This document shows, in pieces, positions 1-64,000 of a stretch of 64,000 nt of DNA. Source of the DNA: Polytrichum commune. Taxonomy: Eukaryota; Streptophyta; Polytrichopsida; Polytrichales; Polytrichaceae. Location: positions 6,946,501-7,010,500 of the forward strand of contig OX485808.1 in NCBI GenBank assembly GCA_950295325.1, given 5' to 3'. Both the position numbers and the translations under genes were made by a program. The notes beneath the pieces were generated by a model. The model ran no database searches and had not been told where the DNA came from. It saw only the letters and a program-made list of their open reading frames with translations. Within the stretch, counting starts at the first letter, position 1. Each line of letters starts with the position of its first letter.

Positions 1-545
1 CTTCTACAGTTTTTAGAAATTTTATATTGAAAATAAAGCCCTATAATCAAGACTAGAGCAAAAATTTGAGAATTTTTGAGCTCTATGACCGCGGTTTTCA
101 CTGAAAACTTGAAAGTTTTAGAACACAATTTTTATTAAAGGGGCCTATATCCATGACAATTCCTGGGAGCTCAAGATACTTTGTATGATCAAGAAGGTCA
201 CCATTACTTCAATCACTGCTACATAGAGGGCTCGACACTGCTTCTAAATCAAAGTAGCGTAGAACTCGAGGGTCAACATGATTCTTAGGAGTGAAGAAGG
301 ATGTCGAATTCCTAGAGCTACCATGGGCATACGCCAAGGCCATGGCTTCAGCATATACAGGTAAGCCACGAGGACTTGGGGGCGGCGACGGAAAGTACCA
401 AGTTGAAGGTGGAGTTCGTAGCGGTCTCCCTGAATTTGTCAAACTGCCATGTTCAGAGCAAGATTTAGAGATGGACAAAGGATGGATTACAAGTAAGAGA
501 TAAATAGAAAATAATATCAACCAACGAAGGGGTGGACTTACTTAC

Positions 546-1550
546 ATATATCGTGCAAAAGGGCATCTGGAATGGCCTCGTCATCATCACTCAGGTCGCC
601 CGCAGTAGAGAAAGTCGAAGCATTTGGAGGTGGAACTGCCAGGGGTTCAAGGACTTCAGAAAAGAGCATAGAGTCGCTCTCTAAAGCCAGAATGTGGCGA
701 TTACATGCACGGGCTGCGCGAATAGTAGCTCCAAGAGAAATGGGATAAATTAGGACATGAAACATGGTATGAAAATTAAAAGTAAAAAAGGAAAGAGAAG
801 TGGGTATGAGGTACCTGTGGAAGCGGTTAGATCGGCGACAATACCATCTGGAGGAGATAATCCATGCACAAAGAGTTTCATGAGAACATCCGATTTCTCC
901 TTCGGCCTCGCCATGGCGAACCATCGCTTTTACGAATTAGCTGGGTCTCGGATGTGACAGGATTGAAGAGGACATCATCACACGCTAAGTCCACCTGAGG
1001 GACTGAAGGGTCTGGAGTGATCGTGAGGATCTTTGGCTGCCTAGCCTCAGAAGTAGGGACAGATCTGACTATAAGAATAGCCTTGAACCTCAAAGTCTGC
1101 AAAGGTAAATCAAATAATCAGCTAAGTCTTAAGAAGAAAAATCGGAAGAGAAGAAAAAACTTAGTTAAAATAGTAGGAAAGAGAGAAGGACAAGAAACAA
1201 ACATTTTTGGCTGGCACGAGGAGATTGGCAAGGTGCAAATAATTGATGATGGTCCACTCGTCAAGAACCTTCATATTGTAATTCTTGAAAAATGATGAAA
1301 TCTCCTTGCGAACCATGGGACTGTCGGGGTAGAAAAGAATGAAGGCTCCATCGTCATGCAAGTAGGAATATGCAAATCCCATGGTCACTTTAAGAAAAAT
1401 ATCGGAGTATTCATTCCAAGGTGGGATATGAGACGGGGGATTAGAAACTCCAGGAATTCTCTGCCCGTCAGGGTACTCAGCAATAAGCAAGTCCACTGTA
1501 GGTTTCTGAATGAGTTTGCCATCAAAGTAGAAGTGGCGTCCAGTGCCAAC
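546..1550 (-). other. Methyltransferase-like C-terminal exons (beta-class motif order)
   Basis: Three exons with good borders (1550 to about 1194, 1096-815, 728-546). The first encodes GTGRHFYFDG...VDLLIAEYPDGQ, placed where N4/N6 methylases carry (D/S/N)PP(Y/F/W), then FLKVTMGFAYSYLHDDGAFILFY, a typical strand-helix after motif IV. The last two join to give GIVADLTASTATIRAARACN followed by RHILALESD, which aligns with the AdoMet-binding FxGxGTT...AA...R...IE-D segment. Catalytic motif before AdoMet motif is the beta-class (N4-cytosine-like) order. Both signature motifs are degenerate (EYPDG, LTASTAT), so activity is doubtful even without the frameshift near 910. Confidence 0.5.
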
Positions 1551-3352
1551 CTAAACCGGAGAGGAATGTAAGTCCTGGGAGTTCCGAGCTAGAACTTGAC
1601 ATTGAAAAAATGCCACAAAAATCCAACTACCAACCTACAACATGACATTGAAAAAATGAAAGCAATACTGTAGTGAATTGGAAAATTAGGGGGAGACCTT
1701 GTTCAGAAAGTAAACAATGTCTTCGTAGTTGGTGTTGAACTTTCCAGTGATTGTCTTCTCCTCCACAATACGAACAAAATAATCATTCATAAGAAGTTGC
1801 TGAGAAGTATATGCGGTTGACAATGCAACAGCCTTCACCTTCATGGGATGACGCTTAGGGGGAGACAAGAACGTGGTGGCGGTACTGGAATCCGGGACAT
1901 CAACTTTCTGGCGCTTCGTAATTGGCTCTGCTAGAAGTACTGAAGGACTCGGAGGTGATGCAGGAAGTCTAGACGCACTTGAAGCAAGTGCAGCATCTGC
2001 TGCAGAGAAGAGGGGCGGCGTCCCAACCGGGGAAGTGGCCCTCTGAACCTGATCAGAAACGGGAGCCTTCTTCTGCCTCGGTTGCCTCTTGGATTTTGAG
2101 GCCGGCCGTTGACTGGCAAGCATCTCAAGCGGAGTGTCGACGGTATCCGAGGGAGTCCCAGTTCGAAGGGAAGGTGGTTGGATGGAGTCTCGAAGAACAA
2201 TGTCAAACGAAGGGGCCTTCGAAGCTGGGCAGTCAAGATACCACCCACATCGCTCCCAGTGCACAGAATCCCATGATTTCGTGATCCCCTCAGTGAGCAT
2301 GAAATCCTCACTATCTCACTCCAAGAAATTAACAAAGAAGGGAGGGGATCTAGAGATTAGCCTTGGAGGGGAAAATGACATATTTGAAGTACCGGTACAG
2401 GACACGGTGTAATGCTGGCTTGAACAAGTACTGCTTGTCGATAGTGTTGTTCTTGTTCACTCCTTTCTCCACTGCAAATTCGCGGAAGAATGCCGTGTCC
2501 TATAATGATATGCGAATCTGCTCAATATAATAAAAAAAGGTTGGAATTGGATCCCGGCCATTAGGTTGATAGTTAATGGTGGCCTTTTGATCACGCAGGA
2601 CACCATCGAGAAGCTTTTGTGCTTCCACTGCCAACTGCATAGCACGACAAAGGAGTTATGAAAAAAGAAGATAACAAATTTGCAATGGCCTAGCAATGAA
2701 AGTTCAAAAGCAAAAAAACAATTTTTGAGAACTCAACAAAGAGGGCAGGTGGAGAATCACATACTTGAGCCCACCATGTTGCCTTATTCAACCAAGTTTA
2801 AAAGGCGTCATCGTTGAAACCTTGCTTGGGGAATTTCAGTTGCACCCGAAGACTTGGAGGCTGATTCCAGCGCTCAAGCCAAAGTACCTTCATGGAAGGA
2901 TCCATGGCAGACACAGCCAACATCCACAACTTCTCTAACTTCATCTCAACACCGTCATCACGACACTCATAATGAGTCTTCACTTCGGCAAGAAAAGTAG
3001 GAGTGTTCTGAGGATCAGCAATTGGTAAGATCTTCTTCAACTCACTTTTAAAATGCACCTTGGCACGTGTAACCGCCTTGCCAACGATGTCATCAACGCG
3101 TTGAGATGTCCAGTCCTCAGGGTTTGGATATCGATCATAAAATTTCCGCTCTGCAGATGCAGCAACCACTCTAATTTCTTGCTGAGACATTTGAAAAGCA
3201 AGGAATTAGTATATTAGCAATGCGAAAATATAGAGGAAATTAAAAGTGGGAATGAAACCATAGGAAGAGTATGAAAACAATTGAACCTGGTAGAGTATGG
3301 AGGTGAACGATGCAGTTGTAAGGGTGAACCAAATTTTGGTTTTAGGATTCTT

Positions 3353-5344
3353 CAGGGTTGTCTATTGTGTCGTGACGGAGGGTAATTCCGGCATAATGTC
3401 GTGCCGTCACGACACGTATCCGTCACGACATTATGCCGGATGCTGTCTTTATCTTGACGGACTTGAATTTTACCGATTTTTTTGTGTAATTACATTAACC
3501 CAATTCAGACACGTAGGATTTACAATGTCCACGTGTGATGACATGTCAGCAAAGTAAAGGTAAAGTGGGGAAAAATTTACTAGAGCCCGTCCGCCCCCCC
3601 ATCCGCCCCTGTTCCCGACCCCGTCCGCTCCGTTCCCAACCCCGTACGCCCCGTTCCCCCCCCCCCGTCCGCGCCCCGTTTCCCCCCCCCCCTTCCCCGT
3701 CCGCCCCATTTAAAAAAAAAATTCCCCCCCCCCCGTCCGCGGCCCGTTCCCCCCCGTCCGCCCCTCCGTCCGCTCCCCCGTCTGCCCCAGTTTTTTTTTT
3801 TTTTTTTTTTTTCCCCCCCCTTCCCTGTCCGCCCCATTTAAAAAAAAAAATTCCCCCCCCCTCCGTCCGCCCCCGTTCCCGACCCCGTCCGCTCCCGTTC
3901 CCCCCCGTCCGCGCCCCGTTCCCCCCCGTCCGCTCCCCCGTCCGCCCCAGTTTTTTTTTTTTTTTGTTTTCCCCTTCCCCGTCCGCCCCAATTTTTTTAA
4001 AAAAAAATTCCCCCCCCTCCGTCCGCTCCCGTTCCCCCCCTGTCCGCCCCGTTCCCAACCCCTCCGCCCCGTTCCCCCCCGTCCGCGCCCTGTTCCCCCC
4101 CCGTCCGCTCCGTTCCCCCCCCCCCCCCGTCCGCCCCAGTTTTTTTTTTTTTTCCCCCCCCCCCCCTTCCCCGTCCGCCCCATTTTAAAAAAAAAATTTC
4201 CCCCCCTCCGTCCGCTCCCGTTCCCCCCCGTCCGCGCCCCGTTCCCCCCCGTCCGCGCCCCGTTCCCCCCCGTCCGCGCCCCGTTCCCCCCCCCGTCCGC
4301 CCCCGTTCCCCCCCCCGTCCGCTCCGTTCCCCCCCCCCCCCTTCCCCGTCCGCCCCATTTTTAAAAAAAAATTCCCCCCCTCCGTCCGCTCCTGTTCCCC
4401 CTCGTTCCCGACCCCGTCCGCTCCCGTTCCCCCCCGTCCGCCCCCGTTCCCCCCCCCGTCCGCTCCGTTCCCCCCCCCCCCGTCCGCCCCAGTTTTTTTT
4501 TTTTTTTTTTCCCCCCCCCCCCCTTCCCCGTCCACCCCATTTAAAAAAAAAATTCCCCCCCTCCGTCCGCTCCCGTTCCCCCCCGTCCGCCCCCGTTCCC
4601 GACCCTGTCCGCCCCGTTCCCCCCCCCGTCCGCGCCCCGTTCCCCCCCGTCCGCCCCTCCGTCCGCTCCCGTTCCCCTCCGTCCGCTCCCGTTCCCCCCC
4701 GTCCGCCCCCGTTCCCGACCCTGTCCGCCCCGTTCCCCCCCCCGTCCGCGCCCCGTTCCCCCCCGTCCGCCCCTCCGTCCGCTCCCCCGTCCGCCCCATT
4801 TTTTTTTTTTTAAATTTCCCCCCCCCTCCGTCCGCTCCCGTTCCCCCCCGTCCGCCCCGTTCCCAACCCCGTCCGCCCCGTTCCCCCCCGTCCGCGCCCC
4901 GTTCCCCCCCGTCCGCTCCGTTCCCCCCCCCCCCCCCCCCCGTCCGCTCCCGTTCCCCCCGTCCGCCCCCGTTCCCGACTCCCTCCGCTCCGTTCCCCCC
5001 CCCCCCCGTCCGCTCCGTTCCCCCCCCCACCCCCGTCCGCCCCACCCTCGTCCCCCGTCCGCCCCACACCCTCCTTAGTCGTTTTTTACTACTTTGATTT
5101 TAACAAAATGGTAAACAAAATGGCAAAATGATTTACCTGGCGCTAGGCATATCCACGACCACGTCGGCGTTTTCTGCCACATAGGACGCCACCTTGGCAA
5201 GAAGGTAAGTATTTTACCCACCCTAGTCCGTTCCCCCTATGTTGACCCTACGTGGACCCTATTGTGTCGTGACGGAGGGGTCCGTCACGACACGACACGA
5301 CATGACGGCACGACACCGTCATGACGTCGCGATAAACAACCCTG
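3353..5344. mobile_element. Non-autonomous hAT-type element inside a methylase-gene exon
   Basis: The termini are inverted: CAGGGTTGTCTATTG at the left and its near complement ending ACAACCCTG at the right. The element is flanked by an exact 8-bp direct repeat GGATTCTT (3345-3352 and 5345-5352). An 8-bp target duplication with CAGGG ends is the hAT signature. Subterminal regions carry many CGTGACGG/CCGTCACG motifs, including a palindrome at about 3390-3440 (arms TCCGGCATAATGTCGTG) and another at 5266-5290, as expected of transposase-binding repeats. There is no transposase ORF; the interior is GC/AT-homopolymer-rich satellite. Removing the element and one duplication copy restores a continuous reading frame in the host exon. 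Confidence 0.85.
3590..5075. repeat. CCGTCCGCCCC/GTTCCC satellite with poly-A/T interruptions
   Basis: About 1.5 kb built from variants of CCGTCCGCCCC, CCGTCCGCTCC and GTTCCC, with long C runs. Roughly seven higher-order units are marked by a T run, then TTCCCCGTCCGCCCCATTT, then an A run and TTCCCCCC (A runs near 3711, 3840, 4000, 4186, 4362, 4543 and 4810). All six-frame ORFs here are low-complexity artefacts. It forms the body of the hAT element. Confidence 0.9.
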
Positions 5345-5583
5345 GGATTCTTCTGTTTTGTCTCAACAGCTTGAACATCATCTTGAGACACCAAAGACTT
5401 GAAGAACTCCAATGGCTATTTGGCAAGACTCTGAGTGCGGTAGAGCCGATGCACAAGGTTTGCAACTACATGTGAATTTTTATTTCTCCTAGGTGGCAGA
5501 AAATCAAGATTAAATGAGAGATGAGGTACCATGACAAAAATGAGATGAAATCAAGAGAGCATGTGATTGCAATGAGAACATAC

Positions 5584-6127
5584 CAGTTGACCTCATGTAA
5601 GGCAGTGAGCATGGATACAACATCCCCATTCACAACGAGAATAATGCTCTCGACCGTATAATGCCAAGAAATGTCATCCACGTGGTCATTGTTGATAATT
5701 GGCATCCAAGCTTGGATGCGGTGGTTGCCATCCCAAACATGGAACATCTTCCCACAAAAGACTTGGAGAGCTGGATCGGCGGTTAGCATGGCCTCAAATT
5801 CGTTGTTCACTGTCACCCAATGTTGACTCCAAGTGGAAATGATCTCTGCGGAAACATCTGAAGTTTTGCCTTCATTGTCCTCCAGGGCAACATAAAAAAT
5901 ACCATTACCTTCCATTTAACCGTTCTTCTGGAAATGCGAAGCCAACTTAAGGACATCATTCTTAAGGAAGGGACGGACCACGGGAAGACAAACCATTCGA
6001 CATAGAGGAATGAAGATCTTGGACTTGTTCTTCGGTTGAAATCTAAGTCCCTCAATCCTGGATTTGGTGCTGGGAATCTCATTAGAGACCATGATATGGA
6101 GCTTCGAGCGAGCATCTATTGGATTGT
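5584..6127 (-). other. ParB/sulfiredoxin-like domain exon of the broken gene
   Basis: The exon is bounded by an acceptor (cattttcag before ACAATCC) and a donor (AACTG before GTATGT). The peptide contains KNDVLKLASHFQKNG, resembling the ParB 'sub-optimal helix then G' segment, and later GKMFHVWDGNHRIQAWMPI, matching the DGHHR-type nucleotide-binding signature of ParB/Srx folds. One TAA at 5916-5918 interrupts the frame between these halves. In bacteria this domain binds DNA or a nucleotide, or acts as a nuclease; in ParB-methylase fusions it precedes the methylase domain, as here. The alternative is an unrelated domain with a chance DGNHR. Confidence 0.45.
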
Positions 6128-6399
6128 CTGAAAATGAAGGCAAATTCATCAGATATTGCATGAGATATTACATGAGATTTTTGCCTCAAGAGAATGCGAC
6201 ATGTATATCAGCAGTCCAGAAAGCAATACGTGAATACAGAGCCAAAATCGTGAGTGAATGTTTATTTTGAAAATCCCACTAATGAGTTAATAGTAAACAA
6301 CAAATTGAACAGAAGACAGCCAGGTTTGGACTCGTGACCGACGTAGAACGTACCACCGGCAGGCTCACCCGAAGAAGTTGAGGAAGCGCACAATGCCAT

Positions 6400-7215
6400 A
6401 TCAGTCAATAAAAGTCATAATAAAATTGTGTGCAAACAAAATGAACTCGATTTCTAAAATATCAGAAGAAGAGAGGCATTTGACTACATGGTGAATGACC
6501 CCTAACAATGTACGCACTTCATAATCGACAAGGTTCATTCATGAAATTGGAATGCAATACCAAACATCATGAAATTGGAATGAATAAATAAACCCCACAA
6601 AGCAATGTGGAATGCACCTTCTCCACCATCTCCACCATCTCCTGGACTCATAACACTCGCTTGAATTTAAACAAGTTCAACACAATGCCACCTTTAGCTC
6701 ATGTCAGAAGCACCCACATTTGAATGAGGTACCTCAAGTGATGGTGAGATGATGAGGTTTGAAATGAATTGGAAGGGGAAATTGCGAAATGTGGATAAAA
6801 GTATGAAGTGCCCCACTTTAATTATGAGGGAAGAAGTGGTTGGAAAGGATATGTCAGCTTATGGTTCATCCAGTTGGAGGGATTGGTGTACATATATCTG
6901 AACCCAGCCCGGTTAAGAGAGTCAGAAAGTTAAGGAGAGTGGGAGAGACTGTTGACATTAATGACAATGAGCTGGAAAGAGCAAGGCCAAGACACTTATT
7001 GGAAAACACTGCAGATTATAACCAAGGCACAAACACAGCTGGATGTTTGTCTCAAGAAGGGAAGCATCAGACAGATGCTCGGATTTTTATAGACCCGAGT
7101 CATGATGTTGGTTTAGTAGGCCTTCAGGTTGTGAGCCCGTTTGCCTGAGGCATGCCGGGTCGTGATGTGACATACTGCCAAACTGCACCTCCCGAACTGC
7201 ACCTCCCGAACTCAC
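6400..7215. other. Spacer upstream of the broken methylase gene
   Basis: No gene is supported. A + strand open frame to 7148 has no ATG near its start, no recognisable domain and no splice context. Short direct repeats of CTGCACCTCCCGAA occur at 7182-7210. Confidence 0.4.
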
Positions 7216-7318
7216 TTGTAGGGAGAGAGAGATAGAGAGAGGAAGAGAGGGAGAGAGGGAGAGGGAGAGAGGGAGAGAATGAGAATGAGGGAGAGAGAAA
7301 GAGAGAGAGAGAGGGAGA
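7216..7318. repeat. GA-rich microsatellite
   Basis: Nearly pure purine tract of GAGAGG/GAGAGA units. ORFs across it on either strand are low complexity. Confidence 0.9.
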
Positions 7319-7394
7319 ACGAGGGTCTGTAAACCCTCGGCCAGCAGCCACCGAACTCACCGAACTCACCGAACTTACCTGTAGCATACATTCA

Positions 7395-7655
7395 AAGGAT
7401 CAAAAAGCAACGTCGCTATGAACGTTTGGCTGCCACAAACCAGTTATCCCTATGGTAACTTTTCTGACACCTCTAGCTTCAAATTCCGAAAGACTAAAGG
7501 ATCGATAGGCCATGCATTCACAGTTTGTATTCGTATTGAAAATCAAAATCAAATGAGCTTTTACCCTTTTGTTCCACACGAGATTTTTGTTCTCGTTGAG
7601 CTCATCTTAGGACAGATGTGCCGCCCCAGCCAAACCCACCTGAGAATGTCTTCCA
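7395..7655 (-). rRNA. Fragment of 25S rRNA (pseudogene)
   Basis: The reverse complement closely matches the domain V region of plant 25S rRNA as I remember it, including GATCCTTTAGTCTTTCGGAA, TTACCATAGGGATAACTGG, GAACAAAAGGGTAAAAGCTC and GTCCTAAGATGAGCTCAACG. It begins at GGATCAAAAAGCAACG and ends in CAGGTGGGTTTGGCTGG. Relative to the standard sequence about 19 nt appear lost between two TGT copies just before CCTAAGATG. Only about 260 nt are present, embedded in GA repeats, so it is a dead insertion and not an rDNA unit. Confidence 0.85.
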
Positions 7656-7679
7656 CCTGGATCGGCCAAACTCCCCACC

Positions 7680-7896
7680 TCACACTGAAAACCCTCGGCC
7701 GGCACCGGCTGGGGTGCCTAGGCCAGAGAGAGGGAGAGAGCGAGAGAGGAAGAGAGAGAGGGAGAGCGAGAGGGAGAGGTAGAGAGAGGGAGAGAGGACA
7801 CTAAAAACCCTCGGCCGGCACCGGCTGGGGTGCCTAGGCCAGAGAGAGGAAGAGAGGGAGAGGGAGAGAGAGATAGAGAGAACGAGGGAGAGAGAC
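7680..7896. repeat. GA microsatellite alternating with CGGCCGGCACCGGC modules
   Basis: Two copies of a module reading CCCTCGGCCGGCACCGG then CTGGGGTGCCTAGGCC (near 7690 and 7810), each followed by GAGAGAGG tracts. The same GGCACCGGC core appears at 8220 and in the 117-bp tandem repeat, so the modules are related. Confidence 0.8.
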
Positions 7897-7903
7897 AATG
7901 TTT

Positions 7904-8102
7904 GGGGACATTTTTAGGCATGACCGGTTGAAATCCTAGTGTTTGCAAGTCCAGCCGGTTATATGTTGACATCATCCTGTTAAATTGGGGTATATTCTAT
8001 AAATTCCTCTAAAATGATCGGTAATTTTCCTACAGTCTTGAACTTCAACCGGTTATTTCTCAAACTCAACCGGTTATTTGTAACTAACTGCCGGTTCTCC
8101 CC
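7904..8102. mobile_element. CCGGTT-rich MITE, copy 1
   Basis: About 200 bp from GGGGACATTTTTAGGCATGA to GCCGGTTCTCCCC. Ends are short inverted repeats (GGGGA / TCCCC). The interior carries several AACCGGTTA motifs and the block CCTCTAAAATGATCGGTAAT. Homologous copies lie at 24318, 37883 and 60521. Confidence 0.75.
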
Positions 8103-8107
8103 GATCA

Positions 8108-8205
8108 TTGGAGAGAGAGAGAGAGAGAGAGAGGTAGAGAGAGGGAGAGAGAGAGAGGTAGAGAGAGGGAGAGAGGGAGAGAGGCTGAGGGAGAGTAGGA
8201 AGGGT
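8108..8205. repeat. GA-rich microsatellite
   Basis: GAGAGAGAGG-type tract following the CCGGTT MITE. Confidence 0.9.
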
Positions 8206-8360
8206 CTGTAAAGGGTCGGCCGGCACCGGCAGGGGTGTCTCGGCCAGCAGCTCCCTCAGCCACCGAACTGCCGAACAAAGCTCCCTCAGCTGCCGGTTTA
8301 GGCTGAGGTTTAGGGTTTGGGTTTAGACTATACTATAAGCGATAATTTATCGCGGACGGG

Positions 8361-8539
8361 GAGGCCAGCCAGCACCGGCGGGGTATCTCAGTCACCTGGA
8401 CGTGCGGGGGTATCTCTGTCGCCTGAAAATGAAAAACTAAATTTCGGTTCCTGCAACTACAAAAATTTTGCCACCAAGAGGGCAGCCGGCACCGGCGGGG
8501 TATCTCAGTCACCTGGACGTGCGGGGGTATCTCTGTCGC
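8361..8539. repeat. 117-bp tandem repeat, left part
   Basis: One and a half units. The landmark CACCGGCGGGGTATCTCAGT recurs at 8373 and 8490, exactly 117 bp apart. Each unit also holds GAAAAACTAAATTTCGG and AAAAATTTTGCCACCAAGAG. The array is cut by a solo LTR at 8540. Confidence 0.9.
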
Positions 8540-9999
8540 TGTGAGGCCAAATCCACCACCCTTAAGCGTCCTAGTCCGGGTGATGACTTTGAGAATCACA
8601 TTTATCTATTACAACATTGAACCATGTGCAAGGTAATTTTCATGTTCAAATGAACATATATTGTCTCACTCATTGTGCTTTATTAATGTTGGCCTCTTGG
8701 CTTGTGCTAGAGTTGGCTTTCTCAAGAGTCCAACCCGCGGCTTTAGCCGCACATGCCCTTACGGACATTCCCCTCACTCTTTTGATCGTCACCCCATTTA
8801 TCTTGCCATTGCAAGAGTCCTTCACATTCTCCATTAATAATGCAAGTAAGTTATTTTGAACGATAGGTGCAAGTGTTGAAAAACACTTTACTCTATAGTC
8901 AATGTTACATTCAATCACATGAGACTTCCACACGCCTTGCCTATCCTATCGGGCTTAACACTTGCCTAATAACTATTTTAGTCTACGATTGGTCTAACAC
9001 CCTATTGGGTAGTTTAGTGGCACCCTCCACACAATCTTAGCCTTAGCTTGCTAATCCTACCAACTGTCTAATTAGCCATGGGTACAACTCCCGCCTAGTT
9101 GCCGGCAGCCCCTTGATAGCCTCGGATGCCACAGCTTAATACTCCCCAATCCAGCAGTCTCGGCTACCACAGCTCAATACTTACCCAGTCCAGCAGTCTC
9201 GGCTGCCACAGCTTAAAACTCTCCAAGGCCAGCAGTCTCGGCTGCCACAGCTTAATACTTCCTAAGGTCCTAGTGACTATATGTTAAGTCTATCTACTAG
9301 CTACCCTTAATGCAACCCTTCTCATTCACTAATCAAAGGTTTTTTTTTTGTTTTTCTTTTCTTTTCTTTCTTTTGCTTCTAAGTCATGAGCTAATCTAAC
9401 ACACTACTTTAACTAACTACCACCTAATCACTACATGCAAACTTAAGCTCTAGAGCTCCCTCACGTGGGAGGCCTTGAGAGAGAGAGCCTAACTAATTAA
9501 CTTCACTAAAACTAATGTCACACACACGTGGCTCAAGCTCTTAAGAGCTTGCTCCCTTGAGAGCGCTTGATGGAGAGAGAGAAAAATGAGAGAGAAAACA
9601 CCTTAAGTAGTAAAGAGGGAGAGAGGGAGAGAGAGGTGAGGATAGGGTGAGAGGATTAGCACCTCCAATCACAATCCCTTAACCTTCACCTTCAAAGTAG
9701 GGACTAATCCCCTTCCACCAAGCTTCCTTCTTCCTAAACTACCAAGGTGGATCCAAAAGTGGGCATTTATCCCGCGGAGCTCACCTTGCTTCACCTTACC
9801 CCCTACTCACATTATCAAGGCATACTCTTATTGAATTCATCCTTGAAATAATCACACAACACATTCTAAAGCCTAAACTTAAATCCACACCACACTTCAC
9901 TCTTTTTATGTTTTGTGAATAATCATAATACATCAAAGTCAAACTAAAATTGGTTTCGAAGAGTTAATCACCACATGTGGGCACCATTTTGGGCTCACA
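8540..9999. mobile_element. Solo LTR (1460 bp)
   Basis: Starts TGTGAGGCC and ends GGGCTCACA, so it has TG...CA termini with a 6-bp inverted repeat TGTGAG/CTCACA. It is flanked by an exact 5-bp duplication GTCGC (8535-8539 and 10000-10004). There is no gag-pol coding and no second LTR in the window, hence a solo LTR left by recombination. It lies inside a 117-bp tandem array whose units resume immediately after it. Superfamily is unknown; length would suit Ty3-type as well as others. The interior has a short tandem repeat and poly-T/C tracts near 9340. Confidence 0.85.
9112..9265. repeat. Short tandem repeat within the solo LTR
   Basis: Three to four copies of a unit of about 45 bp containing CAGCAGTCTCGGCTGCCACA followed by GCTTAATACT variants. 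Confidence 0.8.
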
Positions 10000-10205
10000 G
10001 TCGCCTGAAAATGAAAAACTAAATTTCGGTTCTTGCAACTACAAAAATTTTGCCACCAAGAGGGCAGCCGGCACCGGCGGGGTATCTCAGTCACCTGGAC
10101 GTGCGGGGGTAGCTCTGTCGCCTGAAAATGAAAAACTAAATTTCGGTTCCTACAACTACAAAAATTTTGCCACCAAGAGGGCAGCCGGCACCGGCGGGGT
10201 GTCTA
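10000..10205. repeat. 117-bp tandem repeat, right part
   Basis: Continuation of the array after the solo LTR. The same landmark occurs at 10072 and 10189 (117 bp apart). The last unit diverges at GTCTAGAGCGCC. Confidence 0.9.
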
Positions 10206-10648
10206 GAGCGCCTCCGCGCTGAAAGTAAAAAACTGAAACCCTTGTTTGGTTGCTGCACCGACCCAAGAGGAAAAGCACTGCACCTCTGCGCTGCACCTTT
10301 GCGCTGCGACTCAACATGTGAAAACGCGCGCCTGACCATCGCATTCCAATATCGAAAGGCGAGAGGTAGAGTTTCATTAGGGTTTCATCAGGTTTCAATG
10401 CTCACCTGCGATGTCGCCCTCGAGGTTGCGCACCTCCGTCGTCGACGACTCTCCAAGCTGTCTCGATGAACTACCTCTTTGATTGCCCGCGGTGACCTCC
10501 CTGGTGTCCATGGCTGTCGGCGCAGGATTCATCTGCCACAGCTTGCGACCCTTTCAAAAGCTTGACCTTTTCTGTTCTAGGGTTTCCGCTTGCCTAACCC
10601 TCTCAATAGCACCTGCCCGCCCTTCTATCCTCCACAATGCCCGCCCTA

Positions 10649-11013
10649 CTAGCCTTTACAAAACCCTCCAACTCTTCCGTTCCGCTTGCCCCAACTCTTG
10701 TTCTAAAATTTTAAGTTTCGAGACTTACCGAGTCCTCCTCTCTGTCGTCCCTGTCATCGCTCCTTGGGGCATCATGAGCTTCACTGTCGGAGCTTCCCCC
10801 TTCTTGCGTTTCTGGTATGCCTTCTAGTTGGTTCTCCTGTCCTTCATCATTGTAGCTGAGCACCTTCGCAATATCGGTAATGTCACACCTCTCCTCGCTT
10901 GAACGCCTCGTCCGCACCATTTTGTTGCGCTTCAAAGACTTTGCACTTGTAAAGAGGAGACCACGCTTGCGTTTCTTTCTTGAACTCACTCCCAGCATTC
11001 TGATCTCGCTCAC
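10649..11013 (-). CDS. Possible small basic/acidic protein, two exons
   Basis: From ATG at 11013 the frame begins MSEIRMLGVSSRKKRKRG, with a later ATG at 10920 (MVRTRRSSEERC). It is basic at the N-terminus and acidic at the C-terminus (DAPRSDDRDDREEDS). A consensus donor follows TCG at 10729 (GTAAGT); a possible acceptor (attttag) at 10703 gives a 17-codon second exon ending at 10649, so exon sums stay in frame. No family recognised. The basic N-terminus could be a nuclear localisation signal. It could equally be the first exon of a longer gene or a chance frame, since cysteine and hydrophobic content are low. Confidence 0.25.
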
Positions 11014-11540
11014 TACAAATTACTTCAGATTGCTCTTATATGATTTAAAGGTCTACATTTTTGAGCCTTAGAAGACTCTTCTTAAACCCTAAACCCATTT
11101 ATTACATTTCAAAATATACATTTATTACCTGGGAAGATTTTAACGACTACCGAAATCCATCCATTCTCTGAATTATTCCAGCGGGTTTTTAACCATATAT
11201 AGATGAACATGTGGATCATCCATGCTGGACCTAGATACCATGCGTCTGACGTCTACCATTAAACTCGGTTGGCTGCGTTGTATTATAGAGCCTGCGCCGT
11301 CAAAGCCCACGTCTTATTCCACTCAATGTTTGACATGTCAAGTTGTTCATTTCAAGCTGCGGGCAATTAATGCATATCGTTGTTGAGAGTTTCATATTAA
11401 TGCATATCCATTTTTTAATTGCGATTCCTTACCAAGTTTCACAGTAATTATAATTATTTAGGCTGATGTATACTACCACATGATTAGACAAAGTTTGGTA
11501 GCCTGGATTCAGGGTATCCCTAAACCGGTGTTTTGGCGCT

Positions 11541-11547
11541 TATAAAT
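11541..11547 (+). promoter_or_regulatory. Candidate TATA box for the MULE-like gene
   Basis: TATAAAT lies 85 bp upstream of the first ATG (11632) of the long open frame. The frame is open back to 11533 without another ATG, so transcription from this box would make 11632 the natural start. Confidence 0.4.
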
Positions 11548-11631
11548 TTCAGAACTCTTGCTTCAGATCGTCTCTTGAATTCCCTCTTTGATCCAATCTC
11601 TTCTTCTTCCTCCTCTGTTGTTTACGGTTCA

Positions 11632-14600
11632 ATGGCCTTCATTCGTGTTGATTCGCATTTTGTGCCTGTTACGTTTCCTTTGGGTGCGAATGGTTATGCC
11701 ATCGTTAGCTCAACTACGCTTAGTCTGAGGTTCCAATTTCGTGAAGATGCACTGTATGTCGAGGAGGAGGTTTTTGACAATGACTCTGGAATCCTCTTGC
11801 ACGCAATTGGTCAGTTGCATAGTACGAACGATGCCGGTATGTTTTGGTCGCTTAAACCCGGAAAGTATCGAGCATACGGACTTCCTGATTCTGTTATGCC
11901 TGCTTCCACTAAAATACTCACTCCTCGACAGTCGTCCACTGTTAGCATTGATCCCTTCGTTCCTATACAAGTCAAAGTAGAACCTGATCATCATACCATC
12001 CATAACCTCAGTGACGATTCCGATAGTGAGGACGTCCTTGTTTTAGACTCAAATTTGTTTGAGACGAGTACCCCTATACAGCCCTCCGCTTTAGCATTCT
12101 TTCGTGCTGATGATCATCCTGTGCCAGTCACTTTTCCAGTTGGTCCTGCTGGTTATGCCACCGTCAGTGAGCGAAGTCTTGCTCTCCAATTTCTGTTCAA
12201 AAAGGAGTCTGTCCACATTGAGGAAGAAATTTTTGAATCCAAATCCCCTCAAGCTAGTCAAAGTATTGGACAACTCTCTTTCAGGAATGATGACGGGAAG
12301 GTTTGGTTCTTGAAGCCAGGAAAATTTCGGGCCTACGGAATCTCTATTTCTCTCATGGATGCATCTACCGAGTTACTTACTTCCAGAGAGTCGTCCATGT
12401 CATCCGTTCAGACACCATCTCTTAGAAAAGTGAAGATTGAGCCTGGACTCCGTACTATCTATGAATTGAGAGACTCTTGCCCTCTTCCAAATGTCGATGT
12501 CAGCCACATGTTTGAGAAATGTAGCACAAAATATCTACCCAAAGACCCCAATTCACAACCTACTAGCAATTCTACTGGCAATTCTACTAGCAAGTCTACT
12601 AGTGTCATAGATTCACTGAAACAACTTGCATCCAGAAAAAGGTCAAAGAACGTTCTTTCCAAAATCGATTATGATACCATTACAATAGAGAGGGTTGAGT
12701 ACCTCCCACCTACATTTGACGGAGATATCATTTTTGAATTTCCGCCACTCGGCTGTCACGCTAGGCAGACTGTAGCGAAACAACTTCGTGGTATGGACAA
12801 ACGTTTCGATGGCCACTCCTGGACCCGAACTATCACGTCCAACATCTCTAACGATTTTGGTCTCACTTTTCGAACCTCTTCTTGTTTAGGTCATTTGCGG
12901 TGCGATAATGTTGACTGTGAGTTCCTTACTCGAGTACACCGCACCACACCTATTAATGAAACGGAGTGGGAGGGCAACTCATCTTTGCCCTTTGAGTGTG
13001 GTACCGTGCCTCCCAAGGATTCAAGCATCGTCTGTTCCATTTGTAAGGTTTCGCCGAGTTGTGTTGCCTTGTGTCCGGCTAGGATTTATTATGTAGTTGG
13101 ATCAAAATCTATGTCTCGGGCTTGTATTCACTTTGGAATCCATGCCCATCTGGTCAAAATTGGTGATTATCGCGACTCCATTGAGCATACTACCAGCTTC
13201 CTGAGTGAACAAATTCAAAGCACTCCTACAGCTACCAACTCCGCTTTAGTTTTGGAAGCTAGCAAAGACTTAGTTGGAGACATGCTCCTAGCGCCTGAGG
13301 GTTCACAACCAAAATCCCTCTCTGTAGATGACCTCCTGCCTTTGTTTGATCGTTGTAAGCACCTTACTTCGCCTAGCATCCGTAATACTGTATCGGGTTT
13401 CAAATACATCCGTAGATTTGGGGTTATGGATAGCATCACCAAACTTCGTGGGTCAAGCAACTGGCCTTATGTCCAGGAGAACAAGTTTCCAGGCCAAGGA
13501 GCGGAAACTGACAAGGTCTTTGTGTTCAAAATGTCTGAGGTAGGACCGGGTAGTGGAGTCGACCTCGTGAAACGGATGCAAGCTGGTGGAGACCTCGAAA
13601 ACGCCTGGCTCATATTTGACCATGTTAAGCGTGTGCAAAGTTGGACTACAATGGCGTGCCATGTTTATGATGCCACCTTTTGTCGAGTAATGACCATTGC
13701 CGTCTGCGACATGCAGTCCGAGGATACCGCTGCTCAAATTGTGGTTTGGAAAAACCTCAACGCTGTTATGGCTCGCCACAACGTTTCTCAACCAAACTTC
13801 AAAGGGTTTATGGCAGATAGCGCTCAAGCCAATTGGAATGCTATCCGTATTGTCTACGGAAACGGAGATGCATCTATGCCCATGGAAAACAAGGAGAGAA
13901 CGTGCCTCTTTCACTGGATTTAGTCCCTCGAGAAGCACACAAAAGCCTACATTAGACTCAACCTTCAAGATCAGCACCGATTGCTTTGCAAGCAATACAA
14001 GAACGCCAAGACCATTTCTGAAGCTGAAATGCGCTACCTTGCCATTCGCGCGTGGTGGCTTTCGTCCGGTGCCGCATCTGAGGATGCCATATCCCAACTC
14101 GACCTCTGGCTTGCTTTTTGGCATTTCCGCTACCGCCAATGGGGTGGCTTCATGCAATTGGTAAGTTCTTCGCTCAGTGAACGTGTACCCATCCATTGAT
14201 AAAGCAATCGTCAATCGTCTCCTACATGTTTCCTAATCGATTCTTTCTAAACTCCTTCTCCATAGGACTTGAACGAAGTTGGGTTGGCTGAAATGCCTTC
14301 GTGCAATTTGGCCGAGACCGTGCACAATAAGTGGCTCCAACAATCCGGCCACCGTGGTAAGGATCTATATGTTGCAACAGTTGATGACTACGTGCGCGCA
14401 TTTATGCAATGTGTCTCGTACTACCAGTACTTAAAAGGAGATCGTGCTGGTACTGGCCCGTCCAAGGAAGAGCTGAAGTTACGTGCCGCACAACGTTCTT
14501 CGGAGATTACCGGCAACACCAAGTCCCTTCACGAAGCAATGACTAGAATGCCCGGAGCGCAAGAGTTTTGCATCCGCACGCCACACTTAGAAGGTGAAGA

Positions 14601-15759
14601 AGTCTTCCTATCCTTGAAACGGAAGGCTGACCTTCCTCCAAGTTCGGAACTTGACTCTCACCGACCTGACAAGATCTCCATCTCTCGTCCCCAAGTGCAA
14701 ACGCGGTCTTCCATCAAAAACTCTCAAACGGCCTCACCAACCGCTAATTCAGAATCTCTTGAAACGTTTGCAACTCCAATTGCGCCGCAGCAATCGAACG
14801 GCAATACTCGAGTAAGTGATGTCACCCCACTTTCTCTTTTCCAGCATGTTACAGCAGTTCAAGAATCCGCTTGTGACGAAAGTAAGTGGCACATCGCACG
14901 TCTTCCTAAGACGTCTGCAAAGGCTTGCTTTGCTATACAAGCGATGACAAAGAAGAAGTGTGTGGCCCGTATTGTTCAAGACGGGAAGAGTACCGCTGCG
15001 CCAACATACACCGGGATGATGACCAATTACCGAAAGAATAAGCAAGAACTCTTGCAATTCTTCTTTTGTAACGATGATATTGAAAGGTGTGTTAAAGGAA
15101 CTCGCAGGAAGTGGGTTATATCAAGGCCTGAAGTCCCTGAGACTTGGCCTGTCAAGATGGGGACAAACCTTTCCCGCAAGGAGATCCTCCAATTGGAGAC
15201 TGCTGGATTTCGCCTTCCTCAACGACAAGAAATTTCTCCAAGACGATTGTTCCAAGACAACCTCTCCCACGTGGACTTGACTTCGTATATTACTCCGGCA
15301 TCTCCAGATGAGTTTCCCAAGCGCAGGTCCGGGAAGAATATCCGTCGCATGAGTAAGGCCCCTTCCACACGTCACGCCAACAACTGCGCCTCTGCTCTCA
15401 CGTTAAAAGCTTGCATTCGCAACATTAGCATGGTCCTTGCCCCCGCTCTTGGTTGTATTGTTACCTTGGATTCTGGTTCTCCTCCCAATATCCACCAGTA
15501 CCACTTGACTATTTCTCAGCTTCCGGCGTGCACTTGTCACAATTTCAAGGAAATGGCAACCAAGGCACTTGGAAAGCGCGGTCAGTGGGCCAATTGTAAG
15601 CACCTATACTATGTGTTTACGATAATTTGTGGACTTGATCCTAATTCTGATACTTTTATTCATGCTGCTAGTTTTAGCTTTAATGAGGTCAAGCAAATCC
15701 TTCAGAGTGGATTGTTGACCCAGACAACCTCTCAGGCTTTGGATGAAGTACTCTTGTAA
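11632..15759 (+). pseudogene. MULE/SWIM transposase-like gene with one in-frame TAG
   Basis: Exon 1 runs 11632-14160 (donor GTAAGT) and exon 2 runs 14266-15759 (acceptor ccatag); together 1341 codons in one frame, broken only by TAG at 13921-13923 (codon 764). Residues about 1-100 and 154-255 are a duplicated domain (PVTFP..ANGYA...LKPGKYRAYG and its copy). The middle holds Cys/His-rich CLGHLRCDNVDCEFL and ICKVSPSC. Next comes a DDE-like core with VYDATFCRVMTIAVCD, FKGFMADSAQANWNAIR and CLFHW, resembling MULE transposases. The C-terminus has a SWIM-type CTCHNF...CKHLYYVF finger, also usual in MULEs. The TAG replaces the residue after HWI, where CAG (Gln) would be one change away. No terminal inverted repeats were found, so a domesticated gene is possible. 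Family assignment is by motif only. Confidence 0.6.
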
Positions 15760-16390
15760 TTTCATTTCAATCACATCAATGAAATTGAGGTAGTGAGACG
15801 GAAAGGGCCACTACCAAGTGCATTATTTTTATACCGTCACTCTTTAAAAGCGCTACAGTATTGAATTTGAATGGTTTAGTTTTAACACTCATCAATTACT
15901 GTTTCCTTCATTACACAAAATCTTTTGTAAAGATGTTGAGTTCATTGTCTTCTCAGAGAAACGTATGTATGCAACCTCTGTTTTAATCATGAACTAGTGA
16001 GATTAAAAGGGCCACTTCGAGGTATTTGATGTATCAACGTTTTTGTTGACCTCGAAGATTCATTTAATTTTCTTTCTGATAATCTAGAAACCTTAGGTGT
16101 CTGATATCTCCACTTTTCTTGAATTCATCTTCAATCTCGCGGATCTCAAAAGATGCCAATGTAATTTAATTTTGCTGCATAGAAATACTCCACAATGTTT
16201 GTCAATATTGATTTCGACTCCCTAAACCCTAAAAACATCCCAAAAACAACTTTGCAACGATCACTGTGGAGGAATTTTCCACGGGCATAGGTCCCAAAAT
16301 TTACTATAATTGGAAATATATTTGCAAAACATTGATTTTTTTAATATACCCTGCACATTAAATTATTATTTTAACTTAAAAAAGAAAAAC
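15760..16390. other. 3' flank of the MULE-like gene, no gene seen
   Basis: AT-rich sequence with no open frame of note. CTCCCTAAACCCTAAAAACA near 16219 is telomere-like but single. Confidence 0.4.
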
Positions 16391-16394
16391 TTAT

Positions 16395-19300
16395 CGCTCA
16401 CTGCTCACTGCTCGCAAAATAGCGTCGCTCCCATATGATCTATTCGGAATTGAAGCATTCTCACTACAAAATGCATACCTACGCTGTATTGGAGAACAAC
16501 TACAAAACGCCCTCAATGACAAAGGTAGACTTGGCAAAATTTATTATGGCTTGACACAATTTATACTTACTAAATTTGGAGGTTCCAAAGAAATAACCCG
16601 CATTAAATACCATCATTGCGTTAGATTACCTATCACTAGAACGTTATTCTTACTCAAACATGAAGTTGGAGTCCACCTAAAAAACACAATAGATACATTT
16701 CTATTAAACTCGTCCCCACTCGAAACCGCATGGTTGAAAAAAACACAAAATCTACAAAGCCTAAATCCCAACACTTGACTTAAACTATTACAAAAACTTC
16801 TATTGCATAATATAATAAAATTAGAACAAATAACCATGCCCAATGGTGCCACCTTAATAAACCCAGATGACTTTAAACTATACCACTCCAACCCTACAAA
16901 ATTCATAAAGAATGCATTAAACATCGCAAACCAATTATTCTGCCGCCCTTCCTATCACCAAGAATGTTCACTCCCATGCCCACACCACTACCCTCCACGA
17001 ACCCTAAAAAATGACTTCACAATAATAAACCACAACATCCTTCTTCAACACCCCCCGAACCCCCGGTCCCCCATCTACCCCAACCTCCCAATAATATGCT
17101 TAAAAATCTCCGTCAATTTCTCATACACACAATACTTGACCATAAACAACGACAACTCACAAATTCTAATGGGATAAAAAGAAAAGACACATCATATCTA
17201 TGCCATTGAATTACTCCAAATAATAACACATACAACAAATGGCGTACCCAAAGATATTTATTTCCCTATTGTGACGCATATACTAGTCGTCACAACACCG
17301 AACTACTTACCCAATATTATATGAAAAGACAACACAAACACTTCTCAAACATCATCAATGCATACTTTTCCATAGAACAACAACGAGACACTAGATACGT
17401 TATCCCTGCCACAATTATCCCATTGGCACATATCTCCATTAATGAATGCAACCCAGAGAGTGACATCGAAACAAATACTAACACTATTCAAACACAATTC
17501 GACGTCGCTCACATATATGAAGACAACGGTCGGCACCTCATTACCATCCCAGAAACCATATTACTGTGGTTATGGAAACAATATCATCAAGCTAAAGATA
17601 CCCCACATAGCCTAGAACCACCTACCCAATCATTTGAAACAGAAATCATGTGGCTATGCCAAAGGTATAAATACCGTATTCCTAAAAACGACCCACTTAA
17701 ATGTGCCCAATATACAATACCAACTCCAATACTAGATTTCCTAATAACATCATTCAATATCAACCATTCATACTTCTCATCCCCAGTTACTTGTCCCACA
17801 CAATTCACCCAATTCCACTCACCATTATCTAGGGATAGAATATTTGGATCCCTAGGAAAAGCGTTTGACCAAAAATGAAAGGGAATTGATTACGCCCACC
17901 TCCATAACGCAACAGACTTACAACAAGCCATTCATTGGGTCCGCATTGCGGCCAAAAACGATCCAAATATAATCACTATACTTATTTCAAAAGATATTGA
18001 TTGGTGCCATAATTTTAACCCATACACTGGCCCATTCTTGGACACACACATCATTGCCCACTTTGCAGCAGACACCATCATATACGAAGAACCCACAACT
18101 CCCCCCGAACTCAATATCACGAGAAAATAATTATCAACATTACGAATATTTTGTATCCACCACCAAAACAATCACATCGGTACCTACGAACAAATGAATC
18201 AACTCACCAACATAGCAAATAACCTCCAAATATTACAAATTCACACACAAATTGCACCATCCACCCCCGTAAATACCGCATTTAACCCTAGCAAAAAATG
18301 GGCTAAATCTAACTATCCAAACACACCCGTAAATAATAACATACCTATTCCACAACTCCCAAATTACCAAACTAACTTACCACTAAAATTCTACCCCCAA
18401 TTCAGCTACTACACAAACGGCTCTTTTATGAAACCCAAAGAAATTAACCTTGGAGAATGGAGAAGAGAAAGAGCCGGCTATGGAAGCTATAGCCCCAAGG
18501 GCCTTAACATCTCCAAAAGACTATATGGACACCAAAACATACTACGAGCAGAAATGATAGCAATACATGAAACACTAACAACCATTAATACACTATATCC
18601 AAACGAACCCGTATACATATTTACCAATAGTCTAAACGTATTATACTTACTCAACATACAAATTAAACACCCCACACTTCACAATAGCCACCCCGACCAA
18701 ATTACCCTCGCCACCATGGTACAACTACTTCAAAACCGGACACAACCAATCACACTATACAAAGTTAGAGCACACGTCAACATTGACGGCAACAAACAAG
18801 CAGACAAATTGGCAAAAGAAGGGCTAGAACTAGAGCACAGAATTGCCATTCACCCATATGAGCATGCCCATGCCACCCCATACTACTACCAAAAGGACGT
18901 TTGGGCCTCAATGACGGACGTTCCTGATAAAGGCCCCGTTAGATTCCTAGAAAAACAAATTATTAAATACGATAGGAAAAACAACTTGGAAAACATGGCC
19001 ACACAAACCCCCAACACTTACAAATGAACAGGAAATGTAGATATAGATAAAGAACTTTCTAACGAATTCTGGGAAAACCTGGAAATCACGGATAAACAAA
19101 AATCATGCCTCATCAAATTCCGAACATGAACCTATATGGGCAATGCTCGAAAACAACTGTTCTTCGGTAGACAAACATATCCCTCTATTACATGCCCCAT
19201 TTGCACCTCATACGAACCGGACACGTGGTTACATGTACTACTTACGTGTAAACAACAACATATACATTCACTCCACGTCAAAAGACACAACAAAGCAGTA

Positions 19301-19867
19301 TGGGAAATCAGGAAACTACTAATCTCATCTGAAAAATCTCGATGTTATATTCTCATGAACGCGGGCACCTTCAATAATACACCCCAGGAAAACACCGTTC
19401 CCAATTGGCTACTCCCTTGCACATGCGGTACACAAAGATGCCATTGTAACTCCAAATTTAGACCTGACATCCTTTGTGTTAGAGGATTACCATACCAAAA
19501 TGACCCCCCCACAGACTTGGACCCCAACCTCACCATACAATTCATCGAATTTACATACTGTAATGATAGATTCTCTCCATAAACACCCAAAGCAAAAAAT
19601 AACAAATACAAACCATTAATCGATAGTATTGCTACTAGAGGATGGAAAGTTGACCCCCTTATTATAATCACCGCTGGCGCTAGAGCCACTACACACATTC
19701 CTTCAATGAAATCACTCGAAAATAAATTTAAAATACCCATGCCTATCATTAAAAATACCTTTAAAAACATCAATACTATTGCTATAAAATATGCCATGGC
19801 TATCCTCCTACACAAAAGAAGAATAGAAAACCACCAACCACTACCCCAAACACTAGACCCCCCATAG
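16395..19867 (+). mobile_element. 5'-truncated non-LTR-type retroelement (RT end, RNase H, CCHC), decayed
   Basis: The coding frame enters mid-protein at about 16405 (ASLPYDLFGIEAFSL), so the RT palm is missing. It runs in one frame to about 17165 and, after a frameshift, in another to TAG 19865-19867. Residues around 18395-18835 form an RNase H domain (YYTNGSF, LRAEMIAIHETL, IFTNSLNVLY, NIDGNKQADKLAKEG). A CCHC finger (CPIC...WLHVLLTC) follows at about 19190, then a conserved tail with IQFIEFTYCNDRF. Five TGA codons (16776, 17207, 17876, 19025, 19127) sit at tryptophan-compatible sites beside many TGG codons; TAA occurs at 18128 and 19580. The sense strand is rich in A and C and poor in G. 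Two RNase H catalytic Asp positions read Asn. RT/RNase H/CCHC order fits non-LTR elements. Confidence 0.7.
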
Positions 19868-22819
19868 ATAAAGCCATAAAACCTTAACAACTAAGCCACT
19901 CCACCCCATCCACTAACAATGCACTAGAGACCTGGCGACCCAAATCATACTAACAATCCCCCCCTAATAACTAACCATTTTGGTTCTTGTTACTAGTGAC
20001 TGGTGACTATAGTGTCTACTCTCGAAAGGGAGGAGTAGATCTTTACCTCCATACCTTTGTCCTGTGGGCATTGGATTGGAGGAGGATCGAACAGACACTC
20101 CATTCACGTTGGTCTCCTCCGGAGACCGAAGTTTTTTTCTCTCTCTAGATGGATCTTAAGTGGCTCGTTTTCTTAATCGAACTCCTATATTTAATTGGTA
20201 TGGGGTTTGGTGAGGATCAAAGAGCAAACATCATAATCACACATGTTTAAAAAAGAATTAACTATGTCTTTAGATATTAATAGCTAGTCTACACTCAGTA
20301 GTGAACACAATTTGGAGGACCTATGTGTCCAATTAAGAAATCCACAAACATGCACTTCAGGTAATTATAATTGAATTAGGGGAGGTCCGTTTTTTGCAAA
20401 TGTTCCATTGCGAAGTTGAAGAACATGAAAAATGAACCAAATGACACCCACATACCTTAAGTTGAGACCACCCCCCCCCCCCAACCCAATTATGTTGACT
20501 ACTGAACCTAGTATAAATAACAATAATTGAGAACATGTTCATTGTTAGATTCAACCCTAACCACAAACCATTCAAATTTAGGTGTCCAATCAAGAAAAGT
20601 AATTGAAAACACATTGAGCCATTTAGGCCTTTAAGGGTAAGTTAGCCTCCTTTTGGATTTGCTACTTCTAAAGGAAGAAAAAGAAAAAGAAAAGAAGACA
20701 GCTAAGAAAAAACCAAAAAATGGTGAACACAAGACCCCAAGTCAAAAGTGCTAAACATATCCATTACATGTGCTTACAAAAAGTTCAAGTATGTTTACTT
20801 GTCATCTATGTTTTATACACACATCGATTAAATGGAAAAATCTGATTGATAAATTTCCACACACAGCTCAATAGTCTAATAAGTTCCATAGTCAACATAC
20901 CTCCAATACGATTGAGTGGACCTCAGTATTTTGATTAATTAAGAAGAAAGACAATCTTCACTCTGATAAAAAAAAAAAGCAAGATTTTCATTCGAGCTCT
21001 GTACACTATGAGAGAAATGTTTATGGTCTTAGTTTGGATTCTTTAACCACTTTGTCTTGAACGCGTGCCTGCTATTCTAGGAGAAGTGGTTGCACATAAA
21101 AAGGCATCAATTTTAGGCTCACTCACAATATACAAATATCCACGAGTCTTATAATCATCTTGTTTATCATTGTTATGTGGGTTAGAGCTTATTTAATATT
21201 TTTTATGTGAAGTTCAAAAAAATAATAAAAATAAAATAAAAATTTACACAATGTGTCATTAATGATCAATATACTGTATTTAAATTTGGAGATCCAATAA
21301 AAATGATCATATTTAAGCATAATGTTGCTATATCCTAAGTGCATACATATGAAGGGGACCTACCAATGCTTCAGGTTAATTTGGGGTCTTTGATGTTGAT
21401 TTTGGGGCCATTGTAATGTCGGCTAACTATAGTGCACAAATGTTGAACACGTGTCCGATCTTAGATTCATGCCCAACTATATATCACTCATACGCATGTC
21501 TCCAATTAAGAGTATATTTCCTATCCCAACAATGTGCGTGTGGTTTTAGCTCCCAAAACATGCACCGTTTTCCAAGTCTCAAAATTAGCGAGGGCTGAAT
21601 TATTTTAATTGATTGATACTAAATTCATGAATACACGCTCATATACCATACAAATCAAGAAAATTAATGCATACTCTAAGGTAATTGGTAGAGTGATTAA
21701 AAAATTATATGCAAACACATGCTTGTCAATGAATAATGATGCTATATTTTATATTTTATAATGATTAATGTCGGGATGAACTATGCTTTCTAAAAACTTT
21801 GATGGTACTAATTTCATAAGTGCCACCTTCACTAATTTTCCACACACACTATTAGCCCTCTCTCACTAATTGGGATAATTAGTGCAGTAACTAAATTAAG
21901 TTGTACATTGAGCCCTTAGGCCTTCAAGGGTACAATAGGCTCCTTTAGGATCTGCAAAGTTGTAGTAAAAGGAGATCATGAGAGCACGTGAAGGGTCTCA
22001 AGTGCATCTCAAGTTGCATGCTCTTCCACTTTACAACTATTTCAACATCTAGACCACTTCTAGATGTACCACTTTCACAAGCACTACCATGTACTTCTAT
22101 CCTAGATATTTCCCACTAGTTTTTTATTTTGTACGGGCGTACCTCTCATTCATCCAACATAAAAAGCCTTAAAATAAAATTCATCCCGGAGGGTACTGCT
22201 TTTAGTTGATTTGACACCGTAATTAGGTTCAAAGACCCCACATTAGTCTAATCCTACTTTCTTTGAGATGAATCAGCTGCACAATTGTGAAGGGTCAAGT
22301 TTTGATGTTGGATAGATTAGAGGCGCGCTCATAACATAGAACACTCTTATTCGGTGGCTTTTCTTATTGGGACGCCTACATGTGAGTGGTCTAGTACGTG
22401 GTTTGGTGCAACTTTAAGAACGGTTACCAAAAACACATGCCTTTACAAGAGATTGGACTACTTGCTCAAAAGATGATAACCATTCAAAACTCAATAGCCA
22501 ACATAATTGGGAGGGCCTATATGACCAGTTAATGAGCTCTAGAAAAAAACAAGGAAAGTGGATTTTTCCTAACCGTCTCATACCAATCACATGTCTCCTA
22601 CCCTAGGGGAAATGGGCTAGTCGGAAAAGTGACCATCTGAGTACTATACGCCTTGTGCAACAATGCCCTCTCTCCCCTCACTTAATGGCGACGTAAGCAT
22701 GCTTGAGAGTTATCACAATGATTCATGTTTCTCGCTCTATGAAGACCAATCTAACAATTGAACCAACGGTGGGCCATCAGACGACCATGGCTAGACATCC
22801 ACCTCTTTGATACCTTGAC
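19868..22819. other. Repeat-rich spacer without genes
   Basis: AT-rich. Holds parts of dispersed repeats seen elsewhere: the 'vacant' family with GGAGGACCTATGTGTCCAAT near 20314, a CCCTCTCTCACTAATTGGGA MITE end near 21855, and a segment near 22130-22330 related to the foldback element at 60201. No ORF has recognisable similarity. Confidence 0.5.
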
Positions 22820-22940
22820 CACACTAGGGGGTCCAGCCGCCCCCCAAATAAGGTCCCAAACTGATCCGACTGGCTGCCCCAATTTCGGGGGGTCTCGAAC
22901 TGGCCGTGTTGGCTAGGGGGCGGCTGGACCCCCCAGTGTG
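22820..22940. mobile_element. Small foldback element (121 bp)
   Basis: Left arm CACACTAGGGGGTCCAGCCG then a C run; right arm complements it (CGGCTGGACCCCCCAGTGTG). About 26 paired bases with one or two mismatches and a 70-nt loop. Looks like a tiny MITE. No target duplication was resolved. Confidence 0.65.
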
Positions 22941-23026
22941 GCCGGGGTTTGAGCTGAACTTCCACCACTATCACTTATGCAAAGGGGGGATCTAGCAAAA
23001 AATTGACCCTCATAAAAGTGTGATTA

Positions 23027-23503
23027 CAGTAATCTCCCGCTTTATTACACACCCATTTAAGTACACATCCTTGTTAAGTGCGCAATTTCTTTTGACAAAA
23101 ACTAGGGTTCATACTTTATTGTTTGAACATGTCATGCAAAGTCATCTGCCGCGAAAGCATGAATTTTTTATGCTTGACATTCAATGTCAGTTTGTTAACG
23201 TTTCGCTGAAACGTCTCATACGATCGTCACAATTCATCATACATTTGTCCAACTTCCGTTTGAACATCGGAGCAAAGCAATTGGTCGCCGATGTCGAGGA
23301 CAACGTTGTGTAGAGTTTCGAAGCCTTTGAAGTTGGTAGCACTTTCAGATTCGGTCCAGTGGGTTGCCTTGGGTTTCATCCGTTTCGTGTTGCGATTCAT
23401 TGAATCAAAAGTTCTAGAAAGCGATGAGTAAAGTACGCACCTACCAACTAAGTATGCACGAACGGCTATGGTTCAAAGTGCGTACTTAAGCGGGAGATTA
23501 CCA
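23027..23503 (-). mobile_element. Pogo/Tigger-derived MITE with transposase C-terminal remnant
   Basis: Ends are inverted (CAGTAATCTCCCGCTT left; AAGCGGGAGATTAC right), matching over about 15 bp. The - strand encodes a remnant reading NFKGFETLHNVVLDIGDQLL, one TGA, then MTLHDMFKQ and stop, like the '...LHDFFK' tail of Tigger transposases. N-terminal and DDE regions are absent. Confidence 0.6.
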
Positions 23504-24317
23504 TAATTCATCTTGATTTGATACAATTGGACCAATGTGGGGCCTCTCATGCTAATGTTGACGTCAACTTGTCTCACAAAAACTTACATGCTATACTAAG
23601 GGCGGGTTTAGACTTGGAGTCAAGGCTCAAAAATGGGTTGGGATGAAAGAAATCCACTCCTCTCATTGGTAGAGAGGCTGGGACTCGCCTCTTCAAGTTT
23701 ACACCATGAGTTGGGGCCAATTAACAAATAAATTATTTTATTCATCATGACAATGGCCTCAAGCCTTGGAAAAGAGAGCTCCCAACCTTGTGGACTCTTT
23801 CCCTCTAGTTGAGGCCATTATCAGAGCTTTTATTTGCTTGTAGTAGTTTATTCTTTGAGCATTGAATAGGAGGGGAGAAATTCTAAATTTAGTATACTTT
23901 AATCATTATCCATAGAATAGTTCATGAGTACGTTGAAACCTCTCATAACCCTCTCATAATTGCAGCCTCCAAATGGCCCCAACCCCACCTAAATAGGTTT
24001 ACACATGAAAGCAATGAATGAAGTTAGGTTACTTTTTTATTAATGGCCTTGGGGGCCGATTTGCATGCCACATGGGACATATTGGCCTTCGTTCCCAATG
24101 GCCTTGGCCCCAAGTCTAAATAGGCCCTAAAATAGACTGCATTCTTTCCTTGCGTAATAGTGGTGGGGGCCAGCTCAGAGTAATTATACACAATTACTTA
24201 AAGGTTAAGGCATTTATTATAATGGCAGCTGCAGCAATTATGGGGCCCCCACTTTGACTGTCATCACAGTGCCCTTCTCCAGAGATACCGTAGACAGTCA
24301 GATATCATTATTGTCCC

Positions 24318-25167
24318 GGGAGGTTTTTGGGCATAATTGGTCAAAACCCTAGCGTTTCCAAGTCCAGCCGGTTACATGTGGCGATCTTCCGGTTTTTCTT
24401 TGTTAGGTTAGAAGTATATTTCATAGATTCTTCCAAAATGAACGGTATTGTCCTAATGTTTTAAAACTTAATCTGGTTCTTAAACTCAACCGGTTCCTAT
24501 GTAAGGTAGATGAGGCTAATGTGGACACCTCCAGCTTTGTGGAACCATCAAACTGATGAATTCAAGCATTGGAAGCTTGAGCATGTTGGCAATTATGAGT
24601 CAAGACCAAAGAATCTGAAATCACGAAAATCGGAGTTCAAGAAGGTGTTGATCTAGGCTCCAGAATCAAAGATTCTTTGCTTCCCAATATGGTGTTATTG
24701 GGGGGGGGGGGACTATTATATCATTCAATGTTGTGTAAGTGGACGATATCACTAGCAACTTCTACGTGGGTCATTTGCCAATATTGGTTTTGTAATGTTT
24801 GTAAAGTGTTAATGGATAAGATAAAATGTTGCCGAATTGACTATCCATTATAGAATACCCAAAATACAAGTTGGTCGGCATCTCTTAATGACATGTTGCC
24901 TCCTAATTTGCCCACCTTGCCCACAAAAATCAAGCATGTCATAGCTCGGTGGATAGCACTCCTCATCATGGAGGGTGGTGGGTGTGGTTTGTTTTTTGGG
25001 AAGGTGACTAACCCAAACATCATTAAGATAGCAGCTGAATCACCATGTATTACTCACCCACTAAATTAGAGTGATTGTACCGCCAATTAGGAGCCAAAAA
25101 CAGGTGTATGTTTCAGGAAGTTGACCGAATAAGCCTCATCTACCTTAACTAGCAATTGGTTCTCCCC
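24318..25167. mobile_element. CCGGTT-rich MITE, copy 2, split by another element
   Basis: Left part 24318-24503 (GGGAGGTTTTTGGGCATAAT...AACCGGTTCCTATG) and right part 25146-25167 (ACTAGCAATTGGTTCTCCCC) align to consecutive parts of the copies at 7904 and 37883. The gap is exactly occupied by the 642-bp element at 24504-25145. Confidence 0.75.
24504..25145. mobile_element. 642-bp TIR element nested in the CCGGTT MITE
   Basis: Perfect inverted termini AGGTAGATGAGGCT / AGCCTCATCTACCT flanked by TA (or TAA, ambiguous because the next base is A). TA suggests mariner-like, TAA suggests PIF/Harbinger. The empty site is inferable from sibling MITE copies. No transposase. The TIR resembles the CATCTACCTTAGG string found repeatedly in the CNGC introns and spacers. 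Confidence 0.75.
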
Positions 25168-25269
25168 ACTCGTTGAGATGAACTGCATACAATCATCATA
25201 TGAACTTCAAGAATCCTTGGATTACAATGAACAAGAACAAGGAGAAGGCAGCCTGTGGGACGTAACTTG

Positions 25270-25417
25270 GGGCATGTTCACTCCAAAAGACATGAGGCCA
25301 TGGCTCTTAAATGACCGTGGTACCCCACACCCTGGATGAGACACGGGACCCTCTACTAATGATAATCCAAGGATTCTCAAAAAGCCATGACCTAATGGAT
25401 TTTGTGTAAACATGCCC
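25270..25417. mobile_element. Foldback MITE (about 148 bp)
   Basis: Left end GGGCATGTTCACTCCAAAAG and right end TTTTGTGTAAACATGCCC are inverted repeats that continue through CAT.AGG.CATGGC for about 35 bp. A GGGCATGTTT start is common in plant PIF/Tourist-like MITEs. Flanking CTTGGATTA / TAATCCAAG strings add outer symmetry. Target duplication not resolved. Confidence 0.6.
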
Positions 25418-28400
25418 TTAGTATTGGAGAGAGGCGCCCTTCTATGAACGTCGTACCTCTTATCCATCCAACATAAAAACTCGCCCCCCTATAGACTTGT
25501 TGCCAATCCATCCCTAATGAAATCCAATAAACTAGTTCGGGATCTTGAATCGACTCAAAAAGTAGCCTCTTGGCCGCACACTATTGAAGGACTTTCATGT
25601 TGAACGAGTGAGAGGTGCGCTCATAGCCTCGTACTCTATGCACACGACATGACCATATATATATATATATATGTATATGTAGGCCACGAAAACAAGGAGA
25701 GGAGAGGCAGGCTGACCACAGCATATACCTTTGCTTGCCTACTCCCCATTCTTGTGGTACACTGTCTTCTTCTGTTCCTCCCAAGAAATGGCATCACCAA
25801 TGCACGTCTTTCCATGGATCTGTGCTTCTGACAAGAAGAGATAAGGTAGAGGCTGCTCAACCCAACACTCTAACCTATTGCACATGCATATGGCTACGTG
25901 CTTGATATATAACATAATAATTCATATCAGCCTTTGGGCTAAACATAGGTATAAAGAAAGAAAGAAACATTTTCAGCCTCAATTGAATATTTGATGAATG
26001 TTCAAAGTCAAAGCTGCTAGTTTCCTTACACCGATCCCTAGGTCCCATGTATGACAACCTTGCATATGATGAGCACCCCCACTTTCATTGCATAGAACCA
26101 ACATGACATGGTTGGGTACTAGACCCAAGCTAGATCAAAGTCCAACTTGGTCACCTCCATGATCCTACGAAGTTTAGTTGTAAACCGTCCCCTTGCATCA
26201 TGAGTACCAACTCTCTTGCTGCCCATAACCGACCCTTTCGTTGTTGACCTCCTTTGTGCCCTTAACCAACCCCCTTGGCATTGTGGGCCTACTTCCTTAG
26301 CTTTGTGGGCTTCAAGTGCGGTCCCCCCCCCCCCCCCCGGTGTGAGCAGAATGGCTAGAATAGGCATTGACAAAGCCACCTTGAACCAACCCAAGATAAA
26401 GTGGAGCCTGTTTACCTACCCTATATGGAGGTACTAGAGGGCGGTATGCGGTGGCGGCACTAATGGCACCTAAACCCATCATTCCGTAGGCCCGGGCACT
26501 CCTTTTCCATGGGGAATAGTTCAAGGTACTAGAGTGTTGATGATTGGGAGACGTTTATAAGTGTTGCTTTTGGGTGGGCTGTTGCTTTTAGCACCATCTA
26601 CCTTACATATCCCCTTTGATACTACCACGTGGTGTTACTACTTTGGATGAGACATGAGTGGATCGATCCAATGTGAAACTACAATAATATTGTATTTAAT
26701 GTCACCAATTCTATTTGTCTTGCTCAATACTATTTGTACACCACCAGTGTAATGTCACCAACACTAAATGTAAACCTAACATTATTTATCAACCTTTGTA
26801 AAAAACAAAATTGAGCAATATAGATTTACAACGTTGCAATTCCTGTCACTTACTAAGTGAATTTTCATCTGAACTTTAATCAACCATGATAGTAATTCAT
26901 TATAGAAATGTTAGGGTGCAGAATGTACCAAAAGTGGATGAACTAGTAAGCTTTGATGACAATTAATGTAAACTTATTCATAAGAAATGTCATCATAAAA
27001 GTTACCACAGTGGCATAAAATACCATATGACACTAAATACAATATATTAGTGTACTGATGGGATTTTAACTTCTTCATCTTCATCTTCTTCATCATCATC
27101 GTCGTCATGCGACTAGGGAGCTGCAATTAACTTTTTACTTGCATCCACAACTATTACTCGGTGAGGTATTGCATTCACAATTCGGGGAGGAAATAGCAGT
27201 GATTATTTTGCCTTGAAGTTTCCACAAAGGAGATTGATGCTTGAATACACATGTAGATTACTTCACTTATGCCCCCTCCCCACCTGACTTTAGCTAAGCC
27301 TAAAAGTTGGTTCTTAAAACACGGCCTTCACACCATCGACATTATCTAGTGCCGAGCCTAGTTGGCAAATGATGTGGCATGGTTTACAAGTGGAGGTTTT
27401 AAGCCTCGAGCACTGATCCTCCCATCGGTACCTAGACTTGAGGCAAGAATGTAGGACCTTTAAAAGTGTCGCCTCCCGCCCTTGTGATTGGTTGCTTTTT
27501 AGTCTTAGCTAAGAGGGCACGAGAAGCTTCATTAACAAAAACCGGTGGTAAGATAGATGAGTAGTAAAGGCATTTGGGGATGGGCACAAAAACTATCCAA
27601 CATTCATTGCTTGGTAGATAAAACGATGAATACGTGTGAAAGCTACTTAACTAAAACCTACTTGAAAATCTCCCGAGCAAGTTCTTGTAGGTGCATTGGG
27701 ATAGCTAGATGCCTCCGCTACAACCGAGGGAGCTTTACCCGGGTTTTAGGGAAAACTTTGGTTATTTGGTAAAGTCAAGTGGAGAGGGGCCATTAGGGCA
27801 ACTTCACCACACGAGCCAAGAGCCTTAACCATGAAATTGTGAGAGCCCAAAAGAAAGTGTCCAAAGGCTGTCCCAAGGCACTTCCAAAAACCATGTAGTA
27901 TGCTCACGGACCCTCAAGTGTAGTGTGGAACAAAATGTGCACAAAGATGGTTGTATCCTACTAAGTCATATGTCAACCAAATGCTATTTCAATGGATTTC
28001 TATTCATGCGGGTCCCTCACACATGATAAAATATAGGAAATCAACGGTTGTGAAGATTCCGAGTGCCATGGTATCATGCTTTTGCATGAGGCCTACCTCC
28101 AAGAGTTGGTTTTTTAAAATAATCCAAGTGATCATGAAACATGAAGTATAAGGTGGTGCACATTTTTCATGTGTGAGAAGTTAGATACAAGGAGGATTGC
28201 AATTTTTTTTGTAAATTTTATTCCTTAAATTGAAAAGATCATGAATTTTTGATACCAAAAGTTGACCCGAACATACTACCTATGTTTGGAGTATGCCATG
28301 ACTACTCATTCCTCCTCATTGTAGCACTCAAAACCAAGACATGTGTCATGGTATTATTGATTTTGCATGATCGAAATTAAGTCCGAGCTTGATCAAAATC

Positions 28401-29157
28401 TTGGTACCCTATAGATTGCTAATGACACCTGATAATGAATAGGCACCTCTACTATAGTGTAGTTCTTGGCTGTTCCCCCACCTATTGAGCTAGAACAAGT
28501 GTTTTCTTCTGCAGTGTTGACACGTGTCACTCCTACATTGGCTACGAGGGTTGCATTCTAAGGTGGAACACTACATTTCGGCACTACATAGTTCAGATAA
28601 AGATGAAAGAGAGTGCCATCCATGGTAAGTTACTGATGAATTTGAACTTCCGCTCTACTTCAACATCCTCACTACAACACTGCTTCTGGATTTTGTGCAA
28701 CATCAACTACTTAGTGTGTTGCTATGGACTTACACCCACATTAGGGGACGAATGGACTCAAAAGGTTGTTGCCCTTGTAATAACCAAAAAAAAGAAAAAA
28801 AATTCTTAATATCCCAAGCCCCGTAGTACAAGGGCATACCCACGAGCTCACATGCCACATAAGGTGCCACATGGTTTTGGACCATGGGTCCGAGCCAATG
28901 GAGTCGCGCTTACTGTACTCAACCTTGCCAATGTGACTCCGGAAGTACATAGTGGAGGTCACGGCAACATCACAAGTACTAGAGGACTATACCATGACAA
29001 GTCCACACCATAACGTGTCAATAGTGTAGTGGTTCCGGTTTCTAGTACCTTTGAGCTGAACCTCATTTTCATTTGAGTTTTGAAGACAAAATATTAGAGA
29101 AAATCCTTTTTTGGGACCAAACTCGTGGACACCTTTTGAGTTCATTCCTCCCCTAAT
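25418..29157. other. Repeat-rich spacer without genes
   Basis: A TA dinucleotide run is at 25656-25676. A repeat at about 26770-27065 (TTAACATTATTT...ATAAGAAATGTCATCA) is the reverse-oriented relative of the tandem array at 62888. Otherwise no supported gene. Confidence 0.45.
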
Positions 29158-29356
29158 GCAACTATTACTCGGTTAAGAGTTACTCACGAAGGATGGCGAG
29201 CAGCAGACACATGTTTTGCATTGAGGTTTCATTGAAGGAGATCGAATCTGCTATAGACTTACATCCACAACTATTACTCGGTTAAAAGTTACTCACAAAG
29301 GATGGCGAGCAGCAGACTCATGTTTTGCATGGAGGTTTCATGGAGGAGATCGAATC
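29158..29356. repeat. Direct duplication, about 110-bp period
   Basis: AACTATTACTCGGTTAAGAG...GGATGGCGAGCAGCAGAC...GGAGATCGAATC occurs twice in tandem, starting near 29158 and 29268, with few differences. Related fragments are near 27140 and 33300. Confidence 0.8.
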
Positions 29357-29407
29357 GAATCAATGCCGTTTCTTCTGGAGGTGTAATGGAAGTGGTGCAG
29401 GCATGTA

Positions 29408-29562
29408 CAGTCTAACCTTGATAATATCACACCATCCGTTTCACCATAAAGTGTGATATAAACAAGGTGTGACATATTTGATAATGTCACATTTTGAAGA
29501 TTTGTGCATAATGTGATATTATCAAAAAAAATTAGGTAGAAAATCAAAATGAAATTACAATG

Positions 29563-29593
<31 letters not shown>

Positions 29594-31442
29594 CACAAGA
29601 CTTCAATGTTTTTGAATGTAAAATATAATTCAAAATTGTGAATAACAACATGAGCACATCACAATGTGTCATTGAGATCAGGTAAAGACCTCTCACTAGA
29701 GACAAAGAAGCTTCTAATGTCACATTGTTTTAGTGATGTTAAATGTCCAACACCAATTCTAATGAGTTTGTCATGGATGTTTTCCATTCCTAACAACTCA
29801 TGAGTGTTGAAAATCTGAGAACCTTGGCTAGCCATAAAATTCAAAACATCTTTAGCATATTTTTGTGCATCGCTTAGCTTCACTACTTTAGACTCATCAT
29901 CATTGCTATTAACAATCAATGGGTCTTCTTCCATGGAATCAAGTACATGTTCGCCATCTTGCACTAATTGCACAAGCTCCTCAGTAGAATATTCCACCTC
30001 AAAATCATCTTCACCTTCCATGTTTATGTACTCTAAAGGACTAAGCTTTTCTATAGGCTTGCCTTCAACATCCAAACCCAAATTCAATGCGGCGATGAGA
30101 TTGCCCAATTCCAAAGCTGCTTCCTCCATTTTGGACTTCATATGTTCATCAGAATTGTTGATATCTGCATTCCACGCTGCAGGCAATATGGCAGACTTTC
30201 TCCAACAATTTCTAATGGTTTGATTATCTAATTCATGCCATGCCGCCACACACCATAGCATTGCTTGAAATAGATCAACATTCAGTTTCCCCAAATCTTC
30301 ATTTGAGTTATCAATTTGTTGCAAAGTCCAGGCAACAAGCTTGCGTTTATAGCACATTTTGAATGCTGCAATCACTCCTTGATCCAAAGGCTGAACAACT
30401 GAAGTCACATTTGGTGGAAGAAACAATATAGTGATATGGGAGAGTACAAAAGCATTAAATCCATCTATAACTTTTTTGACCTCACCATGAATATCATGGC
30501 TTCTGGCATTATCCATAATAATGCAAATTTTTCTATCTTGCAATGCCATTCTTCGGTTCTCACTCTTCACCCAATGTGTAAAAGCATCACCATTCATCCA
30601 GGCTGAATTGTTAGAATAATAGTGTACTATACTATTTGGATCAAACTTCCGAGGAAAGCATCTGGGACGTGTTGATTTGTGAATGAAAACAAGCTTCAAT
30701 CGCTCCTTCCCTGAGATATTAGTGCAAAGCCCCAATGTCACACGGTCCTTCTTCTTTTTATTTCCTTTTGCCTTCCCAATATTCAAAGTCTTGCAAGGAG
30801 AGGCTTTATAATACAAACCTGTCTCATCAAAATTGAAGATGTCTTCAGGATCTTACTAGATTCTCCTATGCGACTATTGACTATAGAAACAGTGAAGACC
30901 GTGCCACATATCTTGAGATTTCTACATTGCAAACCAATTGAACTAATTTAGCTTAAGTCGACACTACTCTGTACCAGCTCAGCTAAACCGTAGAACTTAA
31001 CATCCTAAATTACTTCACACAAGCTGAAACCCTCAAAGACACATAGGTGAACACATGTGACGGAAGGTGGGGTGCATAGAGGCCAAGAAGTCTTGGCAGT
31101 GCCGTCAAAGACAACACCTTTGAGTGCCGTGTATAGACAACACCGTTCAGGGTTGGTGCACAGAGGCGGCTCATGACCCTTTGAATAACATTGCATTTAT
31201 CACAGGGGTGGCTCATGACCCTTTTGGCTACTACAATATGTCCATCCAACCATCACATACAATCCATCCATATTTGATATTATCACATTTACACTACGGA
31301 TTTTGGAAAAAAATAGTGACATTAACAAGGGTGATAGGGATAATAACGAGGGAGTTTTACACTAAGAAAATCGGTTTCAAACTTTTAGGTGACAGTATCA
31401 AGGTGTCCCATTAACAAGGGTGACATTATCAAGGTTAGACTG
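29408..31442 (-). mobile_element. Tigger/pogo DNA transposon with both ends
   Basis: Both ends read CAGTCTAACCTTGATAAT inward (left 29408; right end complementary, GGTTAGACTG at 31442), flanked by TA on each side (29406-29407, 31443-31444). TA duplication and CAGT ends are typical of the Tc1/mariner-pogo superfamily. It carries a - strand transposase frame lacking its N-terminus and about 590 bp of non-coding sequence beyond it. Additional internal repeats GATAATGTCAC occur near both ends. Confidence 0.85.
29659..30852 (-). pseudogene. Tigger-type DDE transposase, N-terminally truncated
   Basis: Continuous frame beginning directly after a TAA at 30853: DPEDIFNFDETGLYYKASP, then RVTLGLCTNISGKERLK, RPRCFPRKF, IIMDNARSHDIHGEV, FLPPNVTSVVQPLDQGV. 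The three catalytic Asp positions (FDET, MDNA, PLDQ) are all present, as are the acidic C-terminal stretch and the terminal TSLKQCDIRSFF motif. The usual CENP-B-type helix-turn-helix N-terminus (about 150-200 aa) is missing, so it could cut but not bind normally. No ATG near its start; an upstream exon was not found within the element. Confidence 0.85.
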
Positions 31443-33620
31443 TATTGATCAAAGTGGATAGGCAGACTGCAATACACTAGTACTTTATTCTGCACGTGTG
31501 TCAGTAAACTCCCTTCTTCTTCTTCTTCTTCTTGTTGTTGCACACTCCTTCCTGCACGTTCCTCCTCGAATAATGGATCTGTCGCCCACATACCGGTCGC
31601 AAATGCACATCTTTCTATGTTAGGACATACAGATGTAAATCTGGAATCATAGAAAGCCTGCTTTCACTACATCTTCTTCAGCATCGTATCTAGTGGTCAT
31701 CTATTGTTTATTTATTTTAAAATACACAGTTGAAAATGCATTTTGAAATACTCTGGCAAATGTTGAGGCGTTTTTTTTTAATGTTTTTGATTATAAATTC
31801 ACTACTACAATCGGTTCATGTCAGTACGGGTAAATATAGAAGCGTGCAACTGTTTCATATTATCATGTAGTATTAGTATATTCAAAGTCAACGGTAATGC
31901 GCCAAGAGATGGAGAATAACGATGGTGACGTTAAACAAAACGAATTTTACATCGGGGACGATCCATGCGCAGTCTTGGATAAAGATTTGGGCGGAAAAGA
32001 GCTTAAAGAACTGATCTTGGAGGAGGGGAATGTTTTCGATAATGATTTGCCATAAAGGACCTCATGGATTGACGTCGTCGATAATTTTCAATAAATAGAT
32101 TTTTTTTGGAAATATTTTAAAATGTATTTTAGAACGCCGCCTCCGACCTCTAGAATAAGAAATGCAACACTAATCACATCACACCCGCTTTGGCTCATGT
32201 GCCTACTCAACTACTAACTTTGAAGCTGGATGCTTGTGTGCAATTAACATCCGCAATTACTTAGTTAGGTATTGCCACTCAAGTGGAAGCACACACATGC
32301 CCAAACACCAGTGGTTTCATAAAAAAACCGTCTTAGACTAGATGTGTGAAATTGGATGTTTTGAATTTTGCGGTCACATTACATCTGCAAATGAGCTGTT
32401 GTTCTCATTAGTTTGACGACATGTGATGGGTCGAAGAGTTGCAAGGTTCCACAAACCTTTACCACGTGCTTTGACCAACTACGAGTAAATTTACTTGGTT
32501 TCCACCCCTCTTCTCTATTCAAGATTTGTTCAAAACAAAAATTAAAAATCACTCCTACAATCCATGGAGGAGGGTCATTGGAAATTCCCTCTTCATCACT
32601 CAAGATTTGTATTTGTGTAATCATGTCAATGAACCCTCTTGAGTTATTGTTGCTCTCTTCTCTTGTGTTCCATGACAATGGCATGGAACAAGTTCACATG
32701 GTGTAAGTTTTGACATGAAACTTTTCAACTCTCTATCACCCTCATTTCTTAACAAAATTCAACAAGGAAGCATGCAGTAGAAGCGCATTTAGAAGCAAAT
32801 ATCAACATAGTTCAAAACATCACCAGAATTCAAAAATTTCAAGTCACAAATGCGTATCAAATTTTTTCGGGTTTTTGGCTTCCAAGCAAGCAAACTTTAC
32901 GAGCTTCTAGAGTGCCATGTAACTTCTTTAGAATATTGATATAAAATATGAGGAATTTAGTCTCCGGCACTAGCTAACCCCACCTCAAAGTTGACTACCT
33001 GCACAAATAGACCAACATATTGATTTTAAATGCGTACAACCCAATGTTGCATTCTTATTGGCTCCCAAAATGATGGATTGTGTTTTTCCTCCATCATCTT
33101 TGACGTGCTGGCACTATGGTGGGAAGGCAAACCCCCGTTCAAAGCTTCCAATCTAACAAGGAATCAAAATTTCAAATTGAGTTGCCGGATTTTGGGGACG
33201 GTGGCGTCAATGCGGAGTACTGCCAATTTTCCGCCGCCTCGTGTGGCCCCCCCTTCAATGTTGATGCGAGTAGCAGAGAATTGTTCTTGTGTTGCAGGTT
33301 TTAATGAAGGAGATTGAATCAATACTTGAACCTAGAGGTGCAAAGGAATTGGTAGAGGCATATATATATATGTAATGGATCTGAGTGGATATTAGGTGGA
33401 TTTGTTAATTTTATTTATGTAAAAAAAAGTTGTTTGTTTTCTGGCGACCTTGTTCGCTGGACGTGCACGTCTGCCGTGGCTATCGAAAAGAGAGCCAGGT
33501 TCGTCACGTTCGTGGAGGTCTTTATGGGTTCAGCCGGCAGGCTGATTCAATCCTGTCGGTGCTATCAAGACCAGGTTTTTGTGGATGATAGCTCGAGGTA
33601 ATAGAAACATATCGGAGGTC
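31443..33620. other. Spacer between Tigger and the lipase gene
   Basis: CTTCTTCTTCTTCTTCTTG simple repeat at 31512; TATATATATATA at 33361. No gene recognised; frames near 32413 and 33030 have no domain or splice context. Confidence 0.4.
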
Positions 33621-33978
33621 ACACTTCGGTGCCAAATTGAAGTGAAAAGCCTGTTTCTTGCAAGGTAAGAAGTCTGGTTTTCAATCGAGGTGAAGAAAAG
33701 TTCCGAGAAATCTTGGCTTCTTGGCTCTATGTCTGAAGATGCGGTCTCTGAATCGCTTACATCAAGTAATCCGTAAGATTGAAGGCTTTGCCTTGAGTTA
33801 CGAATTCAGTGTAGGATTTCCACTTGATCGAAAATCCTCTGCTAGCTGCTAAGATTAATTCTTCTAACCCAGTCCTGGCTAAGCGCGCCTCTTGTTGTTG
33901 ATAATTCTGTTCTCTCTTCAGGAACTAAGTTAGCGGCTCAAGAGTGCAACCTAATCAAGAAGCACAATAGCTGGAAGG

Positions 33979-36900
33979 ATGGACGAAACGATTGGGAGCA
34001 CTGCTGCTCCCGATGATGCGGCTTCCGCTGACGTTGCGAACCAATCTGTTGCAAGTGAGAAAAAGGTGACTTTTGTGGCCTCTCTGCCGAAGTTGGACAA
34101 GAATCGTAATGGGACAGGGATGATTGAGCAGCAGGTGAAGTCGCCCATAGTTACTTGCGTGTTTGAGGACGACGTATGCCAGAGGAGTTTCTTGCAGTAC
34201 TTCTCCTTGACCGTTATGTGGATTCTGTGGTTCTCGTACTACCCGTTGAAATTCACGGGGTTCTTGATTGAGTGGATGCTCAACTTCCTTTCTCAGAATG
34301 GTGGACTTCTCGGCCTTCTTTACTGGGTGTTTTTTCTCGAGTGGGGTAAGCCAGCGCTACTAACACTTCCGCTAAGTACTTATTTGCAACAACTGTGATG
34401 CAACTTAAAATTGTATTTTCCAACTTTCCTGATATTCAAAGGACTATCGAAAACAAATATATATATTATTAAATTATTTGGATCAGAGAAAAAAATGTGT
34501 GAAATGTTCTTGATTGTATCGTACGATTTGGTGCTTCATCTCGCTTCTTTGAAGCGTAGAAGAAAGCAGCCCCGCCGTTCGCAACCTCCACTAACCCCAA
34601 TCTTGCATCGATGAAGTTTGAATGAGCTCCATGGGAACAAATCATCCATAAATTTTATGGCCACACTTTCAACTCTCTCTGGCTGTACCACCAATCTTGC
34701 GATCCCTGGGTCCCAATTTCGGTCCCGACTTGAAACAGGTTTGAGGTAGAGCAAAAACGAGACTATTTGATAGAGATACTTGGCGCTACATGTTGAATCT
34801 TTGAAACGTAGAAGAAAACCCGCCGTTTCACAACTTCATTCGCCCTAATTTTATATCGATCATAAAATTCGTAGAAGATATATTCCCATGGAGTTCATTC
34901 AAACACCCAATTCGTTTGTTGGAGCTCAAATTTGACAGACTCAGGTTCTGATTTGAAATTGTTTGCGCAGGTAGAATCAAGTTCCCACACCCAGATGGAG
35001 ACGATTACTACAGTTGTATTGGGCATCTGGACCCCAGGAACAACTTGTACGTCGACGACTCTAAATCAGGGAAAGCCCATAGCACGGAGGCAAACGCACA
35101 GACCTTTCCTTTTGAGCACATTGGGGCACGGTCGACCGCGGATGTGTGCGTCATGGCTGCAAAGCTTGCGTATGAGAACAAGGCTGTTGTGGAGAGGATC
35201 GTGGAACAAACCTGGAAGATGCACTTTGTTGGCTTCTGGAATTGCTGGAATGGTGAGTGCAGGTCTCTTAACTCGGGTTCTTGTCGTTCTTTAGGGTTGT
35301 GTTCAATAGTGACAGATACATACCCCACATAGAACAATAAGGATCAGCATTACACATTGGCCACAAGACCTAGATCTGCAGTGTTTTGAGTATTCAGTGA
35401 TTCTTTGGCACATTGATCAATAACTGAAGAACTCGGTTGCAGAGCATCAGAAGATGGCAAGCACCCAGGTGTTTGTGTTTACAGATAAACCCGTGGACGC
35501 GAATGCAGTTGTGGTGGCATGGCGTGGGACGGAACCATTCAATGCGTACGACTGGATCACTGACCTGGATTTTCAATGGGTGAAATTTTCAAACCACATG
35601 GGCATTCACATGGGATTTCTTGAGGCTCTGGGTCTTGGAAGCCGCACGAATAAGCAAACTTTCAAAGCGATGGGAATGAACGCAGCGATAAAGAGGCAGA
35701 GGATTGCGTTACAGGTACCTACTTACAGATGAGTCTAGTGAATTATCTTTCTAAAGCTTCTTCAAATATCCTTGCAAGTCGCGTGTCTTCGTCGATCGGT
35801 GTGGCAACGCTAGCTAATTCTTTCTACATGTGGAGATAATTGTGAGATAATTGCTCTCCTGTCTCATTTTCGGCTGAACTGAAGGACATGCGATGTTTCG
35901 GTATGGTGTACGGGATAAAAAAATGTGCAGGAGTATCTGGAGGCAGACTATCAGGAAGCTACGCATATACCAGGAACGCCCCGACCTCCTCCGACCCCGC
36001 ATCACAAGAGCAAGCAAGAGATTAAGAAGACGAAACCGACCTCTGGCCTTTCCGAAGACATCGTCCAGGAGAAGGACCTCGCGTACGACAAAATAACCAA
36101 AACAGTGTGCAAAATACTCCTGGACAACCCTAATGCCAAGGTGTTCATCACGGGCCACAGCCTGGGCGGAGCCCTTGCGACTTTGTATACTACGATCCTG
36201 CATTGCAGTGGAGAGACGGAGATGACCGGCAAAATAGCCGCCGTATACACTTTTGGACAGCCCCGGGTTGGCGACATCGGGTTTGCCAAGTATGCGACGA
36301 GAAAATTCGATAGCCGGTATTACCGTGTTGTATATTGCAACGACATGGTGCCTCGGGTGCCTTTCGATAGTAACCATTCTGGAGTCTACAATGATGAGGA
36401 GCCTTACGAACATCAGGTTTTCGCCTACAAGCATTTCGGCAAGTGCGCCTACTTCAACAGTGTGTATGATGGCAAGGTGAGATTTAAGTGATTTCTTTCT
36501 CAGCCGAATTCTCCGAATCTCGATTGACGCCCTCATGTTGCAGAGATTGGCGTATAGGTGAATCATTCGTAATCCTCTTCTTGTCACTAGCGAGGAATTC
36601 ATCAACACTGCCTAATTCGTTTCTTTATCTGTGCAGTTGACACGGGATCCTCCCAACAGAAACTTCTTTAGCTACCCCGGCATCTTCGTCATGCCTTTGA
36701 CTGCCGTGTGGGAGCTCTACCAGAGCCTGATGATCATGACCACCAAGTATGGGACCGAGTACAAGGAAACGAGCGCCTCCATCATGTTTCGTGTTTTTGG
36801 GTTACTCTTGCCGGGAGTGGCTGCTCATAGTCCTTGCAACTACGTCAACTCTGTCCGCCTCGGTCCCAACTTCCCACTCGCCGAACAACTGGCAGACGAC

Positions 36901-37119
36901 GTCGCTGACTCGGCCGCGGACGCGGTTCGAGATGTCCTCTTCGTGAGCGAAGACTTGCAAGACATCTATAACGCCATGCCCTCCGTCCCCGGGAAAGACA
37001 ACTGGAAGCTTGCATTGGAGAAAATTAGGGATAATGTATGGAGTGAGCACCCATTACAAACTCATCCATCCGCACACTCCACCTCATCCCAGACTTCACC
37101 TCCAGTCCAGCAACAATAG
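33979..37119 (+). CDS. Class 3 lipase, oil-body lipase (OBL)-like, five exons
   Basis: Exons 33979-34345, 34971-35252, 35443-35714, 35931-36476 and 36637-37119 join with GT-AG borders to 649 aa. The family hydrolyses triacylglycerols at lipid droplets. Residues 71-120 are strongly hydrophobic (FLQYFSLTVMWILW...LEWMLNFLSQNGG), as in OBL proteins where this part targets oil bodies. The catalytic core has VVVAWRGTEPFNAYDWITD, GHSLGG (Ser384), YCNDMVPRVP (Asp445) and AAHSPCNYVN (His553). The start is the first ATG of the exon, and the N-terminal 50 residues are polar. It is longer than the roughly 530 aa I recall for seed-plant OBLs, with a C-terminal tail DNWKLALEKIRDNVWSEHPL rich afterwards in Ser/Pro/Gln. 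An upstream 5' UTR intron is likely (ctcttcag at 33911-33919). Catalytic triad intact, so probably functional. Confidence 0.88.
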
Positions 37120-37882
37120 CTGAAGCAAAACCCTTTACCCTAAACCCTCCTCATCTCAGAATGCTTGGCATCCCAATGCTAGAGTGTAGATCCCTGCATA
37201 GATGCCTGCACTCCCCTTCCAAGGCAAATGATCTGGCAATCACTGCTGGTGACAACCAGAGAAGGTGGCATTGGACACTTGCTGCTACATGACAAGCCAT
37301 GGAAGCCACACTAAATTTGCATGCCACTTCCAACTTTAATCCCACACCAAATCAGATACATAGTGTACTTGGAAAGTGCGGGAAGCTGGGCACATTTGAC
37401 GCAGAGCCACGATCTAGGTAAGTTAACAACAAGCTCTCTCTTTCTTCTCAGTTCTCGAATGAGGCCCCTGTGCATAAACGCATGCTTTTGTCGGCTCTTA
37501 CTGCATTTGGGAAGCACCAACATTGAAGTGAGACCCAAATGCAGCAACGAGCTGACAAAATCATGGTGGGTTTGCTGGGTTCCGGCGCCAGTGAAGACCA
37601 ACATGTTTTACTTGAAGATAAGGTTGAAACATGAGTCCCTGATGCAAGATCTGTGAAGTACAGCAAGCATGTAGGTAGAGCTCGCATTTGTGTTGCAGAG
37701 TTTTGTAACACGCATGGATTCAGGAGGCCGGAATTGTAGTTTTGCATACATAGATGAGACTTGTGTTGTACAGGTTCTCAAATTCAACAGATTTTGTAGA
37801 TTAGTGGTCAACCTCCATTCATTGTACAAAATACTCTTATCTACATCATCTCCTTCAAAATCTAAATGATACTGGATCAGTG
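37120..37882. other. Lipase 3' flank
   Basis: Likely 3' UTR and spacer. An imperfect inverted repeat is visible between GTCGGCTCTTACTGCATTTG near 37490 and CAAATGCAGCAACGAGCTGA near 37537, a short foldback. No gene. Confidence 0.4.
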
Positions 37883-38097
37883 CTCGGGAAGTTTTTGGGC
37901 ATAGTCGGTCAAGATCCTAGTGATTCTAAAATCCAACCGGTTACATGTTGACATCTTCCGGTTTTGCTTTATTCATTTGAGGTATATTCCATAAATTCCT
38001 CTAAAATGATCGGTAATTTTCTTGAAGTCTCCAACTTCAACTGATTATTTCTCAAACTCAACCGGTTCATCTGCAACTAACTGCCAGTTCTCCCGAG
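37883..38097. mobile_element. CCGGTT-rich MITE, copy 3 (uninterrupted)
   Basis: CTCGGGAAGTTTTTGGGCAT at the left, GCCAGTTCTCCCGAG at the right; ends CTCGGGA/TCCCGAG are perfect 7-bp inverted repeats. Contains CCTCTAAAATGATCGGTAAT and AACCGGTT motifs. This is the best full-length reference (215 bp) for the family. Confidence 0.8.
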
Positions 38098-39364
38098 CCC
38101 TGTACTGGATTTTGCACCCTTTCCATAGCTTCACTTTACACTCAATGAAGAGATGTAATATTGAGCCAAGGCAGATTACCCTTCTGTATAAGGGAGTGCT
38201 TTTAGAAGAGTGCATTCCAGGAAGTGGTGAAGAGATAAATAGCCTGAGGGTACACTAAATAGTCCTATTAGTGTGGGTGGAAAATTAGTGTGAAAATAAT
38301 TAGTGTGGGTCACACTAATTTTCTAGTCAAGGTGGAATTAACATGGGTTCTAAATCCCACGTCTTTCCCCAAGTCTTCACTGAAGATTTTCAGCCAATGC
38401 ATTGAATGTTAGTTATAGGACAAAAGTAGCACAAAATAAAAATAATCACCCACACTAATCTTCTAGGAAAACAATTACTGTGGCCCTCATTAATTCTCAT
38501 TATGAAAATTAGCGTTGGCTTTAGAAAATTGGCGTGGTTCATTGCAATAGCACTTGTTTAGTGGAGGTCCCGAAACTTCCGGAATTCACATTCCGAAGGG
38601 CATTCTGCTACATAAAGAAATTCTAGATATTTACTTTTGAAAAGATGTATGCATGTCATTATGCTGAGTGGTAGGACCACATTTTTGGTAGCTAGATATT
38701 TGTATATCTAACCGAATGCCCTTCATACAAATATCTACACATTCGGCTAGATAATGAACACATAATAACAAAGGGAGAAATCTAGAAGTGCTTTACGTAT
38801 TGATGGAAGGTTGGAGACAAGCGGTTAGAACAAAAATTGCAAATAAGAGATAGATAAGGTAAGTGGCCCCTAAATGGACACTTCATCTCTTCACCACTTC
38901 TTGTAGAATATATGGAAACACTCATTTAGTGCAAGATGATGAGCAATTTCAAATCATGCCCATAGTCATTTTCCTCATGATTGTTGGAGCTCATTTGAAT
39001 TATCTTGTTCATTGTGGAAGTGCAACATATAGAAGATTTTCCAAAGACCTGAGGCGTCGATGTAGTCTTGAGTTTTCTCTAGTGAAGATTCTCTTTCTCA
39101 TATATGATCATATGATTTCACCCAATTATCCTCTAATGTTGATTATTGAATTCAAAATGGTTAACAAAGTTTGAGCATGTAATATAGTCTTTCAAAACAT
39201 ACTTTTTTGGTGTCCGGTCTTAGATCCACACCTAACCACAAACCACTCAAATATAGGTTTTTGTTTAAGACCAACATCCATAGTAGGCTTGCTTATTTTA
39301 GTGGCTCTAAACACAAGTCAATGGTGTTTCTAGTAAAGGAGCACCTCAACCTCATGAAGTTACT
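38098..39364. other. Spacer with short inverted repeats
   Basis: TTAGTGTGGGT / ACCCACACTAA style repeats at 38265-38470 belong to the ACACTAATT MITE family. No gene. Confidence 0.45.
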
Positions 39365-39687
39365 ACACTAAATATCCCAAGTAGTGAGGGTCGTACTAGT
39401 TCCCAAAGCATGCACTCTTAGCCAAATCTCTTTAGCACTAAGTTATCAACGGTTGAGTTTTTATTGAGTGACATTGATGCTCATTTAGCATAGATTTCAA
39501 GAAAATTAGTGTGTGCCACATGCTTGTCAAAGAATAGTGCTCAGTGCCGATACTTTTAGTGAATAGTGCCAGTTGCCGGGATGAACAATGCTTCCTAGAT
39601 CTTTTAGTGACACTAATTTCATAGCGGAAAGAAATTCAGTGTCACCTTCACTAATTTCCCACCCTCACTGATTGGGATGTTTAGTGT
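39365..39687. mobile_element. ACACTAAAT-type MITE, copy A
   Basis: Starts ACACTAAATATCCCAAGTAG and ends ATTGGGATGTTTAGTGT; 26-bp inverted termini with three mismatches. Interior shares GCATGCACTCTTAGCCAAAT-like and GAACAATGCTTCCTAGATCT blocks with copy B. Confidence 0.75.
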
Positions 39688-40530
39688 CAAGAGGTAAAAC
39701 GTGCATACCAATTTGCAAACACTCAAGAACCCTTCTACATGATACCAAAGCACACATCTTGTCATGATGTTTGATTTATGGTAAAATCTCAATTTTTAAA
39801 TAAAATAAAATAATATGTCGTCCTTTTATGGTAGTGTGAGTTCATTGATATGTGATCTCATGTAATGATATTGTACTTTCCAAGCACCTTGGGTAGGTGT
39901 TTGCCTAATACTTAATTTAAAAAGCCCAAACCCGTTAGGCAAGCCAAAAATAATATGTCAAATTCAAGCAATTTCAAAATACAATTAAATCAAGTTAGGC
40001 ATTCATCCAAATTTTTCTTGCGGTTTTTAGATGGCTATTGGTATTTCATCTAAGGTGGTTGATTTATCCTAAACCCTTGCCTTCACCTCCAAAGCTCCCA
40101 TCTGTTACCCTAAACTCTTATGTGACATGGTTTGCTATGAATGAGACATGTTGCATTGGTGAACAAACTTTGCTAGTGAACGAGCTTGACTAATTTATTG
40201 AATTACAACAGATGTGAGCTAAGCTTCAATGATTATGACATTTTCTAAATTTTTAAAAAGAAATTGGGCAACCCATGTCAATAATTTCCTAAAAATTTAG
40301 GCACCCTTCTATTTATATTTATTTTGCCCAAGCTGCTAGGTAACTATGTATTGGGCTAGGGGTGAAAATGTAAATATCCTTCAATACACCATTAAGCTTG
40401 ACCGGCCCTTCTTATCAGACAAAGTCTTCATGAACCAGGTGAAGGCATGTGGGCAAATATAGTCGGCTTTAACTAGTCATGGTAAGGAAGCACAATTCGC
40501 GTGGTGTTTATGGCACACAATGATGTTAAC

Positions 40531-40956
40531 TACACTAATTATCCCAATTAGTGTGTGTGGTAATAATTATATTCCCAAACACACACACATTATTTAGCCA
40601 AATCTCAAAATTAGTGAGGGTTGAAATTTTTATTGAGTGACACTAAATTATGATGCTCATTTACCATACATTTCAAGAAAATTAATGCGTGTTTTAATGT
40701 GCTTGTAGAGTGGTAAAATGTTTCTATTCAAACACATGCTTGTCACTAAAGAGTGCCAGGATGAATATTGCCAGTATTTTCAATGGATAGTGTTGCTAAG
40801 AATTAGAGTATTTTCAATGAAAAGTTTTGAGATGAATAGTGGTTCCTAGATCTTTTGGTGGCACTAATTTCATAGTATGAAGAAATTCAGTTCCACCTTC
40901 ACTAGTTTCCCACATGCACTATGAGCCCTCCCCCACAAATTGGGATAATCAATGTA
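40531..40956. mobile_element. ACACTAAAT-type MITE, copy B
   Basis: Starts TACACTAATTATCCCAATTA and ends AATTGGGATAATCAATGTAG. Same family as copy A; another end is visible near 21855-21890. Confidence 0.7.
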
Positions 40957-41180
40957 GTGACAAGGACATATTTGTTGTGTCATCAACATCAATTGTCGTA
41001 TTTGCTCCCGATTGGTAGTAACATGGTAGTCGTGAAAACATCATATGGCACGCAAAAATGTCACAAAACCCGTTTTCTCGAATACAAGGAAGGCCGGCTT
41101 GAATTGGTCTTTGAAGGCAACTTTTGCCAACTACATCTGGATGTATTTACGAAATGCTAGTAGCATGTGCATGTGATAAT

Positions 41181-41300
41181 GAAGGAAGAAGTCATGAATC
41201 TTTTTATATCATAAATGTTAAGTTCTTCATTCTTACTTCAAACACTTGTGATAGCAATCAAAACATAACGTTCATGATATAAAAAGGCTTCTTCTTTACT
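41181..41300. repeat. Foldback sequence with about 40-bp stem
   Basis: Left arm ends CTTTTTATATCATAAATGTT (41200-41219); right arm is its near complement AACGTTCATGATATAAAAAG (41267-41286), continued by GAAGAAG / CTTCTTC. Loop about 40-50 nt. Could be a small MITE or a hairpin RNA source. No evidence of transcription from sequence alone. Confidence 0.5.
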
Positions 41301-44300
41301 CTATGAACTTGTACCACATGTGCCCTCACAAAATTAGTTTCAAAATGAAAATTTTCCCAAAGTTGAAATGCATTCCACAAGACTAGAAACTGAGTTGGCC
41401 TTTGAAAAAAAAATCCCATGTGAATGTGACGTTCTCATGAATACTATATTTAGCTGAGAATGAATAACACCGCTTTTGGTGTGCATGTGGTTGTGTGCGG
41501 TTAATATCTTGTACAACTTGGTTTGTCAGCCAAGCAAGTGAGATCATCACATATGACATGGAAGCACTACATATTTGATGATAATCTTCAACCACACCTT
41601 TGCTCATCAAATAAAGTGTGACATGTACTCAGAGGATTTTGCATTTGAACAATACAGGTGTCCGCAAACAACATGGTGGTCAATCATAGCTTGTGGCATG
41701 CTCCTCACCTTGAAGCGTATATGTGGCATCACCTCATTGACTATGGCCATTTCACTTGAAAGAACACCCCTTCAAGACTACAAGACATATTGGTTTCTTA
41801 AACAACTCGACAAACAATGGGGGTGCATGTAAAATAATCCACAGACAAAGCAACAAGAACGTCTCATGGTTGTTGTGCCCCCCACCAAATGAAGGTGTGA
41901 AGAAGTAAGAGTTAGGACATCTAATTGTTTAGACACTACGAGTACACTCCTTCATACCTTGCAATTGTGTTGTGAAGGAGTTTTGGGCTTCTTGCCATTA
42001 AGGTGAGTACTGTGGTACAACTTTTTGGTCTCAGAATAGTCATTTTAGGATTTTGATAGGATGTGAATTCATATCGACACTTGCAATGTGAAATGGACAC
42101 TAAAGTAAGTTATTAGTGATCAATTATCCGAAATGAGCTAAGGGTGAGACATTTAGTTCATATGAAACAGTTCCAAGAGGAAGAGTCTTTTGGGCAGGGC
42201 AATAGACATGTGACCAAGTCGAAGAGACTTATGAAATCTGGCCCCAAGAGGCAAGGAAGCTAGTTCAGGGGATATAGAGGAGAAGAGGGGGAGGAGAAGT
42301 TAGTTCCTCTCGAGAAGAGAGTCTCCCTCGTCTTGCAGTTTTTGAGCGATTCTAGCCCTTTTTGAATGAACATTTTACTCTACATAATATAATAGCGTGA
42401 AGCTCTTCTATCAATTGTGTGTATGAGAATTGAACTTGTGGTGTTGATGCTTGTGTTGAATCGAGGGAGCCAAAGTGTATTCTTCTTGGTTCGGGAAGAA
42501 CCTAGGGAGAATCTGTGATATCTTACTCTTGTGAAGGGAGTAAGTTATCTGATGTGAGATCGTAATTTCTGTAAGTATATCAGTTACAGAGATCGAGTGT
42601 GAAACTCTGGATCGAATTGGGAATTCTTGGGAAGAGATATCCTGACCCGAATTAGTTCAACCTTAATACCTCAATTGTGCTTGATTGGTGTAAGTGGGTG
42701 TTAAGAGTGGAACTGTGTGAAACATATGAAGTGTCTCAAATCCGATATTATTATTTATGACCATACCTCACAAGTGGGATGTGAAATTACACTGTGGGGG
42801 AGTACATAAATTAATCTTGCGAAACATGTGAGAGAAATTTTCGTTACTCTCGAGAAGAGAGAGACAGAAACGTTTACACCTTGAAGTGATTTCAATGAAT
42901 GTCTTTTGGAAGACTTCAGAAGTGGTGAATTATAGTGTGAGCCTATTTGAGTATGAGTGGGTGAATGAATACTGAAACTTTGTGAAAGGATCACAGGTAC
43001 CTCTACTCATGAACCTAATGGAATTAACATTGGGAGTGATGATCACGAAGAAATGTAACCAGAAAACGAGTCGGTAACGCCGAACTCGCAAATCGAATCC
43101 TCTAGCTAGATGCAGGGAGGAAGTATAATAACTGTGTGAACTTTCTGTGAGAGAGGACTGGAAAGTGTGTGTGTGCCAAATTGCTCGAACAATTGTCTCA
43201 ACCAATTTCAACTGTCCTCAAGATTCCCTGCGTATGTGAACTCCCGAGAAGGGAGAGAATTAATCTTTTAATTGATCTGTGGGCCCTGTGAAGAAATCAG
43301 GGTGTGTATATTCCTGTGAAAGGAAGATTGAAACTTTGTAAATGTCCAATCGTTCAAAGGGCAGTCTTACACAATTTCAAAGTAGGAAGCTTCTTGTTGC
43401 GTACTCTCTCATGTGAGATAAGAAGTCGACGAACCCGAGTGAAGTTTAATTGGCTCCCTCTCTGACGCAGGAACATTGTCTGAAAACATACATTATGGAT
43501 GATAGAAGAATGCCTCCTTAATTGATAGAGAGTGAGTTAATTATTTTCTTTTTATGTGAGTCTCTGTGAAGAAGAGCATTAGCTATCTGTGGAATTTGTG
43601 AGATAATGGTAACAAATGGAGAGATGAGATGGTAGAGGAGATCTGCCCCGCGAAGCATTTGATCGAAGATAACGAGCCTGGCGGAGAAAAGGAAGAAGCC
43701 GGGTGTGGACGAAGGAGTCGCGCGAGAGGGAACTAAGCTGCCCTTTAACCCATATTGTTAGGGGGAGCACTCAAAGGCAAGCATAAAAGGAGGAGTGGCC
43801 AGCATCACCTTCGAGAACTTGACGTTGACTTGGTTACTGGTGACTGGCTACTTGTTATTGGTTACTGGATACTAAGACTATGGCCCTCTCTATAAGACGT
43901 GACTTGATACTTGTGACTGTTACTGGTGACTAGACTATGGCCGTGCCGTGCAGACTATGGTCCTACCGATTAGACTCTTACGGTTCCGGTCCGGTTTAGT
44001 TCGCTTCGCTTAGACTCGGTCACTAGGTTACTGTCACACATTAGACTTTTGTTAATTTCAATCATTTATTTTAATGCATTCAATTCCACTGTGAAAGTGT
44101 TAAGTCTAAAACTGACTAAGGAAATAATTCATTTCTGTGGTCTTTATCTAATTAAATCAATCACTTAACCATAGGAGGAGTCAAGTGTGAACATGATATC
44201 CTTACTAACTGTGGTATGGCCTATAGTCCTTGGTTACTTATTTGAAGAGACTATGGTCACCTCAAGGAGTTTTTGCCTTGGGTTTCTGAGACTATGGCGT

Positions 44301-47300
44301 ACTCAAATGTCTATGGCTGAGCCGTGACTCCCTGAATTGCAAAACACATTATAAGAGTGATGTTACTGATGAGAGCGGGTTGTGAGGGAGTGACTGATCA
44401 ATTGCATGTACTGCTGTGAGTGACCCTCAACCTTAATTGAATCAATCCTAAAACTCACTCTAGAAGTCTTTTTCCCTGTGTTTGTTGTCCTAAATACATC
44501 TTAATTCTCTTGTAATCTATCAATTAACTCAATGGTGATCCCTAGATGTAACACCTGACACTCATTTGGTCTTCCCTGTGTGGTTTTCTTAATTGGAACC
44601 CAATCTAAAAACCTATCTACAAGTACCTTTGTCACATGTTTACTCCTCTTTGTGATTCATCAAGGTCTTGTCATTTTGTACATACGGTTTGGTCCTTGTG
44701 TGGGTTCCTTCTCCTTGGCCTGTCCCAAGGAGGAGGTTGAATCTATAGCATCCTAGTAGAGATGTGCAATGTGCAAGATGATGTGTATTGAGAAAACAAA
44801 TGAAATTATACATTGGTAATCATCTATTGAGATGAATAGTGAAACCCTAATCTCAAGTTCAATAGGCGAACTTAAATCTATTCACAACTTTTGGATGATA
44901 AGCAACAATAGAGTACCGTAGGGTTTCATCACAACTTCAACATGAAGATGGCTCGGTTGAAGAGGAGGTTGGCTCATAACTTTTGCTAACTTCTTATTTA
45001 TAGTTTTGTTGGCTCTGTTTGTAGGATAGAGACTATGCATCGACTTCCCTATTTCAAGAGCAAATTTCCTAACCACTTGGACGTTACTCGTTCTTGTTAT
45101 TTTTGATCCAGTTTATTTAATGTGGATGTTAACTATAGTTGCTCTTTAAAATGTATTGAAAGAAATCTACTTAACTATAGTTATTTTGGAAGTTGTTACT
45201 TAATTATTTTAAAATTTTCGGGTGATAAATGAGTAGTCCTTGACCCGCATTTGAGAAGAAGATGCACAAAATCCAAGAAAGGTTTGATTATAAGTATAGT
45301 AAATAACCATGGACTGGGATGAGCAAAGTGGACAGCTATAATTGTAGTCTTTCATAGTAAAGGATAGAGCCTCATGGTTCTACCATTTTCTTGTTTCTTA
45401 TTACTAGAATGCTGGATTTTTTTTTGGTTGAGCATAAGTTCATATTGGTTAGTACAATCTCAATTTTAGACTGAGAATATTATTAATTCTAAGTCTCATT
45501 TGTTCTGTACTGTTGTAGTTTAGAGGATGTCATTTAAAGAGATCTTTTGTACTCACAGATAGATGTTGCACTTCCCTCAAGGAGCAAAAGTCCACAATGC
45601 AACTGTTTCTTAAGAAATGAAATGTTCTCATCAGGGCAGCAACTAAGGGAGGAAGGTGATTATTACAAATGAATGAATCTAATTCACAAGCAAGCTCATA
45701 GACCAGGTCTTTCAAGCATAGTTTTGAGAATTTATGGGTATAAACAAAGCTTACCTTCAATATCAATGCCCACCCCTAGAAATCTACACTACTTGCCCAA
45801 TAACAAATCCACTGCTTGTCCGAGAACATTGAAGAAAATCAACCCCTTTAAAGAAAATGAGTCAAAAGGATTGGGATATTGAATAGTGCACGATTTGAGA
45901 TTGATATCAATAAGCATTAAAGCTTGGGTGTGCGATGGATTGGCATTGAAAAAGAGTGTTTTGACAGACAGTCTGTGGGTCTCTAGAAGAAAGATAATTT
46001 GAACCTTGAAGGGAAGGTTTTAGACTTTATGCTATGGGTGTTGATCAGAAAATTTGTTAATTGTGTTTGCTTATTATATAAACAAATCACAGATATCTTG
46101 GCGTCGCATGAGTATTGATGTGGGCGACTAGTTATGTAACTTTTTGTACTCCAAAAAATATTGCACTCTTACCCAGGAACATTCATGATAGTTTGGATCC
46201 TAAAAGGAATTCCAATTTTGTATAGGGAATTCATGACTCAATCAACTGATGGAAGAAATCTTGTAACAGGTAATTGAGGGATATAGACACTCCATTTTGG
46301 ATATTTAGGCAAATTGATGATGGACATTCTATGCACTTTTTTCTGTAAATTATAGTTTTGAATGTACAAGACAACCTTATATTCAACCTTATATAAACTT
46401 GACCTTTTCTTTACATGAGCTTTATTATCAACGTATCCTTCAGTGAGGTCCCCATGTCATATTATTAGAGCACCTCTAGTAATGCAACAAAATCCACAGC
46501 CATGCTTTAATTCGAATTAGAATTTTGATTCCAAGACCTTTAAATCAAGGGCGTCCCTTGCAAGATAATTAGTGTGTCTTTTACTAAGTAATTGTAGGTC
46601 ACAAGAACACCATGAAACACATATCAAAGACACGCCATAACAACACAATGCCCACTACAAGCTCACATAACAACTTCAGAAGAAATCAACAAAGTTCTTA
46701 GAAACCCCAACTAACGTAAATTTGAAGAGAGGGAATTATTATATACAAGTGTACCTCTGATCCATCTAGTAGTCATAGGTCTATTGTTGGTTCATCTCAA
46801 ATGACCTCAAGTAGACTCCTATATAATAATACCAACTCTCCGGTAAATTTGCTTGAATTGGTTTCTTCTTTTAACTTGACAACTCTATTCAAGTGGTATG
46901 GGTTTAGGAATGAGGTCCAAAAATAGCTACAAGGTGGAAAAGTGGTTAGAAGAGATTGGACTACGTGCTCAAAATATGATAGCCATTGTAGGTTCAACAA
47001 TCGACATAATCGGGGGGACACAACCACTTAATAACTGTGAGAATCTCCACTTCATTAATAAATAAGGTATTCATTCAAGCTCCAAAAATTATGAGAAAAG
47101 AGTCCTCGGCCTCAATTTGGGTTCATTCATGCTAATCACATATTTCAAATCCTAGGCAAAGTGGGTAAGTCAAAGAAAGCAACCATTGAAGACTCATCTA
47201 CCTTAACCCTAACGAAGCTTTCAAAAACTCACATTGCAACAATGTAGCTGACATTGTCTTACAAGCATGCAACATGAAAGCTGACAAAATTGCAGCCGAA

Positions 47301-48644
47301 AATTCTCAAGTGCTTTGCAAGTGAGATAAGGCCCATGAATGGAACAGAGAGGATCATGCTTTGTGTACGCCCAACTAACGTCACCCTCCAACGCAGAGCA
47401 CAATATTCCTTGCATGTCATATAGCAGAGCACAACTATTCCTTACAATAGTTCCTCCCCACATCCATTCTCGAGAACGAAATACCTGAGAACCGACTTCT
47501 TCATTTCACAATTCCTTGATGGAAAATAAACTATTCATTCTCTTGCTAGTTTTCCCTAGATGGAAAAAAAGTTTACATATGAATAACACAGAAGCAAAAA
47601 TCTGTTCATTCGTAGGTTTCATGCATTGATATTCATATATGAATATCCACTAACCCTAATCTTTATCATGTTTAGGGTTCAGGGCCAAGACAACAAGGAT
47701 TTGGCACAGCTTGCAAGACCTTTGAGCACTCAATCCATCGAAGAGTCTGTCACCAATAAAATCAGAACGTATTGATAAATTATGTCCTGATAACTTTAGA
47801 AAACATGCACAGACCAAAGTGAAACAATATGCACAAAGACCTCCAAAGACCAGATCTTGATAAGGATTTAACATGATAAAACTTTATCCACAGGTAATCA
47901 CAGCAACCCATCTCAAGGTTCAAGAATGAGTCCAGAAATTTTTGAACTCCTGCAATCCAGGACCAACCTTATACACAAGTATAACTCACAACAATTCCCA
48001 GGTCCTGGGTTTATTGTGCTGGCTCAGCTACTATTCCAGAACTAAGCATGGGCATTGAAAGTAAACTGTCCTTGACGAAGGTAATAACAAAATCAATCAG
48101 GTACAGTGAACAATAGTGTGATGATACTTGTATTTGCTACAACCCTTCATTCTGCAGCTGCCTACAAAAACTGTAGTTTCAACCTTCCATGGAGAATGAA
48201 CAGAAAGCAAACACGTGATCCTGCCTGCTAATTTTATGAAGGCAGACCATTGCCCACATTGACCAGTTCTAAATCAATCACTAAATTTAAATTTTGCAGT
48301 TGAATTTTGTAGTGATACATCTTTCAGAAGATCATAGGCAATAATTTGGAAGCAAGCCTGTGCAAAGAAACACAATTAAGTGACGTTGTTGTCCAACTTC
48401 TTAAACCCTACACCATTCTCCGATTTTGCAGACTTGATCATCAAGGTTTCTCGCTAAGGTTTCTGTGGAAGATACAGAATACAGTCATGCAGCCAGAGAT
48501 TTAGTGACAAACATTTTAATCACCGACCCATCAAAAATCAGTTCAGAAAATAAAACCTCCTCCAATGATTGATGAGGTGGGCGATTTTGTTGTGGTTTTA
48601 GGGTTTAGGGTTTATGCCAGTGGCATTGTACAAATAAATTATCA
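41301..48644. other. Long gene-poor region
   Basis: At 42290-43260 the motif GAGAAG(A/G)GAGAG recurs (42309, 42851, 43242), and at 43870-44330 GACTATGG recurs about ten times, suggesting degenerate retroelement LTR or internal DNA, but no ends or pol motifs were found. A - strand frame at 45530-45766 and one at 47656-47874 have no recognised domain. I see no supportable gene. Confidence 0.4.
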
Positions 48645-51600
48645 TCATTCGAGAGAGAAGTCAGGCTCAGCAGGTTTTGGGATGTTTGAGATGCGCGTAA
48701 GCTCGGCCGCATGCATGCTTCGTAGACGTTGAACTCCTCGCATTGCGTTTTTGGCAAACTTCCCAGCAAGGATTGTTGCCCCGAGGCTGATTTTGTCCGT
48801 TGCCTGGATGCCGCCTTGCATGGCTTCCTGCAAGTGTTGGTCTTCCTCTTTGCGGCGAAGCTCTGCAAGCCGACGCCGTTGGTATCGTCTCCAAGCAGCT
48901 TGAATGAAGCACGCTCCCCATGTTCGCCAATGGTGGGAGTAATAACTGCATCCCCCACACAAATCTGTGAGTAATATGACATGCAAAGGAGGTGGGCATC
49001 CCACTTCTCTATGCAAATGATAGAGGCATTCGCAAAGTCCCTCCAAGAGGGACCAAACTAGGAGACTTTACTATGGAAAAGCTTGTTAGAGCATCTTGTG
49101 TCAAAGCCTAATTTAAAAAGTTGGGTGGAACTTTTGAACCTCCTCTTCCAATCCAAAAAAATTTGAAAATCACTTGAGGATAAGGTCTAACTCATGGGAC
49201 CCGCCTCTTGGAAGGGCCAAAAGTTTTACTAATGCCCAAGTCCACATGGAAGGGCCCCCTGTCTGGTCTAACATAGGCCTTCCCCAAGTGTGTTACCTAT
49301 TGAACCTAAATGGTGCCTATATTTTGAGCACATAGTCCAATCTTATAATGACACATGCCTGTTCTTAACCACAAGCCTTGCCAATTTTCCATTCAAATAT
49401 AAGATAAGACATGCCTAGTTCGGATACTTATCTTAATCGGACTCCTATATTTAAGTGATATGTGATTTGGTGTGGCTCCAAGAACATATGCCAAAAAGAC
49501 CTGTGTTTAAAATAGATTGGACTGCATGCTCAAAATATGGTAACCATTCTGGGCTCAAAAGTCAACATAATTGGAGGGACCTGTGACCATTTAATGAGCA
49601 CAAGAATCTTCACTTCTGACAATGAAGAAGATATTCATTTGAGCTCTAAAAATTATGAGGAACATGGCTACAGCTTTGATTTGGAATTTGCTAACCATCT
49701 CATACTAGTCATGTGTTTCATATCCTAGGAGAAGTGGGCTAGTTGGAAAAAGCAACCGATTAAGACCCATCTACCTTAGGTGTCCAATTAAGACAAGTGG
49801 CCACATAAGGCCCACATACCTTAGGTAGGCATAAAAAACACAGGTATGAGGATTATTGCACCACTGAAGTGAGCTACACAAATGATAAGTGCGATTAATG
49901 GAAGCTTTACAGGTTTTATGAGATGAATACCGGAAGGTGTGTTGCAGTTGCTTGCTGTGAAGCCGCCGGAACTGGCTGGCAACAAACTTAAGATCCTCTG
50001 ATGATAATGAAAAAGCTTCAACCTCCTTTACTGCCCTGACAGTGTGGGTGGATATGGGAAGATGATTTTGCGGCTTAGGATCGAGAGCCCAGGTAAGTAG
50101 CTCCTCCCCACAAAAATCTCCAACACCAAGGACCCCAAAGTTTAAGAAACCTGTCCGCCCACCGTTTGTCGTCACACTTTCAAGTTGGCCACGGATAACA
50201 AAAAACATTTCGTTGACAGGGTCTCCCTCACGGAGAATATTTGTGCCCTCAGTGCAGAGGGCGGGCTTCAGTCGTTCACACATAGCATCAAGCAAGCTCT
50301 CATCCATTTGGTCGCAAAATGGCACCTGGACCAAAAAGAAATAATAATACAACATACTTTAGGAAATGGATGTCACTAAAAGAACCAGGAGAAAGGAATA
50401 TAAAGGTATGTGGCCCTATTGTGGGCACTCCACACCAAATTTTGGCTGTTGGATCGGATCAAAAACTGTCTCATCTGATTGTCATTTCAAAGTTCAGGAT
50501 AGTATTTAAAATGCAGAACTTATTAGAGGTGAAGATTTTCTTTTCCCTAAAGTGCTCACATCAGCCCTCCCAATTGCGTTAGCCATTGAACATACAATGG
50601 TTTCTATATTTTGAGCAGGTAGTCCAACCTCGTCATAAGTTCATAACGCGTGTCATTTTGGTGTCCAAACTTAAGAACAAGCCTTGCCATGTACCATTCA
50701 AATATACATATTCAATTTAAAAGAGTGTCCACATAAGACATAAGAGTGTGCACCTTAGACATACCTATGGATAAAGATGTGAGTGATGTATATGGCTCCC
50801 AACAACAAGAACCAATGGCATTGCACACACAACCCCTTAATGGACATTCACAAAACAAAAAACCTGACACTTGAAAACAAGATCTGATGACTACATATAA
50901 GGGAGGGGGGCCGAGATCTTACGTTTCGAACAAGATCAAAACAAAGGTGACGTTTAATATCTCTCCGAAGGTCAGATGGAAGGCTTTGCACAAGCGTCTC
51001 CTCATCAACCCCCTGAGTGGCCACCCACTTATATTGATCATAACGACGCACCCGATTCACAATGTCTTGAGGCAAACTGCGATGCCGCATCCACTGCTCC
51101 GTGTCTCGACGCTTAACTCGCATCTCCTCCAGCCTCAATGTGAGGGATTGGAGGTATGTCTAACCAATCCAAAAAAAGCCAACATTCAACAATTAGGTCT
51201 TGTTGCCCAATATCTCTTCTAAAGACAAACATAATCTAATGAGGCAAGTGCACCTATTTTAATTTCTGCAGATTAAGAACACCTAAAATTAAGAATATAG
51301 TGGACACAAAGCATTATGTTACATGGTTCCCAAAAAATAAATAACCAGGTAAAGGCATAGCATGACTAATGTGCACACACGGCAAGTCCACCGCATAACA
51401 TACCCATGACAAAAACAAGTGAGAGTCAGCTCCAATATAGGTGGGGTCATGAATTTGTCATTTTTTACACATTATTAAACTATATGGAAGGCATTGTAAG
51501 CGAGTGTGGGATGTCATTTGTCGTCCTACATTCTCATAATCATGAGAGTCTAGGCAAGTGAATAACATGTTATTCAAGAAGCACTTCTATCACATGCAAA

Positions 51601-54600
51601 AGGTGGGGCATGACCAAGATGGTTAGCACAAATAGAGGCCCCTGTATGACCAGTGGGTTTCTCAGATATGACTTTGAAAGTCCACAAGAAATTGATATAT
51701 GATTCAAATATGTCAAGTTGCATGAATTCCGAATCCACTCTGGAAGGCAAATTCAACAAGATGATCGGCACATTAATCAGATCACTGGAAGTCCTCAAAC
51801 ATGTCAAAAGTGTCAGGAATACATAACATAAGATTTATGATGATCAGATTTACCTGCATATTACCGATCAAGAATGCAAATAGGAGCAAGCCCAAAATGA
51901 TCAATATGATGTCGAAGATGATCTCCCAAGCGAAGGTGCTCACTGAGAGTGTTTGAGTCAATGAGCTGCAAATACCATGTATGATGATTAGAACAAGTAC
52001 AAAAGCAAGCAAGAGCTGTGTTACAGTTCTTCAAAATCCAGGATAGGATAGGTACTGCTCAGGTTTGAGGCAGAAAATAAGTTCTGAGCAGGTTCAAACA
52101 AGGTAAACTATAATTAAACCTTTGACTTAACCCTATTGTTTACAAGGAGCCACATGAGAAGGAGAGTAACAAGTAAATTCACCTGAGGGCTAGCAAACCA
52201 AGCCACAAGCAATAGAGATACTTCTCTTTGAACAATATACTTGAAGTCGTGATATTATTCGAGAGAGCATTTGCGTAAATGCCATAATTGAACGGACTTG
52301 TTGAAGGAACATTGCAATCTGCAGCAATCGTTGTATTTGCAAACCAGGTCTGCCGATCATTATATAAGATAGAATTTGGATCCGTTGATCCACAATCGAA
52401 GAACCCTTTCGAGATACACAACGGATCAGTTGAACATTGATATTGCCAACATGTGTCTTGACGTTCAAATGCGAGCATGTACCAACATGCTCCCACAACC
52501 TGCAAGAAAGAAAAGTTTGGTTAATCTCCAAAAAGTATGGGTGTTATGTTTTTCATTTTCTCCAACTTCTACCGATTGGATTTACACAACAAAACTCATT
52601 CAGTAGCAAATCTACAATGAAGCATCAGCAAAAATCCTACATCCATTGATTTAGTTATGGTTATTGGCTGTGCATGTTTTTTGATTCCTTACCTGAATAC
52701 ATAAGTCCTCCAAATTGTGTTCACTATTGAGTGTGGAGTAGTTGATAAAATTTAAAGACGTAGTCCAATTTCTTTTAAGCATATGTCTTTATGGTGTTTG
52801 TTCTTTGATCCTCACCTAACCACAAACCAACCAAGTCTATATAGCTGTCTGAATAAGAAAAGTAACCGGATAACACCACATACCTTCCACGAAACTCAAA
52901 GGGGACAAGTGAACTATAAATTGACCACCCATCTGTAAATTACCTGAATTCTTTGCAAAAGCAGAACTATTCTGAGCACTTGCCAACCCAACCCATCAAG
53001 TTCCGTTTTCTACAATAATTTTGCAACATCTACAGACCTCACCAAAATGTTTAGAGTCTACAGACCAGACACAAAACCACAAGAATGACATGTAAGATAG
53101 GCATACCCAAAACCAACACTATGTACAGCTCTCATAAATTTCAAGCCCCCAAATACATGATTGTGGTAAATAGTGTTGGTTAAAATTCTGTGTTGGCTTC
53201 GGGTATAAATAAGTACCTTACTGAACAATTAAATTCAAATTCTTGGAAGGAAGAGAAACTCGTGTTCTTAGAGTATGCATATACTTGTGTGATCCATATT
53301 CTTGTGCAATTTCTTCAGATTAGAGTGGGTTTACACTAGAGTCCAAGACCAAAGAAACTCCAGAATTGGTCTAGAGCAGAATTTTGGACCCAAGGAATTT
53401 CCTCTTGGGTCCGGGTTCCAAGGTATGAAAACAAAAGTGGCGCTAATGTGGCATCACTTTCCTGCCAAATCTCGTGGGTCCACACTGAAGAAAATACTCC
53501 CCCTAGTTTGAGAAACCAATCCTCAAGCTTGGGTCCAATCTTGAGTCCGACCATAAGGTCCATCAAGGGGTGTTTTGGAACCCAAGTTTCTTGGACCCAG
53601 ACCTTTCCTACAGAAAGGAAACTTCTAATATATACATATATGGTATGAAGGTTCTAAATCTAACACCTCATTCAGGGGGAGATCAATCATCAAATAGACA
53701 AGGTAAGACATACGGGGAAACTTACATGGCTTGCTAATAAATAAAGGAGGAGGTTGAAGGCTGCACCAGCCCATGCTGTTTCCATGAGAACCCCGGTTGT
53801 ATTTATCATCTTGGAAGTCAAAGGGAAAATCCGTAATAGTCGAGGAAAATACTGGACAAACACAATGAACTTTAATGCATTCTTTGTGTTTATAGCTTGT
53901 GGGCCTGGTAGACTTGGAATAACAATCCAGATCACAAACTGCCATGGTCAAACACACGCACACAGAACTGTGAGTTGTTTGGGATTGTGAAATTGAGACT
54001 AAACTAAAATATCAACCTGTTCTTACTATGACACCCTTAACTAAAATATAAATAAACATTTTAAAATAGTTACAAACCATAAATCAATTTTATCACTGGC
54101 CAGTAATTCATTAATGTGTCAAATTCAAAACTACCTGTAACCCAAAAAAAAACCTAAAACACCTAATAATTATCCAAACTCACCTATACAATCTATTATA
54201 CTTTAAGGTAGAAGTGTATTATTCAGATACTTTTCTCTCTGCACCCACTTCTCATAGTATATGAAAGACACAATCAGTGCGAGATGATTAGCAAATTCAG
54301 ATTGTGCCCGTAGCCATTTGCCTCATAATTTTCAGAGCTCATATGAATATCTTATTCATTATCAAAGTGAAGACTCTCGTGGTCATTAATGGTCATACAG
54401 GATCCCTCAGTCATGTTGACTACTGAGCCTAGAAAGATTACATAATTTTGAGCACGTACGTTAATTTCTTTTAAACACATATCCTTTTGGTGTCTGTTCC
54501 TGGATCCACACCTACCCTCATACCACTCAAATATAGGTGTCCAGATTCTTGCTATGTTCGACTTGGGCATGCCTACCTCATGCAAAATGGTGAGCAAGAA

Positions 54601-55202
54601 TGCCTATTCAATAGTAAAACATGAGAAAAGTGAACAGGAAAATACTGAAGGGGCTGATGAGAGAAGAGTGGAACCTGAGGTATCGGCAACACCGCCACAA
54701 AGTCGAGCCAGAAATCTTTCCTCATATACCGAGCCCCGATTTTTTTGAGATTGGTCTCAAGAGCGCCGCGTCCAAATACACGAGATGATGGCGCAATATA
54801 TGCCGTTCGGAACTGGAGAAACATGTGAACCAAGTATAAAAAGTCGGTGGTGGTCCGGAAGACGGTGACCGAGATTTTAAGCTTGGTGGAAATTTTGATG
54901 CAATTTAGGGAATTGTCGACAACCGGTAGATAGAAGAAGAGTGGATCAACAAAGACAGCCACCAAGCACGAAGCGACAAAAAAAGTATTCCACCGGTGCA
55001 ATGACGGGCTTGACGGGTCCAGATAATTTTGATTCTCCTGCTTCGCAACCGCCTCGTCAAAAACCCGCGCCGAGTTCCTGAACTTCAAGGACTGACCCAA
55101 CCTGAAAAAACCCCTCGAGCTCTTTTCCCATCCCCGCCGCACAGCCGATTGTGAGTTGATGCTAAAAGACTTTCGAAGTGGCATCTCACATTCAGAACCC
55201 AT
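48645..55202 (-). CDS. Cyclic-nucleotide-gated ion channel (CNGC), seven coding exons
   Basis: Exons 55202-54675, 53938-53726, 52499-52183, 51965-51854, 51159-50923, 50325-49931 and 48945-48645 join at GT-AG borders to exactly 701 codons. It is a plasma-membrane cation channel of the plant CNGC family. S1 is near residues 72-93 (FVASCLVAVFVDPLFFYLPV); S2-S3 include YIAPSSRVFGRG; S4-S5 are LLRIFPL...AWAGAAFNLLLYLLASH. The pore reads GLLALSSLTQTLSVSTF (residues 347-363). The C-linker has LRLEEMRVKRRDTEQWM; the CNBD cassette is GDFCGEELLTWAL (538-550); the IQ motif IQAAWRRYQRRR starts at 615, so calmodulin binding is likely. An acceptor lies 37 bases before this ATG (exon begins 55239), so a 5' exon exists; it may be UTR or add residues. 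Only the pore triplet T-Q-T is unusual. Introns hold dispersed repeats. Confidence 0.9.
49290..49795. repeat. Dispersed repeat in the last CNGC intron
   Basis: A segment with ATTTTGAGCACATAGTCCAA, TAATTGGAGGGACCTGTGAC and AAGACCCATCTACCTTAGG. Diverged relatives occur at about 20230-20640, 22440-22650, 46800-47215, 50590-50800, 52730-52900, 54250-54600 and 55440-55760, in both orientations. Ends CCTAAGGTA.. / ..TACCTTAGG suggest a TIR element, related in its ends to the element at 24504. Confidence 0.6.
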
Positions 55203-57068
55203 CGATCCTTGTGAATCCAGCTCCTGGCCCTGCCGGAACCTGTCAGAAGCAAATTTAGGGAAGCGTAAACTTTTTGTCAATAAAAGAACAAAGATCAAAA
55301 TCCTGTAAAATAAAAACACCAGATAAAAGCAAGTAAACAACCGTTGAATGCATAATACTACCAAACAAGACCTACAGCTTGTTCCATGATTGCAAATGAA
55401 ATGAAGTCCATAATTGGTTAACACATCTAAGATAGGTTCCCCAAAAAAAACTTAACCAAGTGGAGGCATGACTTAAGGTAGACACGTCTAATTTGGACAC
55501 CCATATTTAGGTGGTATGTGGTTTGTTGTGGTTCCAAGAAGGGAGACCAAAATGACATGTTGGAAAGAGATTGGAGTGCATGCTCAAAACATGATACCCC
55601 ATTCTAAGCTCAATAGTCAACATTATTGAGGGGGACCTATGTGTCATTCAATATGGACTTCAGCATCTTCACTTTGATATTTAACATGATATTCATATGA
55701 GCTCCTAAATTGGCCTGGATTTGGATTTGCTAACTATCTCGTATCCAGAAATTGGAGCTCGGTATATGAGAGACTTTTAGCCAGGAGAAAAATATCATGA
55801 GGTGGGTTGGGGCAAAAGGTGGGGGCATAACCACCAAGATGCAGATGCCCTTATATGAACACAATGGGTTTCAATGTATTCCGACTTAGCAACTCCGTAA
55901 GAAACTAAGATTTGATTCAAACATTTTGAGTCGCATGACTTCCAAATCCACTTTGAAAGGCCATGTTCATCATAATAGGCCCTAAACATCCACAACATGA
56001 GAGATTTCAAATGCAAATTGGTGAATCCATGAAGTAATAAAGTGTACCTCACAAACTTCTTGGATTCTCCATCCATTTTCATTGTCTTTACGATGCCAAG
56101 CATGCTGCAGGGCTTTATTGAGGGCGCACTGATGATGATTCTCCAGCGAGTAACATTCTATAGATGTCTAAGACACCAACTTCCTGATCCAAACACATGA
56201 TCCACCCACAACTTTCGCAAAATTTGACCCCGAATCTTGTGAATGGTCGGTACATTCATCTCCAAAAAAATACATCTTGAAATGAAGGATTCAGGAGCAA
56301 AGTTAAACACCTGCTCAACAAAATCACTTGGTTTAGGTACACAGAATAGGTTTACTTCCAACACCTGAAAATTCACCCACACTCCAGAAAGTCGCCTCAA
56401 ATTCTGGTACCTGCTCTTCAAACTGTCCCGAACCAACATAGTACTTACAAACCCCAAAAAAGTTTGGACAGCTTGCAACACTGAAGTACTGGAACAGACT
56501 TGACGAATTAAACAAGATGACATCGAATATTGAGCACTATTATTACTTCCCACCTCCAAAATCATCCCATAACCTTCACCAAAAACCAAGAAACAAATAT
56601 TGGGTGCTCTTAAAACAAGCCTCGCTTCTCCAAAATCGTCCTTTTATGTGTCACGTTCCTTTCCAAAATCATTTCTATTGCCAAATTCATATCATACAAA
56701 ATGGGCTGGGAATGATACCCCACTACCTCAACAAAATGCTTAAACCTCCAGTCTCCGGGATCCAGGGTTTCAGATCGCAACAGGAAGCAGATCTGAAAAC
56801 AAGAACCTGTAAGAACACTCAGAAAGAGGAGAAGAAGAAGGATGATGATGAAAACCGCAATTCGTTCCTCGGGTGAAGCATGGATGGAACCCTCACCTAC
56901 ATTTTTTCTTGGGCTCCCAGCTCCTTAGACCCCAGATCCAGCACTTCCTCTCCACGATGAACACTCCAAACTCAAAAACATCCTCCCTGAGCAGAAACAA
57001 ATCTGCTTTCCTACCAAACCTCGCAAACTTAACCCCTCAAAACTTAACCCCAACTTAAACCCCTCAAA

Positions 57069-57075
57069 ATTTATA
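57069..57075 (-). promoter_or_regulatory. Candidate TATA box of the CNGC gene
   Basis: On the - strand TATAAAT follows GGGGTTT. About 300 bp downstream a likely non-coding first exon ends near 56750 (GGAGACTGGAG before GTTTAAG). Small upstream ATG frames in between all stop quickly. The remaining roughly 1.5 kb to the exon at 55239 would be a 5' UTR intron. Inference only. Confidence 0.35.
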
Positions 57076-57239
57076 AAACCCCTCCGACAAAACTCCCGCG
57101 ACCCAGATCAGAATGGGTTAACCCTACAGGAATGGTGGATTTTTTTGGCTTCGATGATCCAAAAGCATGCGATGATGAGCACGCACCATGTTTTCCACCA
57201 AGAGCGGATGAAGCTGAGGACATCTACAACTTTTAGAGG

Positions 57240-60200
57240 GTGGTCAAACTTTCTCGGAGAAGTCAGTTGAGATGTGCATCCAGGGTTTTAGGGATGTGTC
57301 CCAGATTCTGCCCGCCATAGCTTTCAGGTGCTTCCACAAATTACACACAGGCTTACTAAAATTTGGAGTAGGCACACCCTAAGGTATGTGGGCGTTACTT
57401 GGTTCCTTTTTCATGTTCCCCAACTTCTACCGATTTAGATTCACACATCAAAACTCGTGTTGCATTAGCAATCCTACGATGAAGCATCTGCAAAAACCGG
57501 ATTGAAAATCGGACCTCCTCACATTTCGTTGTGGTTATTGGAAAAGTTGCAATGTGTTTGTTGATTTCTTAACTGGACACAAAGGTCCTCCCAATTTTGT
57601 TCAATACAACTTGACCTCAGTAATGTCATTGCCTCTCTTATATCCCACGACCCTAGGTTACATATGTGCTGAGTTTAAATATCTCTCCTTGTTGTCACAT
57701 TTCTCTCCCATATGTCATGGGTTTTGACGCTAAAATAATCCACCAAAGAATTCAAACCATGCACTCACACACATTGTCATCGTTGTCATTCTTGCAATGT
57801 TGACTTTATGATATTCCATAATGTCGCATGTTGCACTAATTCTCTATTATCATGCTTCCAAGTTAACACTACAAACCTATTTAATATCACATGCACTTTG
57901 GTTGCCATAGGCATGACATTAGGGAGGTTAGAGTGCATTATGTGTAGAGTAGTTATTGATATTTGAAGGTGTAGTCCAATCTTTCTTAAACATGTGTCTT
58001 TGATCCTCCACCACCAATTATATAGAGGGTTATGATTAAGACAATGAGCATCTTAAGACCCGTCTACCATGCACACAACATCTTAGTAACTTTTGTAACA
58101 AAAGGTAAAGTGGAGAAAGGGAATTATCATATTGCAAGCGAACCTCTCATCCATCCAACATCAAAACTTTGATTTGCGTTGGGATGACAGTTGTTGTAAA
58201 CTTATTCATAAGAAGTGTCATCAAAAAAAAGTTACCATAGTGACATAAATTACCATACAACACTAAATACAATATTTGTTGTTGTAAAGTGCTTTCACAA
58301 ATTAACAACTACTTCTTGATCATATTCACACAAATTTGCACACATCCTAAGTTATGGACTAGATGACCATTGAGAGTCTTGTGGCTTGTCATTTCAATAA
58401 TGAAGATGGTTGTTAGTCATAGCTATACTAAATATGATATTTAGTGTCACCAATTACAATTGTCTTGCTCAATGCTAATTGTAAACCACGGTTTAGAGTC
58501 ACCAACACTAAATATTAACCAAACATTATTTGTCATTCCTTGTAATTTTTTTAAAAAAAATTGGGGGGGGATTATAGATTTACAGTATTGTAATTACTGT
58601 CACTTACCAAGTGGTTTTTCATCCAACTTTCAATCATCCATGACAACATTTCATCACAAGATGTTGACAAGAGAAAGCCAGGTTTTGGCCAATGGATGAA
58701 CTCATCGATCATCTATGACACTATTTGTTCACTTATTCATAACAAGTATCATGCGAAAAGTTACCATAGTGACATTGAATACCATATGACACTTAGTGTA
58801 GTGTTGATCCAGTATCATCTTTTTTTGATATCCATCTAAGTATCTATAATGAGGATTTCATAATTATTATATCAAGTTGATATGGGTATTTGAGGATAAC
58901 TTTGATTTCAACACCATTTGGGTCTATATACCATACAAGAACATTCATAACTAGGTAAATCGCACTAGTTTCAATGTGGTTTAGAATGGCATCGACCCAA
59001 ACAATAACTCGTGTATACAAATATTCTCCCACCTTGACATACCCATCAAATATCAATATTTGGCACGTATTACAATTTAGATGCCATTGAGCCGACGTCA
59101 TTCCTTGATGTTGACTATCGATACCAGTCCAACATTGACACATTCACCTATATATTGGTCCAACATTGATCATAATTGATTAACTCATGGACAAAATTTG
59201 GGATTTATGAATGATATCATGCCTTCATGGATGTAAGATTGTGACAAGTAATGACAGTCGTTTTGCTCTTGGATGAGTGATAGGTTACGTACTACATTAT
59301 TTATGGTTTCAGTGTCACATACACTATTTGCAAAGGGTTACACTAAATTATCTAGAGGTTTAGAGATGTTATGTATGTTAAATTTCAACATGACACCATT
59401 TATCAAAACAAGTAACTTTTCTAAACGATTCTATTTTACAATATGATGTTTAGCATAGCACATTGGAGTAAGTCTTGAGATGATAGTTCTATCGTATAGT
59501 ATACATCCTAAGTTACGTAACAAAGTAGACCACGATCCTAAAATGTTTTGTTTCCCATCACCTACAATAGGAGGTGCAATCAAACACATGCATCCTACAT
59601 ACCAATTGCTGTTGATTTGTCCTAATTCAAATATGACTAGACTAAATTGGGGTTCTTGATCCCAACCGAGGTGTTAATTGGGCTTAAAAGAACAATGTTG
59701 GGATATGCATAGCAATCATTGTTTTCACCCTCCCTTTGGTGGGTGAAATGGTTATTGACGTTCAAACAAATTTACACACATACATCCGGAGTTATGTAAC
59801 AAAGTAGAACATGATACATAAGCATTATATTTCCCAACACCTACCATAGGCGATGTGGTGAAAACCTGCACCCTATAGATTAATTGTGGTTGACTTATCC
59901 TAATTTACTATTGCTAGACTAGTTTGGGGTCTCTAATCCCAACTAAGATGTTAACTAGGCTTAATGTAATAATCTTGGGGATCTATCCCCCCCCCCCCAA
60001 AAAAAATAGCATTTTCACCCTCCTCTTTGGTAGGTGCTACAAAACCTCATCCAACCCTAAAAGGCTTCATTTGGCTTGCCCCCCAAATAATCCAAAACTC
60101 AACACCCTAAAATTTTGCACATTGGAGCTTGCATCCGAATCCCAATTTACGTTATTAGGTGCTTTCAAAAATCTCACCGTAGCTTAATATACATGATCAT
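57240..60200. other. Repeat-rich spacer upstream of the CNGC gene
   Basis: At 58140-58290 and 58440-58800 are reverse-oriented relatives of the 324-bp array at 62888. At 59540-59760 and 59790-60010 a block with TCCTAATT...ATGACTAGACTA is imperfectly repeated. No gene. Confidence 0.45.
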
Positions 60201-60427
60201 GGGAGAGAGGGAATTATCATATGCGAGCATACCTCTCATTCATCGAACATAAAAGCCCTTAAATATTATGCAACCTGGAGGTTACGTTCTGCAGTTGGAT
60301 TTCGCACAAGACCCCAAATTAATCTACTTGAGGTCATTTGAGATGAATTGACAACATACTTATAGAGGGTCAGGTTTCATGTTGGAGGGATTAGACATAT
60401 GCTCGTATATGATAATTCCCTCTCCCC
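60201..60427. mobile_element. 227-bp TIR element with 8-bp duplication
   Basis: Left end GGGAGAGAGGGAATTATCAT, right end its complement ATGATAATTCCCTCTCCCC, about 30 bp of inverted match. Flanks ATGATCAT (60193-60200) and ATAATCAT (60428-60435) fit an 8-bp duplication with one change, hAT-like. Related fragments lie at 22130, 25440, 46730 and 58120. Confidence 0.7.
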
Positions 60428-60520
60428 ATAATCATGTCACATGTGATATAAATCAAATTACATACTAATCTTGAGTTATTACAAATTGTGTGCCCTAAAT
60501 TGCTCCGATGCTCAATATCC

Positions 60521-61517
60521 GGGGAGATTTTCAGGCAAAATTGGTGGACATCCTAGTGTTTCCAAGACCAAATGGTTACATGTTGACATCTTTTGGGTTT
60601 GCCTTATTAAACTCATGAATCTTCCATATATTCCTCCATGTTGATCAGTAATTTTCCTGAAGTCTTGAATCTAAGTTGGTTATTTCCATGGGGGGGGGGC
60701 ACTAGCAGTAATTCAGAAACAATGTGTGATAATATATAGGGTATTTAATATGCATTCGAGGTAAAATTTTGAAGAACTCTAAATAAAATATAAGGGGAAA
60801 ATTAATGTTGGAAACCATTTATTAAAAAAATATCATGCAATATAACATGTGTAAGGGACCACATTCGGTTAATCAAAGAAGATGGTGGGCTCGATTTTAT
60901 TTCACTAAGGTTTCTCTTCATTAAAGATACTTTGAACTCCATTATGTTTAAACGTTGACATGAAGGGTATATGTTTGAGACAATATTTGATGCTTCAAAT
61001 TCTTTTGTGAATGTTGTACGAACTCTTGTTATCCTACAAATGTTGGACAATTGTGTTTCTTAACACACTAAATCTTAAGGTGCACTCTACTTGCATTCTC
61101 CATTACAATCTTGTTGGTGTAATTAATTTCTATTATATTTTCTTCTTGTCATACCACAACAATGCAACCATGTTATTAAAATGCCAATTCACAATGCAAC
61201 CCCCCCCCCTCAGCTAAAAATTAGAAGCTATCGTAAAATTCTAAGAAAAACAGGGTATTTAATATTGAATGCATTCTACATTTCTAAGTACCAATAGGGT
61301 ATTCAAATTTTAAGCTCAATAGAATTTTTTCTACTTTAAGGACTCTTAGTATTTTAATTCCCAAAGATAATACCCCCCTTGAAAATAAGTGGTTGTCGCA
61401 TGTGTCTCCAAAAAATTATTATGAGTGTCCCCCCCTCCTTGGAATTAGTTCTCAAACTTAACTAGTTCATCATAACTACAAGTAGACAGTTAACCATGTT
61501 CAACACCGATGCTCCCC
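60521..61517. mobile_element. CCGGTT-rich MITE, copy 4, degenerate and split
   Basis: Left part 60521-60686 (GGGGAGATTTTCAGGCAAAA...GGTTATTTC) and right part 61452-61517 (TCAAACTTAACTAGTTCATC...) align to consecutive parts of copy 3. The gap is filled by the element at 60687. CCGGTT boxes here have decayed to TTGGTT/CTAGTT. Confidence 0.65.
60687..61444. mobile_element. 758-bp element nested in the fourth CCGGTT MITE
   Basis: Ends CATGGGGGGGGGCACT and GTGTCCCCCCCTCCTTGG are imperfect inverted repeats. Flanks TTATTTC (60680-60686) and TTAGTTC (61445-61451) look like a 7-8 bp duplication with one change; sibling MITEs show the uninterrupted TTATTTCTCAAAC. No coding capacity. Confidence 0.55.
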
Positions 61518-62449
61518 CTAGGGGTCTAGCTGCACCACCTAGTTAGGAGAATTAGCTAACAACTTGACTTAGTGAAATCAACTACCATAGACGGCTCTCT
61601 TTTCCAACACAAAATAATCATTTTCCCCTCAAAATGCCACATGTCATGCTCACAATATGCCACGAGCCACTTGTATCATGCGTGTAAACTACGTTAAAAA
61701 TAAAATGGGGAGCCCTCTATGGTAACTCGTATGCAAGCTAATTGATCACATGGTTGTACATTATGGTTACCACTAATCAAAGCTTCACCAATTTAAGAGA
61801 GTAGTTAAGGTTGACCAACCAAACTTTTGCACCACTTGCCCAAGTTTTTGAACATGACACTAATTGTGGTACATTTCAATTTTGTGGCCCACACCATTTG
61901 TGATTCATTATGATTAAGAGGTATTAAAATAGCATACTTACAATTCAAATTATGCTTTAATATAAATTTGAACATTGAAATGATATATTAATATCATTTT
62001 CTTAATCACTAAACTACTCTTCTATAATTCAAAATATATGCTAATATAGGACAATATAAGAAATAGTATGATCCACCTTGTAGCATAATGGAGAAGAGAC
62101 AAGGAAAATGAAAGGCGCACATTCAAAACAAATACATGGGCTACTCATTTGTAAAAGTTGGTTAGCAACATGGGTTTTGGTGAGTTAAGATTGCTTCACA
62201 AAAGCAAAGCCCCAGAAGCTAGCTAACTTTTATTTCAATAACTTTAATTCAAACCTTAATTTTTAACTACCTAGGCAGTGCCGCCACGAGATAAATAAGC
62301 TCTCACATAGGTTAGCTAACTCTCTTAATCAGGGTGTGCATGCTCAACATAACTAATTTGAGTGGTTACTTACCCTAATTGGAGCCTCGACCGGGCCCCA
62401 GGCTAGATCACATCTTCATTCAGTCAGGCCCCACCCCTCCCACGCCTCG
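61518..62449. other. AT-rich spacer, no gene
   Basis: No supported feature. Confidence 0.4.
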
Positions 62450-62719
62450 TTCACTGCCTGATCTTCCTACCCGCACCTGCGCGGAAACTCTTCCTCATTG
62501 GGAACCAATGTGACAACACCCGATCAAAATTACAAATATTCAAGTTCACATCACTTTCATTATTCCCAAGTTAACTGATGAAGTTCCTTCACATGCCAAA
62601 GGAGCTTAATGACTTCAGTAATTGGGTGCTTAATGACTTAAGTGATCGGGTATTGTCACATTGGTTCCCAACAGGGGAGAGTTTCCGCGCAGGTGCAGGT
62701 AGGAAGATCGGGCAGTGAA
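62450..62719. repeat. Long inverted repeat (76-bp arms, 118-nt loop)
   Basis: Left arm 62450-62525 (TTCACTGCCTGATCTTCCTA...GGGAACCAATGTGACAACAC) pairs with right arm 62644-62719 with only about six or seven mismatches. The transcript of either strand would form a near-perfect hairpin. It may be a foldback transposon, a young hairpin small-RNA locus, or a recent inverted duplication. Confidence 0.8.
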
Positions 62720-62887
62720 GGAGCCCTTAACTGGGATGTGTAGGTAGATCTTATTAGTTGTGGCCTCCGAGTTTGAAGGTGCATGTGGATTTTGGGGCCC
62801 GGAGCAATTAAGTTGCCGGGAAGGGAGGGAGGGATTTGAAAGAAAGGACCGGTGAAGGTGGCAAGTGTGTAAAGAAGAAGCCGCTAA

Positions 62888-63900
62888 CTTGATATGAAGC
62901 AAACGTGCTTTCCCATTGAGTGGGCTTGGTCCTTTTTTTGTCCGTGACTCATTTGACACTGTCGGAAGCTTCAACCTAATATAAGTACACTACATATGAT
63001 ATTTAGTGTAATACGGTATTTAATGCATCCCTATGGTAACTTTTCGGATGCCACTTCTTATGAATAAGCGAACAAATATTGCCATGGATGATGGATGAGT
63101 TCATCCATTGGCCAAAACCCTACCTTTCCTTGTCAGCAACTTGTGAGGAAATATTGTCGTGGATGATTGAAAGTTGGATGAAAATTCACTTAGTAGGTGA
63201 TAGTAATTGGAAACTTGATATGAAGCAAATGTGCTTTTCCATCGAGTAGACTTGGTCCTTTTTTTTTGTCTATGACTCAATTGACACCATCGGAAGCTTC
63301 AACCTAATATAAGTACACTAAACATGATATTTAGTGTCATATGGTATTTAATGCATTCCTATGGTAACTTTTTCGGATGCCACTTGTTATAAATAAGTGA
63401 ACAAATATTGCCCCATGGATGATGGATGAGTTCATCCATTGGCCAAAACCCTACCTCCTCTCATCATGAGGAAATACTGTCACGGATGATTGAAAGTTGG
63501 ATGAGAATTCACTTAGGTAAGTGATAGTAATTGTAAACTTGATATGAAGCAACTGTGCTTTTCCATTGAGTGGGTTTGGTCCTTTTTTGTCCATGACTCA
63601 TTCGATACCATCGGAAGCTTCAACCTAATTATAAGTACACTAAATATGATATTTTAATTAAGATATTTAGTGTCATACGGTATTTTAATGCATCCCTATG
63701 GTAATGTTCGGATGCCACTTGTTATGAATAAGTGAACAAATATTGTCATGGATGATGGATGAGTTCATCCATTGACCAACACCCTACCTTCTCTCGTCAG
63801 CAACTTGTGATGAAATATTGTCATGGATGATTAAAATTTGGATGAAGAATCACTTTGGTAAGTGACAATCATTGCAACACTGTAAATCTATAATCCTCCC
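62888..63900. repeat. Tandem array, about 324-bp unit, three copies
   Basis: CTTGATATGAAGCAA recurs near 62889, 63213 and 63538. Each unit contains ATCGGAAGCTTCAACCTAAT, GATATTTAGTGT, CCCTATGGTAACTTT and GATGGATGAGTTCATCC. Reverse-oriented single copies lie at about 26770 and 58490. The array may continue past the window. Confidence 0.85.
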
Positions 63901-64000
63901 CAAAAAAATTTACAAAGAATGACAAATAATGTTGGGTTAACATTTAGTGTTGGTGACACTACACCGCGGGTCTACAATTACTATCGAGCAAGTCAAGTAT

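What the first reader, a model, noticed from the sequence alone, without database searches (positions are those of the whole stretch)
209..6399. ParB-like plus N4/N6 methylase-like fusion in a plant genome
Seen: a DGNHR-containing N-terminal exon, a basic linker with NLS-like strings, and C-terminal exons in beta-class methylase motif order, all on one strand with GT-AG introns. Known: ParB-methylase fusions occur in phages and bacteria, and bacterial-type N4-cytosine methyltransferases have been reported in Marchantia and bdelloid rotifers. Inference: this is a relic of a horizontally acquired, intron-bearing nuclear DNA modification family that may still have active members elsewhere in this genome.
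Basis: partly seen in the sequence, partly recalled or inferred. Interest (0 to 1): 0.82.

Follow-up and report, generated by a model that had tools for sequence, protein, structure and literature searches.

The report
Plant transposon carries methylase-like helper gene
The split gene is a decayed copy of the second gene of a very abundant, apparently plant, jumping element; it encodes a helper protein with a methylase-like end whose catalytic motif is consistently altered yet kept by selection, so it probably grips the element's DNA rather than methylating it.

Summary
In detail: on the minus strand (6399 to 209) lie nine exons with GT-AG introns, a DGNHR exon, basic linkers and an amino-methyltransferase-like C-terminus. 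It is not a lone acquired host gene but gene 2 of a 14-16 kb DNA transposon with imperfect inverted ends and perfect 10-bp target duplications in 3 of 3 copies checked. Gene 1, divergent, is transposase-like without a significant Pfam match. Each gene-2 exon searched has roughly a thousand candidates in the genome, only 150 scored. Of 150 scored transposase hits, 61 have a divergent gene-2 exon nearest, within 20 kb (random 1.3). Methylase relationship: firm at family level. ParB relationship: motif-level only. Motif IV (DPPY) reads D/E-x-P-D/E in 21 of 22 rows, yet deeper pairs show purifying selection. The window copy is dead; 2 of 6 copies tested are open over eight exons. ParB-methylase accessory genes are already reported in algal transposons (PMC12477816); this is a variant, probably non-methylating.

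The parts
1..16430 (.). DNA transposon, window copy, 16,470 bp; its left terminus lies 40 bases outside the window at G000:C6:6946461
   Evidence: Matches with two other copies end at the same points; perfect 10-bp duplications in 3 of 3 copies
16395..16430 (-). Terminal inverted repeat at the transposase end: GAGCGACGCTATTTTGCGAG followed by AGTGAGC heptamers (read from the right end inwards)
   Evidence: partner GAGGAATGCTATTCTGTGAG + GGTGAGC-type heptamers lies left of the window; heptamer number differs between the three copies
16431..16440 (-). 10-bp target duplication GATCATATGG
   Evidence: identical to the other flank, outside the window
11524..13923 (+). Gene 1, transposase-like frame 1 (799 codons; ends at a TAG that for instance the copy at C3:16443948 lacks)
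   Evidence: homologue 50.6% identical over 630 aa in another subfamily
14266..15759 (+). Gene 1, transposase-like frame 2 (497 codons) with SWIM-like CxC...CxH
6354..6399 (-). Gene 2 exon 1 (start ATG)
5584..6127 (-). Gene 2 exon 2, ParB-like by motif only (GNHR); in-frame TAA at 5916-5918 in this copy
   Evidence: 25 relatives aligned
3287..5488 (-). Gene 2 exon 3, split by the insertion (202 bp in sister copies)
3354..5344 (.). 1,991-bp C/T-rich insertion with short inverted ends AGGGTTGT/ACAACCCT and 9-bp duplication GGATTCTTC
2765..3181 (-). Gene 2 exon 4
1698..2634 (-). Gene 2 exon 5, with basic NLS-like linker
1203..1550 (-). Gene 2 exon 6, methylase-like part with altered motif IV (AEYPDG)
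815..1096 (-). Gene 2 exon 7, up to the motif I region (DLTAS)
546..728 (-). Gene 2 exon 8 (TIRAARACNRHILALESD)
209..429 (-). Gene 2 exon 9 (last exon; end inferred from the stop and from likeness by eye to a frame of L020)

Best explanation
SHOWN: the feature is a decayed copy of gene 2 of a high-copy DNA transposon with inverted ends and 10-bp target duplications; gene 1 is a divergent transposase-like gene. In open sister copies gene 2 reads as one protein of about 1,060 residues (986 codons over eight exons plus an inferred last exon). INFERRED: its N-terminal GNHR domain, basic linkers and C-terminal amino-methyltransferase fold bind the element's own DNA; likely sites are the heptamer arrays in the ends and the tandem repeats between the genes. 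Because catalytic motif IV is replaced by D/E-x-P-D/E while the domain is kept by selection, it most likely acts as a DNA-binding protein that does not methylate (or does so with changed chemistry), shielding or de-repressing the element or helping it move, in the way VANC proteins of Arabidopsis VANDAL elements act.
For: Perfect 10-bp duplications in 3 of 3 copies. Terminal 21-mer found 28 times (up to 2 mismatches), reversed control 0. Of 150 scored transposase hits, 61 have a divergent gene-2 exon as nearest listed hit within 20 kb, 4 same-strand, 4 convergent, 81 none; random placement 1.26, 2.51, 1.31 (358 gene-2 positions given). Same two-gene layout in a second subfamily, transposase about 50% identical. 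Methylase homology: (score 71.0; best of 100 column shuffles 21.7). Motif IV fourth place acidic in 21 of 22 rows. dN/dS: DGNHR exon median 0.16 for pairs with dS 0.1-1.5; methylase exon 0.20-0.22 between two subgroups at dS 0.32-0.37, and 0.26-2.2 among pairs with dS under 0.05, the usual transposon pattern. Two of six copies open over eight exons. Parallel: VANC targets often form tandem repeats in their own elements (PMC5735166, passages).
Against: No binding or activity data. The ParB part fails every profile test; the fold prediction was useless (mean pLDDT 31.5, single sequence). The 22-bp palindrome arrays of one subfamily are absent from the window subfamily's inter-gene region, so no shared target motif was found. 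No VANC-type domain in the spliced L012 protein. For the methylase exon one pair of the young subfamily has dN/dS 0.84 at dS 0.15, and cross-subfamily pairs with dS above 1.1 range from 0.13 to 0.87 with saturated dS, so selection there rests mainly on one comparison of two subgroups.
Confidence: 0.55

Rival explanations
1. Active self-methylating accessory enzyme: gene 2 binds the transposon and deposits N4-methylcytosine or N6-methyladenine on it despite a variant motif IV, as proposed for algal transposon ParB-methylase proteins.
For: Methylase profile match over the whole domain in L025; a motif I-like D-x-x-A-G-T-G is kept in several subfamilies; the Ectocarpus paper suggests binding and modification of the element's own sequence.
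Against: DPPY-type motif replaced in all but one of 22 rows; in bdelloid N4CMT, changing SPPY to APPA abolishes 4mC addition (PMC8885841, passages). The window clade seems to lose a motif I glycine after splicing.
Confidence: 0.2
2. Transposition cofactor: gene 2 is a structural partner of the transposase (end binding, target choice or nicking), with no role in silencing.
For: Pairing and divergent layout with the transposase; purifying selection; a prokaryotic ParB-methylase with nicking activity is described (PMC5512222, passages).
Against: Nothing specific; the ParB identity itself is unproven here.
Confidence: 0.25
3. Relic of a horizontally acquired host DNA-modification gene, merely spread by repeats.
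For: Bacterial-type domain with introns; dead window copy.
Against: Copies share transposon termini and pair with a transposase in two subfamilies. No search was made that could single out a host orthologue; with only the best 150 hits scored, none stood out.
Confidence: 0.03
4. The N-terminal domain is not ParB/sulfiredoxin-like at all; GNHR is convergent, and only the C-terminus is of prokaryotic type.
For: Profile comparison scores below at least ten of 100 shuffled controls; no PF02195 match in the large contigs; no solved-structure match.
Against: Conserved R-containing box, GY motif and GNHR (24 of 25 rows); the literature reports a ParB-like domain plus methylase in a transposon protein of similar size, 1104 aa.
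Confidence: 0.3

Closest known systems
ParB-like + N4/N6 methyltransferase accessory gene of Sola1-1_Ec32 in Ectocarpus (PMC12477816, passages seen), with green and red algal cases cited there (Iyer 2011 and Petroll 2025, not held, not read)
   Same: [quoted passage not shown] similar length (1104 aa against about 1,060); methylase domain of the same class
   Different: Here an apparently plant genome, 10-bp target duplications, a transposase without significant Pfam match, about a thousand candidate hits, altered motif IV; ParB part only motif-level. No sequence comparison with the algal protein was possible, so its motif IV is unknown to me
VANC anti-silencing proteins of Arabidopsis VANDAL elements (PMC5735166, abstract and passages seen)
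   Same: Accessory gene of a DNA transposon; the element carries variable tandem repeats in non-coding parts
   Different: No VANC domain found in the spliced L012 protein; anti-silencing not tested here
Bacterial/phage ParB-N6_N4 methylase fusions (for example on contigs C10 and C12 of the same assembly)
   Same: Methylase domain, motif order IV then I
   Different: Canonical DPPY, short linker, detectable ParB profile
Bdelloid N4CMT (PMC8885841, abstract and passages seen) and the Marchantia 4mC methylase mentioned there
   Same: Bacterial-type amino-methyltransferase in a eukaryote
   Different: N4CMT is described there as a captured gene with SPPY motif acting on transposons; this is a transposon's own gene with an altered motif

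Membership tests
N6_N4 amino-methyltransferase fold (PF01555) | Profile match over the domain | tested here: met
   Paralogue L025: 34.4 bits (cut-off 26.7), positions 1-216 of 221; family profile of 11 rows against 60 bacterial rows 96.5%. Against: L026 and L027 no match, L029 15.3 bits; spliced window-type piece none, L020 and L021 pieces 16.3 and 18.2 bits, below cut-off; whole L012 protein none
N6_N4 amino-methyltransferase, active enzyme | Catalytic motif IV [DNS]PP[YFW] (recalled form; SPPY/DPPY/NPPY) | tested here: not met
   D/E-[YILV]-P-D/E in 21 of 22 rows with the motif, 24 rows examined; L025 has Y; rows come from roughly ten subfamilies and several are near-identical. The two rows without it: L031 reads ADISEN and Y reads ADIPEN in its preceding frame
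N6_N4 amino-methyltransferase, active enzyme | SAM-binding motif I (DPFxGxGT type) | tested here: inconclusive
   D-x-x-A/V-[GS]-T/V-G in several subfamilies, KASKG-like in L023, shortened in the window clade if the AG before exon 8 is used
ParB/sulfiredoxin superfamily | Profile match (PF02195 or bacterial ParB-methylase N-domain) | tested here: not met
   0 of 4 PF02195 matches lie in the seven large contigs; 0 of 4 DGNHR exon rows match it; hhalign 0.2-0.5%, score 11.8, ten best of 100 shuffles 16.3-23.5
ParB/sulfiredoxin superfamily | G-x-x-R motif | tested here: met
   GNHR in 24 of 25 aligned rows; weak by itself
ParB/sulfiredoxin superfamily | Alpha+beta fold | tested here: inconclusive
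   Single-sequence prediction, mean pLDDT 31.5
ParB-methylase transposon accessory genes (Ectocarpus type) | Encoded in a DNA transposon opposite to the transposase | tested here: met
ParB-methylase transposon accessory genes (Ectocarpus type) | Sequence homology to the algal proteins | not testable with these tools
   No algal sequences in the held collections
Mutator-like element (MULE) | 8-11 bp target duplication (recalled range) | tested here: met
   10 bp in 3 of 3 copies
Mutator-like element (MULE) | PF10551 transposase domain | tested here: not met
   No PF10551 match for gene 1 pieces at E up to 10; window transposase not among the 142 PF10551 matches, 150 of 271 candidates scored
Sola-1 | 4-bp target duplication (recalled) | tested here: not met
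   10 bp found
KDZ | PF18758 transposase domain | tested here: inconclusive
   No match in the genome, but none in the 14 control genomes either
VANC | DUF1985 or DUF287 domains | tested here: not met
   Spliced L012 protein (eight exons): only an insignificant Dicty_REP match, E 0.16

The most novel reading that the evidence does not exclude
A land-plant transposon superfamily, with a transposase outside known families, has turned a bacterial ParB-methylase into a conserved pseudo-methyltransferase that recognises parS-like or heptamer repeat arrays on its own element and blocks host DNA methylation there without modifying DNA. In one young subfamily, 32 and 50 near-exact copies of the 22-bp palindrome GAGGCCTCGGATCCGAGGCCTC between the two genes would be its landing array.
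Probability: 0.15. Interest if true: 0.82.

Novelty: new variant of a known kind. Interest (0 to 1): 0.56.

Why it matters
ParB-methylase accessory genes were reported in algal transposons with the suggestion that they modify their own element. Here is an abundant, apparently plant system with recent copies, in which the methylase part shows selection although its catalytic motif is changed in every subfamily sampled. That makes the question 'writer or mere binder?' directly testable. If it is an anti-silencing binder, it is an independent counterpart of VANC and a possible sequence-specific epigenome tool.

Tried and rejected
Host acquired gene: rejected (termini, duplications, pairing with a transposase). 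Relatives in viral contigs: two alignment scans, 104 and 53 pattern stretches, none confirmed. Relatives in phage records: none by tblastn. PDB by sequence: for the DGNHR exon one match at E 1.3; for the methylase two DpnA-type sequences at E 0.064 and 0.072 among 16 listed, the rest chance-like (mostly cytokine receptor gamma). PHROGs: weak DNA-methyltransferase matches for L025 (best E 0.0033) and none of use for the DGNHR exon. ParB by profile: negative, also after widening the family alignment to 25 rows. AlphaFold2 of the window DGNHR exon alone: unusable, so no fold search was run. Palindrome as a general target: not found in the window subfamily. Gene-1 superfamily: Pfam none for the window pieces, and for sister pieces only FERM_M (E 0.041) and XRN_M (E 0.032), below cut-off; NCBIfam none for the sister pieces (window pieces not scanned there). 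Ends of the young subfamily: a candidate left end was seen inside another transposase copy, but I saw no matching target duplication, so its element length is open.

Rows dropped: 49 of 109 bacterial methylase domain rows under 180 residues, pairs with 120 or fewer codons or incomputable dS (49 pairs kept), pairs under 70 codons.

Literature: ten searches of the held library; in their listings I saw no land-plant transposon case. The library is partial and two key sources were not held.
Full report
WHAT IS THERE. Read on the minus strand, gene 2 starts at 6399 and ends at about 209. Eight exons (6399-6354, 6127-5584, 5488-3287, 3181-2765, 2634-1698, 1550-1203, 1096-815, 728-546) have GT after them and, from the second on, AG before them in the window copy; a ninth (from 429) is placed by likeness, by eye, to a frame of L020. 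Exon 3 is split by a 1,991-bp C/T-rich insertion flanked by GGATTCTTC and absent from 6 of 6 copies compared. With several in-frame stops and frame changes as well, the window copy is dead. Spliced at the same sites, 2 of 6 copies tested (L012, L014) are open across eight exons, 986 codons; L011, L015, L013 and the window copy are broken or interrupted.

IT IS A TRANSPOSON GENE. Comparing the window with copies on C1 and C3 shows a unit of 14,031, 14,280 and 16,470 bp with matched ends and perfect, different 10-bp flanking duplications (GTTTAGGACT, GAAATACCTA, GATCATATGG). The ends are imperfect inverted repeats (GAGCGACGCTATTTTGCGAG / GAGGAATGCTATTCTGTGAG) followed by GGTGAGC/AGTGAGC heptamers whose number varies between the three copies. 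The gene-2-side terminus occurs 28 times in the genome with up to 2 mismatches, its reversed control 0 times. On the plus strand lies gene 1 (11524-13923 and 14266-15759), transposase-like by eye, with a CxC...CxH motif but without a significant Pfam match. Its superfamily is unassigned: the 10-bp duplication fits Mutator-like elements (recalled range), the PF10551 test does not.

COPY NUMBER AND PAIRING. First-look candidates were 1073 (DGNHR exon, window query), 1326 (query from another subfamily), 1075 (methylase exon) and 1449 (transposase); only 150 of each were scored, so these counts are rough. Of 150 transposase hits, 61 have a gene-2 exon as nearest listed hit within 20 kb in divergent orientation, 4 same-strand, 4 convergent and 81 none; 200 random placements average 1.26, 2.51 and 1.31. 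The gene-2 list held 358 positions, not all hits. For the first 22 DGNHR hits (window clade), 15 are divergent, 2 convergent, 5 without a listed transposase within 20 kb. A second subfamily on C1 has a transposase 50.6% identical over 630 aa, also divergent from gene 2, and a terminus found 121 times with up to 3 mismatches (reversed control 0), 72 of the 100 places listed being perfect.

DOMAINS. Methylase: PF01555 matches paralogue L025 at 34.4 bits over positions 1-216; L029 gives 15.3 bits, L026 and L027 none. The family profile (11 rows) aligns to 60 bacterial enzyme rows with probability 96.5%, score 71.0, over the motif I region, against a maximum of 21.7 in 100 column shuffles. The window-type piece alone has no match, nor has the whole L012 protein, so the claim rests on the family. 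ParB: PF02195 matched only contigs C10, C12 and C23. C10 and C12, 47 and 61 kb, carry ordinary bacterial/phage ParB-methylase fusions and are probably contaminants; C23 was not examined. Profile comparison with bacterial ParB N-domains is negative. What remains is a conserved pattern, an R-containing box, a GY motif and GNHR (24 of 25 rows), and the published precedent.

CATALYSIS AND SELECTION. Motif IV is [DE]-[YILV]-P-[DE]-[GND] in 21 of 22 rows where it was located (24 rows examined, roughly ten subfamilies, several rows near-identical); L025 alone has Y. The bacterial form is DPPY, for example in L040. Pairwise dN/dS of the DGNHR exon has a median of 0.16 for dS between 0.1 and 1.5 (0.06-0.42 among the 15 pairs printed). 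The methylase exon gives 0.20-0.22 between the L026 and L028 groups, while pairs with dS under 0.05 give 0.26-2.2: selection while moving, decay after insertion. Against this, the one pair of the young subfamily gives 0.84 at dS 0.15, and cross-subfamily pairs with dS above 1.1 scatter from 0.13 to 0.87 with saturated dS. I infer a maintained but probably non-methylating domain.

HOW IT LIKELY WORKS. Shown: paired genes, common mobility, selection on the DGNHR exon and, less broadly, on the methylase exon. Inferred: the protein enters the nucleus (basic strings), binds repeats of its own element and protects or activates it. The nearest functional model is VANC, whose targets often form tandem repeats in its own element (PMC5735166, passages). 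In one young subfamily, 32 and 50 copies (up to 2 mismatches) of a 22-bp palindrome lie between the genes or upstream of gene 2; the window subfamily's inter-gene region shows no such array, so this is a lead only.

PRIOR ART. The Ectocarpus study describes a 1104-aa ParB-like plus N4/N6-methyltransferase protein encoded opposite the transposase of a 21.5-kb Sola-1 element and cites green and red algal cases (PMC12477816, passages). So the kind is known. What is new here, as far as ten searches of a partial library can tell, is the apparently plant host, the different transposase, the scale and the conserved altered motif IV (whether the algal proteins share that change I could not check).

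ORGANISM. The genome is 408 Mb, of which the seven largest contigs seen hold about 406 Mb (contig lengths). A window frame at 54573-55451 looks by eye like a plant cyclic-nucleotide-gated channel. A moss with seven chromosomes is my guess from recall.

CHANGES AFTER CHECKING. The element's left terminus is 40, not 39, bases outside the window; the Pfam statement on gene 1, the dN/dS ranges and several negative results were made exact.

Noticed in passing
L142 (G000:C4:30640001-30649900) and L140/L144 (G000:C1:28020331-28040330): Young subfamily: 50 and 32 near-exact copies of the 22-bp palindrome GAGGCCTCGGATCCGAGGCCTC, in L142 inside 96-, 127- and 307-bp tandem repeats, between the two divergent genes.
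   Followed up: partly
L036 (G000:C10:12601-16000): Bacterial-type contig with a ParB-methylase fusion that by eye carries an intein-like insert within the methylase part; probably contaminant DNA in the assembly.
   Followed up: no
L002 (G000:C12:28182-31778): Phage-like contig in the same assembly with a 443-aa ParB-methylase (DPPY) next to a frame that by eye resembles uracil-DNA-glycosylase/polymerase proteins; probably contaminant.
   Followed up: partly
window 3354-5344: C/T-rich insertion (CCCGTCCGC repeats) with AGGGTTGT/ACAACCCT ends and a 9-bp duplication, itself looking like a small mobile element.
   Followed up: partly
window 29659-30852: 397-codon frame resembling a pogo/Tigger-type DDE transposase by eye.
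   Followed up: no
window 54573-55451: Frame resembling by eye part of a plant cyclic-nucleotide-gated channel.
   Followed up: no
L025 (G000:C1:9660501-9664500): Paralogous subfamily with the methylase part in a single frame; this copy has DIPY where the two sisters read (L024, L033) have DIPD.
   Followed up: partly
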